A stretch of DNA of 64,000 nucleotides from Sinohyriopsis cumingii. Its lineage: Eukaryota; Mollusca; Bivalvia; Unionida; Unionidae. Below, piece after piece: positions 1-64,000 of the stretch (its first letter is position 1; every line of letters starts with the position of its first letter). The notes under the pieces are model-generated. The model was not told the DNA's origin. It was given only the letters and a program-made list of their open reading frames with translations, and made no database searches. The stretch lies in contig CM068839.1 of NCBI GenBank assembly GCA_028554795.2, positions 86,077,540 through 86,141,539 of the forward strand, given 5' to 3'. Both the position numbers and the translations under genes were made by a program.

Positions 1-283
1 TTAGCCACCTCTGCAATTAATCAAATCAGAGTTATAAATTTTGAATAAATTTTCCGAACAAGTTTGAATTTAGTGTACGTAGTGTACATACTTATTGAAA
101 TTAAAAACCAATCGGTCAAGTCTAAACGACTTATAGCAGTTGAGTGACGCATGGTAAAAGAGTAAGTGTGAGAATTTAAACGGCGGTACCAAAACAGATC
201 AATTCAGATGTAAGATTAATTGATCCAGGAGGGATGCCAAGCCAAAATGGATCCCTATTAGATATTTACAGGCAATTTTAGTA

Positions 284-1009
284 GCCCTAAGAAGGGCATT
301 TTGTTTTTAGGCAAATGTTCCCCGTATGTCCTCTGCTTCCCTGCATAGCCGGGCTGTTTTGCTTTCTTCGTTAGTTTCCCCAGGAAAGGCATAACCATGA
401 AGTTTAGCGATGTATTTAGCCGCCTCGGTCAGCTGGCGCAAGGAGAACTCTGAGTAAGCTTCATAATAGAATTGGCTCAAAATTCTGACTCCATAATGCC
501 ATTGTGCCAGTCGTGGTTTCTGTGTACCAAGAGAGCGCCAATTAATGTATTGGATTGCATTGACGAAGTGGCCCGCTTTTTTGATATCATCAATTGCCTT
601 TCACAGTCTCATATTCCGGTAGATAGAGCCTTCCTTTTTTCCACTCTGTTTAGGTGGTGCAGGTTCCTCAGCTTCATCGCCGCTGGATGATGATACTTCC
701 AGGGCCGCTGCCAGCGTGGAAGTTTCAAATTCTTCGGGGTCGTCTGCCAACAGTGCCTGGATTTGGCTGAGTATGTTAGTAGAAATAGTTTGTGAAGCTT
801 GATTTAAAATTTCAGCCAGTTGTTGTTGAGTTACTGACGGATCTTGGTCCGTATTGGTATGGACAGTCTTATTCTCAATCCCGGCCCTTTGTGTTGTGAG
901 AGGTAGACTGTTGTAGTTTGTTCTCTTGTTGAGTCGCAATACTGGAGTCACGTGGTAACTGGGTCTGCTTTCGCTCCGTGAGTGAGTTCGTAGAGGTGTT
1001 AATTTTCAT
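284..1009 (-). pseudogene. Unknown acidic/Gln-rich protein, broken
   Basis: I do not recognise this gene. The best start is the ATG at 1009, giving a Ser/Thr/Gln-rich N-terminus. A frameshift near 900 moves into a frame that runs from 951 to 601. That frame holds a Gln/Asn/Ser-rich stretch and an acidic Ser-Asp-Glu patch, ends at a TGA, and continues in the same frame to about 311 with a Trp/Tyr-rich segment. Immediately 3' (284-297) is a small hairpin, GCCCTTCTTAGGGC on the minus strand, which resembles the histone-type hairpins after the Polinton accessory genes but has no downstream purine element. It may be a diverged accessory gene of Polinton copy 1 on the far side of the LINE, or unrelated. 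Confidence 0.35.
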
Positions 1010-1280
1010 GCCAGATGTTGTTTAAGAGACAAGGAGACGGTTAAGAGTAGATCAGGAAGGCAGTATAGATAAAAAGTAAAAAAGTAAATTTTTTTCTTGT
1101 TTTTATTATTTTTATTTTTTTTTTTTTTAAATTTTTTTTTTTTTTGGTCTTGAATTCCTTATTTATTTTGATTCCTTATCTTAGTGGTTTGGAGTGAAAA
1201 CTTGTTTTATGTTTGTTTGAATGTTATTATGTAGTCCTGTTTTAATTAATTCCTATTTTCCTATTTTAATTTTTTGTGTC

Positions 1281-1625
1281 CTTAATTGGTTTTTATTATT
1301 CGGGCTATGAACGGCTGTGTCAGTCTGTGAACCCACGAGACCTAGCAGGCCGTCATAATTCCCAAACAGTGATTTTGTAATATTCGCCCTTAACTGGTTT
1401 TTATTATTCGGGCTATGGACGTCTGTGTCAGTCTGTGAACCCACTAGACCTAGCAGGCCGTCATAATTCCCAAACAGTGATTTTGTAAAAAAAAACAATT
1501 GTTTTTTTGATTAGATTCGTCCTTAACTGGTTTTTATTATTCGGGCTATGAACAGCTGTGTCAGTCTGTGAACCCACGAGACCGAGCCGGCCGTCATAAT
1601 GATTTGTGATTTGTAATATTTTTTG
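1281..1625. repeat. Three tandem repeats of about 105-130 bp in the LINE 3' UTR
   Basis: Three successive units start near 1281, 1387 and 1520. Each contains GGTTTTTATTATTCGGGCTA and a shared core, TCAGTCTGTGAACCCAC, followed by GGCCGTCATAAT. The second unit is longer because of an A-rich insert at 1488-1500. The block lies between the ORF2 3' end and the T-rich end of the LINE, so it is probably 3' UTR tandem repetition. Confidence 0.75.
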
Positions 1626-1659
1626 ACTGGTCTTTGATTTACTTTCCTAGATTTTTTTG

Positions 1660-4600
1660 ATTAGATTGGATTCGTGTATAAAACTTACGATATTTTCGAA
1701 TGCTAGATTAATATTGGGGTTTGTGTTCATCAAGAATTCTGGGTATGTTGCAGGGGATCCAATATTATGCTGCTTAACTTTAAACTTAGCCCTTTCTTTT
1801 TCAAGTGTGTGGCAGTTGTTAAAAATATGCTCTAGGTCTTCTGGGACCCTGCAGTGGTAGCAGTTAGGGTTATGTGGTTGTGGTCCTATGTACTATCCGA
1901 AGCTGTTAGCCAGCTTGGTTTTGCCCGTGAGTATTCTATTTATGAATTTGTATTCATTGCCTTTTGTTTTGGGTGGTTTCCTATTTCTACAGACTTCTTT
2001 AATGATGGTTTTTAGTTTCCTGCATTGAGTGCTTGTGTTCCATAATTCCTGCCATTTATTGTCAATTGAGGGTTTTAGATATGCTATTGAGTTCGCATAT
2101 GCTATAATCTAGGTTGATGTGAGTGGTTTCGTTTAGTTTTTGTTTAGATGTTATATCTGCCATATCGTTACCTGGTATGTTAATATGGGATGGTATCCAC
2201 ATAAATTCTACTTGTAAGTTATTATTGTTCAGTTTATTTTAACAATAAATTGGTTTGCCTAAGATAGTTTTCTCTTGATTTGCTGTTGTTATTAAGTATT
2301 GAGTTTATGACGCTTAGCGAGTCACTTATTATTACCGCTTGGGGTATTTTGTTCTCTTTGATCCATTTGAGTGCTTCATGTATGGCCCAGAATTCACCTG
2401 TGTATATGGAGCAGAGGTTAGGTAGTCTTCGTCCTACTTTAATGTTAAGTTCGGGGATTACGTAAGCTGCTGCTGTTCTGGGTGGTTCTGTTATTTTGGA
2501 TTCATCAGTGTAAATCTTAATGTAGTTGCAATATTTTGAGTTGATTTCTTCTGTACAGATTGTGTTTAGTTTGAGTTCCTGTTCGTTTTTATTGCCATAT
2601 TTCGTAATGAGGGTGCTAACTGAGGGGTTGATATTTATCCATGGTTCTTTGTCATAGTGATTTGCAATTTCTGCTTGGAAGTTGTCTATAGGAAGTTGTT
2701 CAACTAATTGATGGACTAATTTCCCTGCTGGTATGTTTTGTGTTAATTTAGTTCTAAAAGGTATGTTGCATTTATTTATAGCTAGCCGGGTGGGGTGTGT
2801 GTCGGGGTGTGTTGTTAGCCTGGCTGCATATCTGAGGGTGAGTTTTTGTCTTCTAAGGTGGAGCGGCAATTCTCCAGTTAAGATTTGAAGCTCCACTAGT
2901 GATGTGGATGGTAGTGCTCCAGTGCAAATAATTAGGGCCTTTCTTTGTATGCTATCTAGTTTCTTGAGGTTATTTTGGGGTGCCGAGTTGCAAATTTGGC
3001 ATCCGTAATCTAGTTTAGATCTAATTAACGATTTATATAATGCTAGTAAGGTTTCTTGATTGGATCCCCAGGTGGTTCCTTTAAGGTTTGTAAGGAGGTT
3101 AAGGTCTTTATTGCACATTTTGACTAGTTCGTTTATGTGGTGTCCCCAGTTTAGCTTGGAGTCATAATGCATTCCTAAAAATCGAGCTACTTTTACGAAT
3201 TTAATTTCTTGATTTTGGATGGTGAGTTTTGGAAACTGATTTTGTAATTTACGTTTGGTGGTGAATAATACTGTTATGGTTTATTCATGGGATAATTTGA
3301 AACCACATTTATCAGCCCATTTCCCTATTTTGTTTAAACTTGTTTGAATATCGCTGATTACTTTGTGGTTGGAGGGGTTTCCTGCTCTCCATAATCCACT
3401 ATCATCAGCAAATTGTGAGAGTTCAATCAGTTTTGATGTTAAGTTGGTGTCCAAGTCATTAATCATGATGTTGAAAAGGGTTGGGCTGAGTACGCTCCCT
3501 TGTGGTGTACCGTTTTCAAGTGTGTGTGGTTCAGAGTAGGTGTCGCCGACTCTGGTTGATATTTTACGGTCAGCGAGGAAGTTTTCAATGAATTTAAACA
3601 TTCGACCTGTGATGGCGTAGTGGTTGAGGTTGGCTAATAAGCCTTTGGTCCATACAAGGTCGAATGCCTTTTCGAGGTCAATAAATACTGCAATTAAATT
3701 CCTATCAGCTTTGCGTTTGGAGTTGAACGCTAATTTGATTGCGGTTTCCAATCGTATTAGTTGATCCGTGGTGGATCTTTTGTTTCTAAATCCGCATTGA
3801 TTATCGGAGATTAAATTATTGCTCTTTAGGTGGTGTTTGAGTCGGTTGGTGACTATGGTTTCCATGATCTTACAAATGTTGTTTGTTAGGGAAATGGGTC
3901 TGTAGGAGCGAATATCGTTAGGGTCTTTTCCTTGCTTGGGTATTGGAATTACTATTGCGTGTTTCCATTTATCGGGTAGTTTGCCTGAGGTCCATATTTA
4001 GTTTAGTAATTTAATAATTGTTTCTTTAATGTTATTTGGGATATTTTTGTATATTGTGTATCCTATTTGATCTTCCCCTGGGCTAGTTTCGCTTTTGGTT
4101 TTCAATGCTAGGTCCCATTCGTAAGTTGTAATGTCTTTATTTAGGTTCGAGACATTGGGACCGAGGTCATTAAAGAGATTACTGTGGGTTCTTTCTACTT
4201 TGTCCCTATGTAATTGAAATGCTGGGGTGTGGTTGGTGTTGCTACTCATATCTGAGAAATGCTGAGCTAGTCGGTCAGCTTTTTCTTTATTAGTAATGGC
4301 TCCAGCTATTTTTGGGGTGGTGTTAGTTGTCTTCCCTCTAATTGATCTAATCTTATCCCAGACTTGTTTGGTACTAGTTGTGATATTGATATTCGTGCAG
4401 TAATTATGCCAAGATGATTCCTTTGCCTGTTTAATTATGTTTTCAAGGTTTTTCTCCTTTTGTTTATATGTAGTGAAATCAATAGAATTTTTAATGCGTT
4501 TGAATTTATTGAGGGTTTTTTTTCTTATCAGTAATGGCTTGTTTGCATTCATCATTCCACCATGGGACTGCTTGTTTATTTGGGTTACCACTAGTTTTGG

Positions 4601-5495
4601 GTATGTTGGTGGTGGCTGCCTTTAGTATGGTATCAATCAGGTTTTCGTAATATTTATTAATATTATCATTTTCTAGGTTTTTGGTGTCTGCTTTGCTTAG
4701 TGTTTCATTAAATGTGGTCCAATCTGCTTTTGAATATATCCATCTAGGGGTTCTTTTTAGCGAGTTGTATTGGACCGTCATCTGCAGGGTGATTATTACT
4801 GGAAAGTGGTCACTGCCCAAGGGGTCAGTTTGATCCACTCTCCAGTCCGCCACCTGGGTTATTGATGGCGAGCAAATGGTGAGGTCGATGGCGGACATGA
4901 GACCGTTTTCTGGGTTGAGGCGTGTTTTTGTACCGTCATTTAAAATGGTTAAATTAGATTCTGCGGTCCATTCTTCAATCAATTTGCCCCTTTTGTCCGT
5001 GACACCGCCCCCTCCCCCCCCCCCCCCAGCTCGTTATGGGCACTGAAATCTCCACAGATGACGATCTGATCTACTCGTTTGTGATCATTTATTTGTTTGT
5101 AAGTAATTAAGTTGGCTGTGCCTGATGTTCTCCGTGGGTCATAAATGTTGAATATTTGTATTTGACCCTTGCCTGTATGAATTATGAGGGACTGAATTTC
5201 GAATGCTTCGTTGCTACCTGGGGTTGGTGTTATGGTTATTGTTGTTACATTCGGGATGTTATCTGCTATACCCCCACCTCCTTGTCCCGTGGTTCGATTT
5301 TTGAAGTGACCTGGGGCGTATCCTGGGAGTTTGGGTATTTGTTTGGTTCTACTTGTTATTTTTGTTTCTTGAATGCATATAATATCTAGTTTGTGTTCTA
5401 AGTTTTATAATTTGGCTTTGAGTTCACTGATAATACTTATTAGCCCTCTAGCATTCCATTGCCATATTATAATGTTGCGGTTTGTTGTATAATCC
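1660..5495 (-). pseudogene. LINE ORF2: endonuclease, reverse transcriptase, RNase H
   Basis: Decayed polyprotein read right to left. The endonuclease (about 5495-4510) starts with a WNARGL block and contains ETK and a SDHFP catalytic segment. The reverse transcriptase (about 4590-3180) contains GTPQGSVLSP and the catalytic FADD box near 3391-3412. The RNase H domain (about 2520-2130) has the YTDES, E and SDS acidic residues. The C-terminal part (about 2100-1660) has a CYHC...H...C motif. Several frameshifts and stops split it, including stops near 2240, 3172 and 3865, and a long C run at 5015-5030 falls inside the endonuclease. It cannot encode an active protein. Confidence 0.8.
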
Positions 5496-5879
5496 ATTAT
5501 TGGGGTGATCCTTTATTGATTGTTTTGTGTTGAGGGTTATGATGTTAACTTTAAATTTGATTCGATTTTGCTTATTATCTGTGTTATTTTATCCACGATG
5601 GAGTGGTGGTTGTTGATAAGTTCGGCTTTGATCTCTATGAGTAACTTTTCTATTGTCGGGTTTGACAGTGATTTGTTTTTGGTGTTAGTATTATCTGATT
5701 CTTCGGGGTGGAGTTGTGAGTCTTTTTGGGATTTGATTAAGAATGTATCTTGTTTATTTAATCTTGTTTGATCTTGGTTGACCTTGTTTGACCTTGGTTG
5801 GTTGGGTGTTTGGGCTGTGGTTGCTTCAGTTGCTGGTATGTTTTGGGGTTATGATATGGTGGTGATTTTTAATACTGGG

Positions 5880-6091
5880 GGTTAGTTTTTTCGCCGCATG
5901 ATACGGGATTTGCTTGTTGTTCATGATATCTATGGTTTGATATTCCTTGATAGTGTTGGGGCATTCATTGGATTTAGGTAGGTGAGGGCCCCTGCAGTTG
6001 GTACATTTGGGTGTGGGTCTACGACATACACCTTTGTGGTTTCCCCCGCATTTGTAGCATAGTTGGGTATATCTACATCTGTTAGAGAAAT
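5880..6091 (-). pseudogene. LINE ORF1 fragment with CCHC zinc knuckles
   Basis: Minus-strand reading gives the end of one CCHC knuckle (GHFSNRC) followed by CYKCGGNHKGVC and CTNCRGPHLPKSNEC, the typical gag-like knuckles of LINE ORF1 proteins. The fragment begins abruptly inside the first knuckle at 6091, where Polinton homology starts, which marks the 5' truncation point. Confidence 0.7.
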
Positions 6092-6330
6092 GTCCCCAAA
6101 ACTTATATTACCTAGATCATTACCAAAAATCGCGCGGACCTAAAAGAAACACTCACTTTTTTATACTAACCATCACTATTTTAAACATTTTACTAACCAA
6201 TTAAAGAAAATGCTTATACACGCACTTTTTAGCCAAGGTAAAGAATTCATGTGCTTATAGACACACTTCTAATTTTTTTTCTAACCTATCATAGGCAATG
6301 GATTGTTATTTCTTTTCTAGAGTATGGGGT

Positions 6331-6346
6331 AGCCCTGAAAAGGGCT
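6331..6346 (-). terminator. Histone-type 3' stem-loop with downstream element (P1, gene C)
   Basis: On the minus strand AGCCCTTTTCAGGGCT is a 6 bp stem with a TTTC loop. It is followed by ACCCC and, after 13 nt, by GAAAAGAAAT. It lies about 35 bp past the end of the accessory gene at 6381-6755. Compared with the histone consensus GGYYCTTTTNAGRRCC only the closing pair differs (A-T for G-C). Confidence 0.65.
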
Positions 6347-6380
6347 GTTTTTTGTGTGAAAGAGGAGCTACGGCAATCTT

Positions 6381-6755
6381 TTAGGTTCTAAGATTGCGGC
6401 CTCCTCTGGCGACAAGCTTTCTCACAGGATAAGGTCTGCTTCTTCGGAAAGAGAATGAGAACTCTTTGGTGTCGACACGACAGTCGACAAAGCCTCTGTC
6501 AGGTTCAGGTTGATGCTGCTGCTGTTGTTGTTGCTGCTCTCTCTCTGTTCTCTCTTCTGTTTCTGAAGTCTGTACTTCTCCGTCCATTCTTCTTTCTCCC
6601 TGTTAATTTTTTCTCTGAAGAGCTCTTCTATCAGGTCTTCAGTGACTTTTGACATTCTAAAACTCTCTATCTCTTCAGTCTTCTGTATCAACCTTTGTCT
6701 GACACGATGCAAAATTCACGTAGGCTTCGTTCAACTTGGCTAATCTTGAGCACAT
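6381..6755 (-). pseudogene. P1 copy of accessory gene C, coiled-coil polyQ protein
   Basis: Homologue of the P2 gene at 41930-42304. Shared blocks include LIEELFRE and NREKEEWTEKYRLQ, then a Gln run, then a segment containing GFVDCR and DTKEF. At least two frameshifts separate the ATG (6755), the coiled-coil part and the C-terminal part. The Gln tract is much shorter than in P2. No function is known; charge and heptad-like spacing suggest a coiled coil. Confidence 0.65.
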
Positions 6756-6806
6756 CTTCGTAGGAGGATGAGTCGACAATGGATGGTCAGACTGGAGACT
6801 GCCCCG

Positions 6807-6845
6807 TTTTTATGGTCAAAGCGCGGACGTGAAGGAAAACATCCC
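6807..6845 (-). promoter_or_regulatory. Accessory-gene promoter module (P1)
   Basis: Plus-strand GCGCGGACGTGAAGGAAAAC, followed by ATCCC, occurs at 6821-6845. On the minus strand it leads directly into CCATAAAAAC, a TATA-like box, upstream of gene C. The same module is present before the P2 accessory genes at 40.7, 41.5 and 42.4 kb. Confidence 0.55.
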
Positions 6846-7063
6846 TACACGGTTTTCGAGTCGGAACGCTAAACTAGTGTGATGTGAGGGATAGAAAGGT
6901 CAAAGAGCGTGAATCATGATACCTATAGCAAAACAAACGACAAAGGCATTTTTTCTTAAAACACAACATTTTTATTCGAATAACTCATCACTAACAAGTA
7001 ACAATTTTTTTTTCAACATTAACCATTCAATTTAACTAACAAACATTTTTTTATAATAACTAT

Positions 7064-7619
7064 CTATTTTGGATAAGGCTGACAACGTTGGGAATGAAAT
7101 TGTGATTTCCACTGATGGAAGTCATTGGGCCATTGATGTACACTACGTTTCCTAGCTAGAGACAAAAGATAAGCATAATGGTCACAAAACCATTGATCTA
7201 CTTTCTCATCGTTTCTAGAAGAATGACGATCAAAATAAGTCACTAAATGTTCTGAAGAATATCCCAGACTGCGATTATGCAGAAAATAAACACAATATTG
7301 TCCACAGACCAATGAATCTGTGCCTTGTAATTTCACAGAATTGAAGTGTGGTCTGAGGATTTCTTCTCATAAAGTCAATGATATCGTCTTCCAAAGAGGG
7401 CAATCCATACGAATCGATATATTCCACACATCCTTCTTGGGGAAAGTAGACGTCTACCCAGTGGGTTCCTGGGAGATGACTGTCGTCCGTGTTGATCACA
7501 TAAGCTTGATGGTCTTGAGGTTTGCGATGAGGGAGTTCATCTTTAGCACATACGACAGGATTCCAAGAAGCAGTGTACGAAATGTGGTTCAAAAGATAAT
7601 AAAGTTCCCAGGTATCCAT
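7064..7619 (-). pseudogene. P1 adenain-type cysteine protease, frameshifted
   Basis: Equivalent to the P2 protease at 42632-43192. The N-terminal part starts MDTWEL and carries the GTHWV histidine block. A frameshift near 7300 separates it from the C-terminal part, which holds the LQGTDSLVCGQYC block with the catalytic Cys. In this copy the aspartate block is partly changed (EYIDSYGLP). The capsid maturation protease of this copy is therefore not made as one protein. Confidence 0.75.
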
Positions 7620-7773
7620 GTTTGTGTTGTTTTTTTTTTTTTTCACAGGTGATAATAAGTGAACAATTCTATCCTGACTTTATCTTGGAAAATGTCTGAC
7701 AAATAAATGGGTATTAGCTCCGACTTCGTACCCTGGTCCAAGAGAGTTTCTATGCGACGAATCTCCAGAGGCG

Positions 7774-8148
7774 TTAATGGAGGAGAAGAATATTCACGCA
7801 AGCTTTATACCACTGATCAAACACGAATTCTTCCGAGATGAAACTCCAAGCTTTTTCCAGATATTCGTCCAATTTTTCTTCTTGACTCAACATCAGACAT
7901 TTATTGTGCTGAATTTGACTGGGATGATCGTTTTGACATCCATAGCAATCTTTCTTGACGATCAATTCCTTAATTTTATCTCCCAGGACTGTAGCAAAAC
8001 AGGAGACTAAATGTGCTTCTTGTTCAGGCCATCGGGACTTCATCATGATGACTTCTTCGTCTTTGTCTTGGGGTTCTTCTTTCATTGTCTCCTCACATTC
8101 CATGTCCAAAGAATCTCCACTAGGTAAAGAGGGATAACAGTCTTCCAT
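7774..8148 (-). CDS. Small conserved Polinton protein with CxxC/HxxxC motif (P1)
   Basis: A 124-residue open frame, largely collinear with the P2 gene at 43338-43709. It has an acidic N-terminus (EECETMKEE-like) and a central CYGCQNDHPSQIQHNKC motif that could bind zinc (C-x2-C-x9-H-x2-C). It lies between protease and major capsid, as in P2. The motif is familiar from many animal Polintons; its function is not known. It is one of the few genes in P1 still open. Confidence 0.65.
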   Translation of the reverse strand: MEDCYPSLPSGDSLDMECEETMKEEPQDKDEEVIMMKSRWPEQEAHLVSCFATVLGDKIKELIVKKDCYGCQNDHPSQIQHNKCLMLSQEEKLDEYLEKAWSFISEEFVFDQWYKACVNILLLH

Positions 8149-8157
8149 GGCTTCTAA

Positions 8158-9477
8158 TAGTCTCGAATGACTTCTCTCAAACTGTTGCTTTCTAGGGTAT
8201 TATCGAATTCGGCATACAGGATGAAGTTTACCGTGTGGTCTGGAGGTGAGTGTGCAAACTGAAGTTCCACTCAAATCTGACCCGATTTTATAGGGTGGAA
8301 ATGTTCATCGTCGCCGCCTTGGTCTGGAGTGAAATCAAAAGCTCACAAAGCATAGCCTCCTGCATAATCCTCGTACGATATGCCGTGACTGGTGTTGGTT
8401 CCTAACTGACCGGTAGCTTCGTACAGGGACAAGTACGATCTCAAGTAATTCTTTTCGTTACCAAACTTAGGCTCGAAAGGTCGGGTACACAAGGTCTTGC
8501 CATCGCGACTGACTTCGATTTTGGACACATTGTAATGTTGAAACTCAAAAGGATTTTCATTGTAGGCTTCATTGAAGGCTGAATTCTTGACGATGCCAAT
8601 AATCAAACTCTTGGGTAACTGTCCTTGGAACAGATGATCTTCGATCATAGATCGCTGTCGAGCAGGAATAGTGAACGTTTTCACTTCCACGCGGCGTGTA
8701 ACATACTTGGCGGTCGTTCTGCTCAACGTGTGACCGATGTCGTTTCCCACTTTAGGTAACACTTCCACACGTCTCACGTAGAGCCTGGCTTCTTGGATGA
8801 TGGTTTTGTACTCGTTAACATGAGCCATCAAATGGAAAGCGGCGCTGCTACGATTCAGTCTCAGGCGGACATCCACTCCGTTCAGAAATACGTTTCTTGT
8901 AACCACATGTCCAAATTCAAACGATCCATCAATTCTAAACTACGTCCTTGCAGAATTTTCTTTCTACGTTCGTTAAACCCCACATTGTGAAGATTGTCAT
9001 CTTCTGTCAGGGCTGTGTCTTTAAACTTGTTCTCACCCGCTGTGTCAGCTTTCCATACCACGCAAGCATCCAGATGAGTATTTTGGTTTCTTTTCCGTAC
9101 GTCAAGAGATTTTCCAGGTAGGCACGATAACGGTAAGTATCCATGCTGCTGCTGACCAGTTTGTTATTCAAGTACAAGTCGACTTTGCTAAACAAGGAAT
9201 GCATGAAATTTTTGACAGGAGCTACTCTAGCAACGTCTGCGGCATTAGTGTTGTCTATTTTGATCACTTTGACTTTCAAGTACAGGTAACTGCTATTCAG
9301 ATGGATGTAATCTTTGGGCTGACCTTTGATATCAAACTCAGTGGGAGCTGAATCGGTCAAAGAAGAGACGGGATGAAATTCGACCCACTGGGATTCTTGC
9401 ATGATCATCATGGTGGGTGGCATGGCAAAGAGACCTAGTTCCGACTTGGAACAGGCACAAGACTCTCGGTACATCAT
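8158..9477 (-). pseudogene. P1 major capsid protein (hexon-like), broken
   Basis: Homologue of the P2 capsid gene at 43715-45028. The start matches (MMYRES) and the block QESQWVEFHPVSSLTDSAP is retained. Frameshifts near 9060 and 8900 and a frame change near 8342 split it into at least three pieces. Gene order and similarity identify it as the double-jelly-roll capsid protein. Confidence 0.75.
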
Positions 9478-9510
9478 TTTTCTCTTTCTCAATAATTTAA
9501 TAATCAAAAA

Positions 9511-9935
9511 CGTCTAAGTCTCGAACAGTTCTTCTTTTCTTTGTCTTTCTAGCTTTAGAAGTGTGAAGTCTGGTGAAAGAGTGTTTTCTTCGTCGTCTTT
9601 TTCTGCCGTGTCCTTGCTGTGAAGGAAGCGGGAATGCCTGACTCAGTAGCGTTCAAGGCATTTATAGACGTTTCTCGTCGACCCAAAATGTTTTTACCCG
9701 TTTGCAGCAAGACATTTTTGCCTGCCCTCAAGAAGTCTTCTTTAGGGTTTTGTTTGTCAATGATGACATTTTGGAGAAATTCTTTGCCTTGCGTCAGTGC
9801 GGCATCTTTCAAGGCGTGCAATCCTCGTGTCACCATCGGTTTCAACACTGGAGCCACCGAACGAAAGGCTGATTTCAACATATCTCCTAAACCGTGTCCT
9901 CGCTGTCGAGCAATGCCTCGGTACACTGGATACAT
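9511..9935 (-). pseudogene. P1 core/minor capsid protein, frameshifted
   Basis: The N-terminal 90 or so residues match the P2 protein at 45051-45467 (MYPVYRG, GHGLGDMLKSAFRSVAPVLKP). A frameshift near 9620 leaves the basic C-terminal tail in another frame. It lies between capsid and penton genes, as in P2. Confidence 0.7.
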
Positions 9936-9938
9936 GAC

Positions 9939-10874
9939 TTACGAGTCGTTAGAGAACCGTTTTCGAAAATGGAGTTTCACTGTGACTTTCCCTTTGGTGA
10001 ATGGAATATTTTGTCCCAGATCTCCTTTTATAGCAATGTTGACAGTGTCCAAATAAGACTTGCTGACAGGCAAATAGTGAGGATTTACAAATTCGCGGTG
10101 AACATGATAAGTGTTTCCACCTTCCTCGTCAGCGTTCGTGGTAGAATCCACTTTGAAAGGAATTACACGTAGTAACGGTACAGAGGTGTGTCCCACCACG
10201 TTATACTCCACCACATCGGAGTACACAAAGATCAAATTCAGTCCTTGGTTTAGTTCTACCGGGGAACGAAATAACTTGGCAAAAGAATCTTTGTCGGAAA
10301 TGACTGGTAATTCGTTTTTCTTGATCATGGACATCCTCATCTCCATGTCCCCGCCCAACATGGCAAACAATTCAGGACAAAATAAAATGGACAACACTTT
10401 GCCCCCCTCAGGAAATTTCATCAGGAAGCGACGAGCTACTTTATGGTACTCAAGGGCGACACTTTGTTTGACACTCTCCAAAGCTTTAAGAAACAAGACA
10501 TTAAACCTGGATGCAATGGTGCTCACCAAATGTTGTCCGCTAAAATAATAGCCTGAAGGAATGAACAAGTGATAGGTGGTCGACTTTTGATTTTTTGTGC
10601 TAGGGGTTTTCTTATCATATTTTACATGGGTATCCAAGTACTGTTGCATTTATTCGTCATGAACTTCCACTGAAAACAAATTTTGATTGGGAAGGACATT
10701 GAGGACTTGGGTCGGGTGAATGATTTCCACTAAAGCCACTTCCCAATGGGCTTCGTGATCTAATTGGATGGCCTGAGGTAATTTGGCCGTGTAACAGCAC
10801 AACGTGTTCTTGGGAAACACCTCCATGGAACTGTCACTGGGTAAGGTTAAGTAAAATTGGTTATGGTGACTCAT
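9939..10874 (-). pseudogene. P1 penton-like protein with a single nonsense codon
   Basis: Starts MSHHNQFYLTLPSDSSMEVFP, the characteristic start of Polinton penton/minor capsid proteins. The frame is open for 74 codons, then a TAA at 10650-10652 replaces the Gln codon found in P2. The remaining 236 codons are open and end with HFRKRFSNDS. Only this one stop separates it from a full-length gene, so inactivation may be recent compared with its neighbours. Confidence 0.75.
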
Positions 10875-11277
10875 AATTCCAAAGTTCTGTGACTGTCCGA
10901 GGGGTTACTGGAAGTCAGAGGAGTGTCTCCGCCCAAAATAGGGTTAATGTTGTTGGAGTGGTGACTGACACTGGCACTGGACACAATATTCCCGTTGTTC
11001 CCGTTCGAGGAGAATTTCAGAAAGGGATTGGGAAGAAGGTAACCGATGCAACTGCTCAATAAAATGGTCCACAATTGTTTGTCTCCTTGTTGAAAACTCA
11101 AATTGGCGATGGCTGCACCGATGACACAATATACCACACAGATTTGGCAGAAAAAGACGATTTGCGTTTAGGCACACGATCTCCACACCACACCCACAAG
11201 GGTTGTTTCTGTAAATCTTACAGAGAAGAACTGGGTGAAGGAGTGGTAGCAGTAGCTGAGTCTGTGTGAAAGGGCAT
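10871..11277 (-). pseudogene. P1 small membrane protein, frameshifted
   Basis: The C-terminal two thirds (two hydrophobic segments around VYCVIGAAIANLSF and LWTILLSSCIGYLLP) are open. The N-terminus from the ATG at 11277 is in another frame, with a break near 11140-11170. Equivalent to P2 46401-46826. Its 3' end overlaps the penton start by 4 bp. Confidence 0.65.
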
Positions 11278-11288
11278 GATGGTCACTT

Positions 11289-11507
11289 CTTTTAATAGTC
11301 GATGACTTGCGAAGCGTCGATCCAAGAATCAAAACTGGGTGGATATCCTTTCCAACGTACTTTGACTTCTTTGACACTTCGTTTGCCCACTTTACGGGTT
11401 CTGCGTTCGAGAATGTGTTCGATGTCGTACACGTCGACTTCTTTTTTAGTGACACGTTGTAACTCGGGCAAATAAAACATTCCTTTTAACACTTCTCCGT
11501 TCAGAAA
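11289..11507 (-). pseudogene. P1 integrase C-terminus with chromodomain, remnant
   Basis: Only the last 70 or so codons of the integrase remain, including the chromodomain block VKVRWKGYPPSFDSWI. Upstream of 11507 the sequence is not integrase but matches the 3' part of the P2 zinc-knuckle gene. This is the join of a large internal deletion. Confidence 0.75.
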
Positions 11508-11790
11508 AGTGAAGAAATTTAAAAAACAGAGAGAGTGAAGACAGACACAGAAGAAGCCTATGAACTTTTTTAAAGTGTTATGTTGTGGTGTGAATTGGAT
11601 TGTAAAATATTTTGTACCAGAATAGACAATTCATAAAACGTAAGTGTCTCTTGGTTTTGAGTTTTAGAATAAGAATCTACACTCACGCACTCAACCATTC
11701 ACACGTACAATAAGGGTAAAAAAATTGTTTTTTTCCAGTTTTAATTGATGTTGGCAATTGAAATACTATCTCTTTTCGAGAGAAATGGGT

Positions 11791-11806
11791 GGCCCTGAAA
11801 AGGGCC
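11791..11806 (-). terminator. Histone-type 3' stem-loop, ACCCA and downstream element (P1, gene D)
   Basis: On the minus strand: CAAA, then GGCCCTTTTCAGGGCC, which fits GGYYCTTTTNAGRRCC exactly, then ACCCA, then 13 nt after the stem GAAAAGAGAT. It is 20 bp past the end of gene D (11826). Confidence 0.75.
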
Positions 11807-11825
11807 TTTGGGGGTATTTGTTGAT

Positions 11826-12403
11826 TTAAACAATCAACTTTAACTGTCTTAAGCCTTTGCCACGGCCAAGGCCTACTTCTGGACTGCGTACTGTCGATGA
11901 TGATTTGGTAGAAATCACTAAGGGTGGTATGGTAGGTGTTGTCACAGGGTTGGGTTGTTTAGTTCGGGAAGGTCTTTTTCTCTTCGGTCGTAATAAAGAA
12001 GCCTGATACATTTGTTTCAGACTTCTTAACTCCGCTAAAATGTCTAACAGTACCGTGACCGTTTGACTTTTACACCCTTGTTTCTTTGCTACTTCTTCTT
12101 GCTGTTGTTTTTTTTTTTTCTTACTTCTTCTTCTTGCTGCTGTGGGAGAAAAGCTTGTTCTGCTTCCTTTTGCTGCTGTATAAATTTCTAGAATTCTTCT
12201 TTATGTCTCTGTTTAAAATTCTCCACGTATGGTAAAGAAGGAGAAGGTGGCGAAGGTACTGGTTCTGGAACAAATTCTTGTGAGGTAAGAAAATCCACAA
12301 AATCCCAATTTAAATTCACCTCTTCTGGAAGTAGGTCCGGGTTCCCTTGGGTAGTCTCCACGGCTGGTGCACCCCAATTCATCGTCTTCTGAGTTTCCGT
12401 CAT
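11826..12403 (-). pseudogene. P1 copy of accessory gene D, polyQ protein
   Basis: Homologue of P2 58542-59117. The start matches (MTETQKT...WGAP) and the end matches (LSRPKR-like, EVGLGRGKG, RQLKL). An in-frame stop near 12188 (TAG) and frameshifts in the Gln-rich middle break it. The conserved N- and C-termini around a variable Gln-rich middle suggest the ends carry the function. Confidence 0.65.
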
Positions 12404-12450
12404 GTTTGAAAACTGTCGCATGGATTGACTGCGCACAGACGCTAGTGACT

Positions 12451-12577
12451 CTATATAGGGAATGTGACGTCACAGACTGATTTCTTCGGATTGGACGTGG
12501 GGTGACTGAATTTTGTAACGCGTGTTTGGATTGGTCAACCAACTCAATCCGTTTCGATCCCCCTTCCCCTATAAATA
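12451..12577. promoter_or_regulatory. Bidirectional promoter with CRE, CCAAT and two TATA boxes (P1)
   Basis: Between divergent genes D (minus) and E (plus): a TATA-like CTATATAG at 12451-12458 facing D, a perfect palindromic CRE/ATF site TGACGTCA at 12465-12472, two ATTGG (inverted CCAAT) boxes at 12490 and 12530, and CTATAAATA at 12569-12577 facing E. All elements recur in the same order in P2 at 59165-59292. Confidence 0.65.
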
Positions 12578-12618
12578 ACCGCAGTTCGCTGCATTCCTTC
12601 ACCTGTTCTCGTCACAAG

Positions 12619-12837
12619 ATGTGAACCGACGTACAATCCGCTACTCTCGTATCTTCAATGATGTTTATAATGGACTTACTCATGTATGTCCGATCATTGT
12701 GGACTATTGTCAAGATGACAGATACAAGTGTGTGGAAAAGAAGAATCTACGTAGAAAGACAAGGCTGTTTAAAGAGGGTTTTGATTTACTGACCAGAAGT
12801 GAGACAAAGTTTAAGGAAAAGAAGGAGACCTAAGCGA
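12619..12837 (+). pseudogene. P1 copy of right-end gene E, broken at codon 2
   Basis: Equivalent to the P2 gene at 59337-59567. The ATG at 12619 is followed at once by TGA, and another stop lies further on. In that same frame the encoded residues still track P2 closely (LVSSMMF, LMYVRS, ERQGCLKR). The frame that happens to be open here (12621-12833) is therefore not the original one. The product is a small basic protein of unknown function. Confidence 0.55.
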
Positions 12838-12874
12838 TGCCTTCTATGTTAACATGGAATAAGGTTAACATAAA

Positions 12875-13212
12875 CCCAAAGGCCCTTTTCAGGGCCATTC
12901 ATAGGTCTCGAAAAGAAATTGACTTTCATGCCTAACCCTTTCAACAATTTTTTTTTAAAAAATGGGGTATATGTATAATCTAAGTCTTGTCTATATTACA
13001 TAAATCTCCCATGTTCAATTCCCATTGTCCCTAGACAATCCCACCATGTTCAATTCTCATTGCCCCTAGACAGTCCCACCATGTTAAATTCCCGTTGTCC
13101 CTGCGGTACAAACTCACTATGCCCCATGTTAAATTTCCATAGTCCCTACGGTACAACTTCCTTATTTTAACGTTAAAGTCCCATTGTCCCTACGGTATCT
13201 CCATACACTACT
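12875..13212. repeat. P1 right terminal repeat with internal iterated units
   Basis: Corresponds to the P2 right terminal repeat: stem-loop, then an A/T run, then about five units containing CCATGTTAAATTCC and TTGTCC-type blocks, ending CACTACT at 13212. The units have diverged from those of P2. Next to it GACACG (13213-13218) is the expected 6 bp target copy; the left partner is not in the window. Confidence 0.7.
12881..12896 (+). terminator. Histone-type 3' stem-loop (P1, gene E)
   Basis: CAAA, then GGCCCTTTTCAGGGCC (exact histone consensus), then ATTCA, then GAAAAGAAAT 13 nt after the stem. It lies just past gene E and at the inner edge of the P1 right terminal repeat. Confidence 0.75.
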
Positions 13213-13575
13213 GACACGCTTTATTAAGAGCGTTTACTGGATACTCTCCGGGTTGTGGCTGATCTTGATTATTATACCTGATATCAAGTCTGGTGCCATG
13301 ACCACAGTAGTTATATCCTGGAACATGATTTTCTCCTGGGTACTTAGCCCACAGAGTTCCTGGTAACTTTGTTAACGAAGCGGTAATTTCATCTCCCTTT
13401 TTTTAAACTCTGCTTGTTGATTTACCTGTTGGTCTATCAGAGGAAATAAACTTAATTTCTTTTGTACCACATTGAACGCATTTACCTGAAAGAGCATGTC
13501 TTTTATTATTTTTATGATTGTTGTTACTTCACTTGTAGTGGTGGACGCCCTGTATTTCACACAATATAAATTCAT
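13213..13575 (-). pseudogene. Element V alpha: zinc ribbon plus parvovirus-type PLA2, cut by P1
   Basis: Starts MNLYCVK at 13575, a short DUF5679-like zinc-ribbon start whose second Cys is changed (CVKY). A divergent middle is followed by LPGTLWAKYPGEN and a PLA2 calcium-loop block YNYCGHGTRLDIR, then YPVNA. The gene is cut at 13212 by Polinton copy 1 before the catalytic HD dyad. The beta copy (33650-34135) continues past this point. The family is the viral PLA2 used for endosome escape by parvoviruses; that role here is inference. Confidence 0.6.
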
Positions 13576-13586
13576 ATTATAAGTAT

Positions 13587-14247
13587 ATGGATGTAATTGA
13601 TTTTTCGGCAACAAAAAAGCGAGAACCGGTTAAACATCATCCAATGCTACCAAATTCTGTCCGAATGATTATAAATGGGCCGTCCGGGTCTGGTAAAACA
13701 TAACTGTTACTTAGTCTAATAATGAAGTGGATCAAATGGGATAAGTCGTATCTGATAGCTCCGTCAGTTGATGATCAACGATGTTACAGCGTACTTAAGG
13801 ATTTTAATGAAACCGCGAGGACGATAAACGACGAGGATGTTATTGAATTTATTACTGATATTGGTGAAGCACCGTCCGTGGATGACCTTGATGGGTTTAT
13901 TAATAATTTAGTTGTATACGATGATGTGATGCTGGATAAACAATCAAATCCCGCCAGAATATTTTCACGCGGAAGACATATAAACACAGACGTGATTTAT
14001 GTTACTCAGTGGTATACACAAATACCAAAAGTGATCAGAGACAACTGTAATATTTTAGTTGTATTTAACGGAGTTGATACGCATACGTTACGAAATATTC
14101 ACCAGACTTGGTGTAGCGGTGATATAGACATAATTAATTAAAAATTTCTTTTCACGGGAACAGTCAACTCCGCACGGATTTATAACAATAAATTTACATG
14201 ACCCGCGGTCGAGATACCGAGTTGGACTTGAGAAAAATTCTGGATAG
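13587..14247 (+). pseudogene. Element V alpha: packaging ATPase (HerA/FtsK type)
   Basis: ATG at 13587 (MDVIDFSATK). The Walker A block is GPSGSGKT, immediately followed by a stop where beta has Gln. An open stretch (13722-14141) carries LVVYDDVMLD, which resembles Walker B, and a TQ sensor-like block (IYVTQWYTQIP). A frameshift near 14141 disrupts the C-terminus. It is divergent from the PLA2 gene with 12 bp between starts. Family role: ATP-driven genome packaging into the capsid. Confidence 0.65.
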
Positions 14248-14249
14248 CA

Positions 14250-15050
14250 GCAGATAGGGTGCGACCTCAATGAGGCGTCAACGCAGTAAAGCGCGCGCGT
14301 ATACTTTTAAAAAAAAACACCAACGACAACAATAAAGTAACAAAAACAACTAGCCCAATTAGAGAAACTCTCGGTTGGTTAGAGGTTTTGGTTTCACGTT
14401 AACGGCGTAATTTTTTTTCGTTTTTGTAAAAGCCATAGTTTTCCAAAATGACGCTTCTAAAATGTGTTCTGTTCACCTCTAAGCTGCTGCATTTTCTCAC
14501 CATCTAGTATGATCTTCCGGCACAAATCAAGATAGTTATGTAGAGTGAAATTGTATCAGAAAATCCTTCTCACTTTTATTTATTCCCAAATACAGATTAG
14601 CTTAATCTCTTAGCTATAGTATGTACGAATTTGTGTAAGCTAACCATCTGTAAAATGGAGAAAAATTGTAATCGCTTCCCTATCTGGTTAAAGTTGTACT
14701 GTCTGTTATCGATCTTCCTGTACGACGTAGGAAAGACATTCAATAGTTCAAATAAGTAAACTCCGGCCAAGCATTTTAACTACAATTATATATGTATGGA
14801 GGGAGGTAGGTAATTCATATTGTGAGGGACAATGATATACTGCTGCGGCACAATATTTCAGCAAATTGTAATGTTTTCCCTTTTCTTTCTCATAAAACTG
14901 TATTAAATGGGAAACAAATGTACGTGAACGGACACTTGAATATAGAAAACATGCATGCTTGGTAAGAGCAGCTTCTTTTCTTAGGACTTATTTGTTGTCC
15001 GTATTTCCACAATATGGTTTCTTAATTTCATGAGGATAATGAAGGATGGA
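14250..15050. other. Stretch without recognisable genes
   Basis: I see no coding region of interest here. It starts as the 3' flank of the ATPase, with a GC-alternating stretch near 14292. The rest is AT-rich sequence without clear repeats. Confidence 0.4.
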
Positions 15051-16135
15051 CAAGATGGCCGCTATCGCTTAACCAGCTTGACGTAGCTCTTCCGTTTTTT
15101 AGTGCCGTTTTCATGATATTTGTACTTGTTGCCTGTTTTCATCTATCGTTATTGTGTTCATTATGTACTGGCTGTTAAATTCGTATGTGTTTCTTCATCT
15201 CCTTGTTTTGGAAACGAGAACAATTAGACTTTTTCTCAGCTGTCTTGCTCCACTGTTTTTGAACAAACCGCCATCACGTGATACTCGCCAGTCAACCCGT
15301 TTATGCTACGATGGACCCTCATTAATTGCTTTAAATGATCACTCATTGGCTCTCCACACTACATTGTGCTCTAGACTAAACGAACTGGGACTACATTCAT
15401 CATTACCTAAATGTAAACAGAAGCGAAAAAAGAAACGTTGTTTCAAAGCTGGCAGGCGTAGAACAGGAAGAAGAATCCCAGTTATCTCCCTTATTTCGGC
15501 ACAACCATTTAAAAATATTCGACCGTTAATTTAGATAACCTAATTCAAATCCCTATTAATTCGTCAACCTTTGTGTCAACTATCCAAGAAATACCTCTGC
15601 GCATTGCATCATTCAATGCCCAGTCAGTAGGACCACCGGAAAAGCGCACAGAAAAAGTTAATTTTATCAACGACCAAAATGTTAACATATTTTTCCTGAC
15701 CGAAACATGGCTAAAAACATCAGGCGATGAGCCCAAGTGTGCGGATCTAACACCCTATGGTTACTCCATCAAGTCGTTCCCCCGTAATTCTCGCGGAGGT
15801 GGAATCGCTGTCATCACAAAGAATTCCATGATAAAACGTCTTAACTACACCACACCATTCAATTTCGACCACACATCGTTTGAACTAGTCCAAGCCACAC
15901 TCACACTGGAGCAAAGGTCAGTCCATTTTTTCTGCCTATACCGCCCTCCTCCTAGTAGAAAAAACAAGCTGGCTCACTCTCTCTTTTGGAGCAGTTTCCG
16001 AATCTCCTGGACTATGGAAATTCGATAGGTGGCAACCTGATTATTCCTGGAGATTTCAACTTTCACTTTAACTGTCCCGGAAACTCAAATACATTAAAAC
16101 TCATAGATTCAGCAGCAGGGAGTTCGAACAGACTC
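15050..16135 (+). mobile_element. CR1-like LINE fragment, truncated at its 3' side
   Basis: An open stretch (15154-15534) ends in an Arg/Lys-rich region. A recognisable apurinic endonuclease domain follows from about 15573: RIASFNAQSV, then LTETWL, a GGGIAV block and FFCLYRPPPS. A frameshift near 15990 separates the PGDFNFH block. The endonuclease breaks off near 16135, with no RT. LINE copies normally lose their 5' ends, so this 3' loss points to a later deletion or rearrangement. Confidence 0.65.
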
Positions 16136-16373
16136 TAATTGGTTCACCTGTATTTTCGCAAAATACGACTTCCTGGGTGATCGCAAAAATCGTAAAAAAT
16201 AATGCGATACTCAGCGTAAGACAACTCCGTCACCGACAAATTGGCTTACCTGTTTTCGCTGACAGGTTTTTTTTTCTTCGATGCAACTTAAGAAAAATAT
16301 GTGATAGTGTCGGTGACGCGTTGAGAGAGTCGCCCTCCCTGCTGTTCTGAATTAAAAATTGCTACACCAAATA

Positions 16374-17730
16374 ATGGTACACTCGGAATCCTACACAGCT
16401 AGACTAGCTAGAGAGCGAGAAGAAGCACTTAAAAAATATATCCCTGTAAAAGAGGATTTCAACAAAAAAAAATGTGCAATCGCGGCAGGAAGCACAAGTT
16501 GAGTATGCCGCGGAAACGGAACAGTTGTTTAAACCTATTACCGCGGTTACTGGAGATGTTTTAACTGCTATTAGGGGGCCTACAAAGGAACCAGGTGAGA
16601 AACAAGAAAGTCTTATTCAGGTATTAAAAGAAACTGCTGAAAAAATGGCTGCGGTCTAGCCTCAACCTGAAGGTGCTGTTGGAGAACCTGAAAAGAAAAA
16701 AAGGATAACTGATCCTAGGGAGAGATTTACTGAAGCGGGTTTAGAAGAAATTCAAGCTCATAAGGTAGAAGACCTTCGGGATGCATTCGAATTTGGTGAG
16801 TTTGCTGCCGAAAGATTTAATACCAGGGATGATATTTTAAAAACCGAACATTTTAAAGTAGATAGAAAAAAGTGGTATAATTGGTTGTATAAAATAAATC
16901 GAGGTGATAAAATAGACATAACACAAGATAATTACATCGCTTATTTGCAGGGAACAGCAGATTATGAGGCGAAGCAAAGAAAACGGCGAGAGGAAGAGAA
17001 AGAACTAGAACAACAGAGAAAGGAACAAAAAAAGAAAGAACGAGAAGTAGTACTGGAAGAAAAAGAGAGAGAGCGAGAACAAAAGAAAAAAGAAAAAGAA
17101 GAGAGAAAAAAGAAAAAGCATGATATTGTTGTTCCGCACCGTTATATGCCTTCTCCTACACCTGAAGAAGAAGAAGACCAAGATGATCCTCCTTTATATT
17201 TTCCTTCGTCTCCGCAGCAAACAGAGCAAGAACAATTCTGGTCCGGATTACCATTGAATCCTGCAGAGATGTTTAAAGAATCCTCTAAAAAAGATCTTCA
17301 AGGGCGTCCAGCAATGAGTCGTTTAGCCGGTATTGCTGCGAAATATGATTATCCAGCTTATTTAAAACCTGAGTATCTTGGAAAAGTATTATATGAGCAG
17401 TGGCCTGCTGCAGTATATTTTACTTCTAAAGGATTATCTGTTAACCCAACCGATTCCGTTTACTTGAAATTTATGAAAAAGGTCGAAGAAGAACAACAAC
17501 AAAAATCCGGCAAGGGTTTAGGAGGTGATTTTATTCCCTGCCCTGATAGTATTTTTAATGATGTTTCGCGGTTAGAAGTTCTCATAGGAGGAAAACGAGC
17601 CGGAAACAACTCACCAGAAATAATTAATGAAGCAGCTGATATTTGTCGGCGATTGTTTCAAGGTGGTGTCATGGATGCTGGTATTTACCGAGAACTCGTT
17701 GATGAGCTCGTTGATGATTACAGCGATTAA
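16374..17730 (+). pseudogene. Element V alpha: large charged protein, possible scaffold/structural
   Basis: ATG at 16374 opens a Glu/Lys/Arg-rich frame. A 9-A run (16464-16472) causes a frameshift, and a TAG at 16657 interrupts the following frame. From 16885 the frame is open for 281 codons with a long Glu/Lys/Arg helix (about residues 30-80), an acidic-Pro segment, and a globular part containing YLKPEYLGKVLYEQWP. I do not recognise a family. Its position before the core-like and capsid genes suggests a virion or assembly role; this is inference. Confidence 0.5.
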
Positions 17731-17750
17731 ACAATAGTAAATAACATAAC

Positions 17751-18185
17751 ATGGTCATATATAACAGACATACACCTGTGCAGATCAGGGCAGTAAACTC
17801 ACGATTACCAATCTACAGAGCAGCTTACGGAGACGGACTTGGTGATGTAACTCAACGATTATTTGCAGGGTTAGCACCAAAATTGGGTCCTCTTGCAAAA
17901 CAATTATCGATGAAAGCGATTAACGTGGTTAGTGAAAAAGCTCCTGGTGCAATTGTTAGCGCTGCTGGTAAGGTGCTCTCGGCGATCAAAGAAAGACTAG
18001 CACGGTTAATAAGACGAAAATCAGCACCGGTGAAATTACCGAGTACGGAAATTATGTCCGCGGATGTCAGTAAGGTGATAAATCAAGCTGCAAATCAGAG
18101 ACTAGCAGCGTTAGAATCTGACGCACAAAAAAATATAACAGCGAATTTGATAGCAGGAAGTGGACTTCGTGTTCGACGAAGATAA
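17751..18185 (+). CDS. Element V alpha: core/minor capsid-like protein
   Basis: A 144-residue open frame starting 20 bp after the previous stop. An N-terminal block around YRAAYGDGLGDVTQRLFAGL is followed by APKLGPLAKQL and a basic region (LARLIRRKSAP), ending LRVRRR. The layout (short N-terminus, GLGD, amphipathic helix, basic tail) parallels the P2 protein at 45051-45467, suggesting the same adenovirus pX/Mu-like or minor capsid role. One of the few intact frames in element V. Confidence 0.55.
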   Translation: MVIYNRHTPVQIRAVNSRLPIYRAAYGDGLGDVTQRLFAGLAPKLGPLAKQLSMKAINVVSEKAPGAIVSAAGKVLSAIKERLARLIRRKSAPVKLPSTEIMSADVSKVINQAANQRLAALESDAQKNITANLIAGSGLRVRRR

Positions 18186-18217
18186 TCACCATTTGAAAAC
18201 ACACGCAATAGCATAAA

Positions 18218-19654
18218 ATGTTCAAACGCATATCCGACACAGCATTTAACATAGATGAGCCGGTCCCGCAAGATAACTCAGTGCGTGATTATCAATTTTA
18301 TTCCTATGATGCAAAAGAACCAGATAAACGAGGGCGTATCGAACTTTAAGTTCATGATACAAGTAGATATTTTCTACCCCATGAGGCTTTTATTGAAGTG
18401 GAATGTAAACTTGTAAAGACGAATAATAATAACTACAACGCCAATGACCGAGTTGGTTTTGTCAACAACGGGATCATGGCATTATTTAATAGCGCCACTT
18501 ACATGATTGATGGAAAAAATATCGAATCGATTCAAAGTGATGTTGATGTTGCTACAACAATAATTGGTCTAGCAAGATATTCCGATGATTTTACAAGATG
18601 GGCTGGCCCATCAATGATGTTTGCTAAAGATATCACCGACAGCGCCGACCATATTCAGTATATAAAGTTGCGAACACCACGAAATACTGCATCTGACCCA
18701 CAGCCAGTTGATTTTGAACATGAAGAAAGACCAGCTGATGTTTTTGATATTATAAAAGGTGTTAACGCGACTTACAACTCAGGATTTTTAACACGCCGAG
18801 CAATGTTGTCAGAACTCAGCAGGAATTTTTCGTGTGCGATTCCACTAACTCATATCTTTGGATTTTGCAGGGATATTAGAAGGGTTATCTTTGGAGTTAA
18901 GCACACAATCGTGCTTTACAGAAAAGAAAGTGATAATGATGCGATCTGGCGAGGAGCTGGTGTTGTTGCTGATGCTCCTAATGACGATGCTCTTCTTGCT
19001 GCCAAAGTAGAGATATCAAAACTTTCATTGTGGATGCCGGTATTAACTCCATCGATCACGGAAGAACCGCGATTACTTTCTTTTATGAATCAAGGTGGTA
19101 AATCATTGTTATCGTGGTTAACAGTGACCACAGATTCCGCTCAAATTTCTTCCGCGGGTTTGTTTACTTGGCATATAGCATCACAACAGGGTATTTCTGC
19201 GCCACGACATATTTTTATTGCGCTGCAAAGTAAAAGCCGGGAAAATAACGAAAAACGATCTCATATGATATTTGACAAACTTGATGTTACTGATATCTCG
19301 TTGAGAATAAATGGGCAACAAGAACCATCTGAGGATATATCACTAAATTTTGCACAAAATCATGTAGCGCGTGCGTATCATCGTTGGCTGACATTCTTAA
19401 CGCGTAATACAAATATAGATACTGGGACGCAGATATCACAGTTTGATTTCACAAATCTGTATCCGATTTATTACTTCCCGTTGGAGCATCTCGATTTATC
19501 CAAGCAGTCTGTCGTCGATATATACTTTCGAGCTCATATCGGCGCCCTACCAACAATCTCGGTTGGTCCGCCAGCTACTTATGATCCCTGCAAAGCAATT
19601 GCGGTCATACTTAGCAATAAGGCATGTTACTTGAAGGTATCAGTGGCCGAATGA
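18218..19654 (+). pseudogene. Element V alpha: major capsid protein, one nonsense codon
   Basis: ATG at 18218 (MFKRISDTAFN). A TAA at 18347-18349 (codon 44) interrupts an otherwise open frame to 19654, about 479 codons, the size expected for a double-jelly-roll capsid. Supporting blocks are the N-terminal strand with VECKLV, the NSATYMIDG and FTRWAGPSM region, and a late block HLDLSKQSVVDIYF typical of capsids of Polinton-like viruses. It follows the core-like gene by 32 bp. Identification is by context and fold-like pattern, not a database match. Confidence 0.6.
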
Positions 19655-19715
19655 GAATCATTGATGCACCAGTGGAAAACATGTAGACAATTAGATCAAT
19701 CGCGTGTATTATAAA

Positions 19716-20115
19716 ATGTCATATAGTCACGTTAATGTCACTTTGACTTCTGGTCAGATAAAGAAATTACAATCGAAAAACACAAAAGTATGTGGGGCAA
19801 CGATAACATTAAAAAATGATCAAATAGCTAGCGGTGGTCCAAACAAGTTATCGCTGACTAAAACCCAACTAAAACATTTCAATAAAGCAAGACAAGCAAA
19901 AACTGGTTTTTCAACTTGATTTCGCTCCAAAAGCTGTCAAGGATATGATTAAAACCGGTGGTATATTTCCACTTCTCGCAGCAATACCAGCGCTGATAGC
20001 TGCTGCTGCCCCAGCTGTCGCAAAAGCAGCCGCGTTGGGAGCTGTTGGAACAGCTGCTGGGATGACATTAAAGAAAGCAACGGAAAAGGATACCAAAAAA
20101 AAGGACGAGGTCTCA
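19716..20115 (+). pseudogene. Element V alpha: amphipathic minor capsid protein (pVI-like)
   Basis: Starts MSYSHVNVTLTSGQIKKLQ. It has two repeat-like halves (LTSGQ..., then LSLTKTQLKHFNKA) and an Ala-rich membrane-active-looking segment (IFPLLAAIPALIAAAAPAV). An extra T in the run near 19907-19911 shifts the frame. The overall plan (LTxxQ repeats, Lys-rich middle, hydrophobic GG/FPLL end) is common in small structural proteins of Polinton-like viruses. A membrane-lytic role is inference. Confidence 0.55.
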
Positions 20116-20179
20116 GACTTCCAGGAACTCCGCCTTCATGGTACCCAAAACGGTTCTGAAAACCGCTGGTTTTCTACCG

Positions 20180-20596
20180 ATGTCAAATTTTGATTTGCTC
20201 GATGCTACTAAACAATTAAATATAAAAAAATTCAAAGGTGTTTTCATGCGAGACCAACTACCACAACAACCGAATAATCCAGAAACCGGAATTATTAATC
20301 TCGATAACAGTGATGGTCCAGGAACTCACTGGGTTGCTTACGCGATCGATCCACGTGGAATTATCTATTTCGATTCGTATGGGTTAGCACCGCCAGTTGA
20401 ATTCCTTAAATATGTGCAAAGTATTCCAACCCCAGTCTGGTATTCAACACTACCAACACAAACACTAACCGATCCACCGATATGTGACCGTGAAGTATTA
20501 AATGTTCTCACCGCGATACCAAAATCAACCAAACCACCTCATAAAGTCGTGCACGAGTATACCGCGGGTCAATTTAAACAGTTTCCTATCAAATAA
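20180..20596 (+). CDS. Element V alpha: adenain-type cysteine protease, degenerate nucleophile
   Basis: 138 residues from the ATG at 20180 (MSNFDLLDATKQL). The histidine block GTHWVAY and aspartate block YFDSYGLAPP are clear and match the C5 protease family. Near the expected nucleophile the sequence reads PPICDRE instead of the usual ICG form, so activity is doubtful although the frame is open. The start was chosen by match to the beta copy. The stop overlaps the next gene's ATG. Confidence 0.6.
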   Translation: MSNFDLLDATKQLNIKKFKGVFMRDQLPQQPNNPETGIINLDNSDGPGTHWVAYAIDPRGIIYFDSYGLAPPVEFLKYVQSIPTPVWYSTLPTQTLTDPPICDREVLNVLTAIPKSTKPPHKVVHEYTAGQFKQFPIK

Positions 20597-21601
20597 TGGT
20601 AGATATTTACGGAAGATCTCTCATCGAAGCAAAGATAAAAAAAACGCGGTGATGTAGATTTATCAAAATACGCGACCAAAGATGAAATTGACAATCTTCT
20701 AACGTTAACCGGGATAGATCCAGATGAGGTTGTTATTTTTCAGGATCGATACGGAAAACTAAAAACCAGCAATATCAAATGCAATGACATAGTTCGCAGG
20801 GTTCTTGGAGCTATCCCTGATAACATCCCTGTGTTTACTGACAGCGGAAAAATCAGAGACTCAAGTATATCGTTTACAACCATCAGAGATCAAGTCGCAA
20901 CAAGTGTGACTGATCGCTTAAAAAATACCGGCGACACAATGACAGGTGAACTCAACATGAACGAAAATAAAATAGTAGCTGTAACAACTCCAACATCTGA
21001 CAATGATGCTGCAAACAAACTATATGTTGACAACGTGGACGATAAATTATCCACGCTGCGGGCAGCGTATGACGTTCACGTGGGTGCTTTTGCAAGATTT
21101 CGCAGAAACCATAAAAAAACCGCAGAAGAATTCTTTGGTTCTCCGCACACCGTTAACATAAAACTTTCTGATATCAAAACCAATATTGACACGATCAAAC
21201 AAACACAACAAGATATCGCAAGTGGGATTCCTGAGATTGCTAACAAAACCAGTTTGATTTAATTCCCACCTGGCCTTACTCCTGGGCATTTTATCAACAT
21301 AGTATACACGGTATCATCTGGGTTCGCAACATGGTCTAAACAAAATAATACTATCAAATATACCGCAACAGTTTCTGGCGTGCATAGGTTTTCTGTGTTC
21401 AGTGCTGCAAAATGTGAGATTTTCACAAAGTATCCCTGGCGACATTCCACCGATAAGTTTTCCGGGGTTGTGACTATAATATTAAACAAGGGAACCGAGG
21501 AGGAATTTATACTGGAAGCAGCTGATAAGAAATTAACCGCAACATCTTACTGGTGGTGTTTGGAATTCGTAGCTGAAACACCTGAATTGGTTACTGCGTA
21601 A
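20596..21601 (+). pseudogene. Element V alpha: fibre protein with phage-tail-fibre-like motif
   Basis: Starts MVDIYGRS at 20596, overlapping the protease stop. A poly-A indel near 20638 shifts the frame. The open shaft part contains NTGDTMTGELNMNENKI and then DAANKLYVD, the GDTMTG pattern of bacteriophage tail fibres. A TAA at 21260 precedes a C-terminal head-like domain (YTATVSGVHRFSVFS, YPWRHSTDKFSGVV). Position after the protease and the shaft-plus-head plan suggest a receptor-binding fibre; this is inference. Confidence 0.6.
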
Positions 21602-21649
21602 GATAATCCTTAACAGCATCAACGACAACACTGGATGCGTAACAATATA

Positions 21650-22080
21650 GATATGATCAAGTATGCGAATGGCAATCAGAGTTAAAAACCCTCATCGACA
21701 AATACAACCTAAAAGTAAAAAAATATAAACGACGAGCAGTCATCGTTGATGTGTTAGTATACTCAGTATCCGCGTTAGTTGAATCTACCGGAGTAGTATT
21801 ATCAGCGTTAACATCAGTAACAATCGTAGTAACAATCGTCTCTTCATCAACTGCCATCGCAGGGGTTTATAATATAATCGCGAAAAAAATATCCTCGTGC
21901 ACGAGCACAAAATTGCACGATTATGTCATACAACTAAACACAGCCACATCCGCATACTCAAAATTATTGTCGTTGATATCATCAAGCATCGATGATACAA
22001 CAATATCAGATTCCAAATTCGCATTAATGGTTAAGATATACGAAGACTGCACCCGCCATTTAAAAACAACAAAGATAAAT
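21650..22080 (+). pseudogene. Element V alpha: membrane protein with conserved SLISSSxDDTTISDS motif
   Basis: A short N-terminal helix (EWQSELKTLIDKY) is followed by a hydrophobic segment (about 21750-21860) and a C-terminal block SLISSSIDDTTISDSKF. The start codon frame is lost by an indel near 21650; the rest is open. Homologous to 25014-25500. Similar small membrane proteins occur in other Polinton-like viruses. Function unknown. Confidence 0.5.
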
Positions 22081-22081
22081 A

Positions 22082-22203
22082 ATGACAGAATTACTTCATC
22101 GAGCTCTGCTCGACATAGTCGAAAATACAACCCCGAGAAGAATTTCGATGATAACGTAAGTTCGACTAACCCTGAATTTAGTATTAATTTTTACGTAAAT
22201 TAG
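22082..22203 (+). pseudogene. Element V alpha: penton-like N-terminus, truncated
   Basis: Starts MTELLHRALLDIVENTTPRR. After one frameshift it shows STNPEFSINF, matching the start of the beta penton. It ends at the junction with beta capsid sequence (about 22203-22229). Confidence 0.55.
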
Positions 22204-22228
22204 CGCTGAAGGGTGACCGTAGAAGATT

Positions 22229-23041
22229 TTCATGCGCGATTCCACTATCACATATCTTTGGATTTTGCAGAAATGTCCGAAAAGTCATCTTTGGAGCGAA
22301 ACACACAGTTGTGCTTGTACGAAAAGGTAACGATAATGCTGCTATTTGGCGACCAGCCGCTGCTGCTGCTGATAAAGTAACACGGTTTGAACTATCGCTG
22401 TGGATGCCAGTAATGACTCCATCGATTGCTGAAGAACAGCGATTACTTTCTTTTATGAACACAGGTGGTATGTCTCTGTTGTCGTGGTACTCAATGTCCA
22501 CCGATAGTATCCAAAGTAACATTGCTGGGTTATTCACGTGGCAAATAGCGACTTAACAGGGTATTTCTGCACAGAGACACATATTTGTTGCGCTGCAAAA
22601 TGTTAATCAGGTGAATAGTCAAGAACAATCATATATGATATTTGACACCCTTGGAAGTCCGTGAGGTTTCTTTGAGGATAAACGGACATTAAGAACCATC
22701 CGAGGATATAATTTTAAATTTTGAAAACAATTATGTTGCTCGCGCGTATCATCGATTGTTGTCGTATATGGAACGTGATCAAAACGTAGATACTGGTTTA
22801 CAAATATCACAGTTGGATTTTACAAAATTTTATCCAATCTATTATTTTTCACTAGAACATTTAGATTTATTTAGGCAATCTGTCGTTGATACAGACTTCA
22901 GGGCTAACGTGAATCCAGGTGCTGTTGCTAATTACAGAGCAATCGCGGTTATACTTAGCGACAAAGCAGTGTTACTTGAAGGTTTTGGTGGTCGAATGAG
23001 AGTCGCTGATGAGCCAGTGGAAAATTTTAATGTGTTACCTT
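22229..23041 (+). pseudogene. Element V beta: major capsid protein, C-terminal part only
   Basis: Begins with sequence matching alpha 18826 onward (HIFGFCR) and runs to the end of the gene with at least two stops (near 22554 and 22690) and frameshifts. The N-terminal half is absent, so the beta copy is joined to alpha in mid-capsid. Nucleotide divergence from alpha is considerable, so the two copies are not a recent duplication. Confidence 0.6.
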
Positions 23042-23077
23042 AATCAACGTTATTTAGAAACACGAGTATTTTATAAA

Positions 23078-23540
23078 ATGTCTTACCATCACGTTAGTGT
23101 TAGTCTGAGTCCTGGTCAGATTAAAAAGCTACAATCGCATCAGCAAAAAAATGTGGGACCACAATAAAGCTAAAGCACAATCAAATCACAGGCGGTGAAA
23201 ATAAACTGTCGTTGACAGAACGTCAGATTAAACATTTCAATAAAGCCAAACAATCTAAGACTGGAATACGACTTAAACTTACCGCCGGAGCCATTAAAGA
23301 TACTGCTAAGACAGGCGCTATATTTCCACTTCTCGCAGCAATACCAGCGCTGGTAGCTGCTGCTGATGCCCCAGCTGTTGCAAAAGCAGCCGCGTTAGGT
23401 GCTGTTGGAACCGCTGCTGGAATGGCATTAATAAAGCAACGGGAAGGGCTTAAGACTTCCAGGAACTTATCGAGGACGATCCGTTCATGGATTAGGTCTG
23501 AGACTTCCAGGAACACTGCGTTAAAAATCAGCGGTTTTAC
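23078..23540 (+). pseudogene. Element V beta: pVI-like minor capsid protein, broken
   Basis: Starts MSYHHVSVSLSPGQIKKLQ. A frameshift follows near 23150. The Lys-rich middle (LTERQIKHFNKAKQSKTG) and Ala-rich end (FPLLAAIPALVAAADAPAV) are retained in the open stretch 23212-23601. Confidence 0.5.
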
Positions 23541-23544
23541 ACCG

Positions 23545-23956
23545 ATGTCAAATTTTGATTTACTTGATGCTGCTAAGCAACTAAAAATAAAAAAATTATA
23601 GGTGTTTTTATGCGAGATCAATTACCACAACGACCAAACAGCGCTGAAACCGCTATTATTAATCGCGATAATAGCACTGGACCTGGAACTCATTGGGTAT
23701 CATATGCGTTTGACCCTTGTGGAATTGTTTATTTCGATTCGTATGGGTTAGCTCCACCGCAGAAATTTATCAAGTATGTCACACCCGTTCACGCAAATGT
23801 TTGATACTCAACGCTATCAACACAAAAATTAACCGATCCGCCAATATGCGGCCGTGAAGCAATTGCTGTACTCGGGTCTATATCAAAATCATCATTACCA
23901 CCTCACAAAGTTATGCACAATTATACAAGTCAACGTTCTGAGAAATCATTGATTTA
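23545..23956 (+). pseudogene. Element V beta: adenain-type protease, broken
   Basis: Starts MSNFDLLDAAKQL at 23545. A frameshift near 23596 is followed by the open GTHWVSYAF and YFDSYGLAPP blocks, and then a stop near 23804. The nucleophile block here reads ICGRE, keeping the CG lost in alpha. Each copy has thus lost a different part of the active enzyme. Confidence 0.55.
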
Positions 23957-23988
23957 GATCCCCATTTGGAAAAACGGAGAAAGGAATA

Positions 23989-25007
23989 ATGGTAGATATT
24001 TACGGAAGATCCCGCGGTGGTATTACTGCGAGTAAAAAAGAAATCTGACATAGATTTGTCAAATTACGCGACAAAAGACGATCTTAATGATCGCATGAAC
24101 CTGGCTGGAGTTGACCGAGATGAGGTTTTTGTTTTTCAGGACAGGTACGGTGTTTTAAAAACGAGCAATATCAAATGGAATGATATAGTTCCACGAGTAC
24201 TCGGTGCGGTCACGGATAACATCCCTGTGTCTACTGACGGCTGTAGAATCAGAGATTCAAGTATATCTTTTACAACCATCAGAGATGATATTGCAAGAAG
24301 TGTTGATAATCGTTTGAAGAATACCGGTGACACAATGACAGGTGAACTCAGCATGAACGGAAATAAAATAGTAACGGTCAACGATCCAAAATCCGACGAA
24401 GATGCCGCAACAAAAAAATATGTGGACGTTAACTACAGCACCGTAGATAATAAATTATCCACGTTACGGACCGAGTATGACGTTCGTGTAAATATGTTCA
24501 CGAATCTTCGTAGAAATTTTAGAAAAATTGATGAAATCGCAGATGTTTTCTTCGGTACCCCATTGACCGCTGACATGAAACTCTCTGATATCAAGACGAA
24601 CATTGACAGGATTAAAATAAACACTAGAAGATATCGTAAGTGGAATTCCTGATATCGGTAACAAAATTAATCTGATTAAAATTCCTCATAAACAGATCAT
24701 CAATAACGTATGCATAGTGTCATTCGGGTTCGCAACATGGTTGCAGCAAAATAATACTATCAAATATACCGCAACAGTTACTGGTGTGTACAGGTTGTCA
24801 TTGTTGAGCACTGCAAAAGTTAGTATATACACTACATATCCCTGGCGACATAACACCGACAAGTTTTCTGGGGTTGTGACTGTTGAGTTAAATAGCGAGA
24901 GCGAAGAAACAATTATACTGGACGCAGCTGATAAGAAATTAACCGCAACATCTTACTGGTAGTGTCTGAAATTTGTTGCTGCAACGCCTCAATTGGTTAC
25001 TTTGTAA
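23989..25007 (+). pseudogene. Element V beta: fibre protein with phage-tail-fibre-like motif
   Basis: Starts MVDIYGRSRGG. An indel in an A-run near 24040 shifts into the open frame 24017-24652, which contains NTGDTMTGELSMNGNKI and DAATKKYVD. A second frameshift near 24630 precedes the head domain (YTATVTGVYRLSLLS, YPWRHNTDKFSGVV), and a TAG lies near 24961. It resembles alpha over its whole length, so the shaft-head plan is original. Confidence 0.6.
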
Positions 25008-25013
25008 GGTATA

Positions 25014-25500
25014 ATGGAAGTTCAAAAATTCAGATTTGATCAAGTACGTGAATGGCAATCAGCGTTAAAAGCCATCATTGACAAGTATACCGCGAAAGTA
25101 AAAAAAAATACCGAAGACGTGGAGTTGCCATCGATGTTGTTGTATACTCAGTATCTACACTCGTTGCGTCCACCGGGGTAGTATTATCAGCGTTGACACC
25201 GCTAACGGTAGCAATAGCAAAAATATGTGTTTCATCATCGGCAGCAATTGCTGGTGTTTTTAATATTATCGCGAAAAAGACATCCACGTGCGTGAGTACA
25301 AAATTGCACGATTATGCTACGCGGTTACACGCGACAACAAATGCTTACTCGAAATTATCGTCGCTGATATCATCCAGCCTCGACGACACGACGATATCAG
25401 ATTCCGAATTTGCCAACATGGTGAAGATATACAATGAAGTAATGGATTTAGAAAACCACCATTTGAAAAATGACGATTTAAATAATGACCGAACTACTTC
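25014..25500 (+). pseudogene. Element V beta: membrane protein, frameshifted
   Basis: ATG at 25014 (MEVQKFRFDQVREWQ), 6 bp after the fibre stop. A frameshift in an A-run near 25105 precedes the hydrophobic segment and the SLISSSLDDTTISDSEF block in the open frame 25193-25561. The 3' end overlaps the penton start. Confidence 0.5.
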
Positions 25501-26886
25501 AGCAGATAGTCACAAATACAAGTCCGCGGAAAACCACAATGATAACAGCAAACTCCACTAACCCTGAATTCATTATTAATTTTCCAACTGCGATTTCGGT
25601 AGGCGAGATCCCTTTAGCGCAGTTGCGAGTACACTACAGTTGGCCAAATATCAGATTAAAATCATTCGGTGGATTACAATCGAATAATTCGTTGGTGTTT
25701 GCAAATAAAAATAAACTAGACGGCACCCCTGACTGGAATGTTGTTGGAATACCAACCGGAAGTTATCAAATCGAACAGATCAATGATGCATTTGTTCGCA
25801 GCATAAAAATTATCACAGGCCGGGAATCCAAAATAGCAATAACCGTTCATGAACCAACACTGTCTGCGGCCATCGAGATAAATTCTCCCGATTACGCCGT
25901 TGATATCTAACAGTCATCTATCAGATCAGTGTTAGGATGGCCTGATGTTGCACAGCCGTTGCCTCCGCCGTTACCAGAACCTAAGCGAGAGGATTTTACT
26001 TCAGACAGAAGTTCGCACTGGGGAATTACTCCAGGATACGAGAATAATCCATAACGCAAAGATCGTTTATTTAAAATAAAAAATACAACTCGGGGTAGGT
26101 TTACCTTTAGGGATGGGGGGGTACATCTTGGGAATTTTCTAAACACGACGGAACTGAAGAAGTATATCTTCGCCAAGACGAAATTACTAGATATTTTAGA
26201 TATATTAATCAAGAACATAAAATACAACGAGAAAAACTACGGCAAAGCTTCCAAGAACATCTTTTTGATATAACAAGTTCACCCGAGGAAATCATTAAAC
26301 AAATTGAAATATTAAATCAGCTCGTATATGATATGGAATATCTTAACCAGCGAACAATTCAGGTAATAATTGATCGTACTGACGACATATATAATAGTCA
26401 CCAACAATTATTATATGCATATAAAATAACAGAATCTGATCTACCGAACTTTAAACAAATCCGTTGACGAAATCATCGATGAGTTTTTCCCTAAAATAAT
26501 CGCCGAGCAAAAAAGAATAACACCACTCCGGGATAACATTCTCCGGCACAACAATGACCCCAACGGGGCAGGCCACCATGTATCTGCGGGAATCGTAAAT
26601 ATAACCTCGACGATTGCGGTCAACCTCGTATGTGATGTAATTGATGGAAGCTATCAGACAAAACACAGAAATATCCACACAGGCACAACAAGGATACATC
26701 TTATATACTTTTACCCCGCAAGTCCCACCTGGATCTCTCATTGTGCAAGAGCCAATCGATCCCGTCTATCTACGATGTCATAATCCACTGATATCAAGAA
26801 TAAATTTCAGTCTAACTGATCAGTCCGGCAACTTGATTGACCTAAAAAATGAAACACTGAGTCTGAATTTATATGTGGAATCTTAA
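25485..26886 (+). pseudogene. Element V beta: penton-like protein, broken
   Basis: ATG at 25485 (MTELLQQ). The STNPEFIINF block and APLAQLRVHYSW-like strand (IPLAQLRVHYSW) resemble penton/minor capsid starts. A TAA at 25908 interrupts the same frame, which continues VLGWPDVAQPLPPPLPEP. A helical, charged segment (26100-26460) of unclear origin lies between this and the C-terminal part (26470-26886). That part carries VPPGSLIVQEP and INFSLTDQSGNLIDL, the usual penton C-terminal plan. Several frameshifts are present; the middle segment may be an insertion or a separate small gene. Confidence 0.5.
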
Positions 26887-27113
26887 AGATTTCCAATCGT
26901 GAAAAATCTACGATTCCTTGTGGAGTGTTATCTCCGTTGTTTTTATCAAGAAAACAGTACATACTTTAAAAACAACACAAAAAATTAATTCTCCTCCTTG
27001 TCCTTGACAGTCAAGGTGGATATTTTTTTTACTGACAAGTGGACTAAAATCAGTGAGAGAGAGACTCAAACTTATTTACTGACATACTTTCACTTTCATT
27101 TCCACGAATGAGT

Positions 27114-27476
27114 CTAACTTTCATTTTCATTATCACTAATAGTTTCTGACATAATCTTTCTTAGTTGTCTCACACGAGTATTAGTTGTCTTTTTTGTTTC
27201 GTATTCACGAGATAATTTTGATCTAATTTTTTCTACTGCGAAAGAGAGAGGGGCAAATTCGCTCACCTCATTTTCTTTAAATATGGCTAACGATTGAAAC
27301 ATCGCCGTCTGAATTTTCTTTACGAATCTGTATTCTGATGGTAAAGCATACCCTTCCTCTTTTCGTTCTTGCAATGTCTCAAAATCAGAAATAATTTTTT
27401 CAGGATTTAGTTCATCAGATATATTTATGCCGTCTTTTTCTAATTTTTTAATAGCATTGATATTTTCGTAATTCAT
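27114..27476 (-). CDS. Hypothetical protein, helical
   Basis: A 120-residue open frame starting MNYENINAIKKLEKDGINI, rich in Lys and Glu, predicted mostly helical. It ends with an acidic Asp/Asn/Glu tail. No family is recognised. It lies downstream of the beta penton on the opposite strand, within the element V span, so it may be an element V accessory gene. Confidence 0.35.
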   Translation of the reverse strand: MNYENINAIKKLEKDGINISDELNPEKIISDFETLQERKEEGYALPSEYRFVKKIQTAMFQSLAIFKENEVSEFAPLSFAVEKIRSKLSREYETKKTTNTRVRQLRKIMSETISDNENES

Positions 27477-27529
27477 TATACAGTATATAATATATATTTA
27501 AAAGAAAAATATTTCACACCATTATGTGA

Positions 27530-28110
27530 ACACCTACAGTGCCCATATAATATCCTAGCAAGTCCAGAAGGGTAGTTTTTTTTACACTAAAGGCGGCACA
27601 ACCTCATATGAACCTCTATGGTGTCCACAAGACATCCAACCAGGCTATGGGGCATACGAAACACAACCCCCTATGTGAGCCCCTAACCTATCAAGCAACA
27701 GTCTAGCAGACTCACGAGGGCGTGTTTAGTGGAGGACGACACAACACATAAATATTAATTCTAAGAAGGACGGCACAATCGCCTTATGTGAATACCTAGG
27801 GTGCCCATATAGAACCCTAGCAAATACACAAGGATACAGTAAACCTTAATTCTAAGGACGGTACAACACATATAGTATTTACAGTAAGGACGGCACAATC
27901 TCCCATGAAACCTCTAGATTTTCAAATAACATTCTTGTAGGTTGAAGAAGATATATTTACAGTAAACCGTAATTCTAAGGACGGCACAACACATAGTATT
28001 TAAATTATTTACAGTAAGGTATTTACGCTATTTACAGTAAGGACGGCACGAACCATAGTATTTACAGTATTTACAGTAAGGACAGCACAAAACATATAGA
28101 ATGGTACAGA
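27530..28110. repeat. Degenerate tandem repeats with GGACGGCACAA core
   Basis: The motif (A)AGGACGGCACAA occurs about seven times, often next to ATTTACAGTAA and variants of CACATA(TAG)TATTTA. Unit length is irregular (about 40-110 bp). It is non-coding and of unknown origin. Confidence 0.6.
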
Positions 28111-28329
28111 CGGACACAGGGTCATTTTCTACGCTGAACAGATTTTGCACACCCTCCCTCCAAAATCAACCCCAGGAGAGTGCAAAAGGCATCCGCCACG
28201 TGTTGACATGGCAGGAAGATGTGTTTATCTGTTGAGTTTCGGGAGAACGCCAATAACAAAACGGGTCCTATAGTATATAAGCTGACTGATACTTGGAAAT
28301 TCAAAGATAGCTCACGCGATAGGTATGAC

Positions 28330-28700
28330 TTATTTGTTGTTTATATTCTTAATTTTTCCTAATTATAATCGCAGAAAAAAATATCGATGAACCAGAAAAC
28401 CTGACGGATTAAGTAAAACAAATATATTGTCTGTGAATTTTTTTATATTTATCTTTAATAATCAATTACACCTGCCCGTACTGACAGTCCTTGATAAAAA
28501 TCTACGTGAAGTAATTGGAGATAACTGCTTGGGCTTCAAATAGAACTGATGTCAGACTGATTGTTGAGATAGACCGTAGTTAATTTACTTCCGTGTTAAC
28601 CTTTACCACAAAATTTTTTTTTTACAGGTATTCTGAAATCAATAACAGAGAAAAAATTTAGATACTGACTAAACGAGGAAAGAATGATAATTTACTTTTG
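28330..28700. other. Stretch without recognisable genes
   Basis: AT-rich, with poly-T runs and no coding pattern that I can support. Confidence 0.4.
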
Positions 28701-28717
28701 AGTCTATTTTAGCCATC

Positions 28718-28921
28718 ATGTACATTTATGATACATTGAGAAACTGTAATAGCCCATATAAACGGCTTATTGATTTGGTGCAATGTGTATACAACTATAC
28801 GATAATGAAACTAGGAGGCGGCAAATCAGTACAGGAAACAATGATAACTCTATCAACCGCGTTACATATCCGCGATAGAGTTATCTCTCTTCATTGCCTG
28901 TGTCTAAACATACCAAAATGA
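28718..28921 (+). CDS. Short hypothetical ORF
   Basis: 67 codons from an ATG at 28718, Cys/Leu-rich, ending shortly before the HNH gene on the other strand. Its 3' half holds the inverted pair GATAACTCTATC and GATAGAGTTATC around 28843-28883, a hairpin. I cannot tell whether it is a gene. Confidence 0.2.
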   Translation: MYIYDTLRNCNSPYKRLIDLVQCVYNYTIMKLGGGKSVQETMITLSTALHIRDRVISLHCLCLNIPK

Positions 28922-29248
28922 GATCCGCTGGTCATACTTCTAAGAAAACGATGATTTGTATATTTTATTTGCGACTTTTCGTACTCCGTCCGGGTGAATA
29001 CCGAAATACTTACCAGCAGCGGACATTGACTGAAATATAATTATTTCTTCCGTTTCAATATTAAAAAATTTAACCGCCTTAGGAATCTTTCTGTATTTCC
29101 CAGTCCAACCACGTGTAGAATTTTCGCTCGGTGTGATAGATTGAAGATTCTGTAAAGAATTATTAAGTTTCTGTCCGTCAATATGATCCATCACAAGACC
29201 ATCTTTGATCTCCACGTGAAAAACCTCGAATATAAATTTATGACAGAG

Positions 29249-30973
<1,725 letters not shown>

Positions 30974-31214
30974 CAGAGATACCCCTTTCCCCCAACGGTG
31001 AATCTAAGATAACCAGCATTATCAACTACACCAGCTGGTTTTTTCGCTGACAGTGTCTTACTACACCATCAGGAGATGCTTCATAATTTTTAATGGTGGC
31101 ATGTCGGACAAATTATTTTTGTTCCATTTATACATAATATTATTTGTCTAAATTATAATTTATCTTCAAATCTGGTTACATACTTATCTTATAACCTTAT
31201 CATTGACAGGGTTG

Positions 31215-31448
31215 TTATTTTTTATCATAATATCGTTTTAACTCTCTATATCTTTTACCATACCAACGCGCGCACAGCTGTGTTTTTCCTCTAACTCCAA
31301 CAGCACATCTTAAACAAGGTTGTGGACCAAGACTCCCCCTAAACACACTTTGCAAATATTGACCGCAGAATTCATTTACGCAGGATTTGCTACAAGGAAT
31401 TGAAGACCCTACCATCAACCACTTTCGCTGATTTCTTAATTGAGTCAT
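31215..31448 (-). CDS. Cys-rich basic small protein
   Basis: A 77-residue open frame with Cys spaced as CxxxC, C, CxxC and C, and a basic C-terminus (YGKRYRELKRYYDKK). It is divergent from the gene at 31494 with 45 bp between them. A zinc-binding, nucleic-acid-binding role is possible; no family is recognised. Confidence 0.35.
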   Translation of the reverse strand: MTQLRNQRKWLMVGSSIPCSKSCVNEFCGQYLQSVFRGSLGPQPCLRCAVGVRGKTQLCARWYGKRYRELKRYYDKK

Positions 31449-31493
31449 AATATATACAATAGTTTTTATTTAAATACTTGTCAGAAATATAAT

Positions 31494-31721
31494 ATGGAAG
31501 AGTTTGAGAGATTATCTACAATCGAGCCTTGGAAAACTTCCAGAATCGATCTTGACAGAAGAACCCCTGACTTGCGTAGGCGAACTCTGACTGATCAGAC
31601 TATTAATCTGATTAACATTATCAAGAATGCTAAAAAAAAGAATTTCGTGATGATGAGGCATCTCAGACGTGGTCGACATTCAAAACTGTACACGACGAAG
31701 AAGCCAGTGATGCTACAATGA
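31494..31721 (+). CDS. Small basic protein upstream of the polymerase-like gene
   Basis: 75 residues (MEEFERLSTIEPWKTSRIDLD), Arg/Lys-rich. The stop overlaps the next ATG as ATGA (31718-31721), the tight coupling usual in compact viral genomes. Function unknown. Confidence 0.4.
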   Translation: MEEFERLSTIEPWKTSRIDLDRRTPDLRRRTLTDQTINLINIIKNAKKKNFVMMRHLRRGRHSKLYTTKKPVMLQ

Positions 31722-33420
31722 ACGATACGCGGGCGAAAACGATTATCAATTATATCAACAATCAGAAATATTTTTTCACAATAAAGTTTATTGTGCTAGC
31801 AGAAACAGATTCCGCTGAGTTGATTATCCGTGACAAACGTGACCCTGGCCTTGCTAATGGAAAAATCGCTGTGTTAAGTAAAAATTCCAAGCCAGGAATG
31901 CTGACTGGTATTGACAGACCGTATTACGAACGAGCCTATCCTATAACAGAGATTGTTTATGGAATTTATCAGCTAAATGATAAACCCAACATTCATTATT
32001 TTGCACCAATGAGATTGTCAAAGTTGAATTGTGTAGCCGAGCGAGTAATCGAACATTTTACAAATGCGATGCGTAGAAATGGGTTAACAAATCTACGACG
32101 TGAGCGAATAAACAAATATGCTGAATTGGTTAAGGATACCGGAGCTACAATAAATGATGTCGCTAAGTTAGAGAAAACACTCAAATTCCGAATAATCGTA
32201 GCAACGATAACAGGAGAGATTTTACACGATTCGAAACATTATAAAAAAAGGGGCGCTCCAATAAATATCATTGATCATAATGCTCACGCGTGGACCAACG
32301 CAGTCACAACATTTCCACGAGATCGAACTGTAAGATTTTACCCAGACTCTGGAAGAAACATGTTTGATTTTATTCAGCAAATAAGTAAAAACGATCCTGT
32401 GTCAGTATGGTTATTTAAAAGTTCAGATGATGAAAAATATGATCAAGTTGTACGACCTAACGGCGAAATATATCGTAAAGAATCTCTTCATGAAGAAATG
32501 AAAAATCTTGCGCAGAAATTTCAACAGAGAATACTGAGCAATTACTAAGTAATTGTTTTACAGTTCCATCTGTTGCAGCTCACTTTGCAAGAGAGAAAAA
32601 TTCGTGGAAGCCAACACGATTTGAATTTCTTGAAGACGTACAATTAAGTTGCTGTGAATACGGACACAGTGGATTGTGGAATACTAAGTACAGTATGACC
32701 ACAACGACGTCATCTCGGTTGATATGGTCGCTTGTTATCCGGGAAGTTTTCTTGGATTGGGGGAGTGTTCTGGGTGTTTTAAAAGATTTGGACATCCACA
32801 AACGAGATGACAAGAATATCGATAAATGGACCACCACTACCTGATTTTTGATCTAACCGGATTCGCTCTTATTGTATCATTCGAAATAGCTAAGGGTCTT
32901 CATCCGATCTGTTATGTTTGGTTTGGTAGACACTTTTCAGAAAACCGCTGGGCACCAATAGTTTTATTACGATATATGATTAATTGTAAAATACTAATAT
33001 CGTTGATTTTATGTGAGGCAATTATTTCATATCGGAAGCAGACCGAAGTTTGGTTACCACCACCTGATAAGGATAAAACCGCAAATGATTTGATAGTGGA
33101 GAGTAGAAAGATAGTTCGTGATACACTTCAACTGAGGTTATTTGAAAGCATAAAGTAAGGTTTTCAGATCTACGTGTGCCATTGTTTTTTAGACCAGCTG
33201 ATACATGACGACAGAATATCGACGTTGATAAATCTCGTATTAAATGATGTTGTCGCATTTGATATCAGTGTTGTTGAGGATACGCTACACGCTGATAAAT
33301 CCCCGTGGACGTTAGGATACGCAATGACAATTCACTCATCTCAGGAGTTAACCATCTCTGATACTCGAGTTTGGATTGTTGATGATCGTGTCGCATGATC
33401 AAATTTAGTCTATCAAAATG
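31718..33420 (+). pseudogene. Remnant of a large replication protein: PolB-like part and SF1 helicase C-terminus
   Basis: An open N-terminal domain of 276 codons (31718-32548) has no recognised motif. After frameshifts comes VDMVACYPGSF near 32720, resembling the PolB motif A (DxxSLYP), and then a block with FGHP, EIAKGLHP and WLPPPDKD. The sequence then jumps near 33160 to GYAMTIHSSQELTIS and WIVDD (33315-33390), a superfamily 1 helicase C-terminal signature. The middle of the polymerase and most of the helicase are missing. A fused polymerase-helicase is inferred from order alone. Confidence 0.45.
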
Positions 33421-33660
33421 CGCGTATTGTATTGTTTTAGGCGGTGGTAGATATTTTTGCCATATTACCTGTCGGGCTAACCAATTTTCAGAAGAAACAC
33501 GTCCGACACCTGCTGCCGAAGCGAGTTTACTAATCGCTGCCCTACCTTTCCAGTATCCTCTTGGTGAATAATAAATCGACTCCATTATTTCAATAATCGG
33601 ATGATTAAGTACCAGCTTAGAAAACTCCGTTTCCCAATACAAGCTTACCCTCCATTGCAG
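33410..33660 (-). pseudogene. Integrase N-terminus fragment (element V)
   Basis: Minus-strand MESIYYSPRGYWKGRAAISK followed by a small helical domain ending IWQKYLPPPK. This has the same layout as the P2 integrase N-terminus (IYYDPSHPAGYAG ... RWLQEQ). The DDE catalytic core is absent: the sequence meets the truncated helicase end-on near 33430. This is a deletion remnant of a Polinton-type rve integrase. Confidence 0.5.
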
Positions 33661-34135
33661 ATCTCACCAGCCAATTAGCTAATGATTCTTTGAAAGATTT
33701 ATTTTTTATGGAATTTAGCGCGTGAATTAATTTCACATCTGCGATATGCCTATGATGTAGATCTTTACTTTTATAAGCTACATCATGAGCATGACACGCT
33801 TTGTCAGTAGCATTTATTGGATATTCACCTTGTTTTGGTTGATCTTGGTTATCAAGTCTGATATCAAGTCGGGTTCCAGGGCCACATTAATTATATCCTG
33901 GGAGGTGTTTTTCTCCTGGGTACGTAGCCCACGGAGTTCCTGGTAGTTTGGCTAACTGGGCGGCAATATCACCTCCTCTTTTTTTATATTGTTTGGATGA
34001 GAAATAAATTTAAATTTCTTTGTACCGCATCGTTCACACTTACCTGTAACTGCTGACCTGTTATTTGTTTGTTGTAATAGTTGTTAGTTCATCTGTGGGG
34101 GAACGCATCCTGCATTTCACACAATATAAATCCAT
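33650..34135 (-). pseudogene. Element V beta: zinc ribbon plus parvovirus-type PLA2
   Basis: ATG at 34135 (MDLYCVKC). A second zinc half-site (CERCGTKK) follows after a frameshift. LPGTPWATYPGEKHLPG leads into the calcium loop, where a TAA interrupts YNxCGPGT, and then the catalytic dyad block DKACHAHDVAYKSK. The HD-x-x-Y pattern is that of viral (parvovirus VP1-type) phospholipase A2. It is divergent from the ATPase by 23 bp, as in alpha. The family is known for breaching endosomal membranes during entry; here the gene is dead. Confidence 0.65.
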
Positions 34136-34158
34136 ATTATTTATTATATTTCTATACC

Positions 34159-34820
34159 ATGAATGTAATTGATTTTTCAGCGACAAGAAAACAAGAGCCG
34201 GTTAAACATCACGCAGCGTTACCAAATTCTATCCGAATGATCATAATTGGATCGTCCGGGTCTGGTAAGACGCAACTGTTGCTTAATTTGATAATGAAGT
34301 GGTTGAAATGGGATAAATTGTATTTAGTTGCTCCGTCTGTAGATGACCAGGGATGGTATTTAAGGATTTTAATGAAAACGCAGCGCTGTTGGATGAACGC
34401 GGTTATGATGTTGTTGAATTTATCACTGACATCAGTGAAGCACCGTCTTTAGATGATATTGACGGGTTTATTAATAATTTAGTTGTGTACGATGGTGTAA
34501 TGTTGGATAAACAATCCAATCCAGCTAGAATATTTTCCCGAGGTAGGCATAAAAACACGGATGTGATTTATGTAACCCAGCGTTATACACAAATACCAAA
34601 AGTGATCAGGGATAACTGTAATATTCTTGCTGTGTTTAACGGAGTTGACACGCATACGTTACGAAATATTCATCACACTTGGTGTAACGGTGACATGGAT
34701 TATAATCGTTTTAAAAATTTATTTAGTCAGTTTCAGTTATCCCCGCATGGTTTTATAACAATAAACTTACATGACCCATGGTCACGATATCGAATCGGTC
34801 TTGATAAATTTTTTGGATAG
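34159..34820 (+). pseudogene. Element V beta: packaging ATPase, frameshifted
   Basis: ATG at 34159 (MNVIDFSATRK). Walker A GSSGSGKT is intact. A frameshift near 34360 separates the N-terminal and C-terminal parts. The C-terminal part (34353-34820) is open with LVVYDGVMLD (a Walker B-like block in which the expected second Asp is Gly), IYVTQRYTQIP, and a C-terminus ending GLDKFFG. The paired PLA2-ATPase arrangement is identical to alpha. Confidence 0.65.
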
Positions 34821-35690
34821 TAGCAGCAACGAGCGCGCGACCTCTCCTCAGGTAACCCGTATATACCTTTTTTGCCCGACCCTTCTAATGATGCCTTTCC
34901 TTCTTTAAAACTTTATTTTTCAAAATGGAACCTTCCTCCATTAAGATAAGCCGTATAGACTTTCTTGCTCGGATTTATTGAGGTGGGTTCGCCCTCTCTG
35001 CTGCTACTCGCTAATGCAAGTAAGAATATAAGAATATCTGATATTTATTTTTCAACCAACAATTTCACTGGTTCTCGACGGATATACCTTTGCTCCACAT
35101 CTGCGAATTAAAACAACGAATGAGACGAAGGAAGTATAAACCCAGCAAGTTTGATACATATTTTCCTATCAAATGATATATATTTAGTAGTAAAGCTGTC
35201 TTCTGTAAAGAGAAGTAAAGGCATTTATTTTTAGGAAAAATAACTGAACTTCGAATTAACTATTTAACTATAGATTTTCTGCCCGTATATATACGCGGAA
35301 ATCTTTTCATGGTCCAGAATAAGCTTTTCAGAACCTTTCTGAATCCCGTCTGGTGGAAATTTACCATACTATCGAGGGATACGACTTGACAAAGACTGGA
35401 ACATTTTTCGACATGAACTCCGGGATTTTCATTGACATCAAGCTGGTTGCTTATTCTTTATACCCTGTTGAATAAGGAATAAATAACCAATTACCGGTTC
35501 AGTAAGGAATTATCCAAAAGTTCACATTCGGTTTCCGACTTATTCATTATTCTCATCGTGTTGGGTACTTATCCCTTAGTCTCGATTTAATAAATAATAG
35601 GTTACCACTTAGTTAATTCCAAGACATAAAAAAAATATCCTATATCAAATTTGGACACTTTTCCGGACATTCATAGTTATTAATCTAACG
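34821..35690. other. Stretch without genes; start resembles the leader of the alpha charged-protein gene
   Basis: The 3' flank of the ATPase. Around 34978-35010 TTGAGGTGGGTTCGCCCTCT continues CTGCTG and resembles 16320-16350, upstream of the charged-protein gene in alpha. No coding sequence follows. The rest, to 35690, is AT-rich with no feature that I can support. Confidence 0.35.
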
Positions 35691-35699
35691 CAATTGGAG

Positions 35700-35972
35700 A
35701 AATATGAGTGTTTGTTTGTTTTGTTGTAGTTGTTGTGGGGTTTAACGCCATTTTTCAGCACACGATAGGCTGTACATGGCGGCCAGTATTAATGGTGGAG
35801 GAAGAACCCGGGAAAACCCCGGAAAGAACCACCGACCCACGAGAAGCTACTGGCAAGCTTTCTCGCATAGCCAAATTGGCCGAATCCGATACTCGAACCG
35901 GCGCAGACAGAGGTGAGATGGCAATGATCCGTAACTGAGAGCGCTTTAAACCACTCGGCCACTAGAGGCACC
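35700..35972 (-). mobile_element. tRNA-derived SINE (V-type body)
   Basis: On the minus strand the head starts GGTGCCTCTAGTGGCCGAGT (35972) and contains the RNA polymerase III A box TGGCCGAGTGG and a B box near 35888-35899 (GGTTCGAGTATC), like a Ser/Leu-type tRNA. The body contains a Pro-loop-like CCGGGTTTTC block and TGGGGTTTAACGCC near the tail, ending in a CAA-rich tail. Such V-SINEs are common in bivalves. Confidence 0.65.
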
Positions 35973-36508
35973 TGTTTTGTTATCAGATATATAAAGCTGC
36001 AAACTACAGAGATAATGTGCAGTGGATGTAATAAGAACTGGTGTTTTCATAATGCCCTCGAACGTTTTCATTGCTACATTTTCCTTTTTTTTTTCTCTTG
36101 TTGCTGGAAATAACATTTAGAATTATCTTTGAATACTGTAGCAAGGTATCTTTGCTGACTTTGTAAATAGTTCCCAAAGCTAGCCTGTTAAGTGATAGAG
36201 GTCACGCAAGGTCAGTGTGTTTGTCTAATGGTGCCGTAAAATGGAGAAACGATCTGATAAGGACAGAGGCTGGCTGGTGCTTCAGATGTAAGGTTAATGA
36301 CCTTGTGATCTTGGAAAAGATTGTAATATGTCACTGTCAGGAAAAGTTATTGGGAGGATAGAAAAATCTGAGAAAATCTAGAACTTAGGTGAGTATAAGA
36401 GAGTCCATTGTAAGATCTAGACCCGGTTGCATGCTACACAATTTGGTGGCAGCGGTGAGATTATTTTTTCGTAAAGTAGCTGCAAACCTTGGAAAATCTT
36501 AAGAATAA

Positions 36509-37481
36509 ATGAAAATGGCGCAATCACAGACAGTCTCGTCAATGATGGATGCACAAGAAAGAATTAATTATGAAATTCGGCAACTGGAACGTGAAATAGA
36601 AGAAAGTACATGCAGGACTATCGGAATTGAACATCAAATAACGCCATCGAGACCCCGGGAAAGAAATCAAACACCCCAAAGAAGATTAGAATTTTCGGAA
36701 CAAAATAAACTGAAACGACCACTTGTAACGTCACAAACGTTCGACGGTACCACACCAATGATCGACTTTCAAGCACATTTTAGTACGTGTGTCGGGATAA
36801 ACAAATGGACTCAAGAAGAGAAAGGACGTTATCTAGCAGTGAGTCTCAGGGGTCAGGCTCAACAGCTACTGGGATCTGGAACTCCAGATTATGACAGGCT
36901 CATGGATTCACTAGAAAGAAGGTTCGCGCCACAAAAAAAAAACGGAGATTTACAGAGTACAACTAAAAAGCCGCCTTAGAAGGGAACATGAAACACTCCC
37001 AGAATTGGGACAAGCGATACGCCGACTCGCTTCCCTATCATATCCAAAAGCGCCAGAAGAATTACTCGAAACACTGTCGAAGGAGCAATTTATCGATTCT
37101 TTAACTGACAGCGAACTTAGGTTAAGAATACAACATGCACGCCCTAAAACCCTTGATGAAGCAATTCAGACCGGAGTAGAACTTGAAGCCTTTAATAGAG
37201 CCGAACTTCGGCGAAATGATTTGGGAAGATATGCACGAACCATGACAATGTCTGATGCAGGGTTAAGTGATATCCAGGAACTTAAGAAAGAAGTTGCGGA
37301 ACTTAAGATATTACTAAAGGATTTGAAGGCAAAATCTGCAGGGAAAAACCTAACAAAGACACTTGATCTTGTTACAAGTGCGGAGAAATATGGCATTTCA
37401 AAAGAGACTGTCCAAAAAGTAAGCCCAAACTGTTGGAAAAATAGGGTGGGCCCACCACAAGAGCCAGGGGTGGGACCGTGA
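36509..37481 (+). pseudogene. Gypsy gag, frameshifted
   Basis: ATG at 36509 (MKMAQSQTVSS). A capsid-like domain contains FDGTTPMIDFQAHF and YDRLMDSLERRFAP. A 10-A run at 36933-36942 causes a frameshift; the frame 37005-37481 continues with LPELGQAIRRL, EQFIDSLTDSELRLRI and a coiled coil. It ends near a degenerate zinc-knuckle region (NCWKN). This is the structural polyprotein that forms the retrotransposon particle. Confidence 0.7.
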
Positions 37482-37515
37482 TTCCAGGCCTGGGAATATA
37501 ACTGGACAGGCAACG

Positions 37516-38867
37516 ATGAAAGATGCTTGGATGTACCTTCCGGGATCTGTACACGGAAAGGGTGTCAACTTCTTAATAGACACAGGTGCTACGGTTACCA
37601 TGATAGCAAAGGGTGTCTATGAGAGGATGGCGCCAGAATATCGACCTCGGTTACATGAGGTTACTGGGAATGTTCTGTGTGCAGATGGGAAACCGCTATA
37701 AGTAGTCGGGAAAGCATAGTTTACCTTGTCGTTCGGAGGTAAACGTCACGAGCATTGCGTTATCGTTGCAACGATGGGCTTGACAGTGGAAGGAGTGTTA
37801 GGATTGGATTTCCTTGAAAAAGTGGGAAGCAAAATTGATTTTGTGAATCACAGTTTAACTATTGTGTACGCCATTTTATCGTACGATGTGATCAAATCAA
37901 TTTCGATGGAGTGCGCTAGAGTTGTGTTATCAGAGACAATATCGATTACTGCAAGGCACGAAATGAATATTCCTTGCAAATTACAAACAGAAGGGGATAA
38001 CTACGCGTTCGGTTCGATCGGGGTTGTGGAACCAGAGGGACGATTTGTTGAAAATAAGCAACTTCTAGTAGGAAAAGTACTTATTAGGGCTACATCCGAC
38101 GATGTCATTCCTCTAAGGGTAATAAACGTTACCGACGAAACAAACGTTGTCCATGCTGAAACTATTATGGGTCTTTATGTAGCGGCGGATAACGATGATG
38201 CTGGTGATGTTTCTGGAGAATTATTGGCTCAAGTGGAAACCTTCCAAATGCCTGAACACCTGAAAAAGTTATGTCAAGAAACGAAAAAGGGTCTTACATT
38301 GGCCCAATGCAAGAAAGTTGACCAACTTCTATGTACGTTCTCGGGTTTATTTGCTAAATCAAAAGATGATCTTGGCAGAACCAATCAAATACGTCACAAG
38401 ATAAATACAGGGGACTCAAGACCAGTAAAACAACCGCTACGTAAAATTCCGATTCACTCAAGGGACGAAATTAAAGACCAACTCAAGGCATTATAGAGCC
38501 ATCATTAAGCCCCTGGGCTTCGCCTATAGTGCTGGTGTGTAAGAAGGATGGAACGATTCGTTTTTGTGTCGACTATAGAACAGTCAATCAATTGACTGTG
38601 AAGGACGCGTATCCTCTACCACGTATAGACGACTCATTGGACTGACTTTCAGGTGTATCGTGGTTTTCTACCCTTGATTTAATGAGTGGATATTGACAAG
38701 TAGAAATGGAAGAGCAAGATAAACCCAAAACAGCTTTAATAACACCAAATGGCATATATCAGTTTCGTTTAATGCCTTTTGGATTATGCAATTCAGGTTC
38801 CACCTTCGAAAGGCCGATGGAGACTATTTTAGCAGGTTTACAATGGAAAACGTGTCTGATATATCTG
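37516..38867 (+). pseudogene. Gypsy protease and 5' part of reverse transcriptase
   Basis: The aspartic protease has LIDTGATVTMI near 37575 and a GVLGLDFL block near 37795; stops occur at 37699 and 37717. The RT begins with the IRHKINTGDSRPVKQ block near 38390, has stops near 38494 and 38643, and retains FRLMPFGLCNSGSTFER. It ends at the Leu codon of the catalytic YLDD box at 38867, where the LTR begins. Confidence 0.75.
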
Positions 38868-39714
38868 TGTCACGTTTGCCTGCCCGCGTTTACGTAAGTC
38901 AGGAACAAAGGAATGGGTTAGCGCAATGAGTATGTCGACCCTGCACTGTTATGGCGATTTTGTTTGCACAAGAACCCCACCCCTTCCGCCACCCCCCACC
39001 CCGTTAGGTGTTAACCCTCGCATATAGATGTTAGAAGCTTTGTTCTAAGAACAAAGGACCCTGAACGCTATTGTAAATCTCCCCGCTTTGACAGATGGCC
39101 TGAGGCTCATCTGTTAATTGGACAGACTGGGGGTAGGATTGATATCCAATCAGAACTGAGGAAGGGTGGGGCCATCAATTCGAACCAGAACTTAACAGTC
39201 ATTTGAACTGATAACGAGTTATTGATTTGTAAGCCGTCGTACTGGTAAAGCAGAATATACTCATTCCGAGGGAGCCACTCGTGATTTGGCGGGAAAACTC
39301 TTAGTACATTCTAAGGACAGAAAGCTTCGTAAAGGTCAGTGAGTTATTTGCTCGATTGTTGCAGAATGTTACGGCATTGTAATTAAGTGCAGTATGTATA
39401 TTTACTTACTAGAATCGTTAGTACGTAGAATTACCCTTGTATTGTTTAATTTACATGAGAAATGAGCTATGATTATGTAGATTGCTCGCTCGTCAGAATT
39501 AATATTGTATTTCGCTATTTAGTTACTTCGTAGTAAACTAGTGTATTCATTAATGTGATATTCTTGATTTTGCAATTGTTGAATTAAATTGTAACTTTGG
39601 AAAATAGTTGCAGTGTGTAAATATGAATATTTGAATATTTGTGTACACTTGTGGGAGTGTAATGTACAGAAATGCGTCGGATTATTGTGATATTGTTGAG
39701 AATAATGAGATTAA

Positions 39715-39816
<102 letters not shown>

Positions 39817-39928
39817 ATGTGACGCAATTTAGTGATTTCTGTATGATAAGTAGGATACCGCTCTTATTGCAACGTTGTTTTATAAGAACGTGTGTGTTTT
39901 TCGATGTGCACGAATGCGTGACCAAAGA

Positions 39929-40254
39929 AGTAGTGAATAGGGGTAGTTTACGGACAATGGGAATTAGCATTAAAAACACCCTTGGGTCAGATTACGGACA
40001 ATGGAAATTTAACATGGCGAAAAATCGTGGGTTAGATTACGGACAAGGGGAATTAACATGGCAAAAAATCGTGGGTCACTTTACGGACAAGGGGAATTTA
40101 ACATGGCTATAAATCGTGGGTCACTCTACGGACAAGGGGAATTTAACATGGGATTTTTTTTTTTAAATTTTTTTTTAAAAAAAAGGGTAGGCAATTCAAA
40201 GACTATCTCTTTTCGAGAAATATGGCTGGCCCTGAAAAGGGCCTTTGGGTTTTC
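39929..40254 (+). repeat. P2 left terminal inverted repeat with iterated units
   Basis: Nearly identical to the reverse complement of 59578-59903. From the end inwards: AGTAGTGAATAGGGGTAG, then about five units of 40-45 bp built on TTACGGACAAGGGGAATTTA and ATCGTGGGT(C/T)A, an A/T run, then the GAAAAGAGAT element and the histone-type stem-loop. The iterated units may bind a replication or terminal protein; this is inference. Confidence 0.85.
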
Positions 40255-40646
40255 TTCTTGTAATTTCTTCTTTTCCTCCACCAAGTTCTTATTTTATCTC
40301 CTACACTTTTCTTCTCTTTCTTTTTTTTCTTCTCCTCCTCTTCTTTCTTCTTCTCTTCCTCCTCTTCTTTCTTCCTCTTTTCATTTTCTTCTTCTTTTTC
40401 AATTTTTTCGTTCCAATTGCGTATTCTTATTCTTTCCTCTTCATCCTCCTTCTCCTCCTTGATCTCTTTCATGACACCACTAATCTTTTCCTTTGCTTTC
40501 CTTAAGTTATTAATTTCCATCTTCACACGATGTGGACTATAGGAATAATGGTCTTCAACCAGTCTTAATAGCATCTGTTCCATTATTCCTAAGTTGTCTA
40601 AAACGTCTTGCAAGGTTTCTATTTTGCCCATTTGGTTTGACGCCAT
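40203..40646 (-). CDS. P2 accessory gene A: charged coiled-coil protein
   Basis: Start chosen at the ATG at 40646 (MASNQMGKIETLQDVLDNLG), because the promoter module lies just upstream at 40708. About 147 residues: a helical N-terminus, then a very Glu/Lys/Arg-rich coiled coil. Oddly the frame runs through the stem-loop at 40228-40243 and stops only at 40203, inside the downstream element. If the RNA were cut histone-style after ACCCA-like sequence, the message would have no stop codon. A lost stop or a frameshift near the end is possible. Function unknown. Confidence 0.5.
   Translation of the reverse strand: MASNQMGKIETLQDVLDNLGIMEQMLLRLVEDHYSYSPHRVKMEINNLRKAKEKISGVMKEIKEEKEDEEERIRIRNWNEKIEKEEENEKRKKEEEEEKKKEEEEKKKKKEKKSVGDKIRTWWRKRRNYKKKTQRPFSGPAIFLEKR
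40228..40243 (-). terminator. Histone-type 3' stem-loop (P2 gene A, left TIR)
   Basis: Minus strand: CCCAAA, GGCCCTTTTCAGGGCC (exact histone consensus), AGCCA, then GAAAAGAGAT 13 nt after the stem. It is part of the terminal inverted repeat, so a mirror copy serves gene E at the other end. Confidence 0.75.
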
Positions 40647-40699
40647 CTTCTTTTTATTCTTTGCAGAATGGTTTGAACGACGAATACTGTGGGTTATTA

Positions 40700-40802
40700 T
40701 AGTGAAAGCGCGGACGTGATGGAAAACATCCCCTAAAAACATAAAATTAATCTTACCTAGATCATGACCCATCAACGCGCGTACGTGAAGGAAAACATCC
40801 CC
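40700..40802 (-). promoter_or_regulatory. Two copies of the accessory promoter module (P2 gene A)
   Basis: GCGCGGACGTGATGGAAAAC-type module at 40708-40733 followed (minus) by a TATA-like CTATAATAAC, plus a second module at 40777-40802 (GCGCGTACGTGAAGGAAAAC). Between them is TTACCTAGATCAT, which on the minus strand reads ATGATCTAGGTAA and is shared with 41.5 kb and 6.1 kb. Confidence 0.55.
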
Positions 40803-41010
40803 CTACTTTTTCATTTCATATAATATAACCCCAACTATACTCTTCACATACTCTAAGAAACCCATAATCTACTATCCACACCAACCTACTTTATCACTTA
40901 CAAACACAAACACATACCCTCACATTTTTATAAAAAAGAGTTAGTGTTTATATACACACTACTCTACCTACACACATTGGCAAATTAATAGTTATTTCTT
41001 TTCTAGAGTA
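40803..41010. repeat. AT-rich intercassette block, repeated three times
   Basis: An AT-rich block ending ACACATTGGCAAATTAATAG and TTATTTC occurs here, at about 41570-41875, and in degenerate form at about 6130-6310. Each block sits between a promoter module and the stem-loop of the next cassette. It looks like a duplicated cassette boundary and contains no gene. Confidence 0.6.
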
Positions 41011-41016
41011 TTGGGT

Positions 41017-41032
41017 AGCCCTGAAAAGGGCT
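41017..41032 (-). terminator. Histone-type 3' stem-loop with ACCCA (P2 gene B)
   Basis: Minus strand: AACAGCCCTTTTCAGGGCT, ACCCA, then GAAAAGAAAT 13 nt after the stem. It is 30 bp past the gene B stop. The closing pair is A-T rather than G-C. Confidence 0.7.
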
Positions 41033-41061
41033 GTTTTGTTTGGAACTTCATGGGCACCTGG

Positions 41062-41424
41062 TTAATGGTGGCACCTTCCAGGCCTGGCGCCACATACGCA
41101 TCTTATCCCCCAGTTACTTTTTACCTTTTGGGGGGAGAGAGCAGAGGCAGGATATGTCGCTTCAGAATCCCAATTTTCGCTCTCTGGGATTTTGAAATTT
41201 CTTCTCTCCTTTTCCTCCTCCTCTTCTTTGTTTCTTCTTTCCTCTTTATATCTTCTTTCTTCTTCTTCTTTATATCTTCTCTCCTCCTCTTCTTTGTTTC
41301 TTCTTTCCTCCTCTCTTATCCTTCCCTCCTCGACAATGGCTTCCGCGGCCAGTTCATTTAATATGCGCCTGGCATATTCCAGATGCACATGAAGCTCCAA
41401 CAGTTTCTCAAGTCTCGTGTTCAT
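41062..41424 (-). CDS. P2 accessory gene B: Glu/Arg repeat protein
   Basis: Start at the ATG at 41424 (MNTRLEKLLELHVHLEYARR). About 120 residues: an N-terminal helix, then RRNKEEEERRYKEEEE-type repeats, then a C-terminal segment with Cys (CVCGARPGRC). Promoter module upstream at 41490. Function unknown; the repeats suggest a long charged helix. Confidence 0.5.
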   Translation of the reverse strand: MNTRLEKLLELHVHLEYARRILNELAAEAIVEEGRIREEERRNKEEEERRYKEEEERRYKEERRNKEEEEEKERRNFKIPESENWDSEATYPASALSPQKVKSNWGIRCVCGARPGRCHH

Positions 41425-41476
41425 TTTTTGGTGTTGATCAATCAACAAGGGTAGCTGGACTGCCGAACGACTTTCA

Positions 41477-41515
41477 ATTTATACTGAAAGCGCGGACGTG
41501 AAGGAAAACATCCCC
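41477..41515 (-). promoter_or_regulatory. Accessory promoter module (P2 gene B)
   Basis: GCGCGGACGTGAAGGAAAAC, then ATCCCC, at 41490-41515. On the minus strand it runs into TTTCAG and then TATAAAT (41477-41483), 55-60 bp before the gene B ATG. Confidence 0.6.
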
Positions 41516-41885
41516 TAATAACATAAAATTCATCTTACCTAGATCATGACCAAAAAAAGAACAACAATTCGCGGACCTAAAAGAAACACTCACTCACTTT
41601 TATGCTACCCATTACTATTTTAAATTTTTTTATAAATCACTTCAATAGACTATCCACATACTCAAAGCAATCCAATCTAATCCCAAATATACACCTCAAA
41701 CACTAAGATAAGATATCATTTTAATCTACTATCCACACCAACTTACTTTTAGCTCTTACTAACACTAACACACCAACACGTACCCTCACTTTTTTAATAA
41801 TAGCAAGAGTTAGTGTTTATTTTCACACTACTCTACTTACACACATTGGCAAATTAATAGTTATTTCTTTTCTAGAGTATTGGGT

Positions 41886-41901
41886 AGCCCTGAAAAGGGC
41901 T
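41886..41901 (-). terminator. Histone-type 3' stem-loop with ACCCA (P2 gene C)
   Basis: Minus strand: AGCCCTTTTCAGGGCT, ACCCA, then GAAAAGAAAT 13 nt after the stem. It is 29 bp past the gene C stop. Confidence 0.7.
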
Positions 41902-41929
41902 GTTTTTTTGTTTGCTATGGCATTCTTTT

Positions 41930-42304
41930 TTAGTTTCTAAGAATGCGATGTCCTCTGAGGATAGACTTTCTGGCGATAGGTCTGCTTCTTCGGAAAGAGA
42001 AGAAGAACTCTTTGGTGTCGATACGGCAATCGACAAAGCCTCTGTCAGCTTCAGGTTGCTGCTGCTGTTGTTGTTGCTGTTGTTGCTGCTGTTGCTGCTG
42101 TTGCTGCTGTCTCTGAAGTCTGTACTTCTCTGTCCATTCTTCTTTTTCCCTGTTCACTTCTTCTCTGAAGAGCTCTTCTATTAGGTCTTCAGTGATTTTT
42201 AACATTCTCACGTTCTCTATTTCTTCTGGCTTTGGTATCAGACTGTGTCTGACCCTATGCAAATTCACGTAGGCTTCGTTGAGCTTAGCTAGTTTGGAGC
42301 ACAT
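41930..42304 (-). CDS. P2 accessory gene C: coiled-coil polyQ protein
   Basis: Start at the ATG at 42304 (MCSKLAKLNEAYVNLHRVRH). About 124 residues: a helical N-terminal half with LIEELFREEVNREKEEWTEK, a run of about 18 Gln (CAG/CAA), and a C-terminal tail with GFVDCRIDTKEF. P1 has the same gene with a shorter Gln run, so the tract length varies between copies. Function unknown; a regulatory or self-assembling protein is possible. Confidence 0.55.
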   Translation of the reverse strand: MCSKLAKLNEAYVNLHRVRHSLIPKPEEIENVRMLKITEDLIEELFREEVNREKEEWTEKYRLQRQQQQQQQQQQQQQQQQQQPEADRGFVDCRIDTKEFFFSFRRSRPIARKSILRGHRILRN

Positions 42305-42352
42305 CTTCGTAGGAGGATGAGTCGACAATGGATGGTTAGACTGGGAACAAAC

Positions 42353-42394
42353 CGGTTCTTAAAGTCAAAGCGCGGACGTGAAGGAAAACATCCC
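42353..42394 (-). promoter_or_regulatory. Accessory promoter module (P2 gene C)
   Basis: GCGCGGACGTGAAGGAAAAC, then ATCCCC, at 42369-42394, immediately upstream of a weak TATA-like CTTTAAGAAC on the minus strand. Between this and the protease 3' end (42430-42630) is AT-rich sequence with no gene. Confidence 0.5.
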
Positions 42395-42631
42395 CCACAC
42401 GGTTTTTCGAGCCGCAACGTTCATGAGAGGGATAGTAAGAAATGAAAGAGCATCAATCCAACATTCTTATAGCTAAACAAAAGACAAAAGCATTTTTTCA
42501 AAACACAACATTTTTTATTCAAAAATCACTTAACACTAAACAACAACTCTAACATTTTATAACAATAATCCAACACTATAACATCAAATAATTTTTTTTA
42601 AATCACTAACATTTTCTTCTCAATAGACAAT

Positions 42632-43192
42632 CTACTTTAAACAAGGCTGACAACGTTGTGAATGAAATCGTGATTTCCACTGTTGGAAATCATTAGGCCA
42701 TTGATGGACACTACGTTTCCTAGCTTGAGACAAAAGATAAGCATAATGGTCACAAAACCATCGATCTACTTTCACATCGTTTCTAGCAGAAGAACGAGGA
42801 TCGAAATGAGTCACTAAATGTTCTAAGGAATAGCCCAGGCTGCGATGATGCAGAAAATACACACAGTACTGTCCGCACACCAAGGAATCTGTGCCTTGTA
42901 ATTTCACATTATTGAATCGGGTGGTTTGAGCATTTCTTTTCATAAAGTCGATGATATCGTCTTCCAAAGGGGGCAATCCATACGAATCGAAATATTCCAC
43001 ACATCCTTCTTGAGGAAAGTAGACGGCTACCCAGTGGGTTCCTGGGAGATGACTGTCGTCCGTGTTGATCACGTAAGCTTGATGGTCTTTAGGTTTGCGA
43101 TGAGGGAGTTCATCTTTAGCACAGACGACAGGATTCCAAGAAGCCGTATACGAACTGTGGTTCAAAAGGTAATGAAGTTCCCAGGTATCCAT
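42632..43192 (-). CDS. P2 adenain-type capsid maturation protease
   Basis: 186 residues from MDTWELHYLLNH (ATG at 43192, preferred over the upstream Lys-rich start). Family C5 catalytic plan: His in GTHWVAVYF, Asp in YFDSYGLPP, Gln in LQGTDS, Cys in CGQYC. All are present. It cleaves virion precursor proteins during assembly in adenoviruses; the same role is inferred. It is the last gene of the structural block before the accessory cassettes. The P1 copy is frameshifted. Confidence 0.85.
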   Translation of the reverse strand: MDTWELHYLLNHSSYTASWNPVVCAKDELPHRKPKDHQAYVINTDDSHLPGTHWVAVYFPQEGCVEYFDSYGLPPLEDDIIDFMKRNAQTTRFNNVKLQGTDSLVCGQYCVYFLHHRSLGYSLEHLVTHFDPRSSARNDVKVDRWFCDHYAYLLSQARKRSVHQWPNDFQQWKSRFHSQRCQPCLK

Positions 43193-43337
43193 GTTTTTTT
43201 TCTTCTTCACAGGTAATAATAAGTCGTCAATTCGATCCTGACTTTTTGCTTGAAAATGTCTGACGAATAAACGGTTATTTGTTCTGTTTCCTCACTCTGA
43301 TTCAGGAGAGCTTCGATACGATTGATCTCTTGAGTGG

Positions 43338-43709
43338 TTAATGGTGGACAAGAATGTTCACGCAAGCTTTATACCACTGGTGCAACACGTCTTTGTTTGA
43401 GATGAGACTCCAAGTTTCGTCCAGATACTCGTCCAATTTTTCTTCTTGACTCAACATCAGGCATTTATCGTGTTGAATTTGACTGGGATGATCGTTTTGA
43501 CATCCATAACAATTTTTCTTGATCAATTCCATCATTTTGTCGACCAAGTGTTTGGCAAAACAGGAGACTAAATGGGCTTCTTGTTCTGGCCATCTCGACT
43601 TCATCATGACAATTTCTTCGTCTTTGTCTTGGGATTCTCCTTCCACGGTCTCCTCACATTCCATGTCCAAAGTTTCTTCACTAGGTAAAGAGGGATAACA
43701 GTCTTCCAT
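43338..43709 (-). CDS. P2 small conserved protein with CxxC/HxxC motif
   Basis: 123 residues. Acidic N-terminus, then CYGCQNDHPSQIQHDKC (possible zinc site), then a helical C-terminus with DEYLDETWSLI. It ends 5 bp before the capsid gene. Found widely in animal Polintons in this position; role unknown. Confidence 0.65.
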   Translation of the reverse strand: MEDCYPSLPSEETLDMECEETVEGESQDKDEEIVMMKSRWPEQEAHLVSCFAKHLVDKMMELIKKNCYGCQNDHPSQIQHDKCLMLSQEEKLDEYLDETWSLISNKDVLHQWYKACVNILVHH

Positions 43710-43714
43710 GGCTT

Positions 43715-45028
43715 CTAGTCATCTAGAATGACTTCTCTCAAACTGTTGATTTCTATCGTATTGTCAAATTCTGCATACAGGATGACGTTCACCGTTTCAT
43801 CAGGGTCTCGGTCTTTAAACTGAATTTCCACACGAATCTGGCCGGATTTTATAGGGTGGAAATGTCCCTCGTCGCTGCCTTGGTCTGGAGTGAAATCGAA
43901 AGCCCACAAAGCGTAGCCTCCTGCATAATCCTCGTACGTAATACCGTGACTGGTATTGGTTCCTAACTGTCCGGTGGCTTCGTACAGGGACAAGTACGAT
44001 CTCAAGTAATTCTTCTTGGTAAAGTCAGGTTCGAAAGGTCGGGTACACAAGGTCTTGCCATCGCGACTGACTTCGATTTTGGACACGCCAAAGTGTTGAA
44101 AGTAGAAAGGATTTTTTTCGGCAGCTCCGTTGAAGGCTGTATTCTCGACGATACCAACGATCAAACGTTTGGGTAACTGTCCTTGGAACAGATGATCTTC
44201 GATCATGGATCGCTGTCCCTTGGGAATGGTGAAGGTTTTCACTTCCACGCGTCGTATGGGATACTTGGCAGTCGTTCTGCTCAACGTCTGACTGATGTCG
44301 TTTCCCACTTTAGGTAACACTTCCACACGGCGTACGTAGAGTCTGGCTTCTAGGATTTTGGTTTTGTAACCGTCACTATCAGCCATCAAATGGAAAGCGG
44401 CACTGCTACGATTCAGTCTCAGGCGGACATCCACCCCGTTCAGCAAATACTTTTCTTGCAACCACATGTCCAAATGCAAACGATCCATCAGTTCTAAACT
44501 TGTGTCGGCTCCCGTGATTCTCTTTCTTCGTTCTACAAATCCATCATTGTTGTCTTTCTTTTCATCAGTTTCCAATATTTCAAACTTGGTAGGTTCGTCA
44601 GCTTCCCATACCACACAGGCATTGAGATGAGTGTTCTTGGCATCTATTCCGTACGTCAAGAGATTTTCCAGGTAGGCACGATAAGGGTAAGTATCCATGC
44701 TGCTACTGACCAGTTTGTTATTCAAGTACAAGTCCACTCCACTGAACAAGGAATGCATGAAATTGTTGACGGGAGCTACTGCTTCATCGTCTATAGCACC
44801 TCCAGTCTTATCTAGAATTTTGACTTTCAGGTACAAGTAACTGCTATTCAGATCGATGTAATCTTCGGGCTGTCCTTTGATTTCAAACTCGATGGGAGCG
44901 GAATCGGTCAGTGAGGAGACGGGGTGAAATTCCACCCACTGGGATTCTTGCATCGTAATCATCGTGGGGGGCATGGCAAACAGATCCAGTTCCGTCTTGG
45001 AACAAGCGCAAGATTCTCGGTGCATCAT
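43715..45028 (-). CDS. P2 major capsid protein (hexon-like, double jelly-roll)
   Basis: 437 residues. N-terminal signature FAMPPTMITMQESQWVEFHP with SSLTDSAPIEFEIKGQ, a first jelly-roll with LNSSYLYLKVKI and NFMHSLFSGVDLYLNNKLV, and a second jelly-roll ending with VEIQFKDRD and NVILYAEFDN. Family role: forms the pseudo-hexagonal capsomers of the virion. A gene order of protease, small CxxC protein, capsid, core protein, penton matches P1. Confidence 0.8.
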   Translation of the reverse strand: MMHRESCACSKTELDLFAMPPTMITMQESQWVEFHPVSSLTDSAPIEFEIKGQPEDYIDLNSSYLYLKVKILDKTGGAIDDEAVAPVNNFMHSLFSGVDLYLNNKLVSSSMDTYPYRAYLENLLTYGIDAKNTHLNACVVWEADEPTKFEILETDEKKDNNDGFVERRKRITGADTSLELMDRLHLDMWLQEKYLLNGVDVRLRLNRSSAAFHLMADSDGYKTKILEARLYVRRVEVLPKVGNDISQTLSRTTAKYPIRRVEVKTFTIPKGQRSMIEDHLFQGQLPKRLIVGIVENTAFNGAAEKNPFYFQHFGVSKIEVSRDGKTLCTRPFEPDFTKKNYLRSYLSLYEATGQLGTNTSHGITYEDYAGGYALWAFDFTPDQGSDEGHFHPIKSGQIRVEIQFKDRDPDETVNVILYAEFDNTIEINSLREVILDD

Positions 45029-45050
45029 TTTTTTTTTGTTGTCTCTTTTC

Positions 45051-45467
45051 TCAATAATCGAAAACGTCTAAGTCTCGAACGGTTCTTCTTTTCTTGGCCT
45101 TTCTCGCTTGAAGTCTGGTGAAAGGGTGTTTTCTTCGTCGTCTCTTTCTGCCTTGTCCTTGCTGAATGCCTGACTCGGTAGCGTGCAGGGCATTTATAGG
45201 TGTTTCTCGTTGGCCTAAAATGTCTTTTCCCGTTTGCAGCAAGACATTTTTGCCTGCCCTAATGAAGGCTTCTTTAGGGTTTTGTTTGTCGATGATGACA
45301 TTTTGGAGAAATTCTTTGCCTTGCGTCAGTGCCGCATCTTTCAAGGCGTGCAATCCGCGTGTCACCATCGGTTTCAACACCGGGGCCACCGAACGAAAGG
45401 CCGATTTTAACATGTCTCCTAAACCGTGTCCTCGCTGTCGAGCAACCCCTCGGTACACTGGATACAT
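45051..45467 (-). CDS. P2 core/minor capsid protein (adenovirus pX/Mu-like)
   Basis: 138 residues. MYPVYRGVARQRGHGLGDML, amphipathic helices, and a strongly basic tail (GRKRRRRKHPF, RKAKKRR) suited to DNA binding or nuclear import. It ends RDLDVFDY. Between capsid and penton genes. Role by analogy; not proven. Confidence 0.6.
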   Translation of the reverse strand: MYPVYRGVARQRGHGLGDMLKSAFRSVAPVLKPMVTRGLHALKDAALTQGKEFLQNVIIDKQNPKEAFIRAGKNVLLQTGKDILGQRETPINALHATESGIQQGQGRKRRRRKHPFTRLQARKAKKRRTVRDLDVFDY

Positions 45468-45474
45468 GACTTAC

Positions 45475-46404
45475 TTACGAGTCGTGAGAGAACCGTTTTC
45501 GAAAATGGAGTTTCACCGTGACTTTTCCTTTGGTGAATGAAATATTTTGTCCCAGATCTCCTTTTATAGCAATGTTGACCGTGTCCAAATACGACTTACT
45601 GACAGGCAAATAGTGAGGATGGACAAATTCGCGGTGGACGTGGTAAGTGTTTCCACCTTCCTCGTCAGCGTTCGTGGCAGAATCCACTTTGAAAGGAATG
45701 ACACGCAGTAACGGTACGGAGGTGTGTCCCACCACGTTGTACTCCACCACATCGGAATACACGAACATCAAATTCAGTCCTTGGTTCAGTTCTACCGGGG
45801 CACGAAATAACTTGCTAAAAGACTCGTTGTCGTAAACGATGGGTAATTCGTTTTTCTTGATCATGGTCTTTCTCATGTCCATGTCTCCGCCCAACATGTC
45901 ATACAATTCAGGACAAAATAAAATGGACAGGATTTTACTCCGTTCAAATTTCATCAAGAAGCGACGAGCTGCTTTGTGGTACTCCATGGTGACATTTTTG
46001 TTGACATGCTCCAAAGCTTTCAGAAACATGACATTAAACCTGGAGGTTATGGTGCTGACCAAATGTTGACCACTAAAATAATAGCCTGGGGGAATGAACA
46101 AGTGATAGGTGGTGTACTTTTGATTTTGTGTACGGGTTTTCTTGTCATATTTGACATTGCTATCCATCCACTGTTGCATTTGCTCGTCATGAACTTCCAC
46201 ATCAAAAAAATTTTGATTGGGAAGGACATTGAGGACTTGGGTCGGGTGAATCATTTCTACTAAAGCCACTTCCCAATGGGCTTCGTGATCTAACTGGATG
46301 GCTTGAGGTAATTTGGCCGTGTAACAGCACAACGTGTTCTTGGGAAACACCTCCATGGAACTGTCACTGGGTAAGGTTAAGTAAAATTGGTTTTGGTGAC
46401 TCAT
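45475..46404 (-). CDS. P2 penton-like minor capsid protein
   Basis: 309 residues, all open. Starts MSHQNQFYLTLPSDSSMEVF, the hallmark start of Polinton penton/minor capsid genes, followed by WEVALVEMIHPTQ. The C-terminus ends TVKLHFRKRFSHDS. Expected to form capsid vertices. It overlaps the upstream membrane gene by 4 bp (46401-46404). Confidence 0.7.
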   Translation of the reverse strand: MSHQNQFYLTLPSDSSMEVFPKNTLCCYTAKLPQAIQLDHEAHWEVALVEMIHPTQVLNVLPNQNFFDVEVHDEQMQQWMDSNVKYDKKTRTQNQKYTTYHLFIPPGYYFSGQHLVSTITSRFNVMFLKALEHVNKNVTMEYHKAARRFLMKFERSKILSILFCPELYDMLGGDMDMRKTMIKKNELPIVYDNESFSKLFRAPVELNQGLNLMFVYSDVVEYNVVGHTSVPLLRVIPFKVDSATNADEEGGNTYHVHREFVHPHYLPVSKSYLDTVNIAIKGDLGQNISFTKGKVTVKLHFRKRFSHDS

Positions 46405-46826
46405 AATTCCAGAGTTCTGTGGCTGTCCGAAGGGTTAGTGGACGTCAGAGGCGTGTCCCCGCCCAAAATGGGGTTCTGGTTGTGATTGAAGTGGTGACTG
46501 GCACTGGCACTGGACACAAGGTTCCCGGGGTTCCCGTTCGAGGTGAATTTCAGGGAGGGATTAGGAAGCAGGTAACCGATGCAACTGCTCAATAAAATGG
46601 TCCACAATTGTTTGTCTCCTTGTTGCAAACTGAAATTGGCAATGGCTGCCCCGATGACACAATATACCACGAAGATTTGGCAGAAAAAGACGATTTGCGT
46701 TTTAGGCACACGTTCTCCACACCACACCCACAAGGGTTGTTTTTGTAAATCTTGCACAGAAGAACTAGGTGAAGGAGGAGTGGTCGACGTAGCTGCGTCT
46801 GCTGTGTGAAAGGGCATGATGGTCAC
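46401..46826 (-). CDS. P2 small two-helix membrane protein
   Basis: 141 residues. Ser/Pro-rich N-terminus, then PLWVWCGERVPKTQIVFF leading into two hydrophobic segments (about residues 50-70 and 80-95) around a short loop, then a polar tail. VPKT, LLSSCIGYLLPNP is a recurring pattern in animal Polintons. It overlaps both neighbours by 4 bp. A virion membrane or assembly role is inferred. Confidence 0.6.
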   Translation of the reverse strand: MTIMPFHTADAATSTTPPSPSSSVQDLQKQPLWVWCGERVPKTQIVFFCQIFVVYCVIGAAIANFSLQQGDKQLWTILLSSCIGYLLPNPSLKFTSNGNPGNLVSSASASHHFNHNQNPILGGDTPLTSTNPSDSHRTLEL

Positions 46827-47932
46827 TTCTTTTTATAGTCGATGACTTGCGAAGCGTCGATCCAAGAATCGAAACTGGGTGGATATCCTTTCCAACGTAC
46901 TTTGACTTCTTTGACACGTCGTTTGCCCACTTTACGGGTTCTGCGTTCGAGAATGCTTTCGATGTCGTACACGTCGTCTTCTTTTTTGGTGACACGTTGT
47001 AACTCGGGCAAATAGAACGTTCCTTTGAGCACTTCTCCGTTCATGTCTTCCAATTTATAGACGGCAGGATGACGGCCATGCACTCGTCCAGTGACGCGAA
47101 ACAATTCGGTCGTCCAGTTAGGTAAGTAACCTTTGTCGAAAGTGCGTTTGGTTTTGCCAATGCGCACCCAATCTCCTGCGGCCAACTCTCCACTTTTCTT
47201 GGGGACAGCCCTCGTCGGGGACGTACCAAACAGGCGCTCAAACACCAGCACTTCGTTGTCGGGAGTCACGTCTTGCGGGGCACGTCCGATGCTTCGATGG
47301 TAAGATTGGTTGTACGCTTGCACCAGGTGCGGTAAGATGTCGATGTACTTCAGAGTGTGGTGATTCTTAAAATATTTCCACATGCGTTCTTTCAAAGTGC
47401 GTTGAAAACGTTCCACGATGCTGGCTTTGGTTTCGGGATTCTCGGTGGTAAAAAAATGAATGTCACGTTTCTTTAATTCTTTTTGGAAAGCTTGGTTCAG
47501 AAATTCGGTGCCTTTGTCCGTTTGCCATCGAAGAGGGTGACGACCGCTTTGTTTCAACACCCGTTGCAGGGCTCGCACTAACTCGCTGCTCGATTTGGAA
47601 GTCAAGGGCACGACCCAGGCAAATTTGGAGAAGACGTCGATGACACAAAACAAATATTTGTAGCCACGATTGTAGCTGGCCAAATGAGAGACGTCGGCTA
47701 AATCGGCTTGCCATTGATGATCGATGCCTTCCACTCGGGTGCGACTTCTGGCAAACTTGCGTCGAATGGGTTTGTGTAAAGTGTAGGTAGCTTGTTCTTG
47801 TAACCATCGTTGCACTTGAGGTAAACGGAGATTTTTCAGTCGCGTTTTGGCAGCACGATACAATTTTTGAACTCCTGCGTAACCTGCAGGATGGGAGGGA
47901 TCGTAGTAAATGCTGGCTAAGACTTTTTCCAT
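46823..47932 (-). CDS. P2 retroviral-type integrase with C-terminal chromodomain
   Basis: 369 residues from MEKVLASIYYDPSHP (ATG at 47932; a longer start would overlap the next gene). Helical N-terminal domain, then an rve core with the DDE triad: WQADLADVSHL, RWQTDKGTEF, and the E in ASIVERFQRTLK. An SH3-like part with GDWVRIGK follows, then a chromodomain VYDIESILERR ... VKVRWKGYPPSFDSWI. Integrates the element with 6 bp duplications. The chromodomain may steer insertion to methylated-histone chromatin. Confidence 0.85.
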   Translation of the reverse strand: MEKVLASIYYDPSHPAGYAGVQKLYRAAKTRLKNLRLPQVQRWLQEQATYTLHKPIRRKFARSRTRVEGIDHQWQADLADVSHLASYNRGYKYLFCVIDVFSKFAWVVPLTSKSSSELVRALQRVLKQSGRHPLRWQTDKGTEFLNQAFQKELKKRDIHFFTTENPETKASIVERFQRTLKERMWKYFKNHHTLKYIDILPHLVQAYNQSYHRSIGRAPQDVTPDNEVLVFERLFGTSPTRAVPKKSGELAAGDWVRIGKTKRTFDKGYLPNWTTELFRVTGRVHGRHPAVYKLEDMNGEVLKGTFYLPELQRVTKKEDDVYDIESILERRTRKVGKRRVKEVKVRWKGYPPSFDSWIDASQVIDYKKK

Positions 47933-47954
47933 TTTTTTTGTGTTGGTTGGTGTG

Positions 47955-48584
47955 TTAATAAGACACCCACTCTTGGAGGATGCTACTCTTTTTCTCTTGG
48001 GGTACTTTCTTGGATTGTAATGCTTTGCGTGTGCGGCCAGCAATAGGTGTCGAAGAGGAGAAGGATGTCTGAGCGGGGGATATCGGTTCTTGTTTCACTT
48101 CTGTCTTCACTTCTGTCTTCACTTTCTTTTTCTCTTGTGAGGAAGAAGGGGTGGCCATCATCTTTTTAATCCATCCAATTCTGGAGGTAGGTGGTGTTGT
48201 TAACTTGCGTACTTTTTCTGGTGGAGTTTGAAACCCTTCTTCTTCTTCTTCTTTTCCTTTTTCTGTCTTGGTCACTGGTGATGGTGCTGGTGATGGTGCT
48301 GGACTTTTCATCAAGGTCTTAAAATCTTTCAAAGTGGGTAGAGCTGTTTCGTCTAAAGCTTTCTGGTGAAAGAGTTGTAGTCGTTGCAAGAGTTGACCGT
48401 ACTTTTGCGATTTTTCTGTTTCGGACAAATCTTGGCGATCCATCAAGGACTGCAATTCGTGTTGTAACTGGGACATTTCGCTCAAATTGGGATTGGGAGG
48501 TAAATGCGGGGTGCGTTGTTCTTGCCACCGATGGTATTCCATCCATCGTTTGTAAGGCACTAAAGCTAGTTTTCGTCCTTCCAT
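47955..48584 (-). CDS. P2 hypothetical protein, conserved LVPYKRW start
   Basis: 209 residues. Starts MEGRKLALVPYKRWMEYHRW. Gln/Leu-rich helical middle (SQLQHELQSLMDRQDL), then a Pro/Ser/Lys-rich basic C-terminal half. Many Polintons carry a protein with this kind of start next to the integrase. Function unknown. TATA-like AAGATAAAAA upstream at 48631-48640. Confidence 0.5.
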   Translation of the reverse strand: MEGRKLALVPYKRWMEYHRWQEQRTPHLPPNPNLSEMSQLQHELQSLMDRQDLSETEKSQKYGQLLQRLQLFHQKALDETALPTLKDFKTLMKSPAPSPAPSPVTKTEKGKEEEEEGFQTPPEKVRKLTTPPTSRIGWIKKMMATPSSSQEKKKVKTEVKTEVKQEPISPAQTSFSSSTPIAGRTRKALQSKKVPQEKKSSILQEWVSY

Positions 48585-48633
48585 GGGGTTGTCAGGGGTC
48601 GATTCTGAGATCTTGGGACTTCCGAAGGCCTTT

Positions 48634-49020
48634 TTATCTTGCTCCCACCAGTCCTCCCAACATGGTTCCCAAGACTCCTTTCAGTATGGGGCCTAACAAG
48701 AGAGGTAAAATGCCTCCACGTTGGACCAACATCTTCTTTTCTTGACGAATGGGAATTTTCTTTCGAACCATTTGGCGAAGAACGTGACGATGTTTGCTTA
48801 AGCATTGTTTCTGGTGTTTGGACAAAGGGATCGTGCCTTTCAAAACGTTCAAACAACATTCGCACACGGTATCGATGACCTCTTTGGAGGCCGTTTGAAT
48901 GAGTTTTTTTCGTAGGGGTGGAGAAGCTTTGGACAGGACAGATAACAGGTCCCCATGTTTGGCTAAACGTGGTGGCAGTCCTTTCCTTTTCTTTCCTTGG
49001 GGTTTTCTGGAGGGTGACAT
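48634..49020 (-). CDS. P2 small basic protein with hydrophobic Gly-rich tail
   Basis: Start at MSPSRKPQGKKRKGLPPRL (ATG at 49020). 128 residues. Basic N-terminus, CECCLNVLKGTIPLSKHQKQ block, LVQRGGILPLLLGPILKGVL tail. The basic head plus GG-LPLLL amphipathic tail is typical of small adenovirus-like structural proteins in Polintons. A membrane-lytic or core role is inferred. TATA-like box at 49075-49085. Confidence 0.55.
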   Translation of the reverse strand: MSPSRKPQGKKRKGLPPRLAKHGDLLSVLSKASPPLRKKLIQTASKEVIDTVCECCLNVLKGTIPLSKHQKQCLSKHRHVLRQMVRKKIPIRQEKKMLVQRGGILPLLLGPILKGVLGTMLGGLVGAR

Positions 49021-49078
49021 CTTTGAGTCTTTAGGAGCACCTAAAAACACTGATACTCTACTCGGTCACAGGCCTTTT

Positions 49079-50041
49079 TTATACTGGAACGCGTCGCCAC
49101 TGATTGTCTTTACGGCGTATCAGTTTGAGGACAGGCATGACACGTCGTGCAGGGGTACGTAACGGACTAAATCGAGCCAGTTCTTGCTTGGACAAATCCA
49201 GTAAACTTTGTAACATGCCCGATCTTTCATGGACTTTGATTTTGGGAGAAGGTACTTTGTGAGCAGCAGCCACTACCGCTAAATGGGAAGGTCCTGCCAC
49301 TGGGGAAGTTCTTTTGGGGGTCATCAACGGAGAAGTTCTTGGTGTAATCAACGTCTCCAAGTACTCTTCAGTTCCTGGTGACATCAACGGAGAAGTGGAC
49401 AAACGTGAGGCTGCCGGAGACGCAGTCACCGCTGTGGCAGGTCGTGGTTTGCGAGTGTAAGGTTGCGTCCTGGCCGAAGTGCCTCTCTTGCGACTAGTTT
49501 TCTTCTGTGGACTTTTCTTTTTCTGAGGACTTTTTCTCTGTTTCTTTTTCTGGGGGCTTCTTTTCTTTTTCCGGGGTGGTGGTGTCTGGTAAGAGGAGGG
49601 CCCTGCCACTGGAGAAGTAATTCTTCTTGGGGACCTGGTCTTTTTCTTTTTCTTCTTGGGGCTTCGTTGAACTTTTGTCTTGGGGATAACTTTGGGGGCA
49701 TTAGGATCCCATCTTAAGAGTGAGCGAATGATGACCCCTCCTAGAGTACCGCTCCCTCCAGGTTTCAAAATGATTTGTTTTTTGGTTTGAGTGTCGATGC
49801 GGGGATCGGCCAGTTGGACCAAAGCGACTTTGTTTCGATCGAAAAAGCGTTGGGTTTGATGAGGAATCTGAATGATTCCTTGGAGTATTTGACGTGCCGT
49901 CACCGTGAACCATCGTAAGACTTCTTTGAGACTAGCTTCTAAGACACGAGCTCGTGTTTGTGGATCTTTTTCTCGACTGATGCCATACAAGGCACGAATC
50001 AATTTGACGGGAAGATGCGACTGAAGGGACGTCATGTTCAC
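49079..50041 (-). CDS. P2 large basic core-like protein
   Basis: 320 residues. The first 120 are folded-looking (LIRALYGISREKDPQTRARV). The rest is Lys/Arg/Ser/Pro-rich with many SPKKKKKK, SPQKKK and SPVAGPS repeats, ending in a short Leu-rich block. It resembles a protamine-like or core DNA-packaging protein. The SP-K motifs could be cyclin-dependent kinase sites; this is inference. TATA-like CTATAAAAA at 50074-50082. Confidence 0.5.
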   Translation of the reverse strand: MNMTSLQSHLPVKLIRALYGISREKDPQTRARVLEASLKEVLRWFTVTARQILQGIIQIPHQTQRFFDRNKVALVQLADPRIDTQTKKQIILKPGGSGTLGGVIIRSLLRWDPNAPKVIPKTKVQRSPKKKKKKTRSPRRITSPVAGPSSYQTPPPRKKKRSPQKKKQRKSPQKKKSPQKKTSRKRGTSARTQPYTRKPRPATAVTASPAASRLSTSPLMSPGTEEYLETLITPRTSPLMTPKRTSPVAGPSHLAVVAAAHKVPSPKIKVHERSGMLQSLLDLSKQELARFSPLRTPARRVMPVLKLIRRKDNQWRRVPV

Positions 50042-50076
50042 ACTGTGTGAGACAGACGAAAAAGGGTCCGAGGTTT

Positions 50077-50835
50077 TTATAGATTTTTTTCATGGGAGGA
50101 GTGAAATGAAGTCGAGGACGGAGACGTGTACAGGACAGGCCCTCCGTCTTGGCACCAGTGGTGAAACAAGTGGGTACGAAATCGCAAATCCTCGGGGGTC
50201 GTAGGTTTCAAATCGACGAGTAAATAGGCGTGTGGCGTTTGAGTGGCATCGTCGTACGCCTGAGTCAGCCAAGGCGTTCCTAACTGTTTGGCTAAGACTT
50301 GCACTTGCGATTTATCTCGAGGGCTTTTAAACAAGACCACGTAATGCGCATTGAGACTGATGGTGCGATGGGCTTTACTTTGTTGAAACAAATTTTGGGT
50401 GATGTAAACGACACTGGCATTACGGTGATGCCCTTTGCGCGTGAACCACAATTTAATTTCTTCTTCGTCTTCTCCTAACATGTCGTCGAAAATGACCAAA
50501 TGGGTTAGACGGGAGTCAGAGACGATGCCGTCGTCTTCTTTAGGAATGCCTTCCACAAACACGATGGAATCGCCTTGACTTTCTCGCAAGAGGCTGTACG
50601 CCGATTGCCACTCTTTGTAACACCACACGATCCGTTGAGGGGGCCGATCGATCAAATGATGTTTATGTTCGATCAAACGTTTGACGAATTCGGTTTTGCC
50701 TGAACCGCTAGGTCCAGCAATGAGCATGTTAAAGGGATGGCGAAGATACAAAGCCTCCCAACTGGCACGATCTAAGTGTTCGTCGATGACTTTGACAGTA
50801 GAGGAAGAGGGAGCAGAGACAGCAGAGGTAGCCAT
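50077..50835 (-). CDS. P2 genome-packaging ATPase (HerA/FtsK superfamily)
   Basis: 252 residues from MATSAVSAPSSS (ATG at 50835; TATA at 50883-50892 is about 55 bp upstream). Walker A AGPSGSGKT near residue 40, Walker B LVIFDDMLGE near 115, and a sensor-like VYITQNLFQQ. Pumps genomic DNA into the capsid in related viruses. Together with capsid, penton and protease it completes the virion gene set. Confidence 0.85.
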   Translation of the reverse strand: MATSAVSAPSSSTVKVIDEHLDRASWEALYLRHPFNMLIAGPSGSGKTEFVKRLIEHKHHLIDRPPQRIVWCYKEWQSAYSLLRESQGDSIVFVEGIPKEDDGIVSDSRLTHLVIFDDMLGEDEEEIKLWFTRKGHHRNASVVYITQNLFQQSKAHRTISLNAHYVVLFKSPRDKSQVQVLAKQLGTPWLTQAYDDATQTPHAYLLVDLKPTTPEDLRFRTHLFHHWCQDGGPVLYTSPSSTSFHSSHEKNL

Positions 50836-50910
50836 GGTGTGAGAAATGTCACTTGTGACACGAAAAAACAAACAAGACAAGAGTTTATATACTTTTTTTT
50901 TCAGAACACG

Positions 50911-50916
50911 TTTATT
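50911..50916 (-). terminator. Poly(A) signal AATAAA
   Basis: Minus-strand ATTCAATAAACG shortly after the stop of the frame ending at 50924. It marks an ordinary polyadenylation site at the boundary between the host-interaction block and the ATPase. Confidence 0.45.
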
Positions 50917-50923
50917 GAATGTT

Positions 50924-51253
50924 TCAAATATGAACACGAAAGACAAAAATGCATACAACCCAAATAGTGATGTACAGGAATAAAAAACACATCAAAACAA
51001 TCAAAGTGGAATATAAACAAGTGTCTGTACAACATGTTTTGGGTAACGAAGATGTCCTAGGGACAGTGTGTAATGTTCTTACAGTCTCTACATGAGGTAT
51101 TGTCACACAAGTGTCCTCCCGGACTGACCTTTCAGGCCTGTCCATGACAGTCCTGTCCTGAAGCGAGTGGTTGTTGTCGGTGACGGGTTCTTCTGGCACC
51201 GTCACTAACACAGGTTGAAAAGTAACTTTTTTCCTTGAACAACTCTTGTGCAT
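50924..51253 (-). CDS. P2 possible tail-anchored membrane protein
   Basis: From MHKSCSRKKVTFQP (ATG at 51253), 109 residues, ending in one strong hydrophobic helix (STLIVLMCFLFLYITIWVVC). It overlaps the next gene (51132-51473) in another frame over 120 bp, so either one may be spurious. AATAAA follows. Function unknown. Confidence 0.35.
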   Translation of the reverse strand: MHKSCSRKKVTFQPVLVTVPEEPVTDNNHSLQDRTVMDRPERSVREDTCVTIPHVETVRTLHTVPRTSSLPKTCCTDTCLYSTLIVLMCFLFLYITIWVVCIFVFRVHI

Positions 51254-51473
51254 ACTGGGCCACTTCTTGGGTCCAAGCTTCAAAACCCCCTTTTTTCCAA
51301 TCACGAACATCTGTCCAATGGGGATGTAAGTCACAAGCTACACACACATCGTCATACACGTCTTGGGTAGCTAAAAGTTGACGAATCTTTTTTTCCTGTT
51401 GAGGTCGAGAAGTATCCAGATGAAAACGCAAGGCTTTGAGCAAAAGGAGTTTTTCGTGACCATTTAAGGCCAT
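51132..51473 (-). CDS. P2 hypothetical protein
   Basis: 113 residues from MALNGHEKLLLLKALRFHLD. It contains CVACDLHPHW and a helical middle (EAWTQEVAQYAQELF). No family recognised. Its start overlaps the end of the next gene by 10 bp. Confidence 0.4.
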   Translation of the reverse strand: MALNGHEKLLLLKALRFHLDTSRPQQEKKIRQLLATQDVYDDVCVACDLHPHWTDVRDWKKGGFEAWTQEVAQYAQELFKEKSYFSTCVSDGARRTRHRQQPLASGQDCHGQA

Positions 51474-51688
51474 GGAGGTGGTAAGTACAGATCGTAAAGA
51501 GTCCACAAAGAATCGGCTGGTAAACGAAATCCCAGAAAACAAGTCACTAAGACACACACCACTTGTCGTCCCAAATTGAATGGATACAGTTCTTGTAATA
51601 ATCGATGGTAATGATCCACGGTTTGAATATGGTCATTGAGTTCCTTCCAGGGAATCTGTTGAATGATATGTGACATAATCCGTGGCAT
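51464..51688 (-). CDS. P2 hypothetical small protein
   Basis: 74 residues (MPRIMSHIIQQIPWKELNDH), a possible degenerate relative of the neighbouring family, with a hydrophobic middle (VVCVLVTCFLGF). TATA-like box at 51697-51705 is very close to the start. Function unknown. Confidence 0.35.
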   Translation of the reverse strand: MPRIMSHIIQQIPWKELNDHIQTVDHYHRLLQELYPFNLGRQVVCVLVTCFLGFRLPADSLWTLYDLYLPPPWP

Positions 51689-52157
51689 GGCAACTTGATT
51701 TTATAGTGTCTTTGTTTCGGAAGCAATAAAGGTAATTTCTAACCAAACACGTTCGTTCTCCAGTAGGGAATTTAAATGTTACATACTGTAACTGAAACGC
51801 CAGAGTTTGTCTAGATGTTTCGTCTTTTTCTAAGCAGATTCCATGTAACAAATGTTGGTAATCCTTTAACTCGTCTTCCTCAATACGTTGCAGTAAGTGA
51901 ATCTCCAAGTAACCAAAATTACGTACGTCTAGCCCATCATCATTCATATACTGAAAGTATTCAACAAGGTCTGACCAGTGAAAAAATTTCTGACGAATCA
52001 GTCCTCTTATACCATTCAGGTACCAGTGGTTAAAGATCCGGTGACGTAACGGATGCAATTGTTCTTTACGTTTCACTTGTATTTTCACCAACTCTCGATA
52101 AATCCTTTCTCTCAACTCCTCAGGCAAGCCCAAAATGTTCTCTTGTAAAGTATCCAT
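51633..52157 (-). CDS. P2 LPxEL-family paralogue 1 (F-box-like start)
   Basis: Start at MDTLQENILGLPEELRERIY (ATG at 52157), 174 residues. The LPxELxxxIYxEL start resembles an F-box first helix. It shares this with the next two genes, which makes a tandem family of three. The remainder is Tyr/His/Leu-rich and not recognised. If the F-box-like reading is right, it would recruit host SCF ubiquitin ligase; this is inference. Confidence 0.4.
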   Translation of the reverse strand: MDTLQENILGLPEELRERIYRELVKIQVKRKEQLHPLRHRIFNHWYLNGIRGLIRQKFFHWSDLVEYFQYMNDDGLDVRNFGYLEIHLLQRIEEDELKDYQHLLHGICLEKDETSRQTLAFQLQYVTFKFPTGERTCLVRNYLYCFRNKDTIKSSCHATDYVTYHSTDSLEGTQ

Positions 52158-52392
52158 AAGTATATACACTGTTTTTGGAATCGCTGGGTGGTGTCCAATA
52201 GCCTCGTTTAACTTTGTGCCTAATGTAATATCCACTCATAATCAGTCTTCTTGTACTTTGGAACAGAGCATAATTTAAAAACGGTTCAATCACTTCGAGT
52301 TTGCGTTTCACTTGTATTTTGATCAGTTCTCGGTAAATGCGTTCTCTCAACTCCACAGGCAAAGCACGAATGTTCTCTAGCAAAGTATCCAT
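52120..52392 (-). CDS. P2 LPxEL-family paralogue 2 (short)
   Basis: 90 residues, MDTLLENIRALPVELRERIY then RELIKIQVKRK, nearly the same as paralogue 1 for 30 residues and then different. It overlaps the start of paralogue 1. Probably a partial duplicate. Confidence 0.4.
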   Translation of the reverse strand: MDTLLENIRALPVELRERIYRELIKIQVKRKLEVIEPFLNYALFQSTRRLIMSGYYIRHKVKRGYWTPPSDSKNSVYTYGYFTREHFGLA

Positions 52393-52413
52393 GAACAGCT
52401 CAATCCGTACAAT

Positions 52414-52803
52414 TCACAATCTTCTCCTAGAGCAAAAGTAATCCACATAGTAAGTAATTTCTGACCACTGCCATTCAGGGTAACGTCCAAGAATCTCACT
52501 GAACTCTTTTGATGTAAAAGGTCTAGAGTGATATAATAGGACGAATGCACACTTGATCCAAAGAAATCTAACACACTGGTTGACTTTTTTCACTTTCCTC
52601 TTGTGAATTTCACGGCACAAAAGTTCTACAGTGACCCATTGAGAGTTCACTCTGGCAAGTCCCTGCCAAACTTCCTTGTAAATCTTCTCTTGCAGTTCTT
52701 TAGGTAATGATTCAATATCGTTTTTGAAATCAAGTTTAAATACTGGTCTCGGTGATGTCCAACATTTGACTCCTAGCCAATCTGGTTTCTTCGTCAACGA
52801 CAT
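52414..52803 (-). CDS. P2 LPxEL-family paralogue 3
   Basis: 129 residues. The IESLPKELQEKIYKEVWQGL block lies at about residues 30-50. It then shows CREIHKRKVKKVNQC and a C-terminal block with FSEILGRYPEWQWSEITYY, which parallels the WSDLVEYFQY block of paralogue 1. It is 11 bp downstream of the BIR gene. Confidence 0.4.
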   Translation of the reverse strand: MSLTKKPDWLGVKCWTSPRPVFKLDFKNDIESLPKELQEKIYKEVWQGLARVNSQWVTVELLCREIHKRKVKKVNQCVRFLWIKCAFVLLYHSRPFTSKEFSEILGRYPEWQWSEITYYVDYFCSRRRL

Positions 52804-52814
52804 GGTAAGTTACT

Positions 52815-53552
52815 TCAATGTCTCGGTCCCACTAAGGGTAAGTAATGACAATTCGGTGACCATCGAGCATGTTCTACGTAGGCTGAATCTTGCGGTTCCC
52901 AGTGGTGAAGTGACACACCGCAACTGAAGCACTTGACTTTATCTCCTTCGCCCAAGTAGAAAAATCCGGCTCTGGCTAATTCTTCGGGGGTCGGTCCTCC
53001 CAGATACTTAGGCCATTTTCCTTTGAACGATTGAAGACGATTTTCAAAGTCGCAGTATTCCGACAAACGCACAGGAAACAAATATTCGTTTTTCACAGGT
53101 TCGTTTCGATGAGGGTTGGGTGACAGGAACAGGAGTTTGCTCAGGGCTGGATGACATCCGTAGGGGGGTAGACGTGAAGGTGAACATTCCCCTTTAAACC
53201 CGGTAAAATGTCTAAGAGGACGAGCGGCATCGCTTTCGCATCCCTCAGGTTTGACACGCACAGCATCACTTTCCATGACAGGGGCAGTGAGAACAAAGTT
53301 CCCATGATGCTTTACGGCATCGCTCAGGTCACAACGTGCAGCATCGTACCCATCGCAAGGCTCACAATCGCACTCGTCTGCAAACTCCGTTACGCAATTA
53401 CAATGGTAACCACATGGACAATCGCAGTTTCCTTCCGGACATTTTCCGTCGCAATGCATGGGTCTTATCCATCCAATATTAGTCACACTAGAGGAAGATA
53501 CAACTTTTTTACAATCCCCAAACTGGAACGATGTCTCTTTCAAAGTATTCAT
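52815..53552 (-). CDS. P2 BIR-domain protein (IAP-like)
   Basis: 245 residues. The C-terminal BIR domain (about 160-240) shows FPVRLSEYCDFENRL, LARAGFFYLGEGDKVKCFSC and the zinc ligands in exact C-x2-C-x16-H-x6-C spacing, ending NCHYLPLV. The N-terminal part is a separate Cys cluster (CDGKCPEGNCDCPCGYHC). IAP proteins block caspases or act in ubiquitin signalling, so this is a candidate for suppressing host apoptosis, as baculoviral IAPs do. No RING is present. TATA-like box at 53609-53618 inside the PolB 3' end. Confidence 0.8.
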   Translation of the reverse strand: MNTLKETSFQFGDCKKVVSSSSVTNIGWIRPMHCDGKCPEGNCDCPCGYHCNCVTEFADECDCEPCDGYDAARCDLSDAVKHHGNFVLTAPVMESDAVRVKPEGCESDAARPLRHFTGFKGECSPSRLPPYGCHPALSKLLFLSPNPHRNEPVKNEYLFPVRLSEYCDFENRLQSFKGKWPKYLGGPTPEELARAGFFYLGEGDKVKCFSCGVSLHHWEPQDSAYVEHARWSPNCHYLPLVGPRH

Positions 53553-53584
53553 CTTGTTCGCTTGGTCTTGGTAGTCACAATGAA

Positions 53585-56500
53585 CTATCGATCTTGCCTA
53601 GGGTTCCTTTTTATATACAGACCAATACCGACGTGACCGTACGGTAAGGTGAAATGATTGGGAAGTCGAACTCGCTTCTGGTATACAATTTGATAGATTT
53701 TTTCCAAGGGTCGACTGACGATGTGGTGAGTGGGTAAACGTACAATCTTGTTCGGTTGATAGGTGGTCACTTTAAAGTTTCCATCCTCTCCCGATTGCAA
53801 GGCTTCTTTCAATACCCCAAAGTTGACCACTCGACTGGTACGATAATTCAGAGTCAGTCCTTTCACTTTGCACGTCGTGTGCACTTCTCCTTGTTTGTCC
53901 CGGTATTCGTAGCCGTAATTTTTGGGACCGCCACTGACGAAACTTAGAATCTTGTCGTCGGGATGCTCGTCTGTCCAGGCTCCTAAACGGTCTCCTTCGA
54001 TGTCAGGGTGATGTTGAATCGGGTGATGGATGTAAATGCAGCTGTCCGTGTCAAAGTACAGGACGCGTTCCCCTAAAAGTTCTAAAGCTTCGTACAATTT
54101 TAAGCGAGCATGGGCTGTCACGTAAGCCGCAATGATGACGTTTCCAAAAGGGTCGTCTTGTACAAAGTCCAGATCTTCTTCGTAATTGACCAAGATCAAA
54201 TTCTCTCGAACGACGTCCACGTGTTTCATGTATTTGGTTTTGTCGTGAATCATCTGGAAGTAGCGGGAAGGTTCTGTCAAATATTCCGTCTTGGGTAAAC
54301 ACGGTCGTTGTGCCATTTTACCCCACAAGCAATTTAACATCACTTTGGCAAACGATCGCCTGCCTTCGTTTTTCTCGATGTGGTCTAAAGTGATGCCTTC
54401 TTGTGCGTAGTATTTCTCTTTGAATTGTATTTGGTCTTCGGGAGTGTGACACCAGGAAGGATAGCCGCTGGCTTCTTGCTTCAGTTTCAAAAAGGCATCC
54501 ACGTAGTCGGCGAAAATGCCTTTCTGACTGGGGTCACCCTTGCTGTATTGTTGTGTCTTGGGAAAGTGGCAAATTTCGTACACTTCTAACAGTTGGTATC
54601 CCATGTCCAAAGCTTTGAACAATTCTACGCTGACCCAGGTTCCCGTCAAGGCCCGTTCTTCCTGGCTGTGCTGACAAGCTTGGTCTTGGTTGCACGTTTC
54701 GGCACAAGTACGGCACAAGGGAAACATCAGTTTGCCTTGACAATGGTGAGGTAAGACGGGATGGTATAGGTTCGTGGGAGGCAAAACTTTACACTTGATC
54801 AAGCCTTCGTACTGTCGAATATTTTTCAGGTCGATGTGTTCCGTCAGCAATTGTGGGTGCCCTACGGGAAAACGACAATATTTGCACACGTAGAGATACA
54901 GCGAACACACGTCCAAGTATTTGATTTCTTCTCCTTTCTCTTCGTCGGCTTGGTACAGCAAACAAGTGGCATTGGTCCTTCCTCCGTACAAACTATCCCT
55001 CGGGTTCAGCGGGTCCATGAACTGGTAACTTTCCACGGCACGTTTAAACTCGGGATCGGTTTTCATACGGTGATCGTACTCGTGTTCCCACATTTCCACC
55101 ACTTGGTATCCTTGCTGTTCTAACTTTAGGCGTCGCTGACAAGTGTCCTGGTACAAGTCTTCCATGGTTCGTTGCAAAAACTGATTTTTAGTGCCACGGT
55201 CAGGGTAACAGACGGGACATCCGTGAAATAAGCAACCGTTAAACTCGTACACGATCTTGGGGTTTTCTAAGTCCCAGCCATCGACCGAATACGTTCCGAT
55301 GGTCTTTTCGCCCCCTCCGTTGCGGGCATGCTGAATCCACTTGTCTTCCTTGTCGCACAAGTAATGTAACCAGCGTAAGGCTTTGACCGAGTATTGACGT
55401 TTGACAAAGTGGGTCGTTTGAGGGCTGATGACAGCCACGGTGTTTTCAGGCATGAATCGTTGTCGATACACTAAGGAACACGCTTTGGCAATGGTGCAAG
55501 CTTCTTTCAAAGGATCGACCCCTCCGTGTTCCATGAACAGTTCTCGAAATTTTCCACAGCAACGCCGTAAAATGTCCACGTCGGAACGACAATACTTTAG
55601 CATTTCTTCCTGAAAGTCGAAAGGGTCCGAAGCGTGAGCCTGGTACCAAGCGTAGAAAGCTTCTCGTTGTTCGGTACGCATGTTGTCGGGGTCGTAATAG
55701 TGAGCCTCGGGCAAATGGGGTAGAACGGCGTGTTGATTGGCTTCCGTATTGAAAAAGTGTGGAAAGTACCCTTTAACCATTTCTGTCATTCCAAACGTTT
55801 TAGGCATTCGACTCAAAGGCATGGCCAAATAGCTCATCGAATCTTTAAACTGTACTTGTCCCACTTGCATGAAAATGATTTTGGCTCCGTTCAAAGTCAC
55901 TTTAGGACGCTCGGTGCCTTGTTCCGTATAGTACCTCAAAAGAAACTGTCCATCGTATCCGGAGAAATTGTGAGCCATCACCGTGGCATGACGATGACAA
56001 TCTCCGTAACGTTCGATGTCCTCTTGGCTCCACGTCTTGTCGACGGGGTCTAAGACCCATTGGGCAAAATCGGCTAACGTGTTTGGCCCCCGAAAGATTT
56101 TTTCACGCCCTCCGGGAATCTTGCTGCAGTGAGGGCAATGACTGAAGATAGGTTCTTGAATGCACTTCTCGCACGCTCGATGAGCCACGCAGAAATTAGG
56201 AATGTGAATGCCGGTCTCTTGCATGCATTCGAAATCGAAAAAGATGAAATTGCCTTTCTTCTTGTGACCGTCCTCTTTCTCTGGTGGGGGTTGGTATTTT
56301 TGCACGTAACATTGGTGTTCCAAGTCCACGATGTGGTGACAAATGTGACATTTTTTCTTTCCTCGACATACGTGTGCCTTGGCAGCATTGGTACATATGA
56401 CTTGTTCACACGTAGGGCACAATCTCAGGAGTTGACAAGCACATTTCTTCTGTGAACCTTGCGTTTTCAGATGTTGTTGGTAACAGGTAGGGCTGACAAA

Positions 56501-57652
56501 CGTGCGCAGACAAGTGGAACAAGGCACTGGTTCTTCGCTCAGACAGGGTGAAGAGGCCAAACATCCTGAGCATTTCAATCCACAATGCTTGTGTTGCTCT
56601 CGATTGTTATAACCATGGTCACATTTCTCACAGTAATAACGGTATCCCAGGAATCCAGTGATAGTGGTAATCGTATCGAAATGGTCATCGTGATAATAGA
56701 CATGAATGTATTTTCCATCCTTAAAGTCTTGCCCTCGAAACAATAGAGGTCCGCGCACTTCTTGAGGGTGCACTTTCAAGGTGTATCGTGGAGCTAGGAC
56801 ATCTTGCAATTTTTGCATCTCAGGAATGCCACAGGGTGTGTCTTTGGACAGTCCGGCTTGTTGTAACAGGAGTTCTGCTTCATTTCGTTGTTTGGCTCGG
56901 TCGGAACGTTGAATAGTGTCCCAGGTTCTTTTCCATTCTACCGTGTCGTTCTTGTTGGCATAGGTTCGTCCCACCACGATGGCACGGGCTAAGCACATCT
57001 GGTCATGAGGGTTGTCAATTCGGACGAGACTCTTTTTGGTGTTGCGAAGGTCGTCCACCAATAACATCTTTTTGTGTCCTGTCCCTTGAGGAGGAGAGAC
57101 GTGGGTCATGTCCAGTGTGGCTTTACCATCGGTGATGTCAAACTGATCATTAGATTGTTGTACGTGTTGAATCTTGTCCATGACTTTGGAAGCAGTCAAT
57201 TCTGCAGGGGTGCTAAACTCGATCCAAACAGGGGATTTCAAACCGTCGTGTTGTATGGAAAGTCTCAAGCGATCGTCTTCTTTGGGTTGACATTGTCGCT
57301 TGAGTGAGGTGAGCAAAGAATCCCACACCTCGGTGATGAACACTTCTGCTTTCTCTAACGGTACTTCAGCCTTGAAATCTTTAAACTTCACCGTGTATTT
57401 GTAAGCCGTGGTTCTAAATTTTCTAGAGGAGCGCTTTTCCGTCTCTCGAATGGAATAGTACTTTTCAGGGTTGACAAAGGGTGGTGGACTTGGTTTAGAG
57501 GGTTTGGATTCTGGTTCACTCATGTCCTCTTCAAAATCACTGGCATGAATTTGTGCCAAGATTTCAGCCCTGGTACGAGGCGATAGATCACGTTTCTGCC
57601 TCTTACTTCTTTCTTCTTCTTCTTTCTTCTCGAATGAATGGGATCGTTTCAT
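53585..57652 (-). CDS. P2 protein-primed family B DNA polymerase
   Basis: 1355 residues. The N-terminal 350 have a CLARAIVV block. A Cys/His-rich zinc region (about 345-455) contains CEKCDHGYNNREQHKHC. The 3'-5' exonuclease has FFDFEC (Exo I), NFSGYDGQF (Exo II) and YCRSDVDIL (Exo III). The polymerase has motif A LDVCSLYLYV, motif B KVMLNCLWGK and motif C YFDTDSC. All catalytic acids are present. Copies the element with protein priming from the terminal repeats. Lost entirely from P1. Confidence 0.9.
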   Translation of the reverse strand: MKRSHSFEKKEEEERSKRQKRDLSPRTRAEILAQIHASDFEEDMSEPESKPSKPSPPPFVNPEKYYSIRETEKRSSRKFRTTAYKYTVKFKDFKAEVPLEKAEVFITEVWDSLLTSLKRQCQPKEDDRLRLSIQHDGLKSPVWIEFSTPAELTASKVMDKIQHVQQSNDQFDITDGKATLDMTHVSPPQGTGHKKMLLVDDLRNTKKSLVRIDNPHDQMCLARAIVVGRTYANKNDTVEWKRTWDTIQRSDRAKQRNEAELLLQQAGLSKDTPCGIPEMQKLQDVLAPRYTLKVHPQEVRGPLLFRGQDFKDGKYIHVYYHDDHFDTITTITGFLGYRYYCEKCDHGYNNREQHKHCGLKCSGCLASSPCLSEEPVPCSTCLRTFVSPTCYQQHLKTQGSQKKCACQLLRLCPTCEQVICTNAAKAHVCRGKKKCHICHHIVDLEHQCYVQKYQPPPEKEDGHKKKGNFIFFDFECMQETGIHIPNFCVAHRACEKCIQEPIFSHCPHCSKIPGGREKIFRGPNTLADFAQWVLDPVDKTWSQEDIERYGDCHRHATVMAHNFSGYDGQFLLRYYTEQGTERPKVTLNGAKIIFMQVGQVQFKDSMSYLAMPLSRMPKTFGMTEMVKGYFPHFFNTEANQHAVLPHLPEAHYYDPDNMRTEQREAFYAWYQAHASDPFDFQEEMLKYCRSDVDILRRCCGKFRELFMEHGGVDPLKEACTIAKACSLVYRQRFMPENTVAVISPQTTHFVKRQYSVKALRWLHYLCDKEDKWIQHARNGGGEKTIGTYSVDGWDLENPKIVYEFNGCLFHGCPVCYPDRGTKNQFLQRTMEDLYQDTCQRRLKLEQQGYQVVEMWEHEYDHRMKTDPEFKRAVESYQFMDPLNPRDSLYGGRTNATCLLYQADEEKGEEIKYLDVCSLYLYVCKYCRFPVGHPQLLTEHIDLKNIRQYEGLIKCKVLPPTNLYHPVLPHHCQGKLMFPLCRTCAETCNQDQACQHSQEERALTGTWVSVELFKALDMGYQLLEVYEICHFPKTQQYSKGDPSQKGIFADYVDAFLKLKQEASGYPSWCHTPEDQIQFKEKYYAQEGITLDHIEKNEGRRSFAKVMLNCLWGKMAQRPCLPKTEYLTEPSRYFQMIHDKTKYMKHVDVVRENLILVNYEEDLDFVQDDPFGNVIIAAYVTAHARLKLYEALELLGERVLYFDTDSCIYIHHPIQHHPDIEGDRLGAWTDEHPDDKILSFVSGGPKNYGYEYRDKQGEVHTTCKVKGLTLNYRTSRVVNFGVLKEALQSGEDGNFKVTTYQPNKIVRLPTHHIVSRPLEKIYQIVYQKRVRLPNHFTLPYGHVGIGLYIKRNPRQDR

Positions 57653-57660
57653 CTTGAAAG

Positions 57661-57786
57661 CAAAAAGTCAAATGACTCAAGTTCAAACACCATAAGCTAC
57701 TTTATAGTCATAGCAGACCAGCGTATATAAAAGGGTGTGTGTCTTGTCCTTTCACTATTCATTTCACTCTCAAGCCGAGCACAACG
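57661..57786. promoter_or_regulatory. Divergent promoter, PolB and zinc-knuckle gene
   Basis: TATATAAAAGGG at 57724 faces the plus-strand gene (ATG 57787). Minus-strand CTATAAAGTAG at about 57698-57708 faces PolB (ATG 57652). The pairing suggests that polymerase and knuckle protein are expressed together. Confidence 0.55.
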
Positions 57787-58248
57787 ATGGAAGAGACTAA
57801 CCAGATGGAACGTTTCGTCAGAGCTTTGCGAGGGATCATTAGAAAATTCTCTTCAGACCAGCCTACGGACTACTCTCCTTCCTTTCGAGATAAAAGTCAA
57901 GATACTTGCTATATCTGTCAGAAGAAAGGGCATTGGTCTTCAGAGTGTCCAGACCGTGAAAAAAGAACAAAAACAGGGACTAAAAAAGACAAAAGTCAAG
58001 ATACCTGTTATTATTGTCAAGAAAAAGGACATTGGTCTCCAGATTGCCCAAAAAAGAAACAAGAGGAGTCAGAAGAAAAGAAGGATTCTTCAGAAGAAGA
58101 GAGGGATTCTTTAGAGGAAGAAGAGGAAGAAAAAAGACAATTCTATTTACAAGAGGCAAAGAAACAGGAGAAACAGGAGAAGAAGAAAAGAAGAAGGGAA
58201 GAAAATGAGGAAAAGACGGTGAAGAAATTTAAAAAACAGAGAGAGTAA
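57787..58248 (+). CDS. P2 zinc-knuckle (CCHC) protein
   Basis: 153 residues from MEETNQMERFVRALRG (ATG 57787). Two CCHC knuckles, CYICQKKGHWSSEC and CYYCQEKGHWSPDC, are followed by a long Glu/Lys-rich helix. It probably binds single-stranded nucleic acid, like CNBP or retroviral nucleocapsid. Divergent from PolB. An AATAAA near 58330 suggests ordinary polyadenylation, unlike the neighbouring gene D. In P1 only its last codons remain, at the deletion join. Confidence 0.65.
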   Translation: MEETNQMERFVRALRGIIRKFSSDQPTDYSPSFRDKSQDTCYICQKKGHWSSECPDREKRTKTGTKKDKSQDTCYYCQEKGHWSPDCPKKKQEESEEKKDSSEEERDSLEEEEEEKRQFYLQEAKKQEKQEKKKRRREENEEKTVKKFKKQRE

Positions 58249-58498
58249 ACAAGGAGAAAGAAGAAGTCAATGAACTTTATATTAAAGTGTTGTGAATTGT
58301 CAATTGGATTGTAAAAAAATGGAGAAAAGAATAAATGAATGATATAAGGTAAGTGTCTTTGAGTTGTGATTTTAAAATAAGAACGTACACTCACGCACTC
58401 ATACACAGACACGTACTATAAGGGTAAAATGGGTGGGGTTTATATTTTTTTGAGTTATTGGCAAATTGAAATTGTATTTCTTTTCGAGAAATGTGGGT

Positions 58499-58514
58499 GG
58501 CCCTGAAAAGGGCC
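58499..58514 (-). terminator. Histone-type 3' stem-loop with ACCCA (P2 gene D)
   Basis: Minus strand: AAAGGCCCTTTTCAGGGCC (exact consensus), ACCCA, then GAAAAGAAAT 13 nt after the stem. It is 28 bp past the gene D stop. This is the closest match to a canonical histone 3' end in the window, together with 11791. Confidence 0.8.
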
Positions 58515-58541
58515 TTTTTTCTTCATGGTGAAAGGGTGAGT

Positions 58542-59117
58542 TTAAGCAATCAACTTTAACTGCCTTATGCCTTTGCCACGGCCAAGGCCTACTTCTGGAC
58601 TGCGTAATGTTGATAATGATTGGGTTGAAATCACTAAGGGTGGTACGGTAGGCTTAGTCACAGGGTTGACGTGTTTAGCTCGGGAAGGTCGTATTCTCTT
58701 CGGTCGTGATAAAGAAGTCTGATACATTTGTTTCAGACTTCTTAACTCCGCTAAAATGTCCAACAGTACCGTGACCGTTTGATTTTCACCCTCTTGTTTC
58801 TTTGCTGCTACTTCTTCTTGCTGTTGCTGCTGTTGTTTTTTTCTTACCTCTTCTTCTTGTTGCTGTTGCTGTAGGAGAAAAGCCTGTTCCGCTTCCTTTT
58901 GTCGTTGTATAAATTTCTCCAATTCTTCTTTTTGTCTCTGTCTAAAATTTTCCACTTGCGGTAATGAAGAAGGTAACGAAGGTTCCGGAACAAATTCTTG
59001 CGAGGAGAGAAAATCCACAAAATCCCAATTCACCTCTTCTGAAAGTAAGTCCGAGTTCCCTTGGGCAGTCTCCCCTGCTGGTGCACCCCAATGGATCGTT
59101 TTCTGAGTTTCCGTCAT
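58542..59117 (-). CDS. P2 accessory gene D: polyQ protein
   Basis: 191 residues (MTETQKTIHWGAPAGETAQG). Acidic N-terminus with WDFVDFLSSQEFVPEP, then a coiled coil with Gln runs (QQQQQEEEVRKKQQQQQQEE), then a Leu-rich segment (TVLLDILAELRSL) and a basic tail (RPKRIRPSRAKH). An acidic head plus Gln-rich and basic parts would suit a transcriptional regulator; this is inference. Driven by the CRE promoter at 59165. Confidence 0.55.
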   Translation of the reverse strand: MTETQKTIHWGAPAGETAQGNSDLLSEEVNWDFVDFLSSQEFVPEPSLPSSLPQVENFRQRQKEELEKFIQRQKEAEQAFLLQQQQQEEEVRKKQQQQQQEEVAAKKQEGENQTVTVLLDILAELRSLKQMYQTSLSRPKRIRPSRAKHVNPVTKPTVPPLVISTQSLSTLRSPEVGLGRGKGIRQLKLIA

Positions 59118-59164
59118 GTTGAATCACTGTCGCATAGATTGACTGCACACAAGCGCTAGCGAAT

Positions 59165-59292
59165 CTATATAGACTACGTGACGTCACAGACTGCTCTCTT
59201 CGGATTGGATGCGGGCTGACTGAATTCTGTAACGCGTGTTCGGATTGGTGAATGAACTCAATCCGTTTCAATCCTTCCTGTCCCTATAAATA
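59165..59292. promoter_or_regulatory. Bidirectional promoter with CRE, CCAAT and two TATA boxes (P2)
   Basis: CTATATAG at 59165 facing gene D, perfect CRE TGACGTCA at 59179-59186, ATTGG boxes at 59204 and 59244, CTATAAATA at 59284-59292 facing gene E. Order and spacing match P1 12451-12577. Confidence 0.7.
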
Positions 59293-59336
59293 AGCACCGT
59301 TCACTGCATTGATTCACCTATTCTCGGAGCCTCAAC

Positions 59337-59567
59337 ATGTGGACCGACGTTGAATCTTCAACCCTTGTGTCTTCCATGATGTTCAGGACGGACATGCTCA
59401 TGTATGTCCGATCCAAGTGGACCGTTGTCCACAGGACCAACAGCAGCCTGTGGATAAGAAGAGTCTATATAGAGAGACAAGGTTGCCTCAAGAGAACTCT
59501 GATGTATGGCCCTGCTGTAAGACGAAGTTTGAGGAAAAGAAGATGTCGCAAATGCCCTTTATGTTAA
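59337..59567 (+). CDS. P2 right-end gene E: small basic protein
   Basis: 76 residues (MWTDVESSTLVSSMMFRTDM), basic, ending RRSLRKRRCRKCPLC with a CxxxxC pair. The P1 copy keeps many of the same residues in this frame despite stops, which supports it as the coding frame. Transcribed towards the right terminus from the CRE promoter, with the stem-loop inside the terminal repeat. Function unknown. Confidence 0.5.
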   Translation: MWTDVESSTLVSSMMFRTDMLMYVRSKWTVVHRTNSSLWIRRVYIERQGCLKRTLMYGPAVRRSLRKRRCRKCPLC

Positions 59568-59577
59568 GGGCATATTA

Positions 59578-59903
59578 ACATAAACCAAAGGCCCTTTTCC
59601 GGGCCAGCCATATTTCTCGAAAAGAGATAGTCTTTGAATTGCCTACCCTTTTTTTTAAAAAAAATTTAAAAAAAAAAATCCCATGTTAAATTCCCCTTGT
59701 CCGTAGAGTGACCCACGATTTATAGCCATGTTAAATTCCCCTTGTCCGTAAAGTGACCCACGATTTTTTGCCATGTTAATTCCCCTTGTCCGTAATCTAA
59801 CCCACGATTTTTCGCCATGTTAAATTTCCATTGTCCGTAATCTGACCCAAGGGTGTTTTTAATGCTAATTCCCATTGTCCGTAAACTACCCCTATTCACT
59901 ACT
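59578..59903 (-). repeat. P2 right terminal inverted repeat
   Basis: Reverse complement of 39929-40254, nearly identical. It contains the gene E stem-loop, the A/T run and the iterated units, and ends CACTACT at 59903, next to CAAAGA. Confidence 0.85.
59590..59605 (+). terminator. Histone-type 3' stem-loop, one loop-closing mismatch (P2 gene E, right TIR)
   Basis: CAAAGGCCCTTTTCCGGGCC, then AGCCA, then GAAAAGAGAT 13 nt after the stem. One base differs from the left-end copy (C for A at the top of the stem), which weakens the closing pair. Confidence 0.65.
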
Positions 59904-60563
59904 CAAAGATGTAGATAACCTTGATCTGATGATTGATTGATTGTTGATTTAGTGTGAGCGAGATGGCTAACACAAATGCTAACGTCCTTGTGTTTTTCGT
60001 AGGAAGCTTTTGGGGACAGAATAGTCAAGTCCCGAGTCTCAGAGAGACAGGATAGAAGTAGGCGGAGAATAAGCTTCGTTGAAAGAGAAATAGAGAATAG
60101 AAGTAGGCGGAGAACAAGCCTCGTTGAAGGAGAAGAAGAGAAGAAAGGAGGAGGAGAAAATATGACAAAAGGGGAAGAGGACAGGAAGAATCGGAGAACG
60201 CCGGAAGGAGGAAAGCAATTGGCGTAGTAAACTCAGATGAGTAGAAACCAAGTACAGGGTAAAGCCATCTCACACTAAAATCACGTGATGAAATAGGTTG
60301 TCACATGGTCGAGAGGAAGCAGATTGGTTGAGAACTTAATATCGTTTAATTTGTATTAAATTGTTATTCTTTTGGATTTCACCTTTGTGTTCTTAATAAT
60401 TTAATTGTCGGTATTGCTGACTGGGGGCTAGGAGCTTTACCTCTCTCTATCACTAATTTCACTTCCTACAAAACGAGCCAGGGTGGGAATTCCACAGTAA
60501 TTCAAATAAATATTGGGAGCACCCCACCCCAACGCATAACAGGGGGTCACATAGAACTTCACA

Positions 60564-61461
60564 ATCTGGATGACATAATTATTTTCGGCAAAACTTTCGA
60601 CGAGGAGCTAAGCCGTCTACAGGAAGTTTTCACTCGATTGCAACAGGCGGGCCTTAAACTTCAACCCTCCAAGTGTCACTTGTTTGCACACAAAGTGGCA
60701 TTCTTAGGGCATATCGTGTCTGAAGAGGGGATTAAAACCGACCCTGAAAAAATCGAATCGGTGAAATCTTGGACTACACCAAGGAATGTGAAGGAGCTTC
60801 GCAGCTTCCTGGGGCTTTGTTCCTACTATAGGAGATTCGTAAAAGACTTTTCGTCAATCGCTAGTTGTTTACATAAACTGACAGGGTCATGAAGGGCGTT
60901 TAAATGGACTAAGGAGTGCGGAGAAGCGTTTGAAATGCTAAAGCTAAGTCAACAACAGCACCAATACTCACATACCCTGACATTTCAAAACAATTCATTT
61001 TGGATACTGATGTCAGTGAAAATGGAATCGGTGCAGTAATTTCCCAGGTTCACGAAGGTCGCGAAAAAGTCGTAGCGTATGGAAGTAGGACACTGTCAAA
61101 ATCAGAGCGATCCTATTGCGTGACACGGAAAGAATTACTTGCTATAGTGTACTTTGTGAAACATTTCAAGACATACTTGTATGGGAAACGATTTCTCATT
61201 CGGACTGATCACAATGCATTGCGTTGGCTTATGACGTTAAAGGACCCAGAAGGTCAACTGGCTAGATGGCTTGAGATGCTGGCTCAGTTTGACTTTGAAA
61301 TCATACACCGACCAGGACTGCGTCATCGAAATGCTGATGCATTATCAAGAAAGCCATGCCGACAATGCGGGAGACAAACGCATGTTGCACACATTGGAAA
61401 CGACGACGAGAAAAACGCACTACAAACAGTTGCAGTAAGTACGTTGTTCCAGAACTCATAA
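60564..61461 (+). pseudogene. Gypsy reverse transcriptase 3' part and RNase H
   Basis: Resumes after the LTR with the DDIIIFGK half of the YLDD box. The RT thumb (FLGHIVSEEGIKTDPEK, SFLGLCSYYRRF) ends at a stop near 60890. RNase H (61000-61461) has DTDVSENGIGAV, the E of RKELLAIVYF, RTDHNAL and the RNADALSR end. A stop and a frameshift lie between the two. Confidence 0.75.
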
Positions 61462-61654
61462 TAACGGTACGTATATATCGGCAGATATGGTATCAAAGCT
61501 GCTGAAATCTCAGCACGCCGATAATGACTTATCCATAGTTAGCCAGTGGGTGACTGATGGCGTAAGGCCATGCGGGAATGAAGTATCAGGCCAAAGCAAT
61601 GAAATTAACAGTTTATGGGCTCAGTAGGACCAACTGAAGTTTCACAATAGATTA

Positions 61655-63791
61655 TTGTGCCAGAGACACCAAACGTGTGATGGTAAAGCGGGACGTCATC
61701 CAGCTGTTGTCCCCTATGAGCTCAAGAAAAGTGTATTAAAATTTTCAAATGATAGTAAAACTGGAGGTCACCTAGGGATTTTAAAAACCCTTAATAAATT
61801 CAGGCAAGGATATTATTGGGTTGGACTACAACATGATGTTATGGACTGGTGTAGTACATGTGAAGTATGTGCAAGAAAAAAGTCCCCTGGCAAGAAGAGA
61901 AGAGCCCCGATGCAACTCTGCAAGTCAGGAAGTCCGATGGATAGAATAGCATTGGATATTATGGGACCGTTGCAAGAAACTTCACTTGGGAATAAATATA
62001 TTCTGGTAATTGGAGACTGTTTTACTCAATGGACAGAGGCAGTTGCACTGCCTAACCTGCATGCCACAGCCATAGCTAGTGTACTTGTTGAAGAGATAAT
62101 CTGTGGATTTGGCGTGCCCCGTCAAATTCATTCGGATAAAGGGACACAATTTGAATCTGAAATTTTCCAAGAAATGTGCAGATTACTGGGTATCGAAAAG
62201 ACAAGGACAACTGCTTACCACCCACAGGGCGATGGAATGGCTGAAAGGTTCAACAGAATGCTCGCTGTGATGCTTTCTGCATATGTAAATGAACATCAGG
62301 ATAACTGGGTAGTACTAATATTAGTACCCTTACTCGTACCTCGTGGACAGGGTACTAACATGAGCACATACGTGTTAATGGAGCAAGCCGGGTGTGATTC
62401 ACACCCGGCGCTCTTTTAACCTAATAGTAACACTTTAAACATATTCCTTGCATATAATCCAATAAACTGAGTAGTCCTCTTATTTAATACCGGAAGTATC
62501 GAAAATCATTGTAGAAATAGTTGTAAAATCTCGTTTACCTTTTTTAGCCGATATTTTCGTTTAGATCGTCCGCCATATTATTTCAAATAATGATTACTTC
62601 CGTTCTCAGCCTCGTTTGTTTGTGTGCCATATAAGGACATTGACGCCTTATTTGGAAATGTAAACAAATCGTAGTAAAAATTTGGCGCCGTTTGGGTCAG
62701 AAATTCTGCGCATTAAAAGTAAATACGGTTTATCGGCAACTTTGAAACTCACCAACAAGCGATTATTCGCACTTGATTGATAATAATATAGCGTAGAATA
62801 TCCAAAATATGGTTTGGCAAGCCTAAAGTAGAAAAGGGGTCACAGCGAGATTCTCGCGTTATCTGTCATGGCGGACAGTATAAGGTTAGAGTAACCATGC
62901 CAATTTATTTTATCGTGTAAGGGCTTAATAAATTCAAAATAAGCCAAACTTCTTTCACAACATGATTATACTTATGTAGTTGATTTCTACACTGTTTGTT
63001 TTTCTGACTTTAGTGATGAAATTTTTTGCTCCATTACATGATATTGGATCAGTTCGTAGCCACAACCACAACACAATCAAGTTGAGGCTACGACATCGTA
63101 GCTAGATAACTGGGATGAACACTTGCCATATTTAACAACGGCGTATCGCGCAGCTGTCCAAGAGTCTACAAATTTTACTACAAATTTCTTGATGCTTGGT
63201 AGGGAAGTGACCGTTCCACTCGATATTCAATTTGGACGGCCACCAGATACATATTCTCGAAATACCTGGGTTGAAAACCTTTCGGAAACGATGCGTTTAG
63301 CTCATTATTTTGCAAGGAACCACCTTAACCAAAGTATGTTACGCCAGAAGAGATTCTACGACAGTCGATTGAAATGGGAACAGTTCAAACCAGGTGATTT
63401 GGTTTGGGTTTACACTCCACAAAGGAAAACAGGACTGTCAAGTAAATTGCAGTCTTGGTGGAAGGGACCATTTCAAGTGGTTAAAAAACTCAGTGATGTG
63501 ACATACCGCGTAAAGTGTGGATATAGGGGCAAATCGCAAGTGATTCACGTTGACAGAATTAAATCCTGTAAAATTCGAGATAACAACGATAATGGGGATA
63601 TGCATCAGAGTGATGATGATATCGATGAGCATGACAATGCTAGCTATAATAATCTCGATGATACATCCAGAAATAAGGATCTACCTTGGCCGTACCCTAT
63701 GGAAAGTACCGCATCAGAACACCCGTTACCAACGACCCAGAATGGACGCCAAAGGCGACGCCCCAGCTGGTGGAAAGAATATATGTTTTAG
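61655..63791 (+). pseudogene. Gypsy integrase, split by a 795 bp insertion
   Basis: Zinc-binding HHCC-type region (GGHLGILKTL, CEVCARKK), rve core with LDIMGPLQ, IHSDKGTQFE and a degenerate glutamate block GDGMAERFNR. It is interrupted at 62309 and resumes at 63115 with the helical tail (LPYLTTAYRAAVQES) and a C-terminal WKGPFQVVKK module, ending at 63791. The remaining 200 bp of the window hold no gene that I can support. Confidence 0.75.
62310..63104. mobile_element. 795 bp non-coding insertion with 10 bp TSD
   Basis: Flanked by GATAACTGGG at 62300-62309 and 63105-63114. It starts at a 16 bp perfect palindrome (GTACTAATATTAGTAC, 62312-62327) and ends at a hairpin (GCTACGACATCGTAGC, 63087-63102). 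An inner hairpin GCCGGGTGT/ACACCCGGC lies at 62387-62409. No long terminal repeats and no coding capacity. A 9-11 bp duplication would fit Mutator-like elements; the class is uncertain. Confidence 0.65.
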
Positions 63792-64000
63792 ATAGAAACT
63801 TTAATTCCAAAATTCGTATGAGTTACTATAAACTTCAGTTGTGGAAATTTAAAAAGTAAAAAGTGCTGAAAGTGAATACCATTAAGTTAAAATAGGACTT
63901 ATCTGAAATATTCGGCTGGATATACGGTGTGTGACTATACATTTAGAACTCTTGAATTATACAATAGAGCTTGCTTATGCTAAACCAAAAGAACTTTAAT

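What the first reader, a model, noticed from the sequence alone, without database searches (positions are those of the whole stretch)
58494..58540. Histone-mRNA-type 3' ends on Polinton accessory genes
Seven hairpins (6331, 11791, 12881, 40228, 41017, 41886, 58499) and an eighth with one mismatch (59590) lie just past the terminal accessory genes of P1 and P2, on the coding strand. Four are exact to the histone stem-loop consensus GGYYCTTTTNAGRRCC; three differ only in the closing pair. Four carry ACCCA directly after the stem, as in animal histone genes, and all eight have GAAAAGARAT exactly 13 nt after it, placed like the U7 downstream element. Seen directly: sequences, spacing, position. 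Established: such signals give SLBP/U7-processed, non-polyadenylated, S-phase mRNAs. Inference: the element couples its early genes to host DNA replication. I do not know of this being described for Polintons, but could not search.
Basis: partly seen in the sequence, partly recalled or inferred. Interest (0 to 1): 0.95.

Follow-up and report, generated by a model that had tools for sequence, protein, structure and literature searches.

The report
Virus-like element copies histone-gene control signals
In a mollusc genome, a virus-like mobile DNA element ends five of its genes with the RNA signal that its host's histone genes use, and starts three of them with a histone promoter motif, which suggests that it times these genes to the moment the cell copies its DNA.

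Summary
All eight hairpins are present. Four pass Rfam's cut-off for the histone 3' stem-loop, three score 30.8-31.0 and one 23.8. A covariance model built only from this host's own H1, H2A, H2B, H3 and H4 3' ends finds all eight (38.4-55.6 bits); 13 control loci reach 17.4. Host histone genes carry GAAAAG 13-14 nt after the stem; 62 of 67 Polinton hairpins carry [GA]AAAAGA at exactly 13 nt. Of 75 RF00032 matches scored genome-wide, 52 were examined; all 52 adjoin this Polinton family and none a histone gene. New here: the left accessory genes share a 23-nt promoter box with host H2B (identical) and H1 (1 mismatch); a second H2B array carries it too. A 20-nt core occurs 35,456 times in the genome, its reversed control 0 times. 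So the element copies both ends of replication-dependent histone genes. Best reading: five accessory genes form an S-phase regulon with SLBP/U7-processed, poly(A)-less mRNAs. Not shown: cleavage, transcript ends, host U7 (not found), SLBP (search did not complete).

The parts
39929..59903 (.). P2: complete-length Polinton/Maverick, 19,975 bp, terminal inverted repeats (258 nt 99%, continuing inward to include a hairpin), 6-bp target-site duplication CAAAGA at 39923-39928 and 59904-59909
   Evidence: genes
58499..58514 (-). histone-type stem-loop after accessory gene 58542-59117
   Evidence: exact; RF00032 41.2 bits; R1 53.1 bits
58476..58485 (-). purine element GAAAAGAAAT, 13 nt after the stem (histone downstream element position)
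   Evidence: same place as in host histone genes
41886..41901 (-). histone-type stem-loop after accessory gene 41930-42304; purine element 41863-41872
   Evidence: RF00032 31.0; R1 55.6
41017..41032 (-). histone-type stem-loop after accessory gene 41062-41424; purine element 40994-41003
   Evidence: RF00032 31.0; R1 55.6
40228..40243 (-). histone-type stem-loop of leftmost gene, inside the TIR; purine element 40205-40214
   Evidence: RF00032 35.6; R1 48.8
59590..59605 (+). histone-type stem-loop (one mismatch) of rightmost gene, inside the TIR; purine element 59619-59628
   Evidence: RF00032 23.8, below cut-off; R1 38.4
11791..11806 (-). P1 counterpart of 58499; purine element 11768-11777
   Evidence: RF00032 39.2; R1 53.4
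12881..12896 (+). P1 counterpart of 59590; purine element 12910-12919
   Evidence: RF00032 35.6; R1 50.4
6331..6346 (-). P1 counterpart of 41886; purine element 6308-6317
   Evidence: RF00032 30.8; R1 52.1
40708..40730 (-). promoter box of leftmost gene, 23 of 23 letters identical to host H2B promoter box
40777..40799 (-). second promoter box of leftmost gene (1 mismatch to the box pattern)
41490..41512 (-). promoter box of accessory gene 41062-41424
42370..42392 (-). promoter box of accessory gene 41930-42304
6821..6843 (-). promoter box of the P1 counterpart of gene 41930-42304
40203..40646 (-). leftmost accessory gene, K/E-rich; the stop that precedes the hairpin in 13 of 13 relatives is absent in this copy
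41062..41424 (-). accessory gene, K/E-rich, no Pfam family over cut-off
41930..42304 (-). accessory gene, Q/E-rich, no Pfam family over cut-off
58542..59117 (-). accessory gene, Q/E-rich 191 aa, 20 homologues, all on contigs of at most 2.3 kb
59337..59567 (+). rightmost accessory gene, 76 aa, Cys at C-terminus, no Pfam match; divergent promoter with 58542-59117 holding CCAAT boxes, TGACGTCA and TATAAATA
42632..57652 (-). block of protease, capsid, integrase, ATPase, IAP-like and PolB genes, without hairpins; AATAAA 113 nt after the last stop (protease) and another 8 nt after ORF 50924-51310

Best explanation
A Polinton family that has multiplied in a mollusc genome places five accessory genes under the host's replication-dependent histone programme. 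Three have a host histone promoter box (the one of H2B and H1) in front. All five end in the host's histone 3' signal: stem-loop, ACCCA-like flank, 13-nt spacer, U7-type purine element. Their pre-mRNAs should be recognised by SLBP and U7 snRNP, cut just after the stem and left without poly(A), so that they accumulate in S phase and are destroyed when replication ends. The capsid, polymerase and integrase block lacks these hairpins. Shown: sequences, positions, identity with host histone signals, conservation across copies. Inferred: binding by SLBP/U7 and the promoter factor, cleavage, S-phase timing.
For: Eight hairpins score with RF00032 (four over the cut-off) and with R1, a model of this host's own five histone 3' ends (all eight; 13 control loci at most 17.4 bits). 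The best Polinton copies under R1 (55.6 window, 55.1 elsewhere) exceed host H1 (54.1) and fall below the other four host genes (57.6-65.4), all five being what R1 was built from. Host spacing and purine core match: 13 nt in H3, H4 and H2B, 14 in H2A and H1; Polinton 13 in 62 of 67. In 30 loci fetched by their best hairpin, other accessory genes not used for that selection also have one: one search lists 31 of 32 rows; leaving out one double count (L016) and one circular row (L040, matched only through the hairpin itself) 29 of 30; the one miss, L030, has a 36.5-bit match. Stem-loop, 5-nt flank and purine element are better conserved than the spacer between them and the 30 nt before: 0.97/0.94/0.93 against 0.75/0.76 (18 rows) and 0.94/0.97/0.95 against 0.78/0.77 (13 rows) (all copies with an R1 match). 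The closing pair changes on both sides, G-C to A-U, in 11 of 55 distinct rows. Promoter box: 5 in the window, 0 in 100 shuffles; identical in host H2B, 1 mismatch in H1. Following box hits led to a second H2B array that carries box and hairpin.
Against: No transcript data. Host U7 was not found and the SLBP search did not complete. Gene 41930-42304 also has AATAAA 109 nt after its stop, beyond the hairpin, so polyadenylation is possible as a back-up. The two right-end genes lack the box. Four Polinton loci from other hosts' metagenome bins, three of them contigs of 8-12 kb, show no RF00032 match, so the trait is not general. About a tenth of 16-nt windows around these genes' ends are at least as conserved as the stem-loop (30 and 32 of 334). 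In one search further pair types do not exceed shuffles (4 against 4.0), and the closing-pair change is probably few events.
Confidence: 0.78

Rival explanations
1. Only the 3' signal matters: the element uses the host histone processing machinery as a compact way to end short genes, or to make mRNAs that need no poly(A), without any coupling to S phase.
For: Two of five genes have the hairpin but not the box. In the copies of four genes the hairpin begins 16-39 nt after the ORF end or its projected end, which is compact.
Against: Three left genes also carry the H2B/H1 promoter box, so both ends match histone genes. The genome-wide box count is 35,456 against 0 for its reverse.
Confidence: 0.12
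2. Relic: a piece of host histone regulatory DNA was once captured and is carried along without present function.
For: The 60 nt after the stem keep some wider similarity to host H2A and H2B, much less to H1, which fits capture from a histone gene. About a tenth of nearby 16-nt windows are as conserved as the stem.
Against: Stem, flank and purine element stay conserved while the spacer between them and the 5' flank drift. Spacing is 13 in 62 of 67. In P2 the hairpins follow five different genes in the sense orientation.
Confidence: 0.04
3. DNA-level or element-own signal: a cruciform or replication/packaging site in the terminal repeats, or a virus-own hairpin terminator of the mimivirus/virophage sort (recalled).
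For: Two of five P2 hairpins lie in the inner terminal repeats.
Against: Three P2 hairpins are internal. All eight are read on the coding strand, and flank and purine element at fixed distance match host histone genes, which a palindrome or terminator would not need.
Confidence: 0.03
4. Reverse direction: the host's histone genes took their promoter box from the Polinton.
For: The box core is far commoner in the genome (35,456) than the histone matches scored (150, a capped list); most of the 100 listed places are grouped as in the Polinton left end.
Against: The box sits in two unlike H2B arrays, in H1 and, in weaker form, upstream of H2A. Stem-loop and purine element are ancestral to animal histone genes (established). 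TTTTCAATC..GTCCG resembles the mammalian H4 element bound by HiNF-P (recalled, not tested).
Confidence: 0.03

Closest known systems
Metazoan replication-dependent histone genes (Rfam RF00032 3' stem-loop, U7 downstream element)
   Same: Stem-loop, flank, 13-nt spacer and purine core as in this host's own histone genes; promoter box as in its H2B and H1
   Different: The genes are non-histone accessory genes of a mobile element; none of the five products has a Pfam match over cut-off
Polintons/Mavericks and adintoviruses
   Same: PolB, rve integrase with chromodomain, Pox_A32-type ATPase, weak adenovirus-type protease match, TIRs, 6-bp target duplication
   Different: Histone-type promoters and 3' ends on accessory genes; not seen in titles and abstract starts of the papers listed (0 papers), nor in the passages seen of PMC11071296
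Viral coupling to S phase (adenovirus E1A/E2F, LXCXE proteins, parvoviruses; recalled)
   Same: A DNA virus ties its early programme to host DNA replication
   Different: Here by copying cis-signals of histone genes rather than by a protein that drives the cycle
Hairpin-defined 3' ends in giant viruses and virophages (recalled)
   Same: Hairpin just after the stop codon
   Different: Those are virus-own signals leading to polyadenylation; here the sequence is the host histone signal with its downstream element

Membership tests
RF00032 histone 3' stem-loop | six-pair stem, UUUN loop, consensus GGYYCUUUUNAGRRCC | tested here: met
   4 of 8 over the gathering score, 3 at 30.8-31.0, 1 at 23.8; 98.5% of cells paired
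RF00032 histone 3' stem-loop | ACCCA-like 3' flank (cleavage site) | tested here: met
   ACCCA in 56 of 67 hairpins; 4 of 8 in the window
Histone downstream element (U7 target) | purine-rich element at fixed distance | tested here: met
   13 nt in 62 of 67, not found in 5; same core in host histones
Histone downstream element (U7 target) | base pairing with host U7 snRNA 5' end | tested here: inconclusive
   no convincing U7 gene found
Replication-dependent histone-type mRNA | poly(A)-minus 3' end cut after the stem by SLBP/U7/CPSF73 | not testable with these tools
   no RNA data
Replication-dependent histone-type mRNA | host has SLBP | not tested
   search failed (not completed); implied by five host histone genes with the stem-loop
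Host histone promoter element | box present in host histone promoters | tested here: met
   H2B identical, H1 1 mismatch, H2A region 4 mismatches; none within 6 mismatches before H3 or H4; second H2B array
HiNF-P (HINFP) site | binding by HINFP | not testable with these tools
   resemblance recalled only; motif not found in papers
Polinton/Maverick | PolB plus rve integrase | tested here: met
   PF03175 1.8e-39, PF00665 2.9e-14
Polinton/Maverick | TIRs and 6-bp target duplication | tested here: met
Polinton/Maverick | packaging ATPase | tested here: met
   Pox_A32 1.4e-7, over cut-off
Polinton/Maverick | adenovirus-type cysteine protease | tested here: inconclusive
   Peptidase_C5 0.0082, below cut-off
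Polinton/Maverick | double jelly-roll major capsid protein | tested here: inconclusive
   ORF 43715-45028 has 1021 homologues, some named F54H12.2-like, but no Pfam match; capsid label recalled

The most novel reading that the evidence does not exclude
A virus-like element has captured whole histone-gene control cassettes, promoter and 3' end, for an entire early regulon, so that its accessory mRNAs are made, processed and destroyed as if they were histone mRNAs. With a promoter-box count of 35,456, its copies would far outnumber the host's histone genes and may load the SLBP, U7 and histone-promoter machinery of the host.
Probability: 0.5. Interest if true: 0.95.

Novelty: new variant of a known kind. 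Interest (0 to 1): 0.87.

Why it matters
Histone-type 3' ends are regarded as the mark of replication-dependent histone genes in animals. A mobile, virus-like element that uses them on several unrelated genes, with a histone promoter box in front of three, would be a natural non-histone client of SLBP and U7, would tie Polinton gene expression to host DNA replication by cis-signals alone, and would give an outside view of which parts of the histone signal selection keeps. It also supplies a testable way in which Polintons, whose life cycle in animals is still largely unseen, might choose dividing cells.

Tried and rejected
Viral collections: no PolB relative or capsid relative in IMG/VR; a hairpin-plus-purine pattern gave six IMG/VR contigs with no RF00032 match, four of them with tmRNA matches, so chance or bacterial terminators. 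One scan of GTDB genome contigs gave four Polinton loci from other hosts, none with RF00032; three are contigs of 8.4-11.8 kb, so partial.

U7: Rfam RF00066 gave three matches below its cut-off (29.3 bits at best). The pattern had 193 hits against 36 for its reversed control; most of the 100 listed share one sequence that the window's integrase gene also holds; 6 were fetched and folded. A second pattern had 65 hits against 41 for its control; 6 were fetched. None shows a clear Sm site plus 3' hairpin. U7 stays unfound.

Considered and rejected: that the leftmost gene's frame through the hairpin speaks against processing there. In 13 of 13 relatives a stop precedes the hairpin. My query for the rightmost gene was out of frame; it was redone. 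A first conservation count used only hairpins of one listing and so left out L020, L021, L028, L040 and L014, L027, L030, L035; one search repeats it with all copies that have an R1 match and is the one cited. Host species: only 'mollusc, probably bivalve' (H1 relatives).

Never answered: searches for COI (PF00115), SLBP (PF15247) and the genome-wide count of the full hairpin-plus-purine pattern.

Full report
OBSERVATION. The consensus search finds the eight hairpins as listed and GAAAAGARAT behind each. Rfam RF00032 scores them 41.2, 39.2, 35.6, 35.6 (over the gathering score of 34), 31.0, 31.0, 30.8 and 23.8 bits. They lie on the coding strand after five genes of P2 (41.9k, 41.0k, 40.2k, 58.5k on minus; 59.6k on plus) and three counterparts in the decayed copy P1.

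THE ELEMENT. P2 runs from 39929 to 59903 with terminal inverted repeats and the 6-bp target duplication CAAAGA. It encodes PolB (PF03175, 1.8e-39), an rve integrase with chromodomain, a Pox_A32-type ATPase, a protein with an IAP (BIR) domain, a zinc-knuckle protein and a protein with a weak, below-cut-off adenovirus-protease match. The ORF at 43715-45028 has 1021 relatives, some named F54H12.2-like in oysters and Mercenaria; that these are capsid proteins is recalled. Of 24 ORFs examined, a hairpin lies downstream of four, and a fifth (the leftmost) overlaps its own; the large minus-strand block from PolB to protease has none. AATAAA stands 113 nt after the protease stop, 8 nt after ORF 50924-51310, 82 nt after the zinc-knuckle gene, and 109 nt after gene 41930-42304, beyond its hairpin. 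Another Polinton-like element in the window with a double-jelly-roll capsid gene at 18476-19654 has no hairpin: the window search with the host-trained model lists nothing above 12.3 bits between 13,000 and 39,900.

THE HOST'S OWN HISTONE GENES. The window lies in a 2.9-Gb assembly. Histone genes form tandem units of about 8.3 kb. One unit (L071) holds H3, H4, H2B, H2A and H1, and each has the stem-loop followed after 13 nt (H3, H4, H2B) or 14 nt (H2A, H1) by GAAAAG. Their RF00032 scores are 35.0-39.4; the Polinton copies reach 45.6. A covariance model built from these five host sequences alone finds all eight window hairpins at 38.4-55.6 bits, while 13 control loci give at most 17.4 bits. Over 33 loci it gives 76 matches; the best Polinton copy there (55.1) outscores host H1 (54.1) and stays below the other four host genes (57.6-65.4), which are its own training sequences. 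By the host's own yardstick the Polinton 3' ends look like histone 3' ends.

COPIES. RF00032 over the whole genome scored 75 of 589,472 candidates, all over the cut-off, so the list is a sample. I examined 52 of the 75: 30 fetched with 3-kb loci and 22 more. All 52 adjoin sequence of this Polinton family, none a histone gene; for three (L084, L089, L090) the link is terminal-repeat DNA beyond the hairpin. Because loci were chosen by one hairpin, I counted the other accessory genes in them: one search lists 31 of 32 rows with a hairpin close to the ORF end. One row is a double count (L016) and one is circular (L040, matched only through the hairpin itself); without them 29 of 30 (13/13, 11/12, 1/1, 4/4). 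The miss, L030, has a 36.5-bit match. In the window plus 30 loci, 67 hairpins: ACCCA in 56, purine element at exactly 13 nt in 62, none found in 5. With all copies that have an R1 match, pairwise identity for gene 58542-59117 (18 rows) is 0.97 in the stem-loop, 0.94 in the next 5 nt, 0.75 in the spacer, 0.93 in the purine element, 0.76 in the 30 nt before and 0.74 in the 37 nt after; for gene 41062-41424 (13 rows) 0.94, 0.97, 0.78, 0.95, 0.77 and 0.88. About a tenth of 16-nt windows in these stretches are as conserved as the stem (30 and 32 of 334), among them coding sequence. The closing pair changes from G-C to A-U on both sides in 11 of 55 distinct rows; further pair types do not exceed shuffles, and the change is probably few events.

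A SECOND SHARED SIGNAL. Upstream of the left accessory genes lies GATGTTTTCC(A/T)TCACGTCCGCGC: five times in the window (one with a mismatch), none in 100 shuffles. The copy at 40708 is identical over 23 nt to a box in the host H2B promoter; host H1 has it with 1 mismatch and the region upstream of H2A, in reverse, with 4; none lies within 6 mismatches elsewhere in the unit. A 19-nt core is present in 13 of the 30 Polinton loci. One search lists 20 exact boxes; 10 stand 52-72 nt before the start codon of a left gene, others are the second, upstream box. A 20-nt core is found 35,456 times in the genome, its reversed control 0 times; the 100 listed places come mostly in groups spaced as in the Polinton left end. 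One run of seven places spaced about 1,851 nt proved, when 4 kb of it were read, to be a second H2B array with both box and histone stem-loop. The box therefore marks host histone promoters, and the Polinton shares it. Its likeness to the mammalian H4 element bound by HiNF-P is recalled; a paper search for the motif found nothing. That HiNF-P recruits NPAT and Pol II to H4 promoters, and that SLBP and U7 act at the stem-loop, I take from passages of PMC5706932. The two right-end genes have no box; their shared divergent promoter has CCAAT boxes, TGACGTCA and TATAAATA.

MECHANISM. Most likely the five accessory genes are switched on with histone genes in S phase, their transcripts are cut after ACCCA with SLBP and U7, carry no poly(A) and vanish when replication stops. 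Shown: the signals, their equality with host signals, their upkeep in many copies. Inferred: every step of processing and timing. What the accessory proteins do is unknown; four are K/E- or Q/E-rich, and none of the five matches a Pfam family over its cut-off.

LIMITS. Host U7 was not found in spite of two patterns and the Rfam model, SLBP was not tested, no RNA data were at hand, and the spread in other hosts is unknown: 0 of 4 Polinton loci from other hosts' metagenome bins have the stem-loop, three of them partial. The host is a mollusc, probably a bivalve, by its H1.

LITERATURE. 'histone stem-loop' with 'polinton': 0 papers. Other searches (1 of 1 listed; 25: 6 of 6; 26: 19 of 20; 63: 20 of 45; 65: 8 of 8; 66: 2 of 2; 94: 15 of 42; 96: none; 124: 30 of 181) list nothing on histone-type 3' ends of viruses or mobile elements, judged by titles and abstract starts, plus passages of PMC11071296 and PMC5706932. 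No paper was read whole. The library lacks many subscription papers, so absence here is weak evidence.

VERDICT. A real and, to my knowledge, undescribed feature: known signals of a known gene class, used by a known kind of element that was not known to use them, at both ends of its genes.

Noticed in passing
window 253-303 (-): Ninth, weaker histone-like hairpin right behind the stop of another ORF (307-600, -) that is not part of P1 or P2; no purine element (R1 28.6 bits, RF00032 22.9).
   Followed up: partly
window 40203-40646 (-): The window's copy of the leftmost gene lacks the stop that stands before the hairpin in 13 of 13 relatives, so its frame runs through the hairpin; copies with the stop exist.
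   Followed up: yes
window 13700-34900 (+): Another Polinton-like element or elements: double-jelly-roll capsid (PF21738, 18476-19654), weak below-cut-off C5 protease match (20138-20596), two ATPase pieces (13722-14141, 34353-34820; the second below cut-off); no histone-type hairpins.
   Followed up: partly
L105 (G000:C1:5073300-5077300): Second H2B array, unit about 1,851 nt, with the promoter box, the stem-loop and TAAAAGAAT 13 nt after it.
   Followed up: yes
L106 (G000:C1:3846700-3848300), box at about 818 on the minus strand: A single H1-type promoter box without a histone-type hairpin in the 1.6 kb read; gene unknown.
   Followed up: no
window 59118-59336: Divergent promoter of the two right-end accessory genes with CCAAT boxes, a perfect TGACGTCA and TATAAATA, but no histone box.
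   Followed up: partly
G000 genome-wide: 35,456 copies of the promoter-box core suggest of the order of ten thousand Polinton left ends in 2.9 Gb, a very large expansion (inference from 3-4 boxes per left end; many may be fragments).
   Followed up: partly
P0241-P0260: The 20 relatives of accessory protein 58542-59117 are all on short contigs (about 0.9-2.3 kb); whether any are transcripts could not be checked.
   Followed up: no
window 52815-53552 (-): IAP-like gene with a BIR domain (PF00653, 1.3e-23) carried by P2.
   Followed up: no
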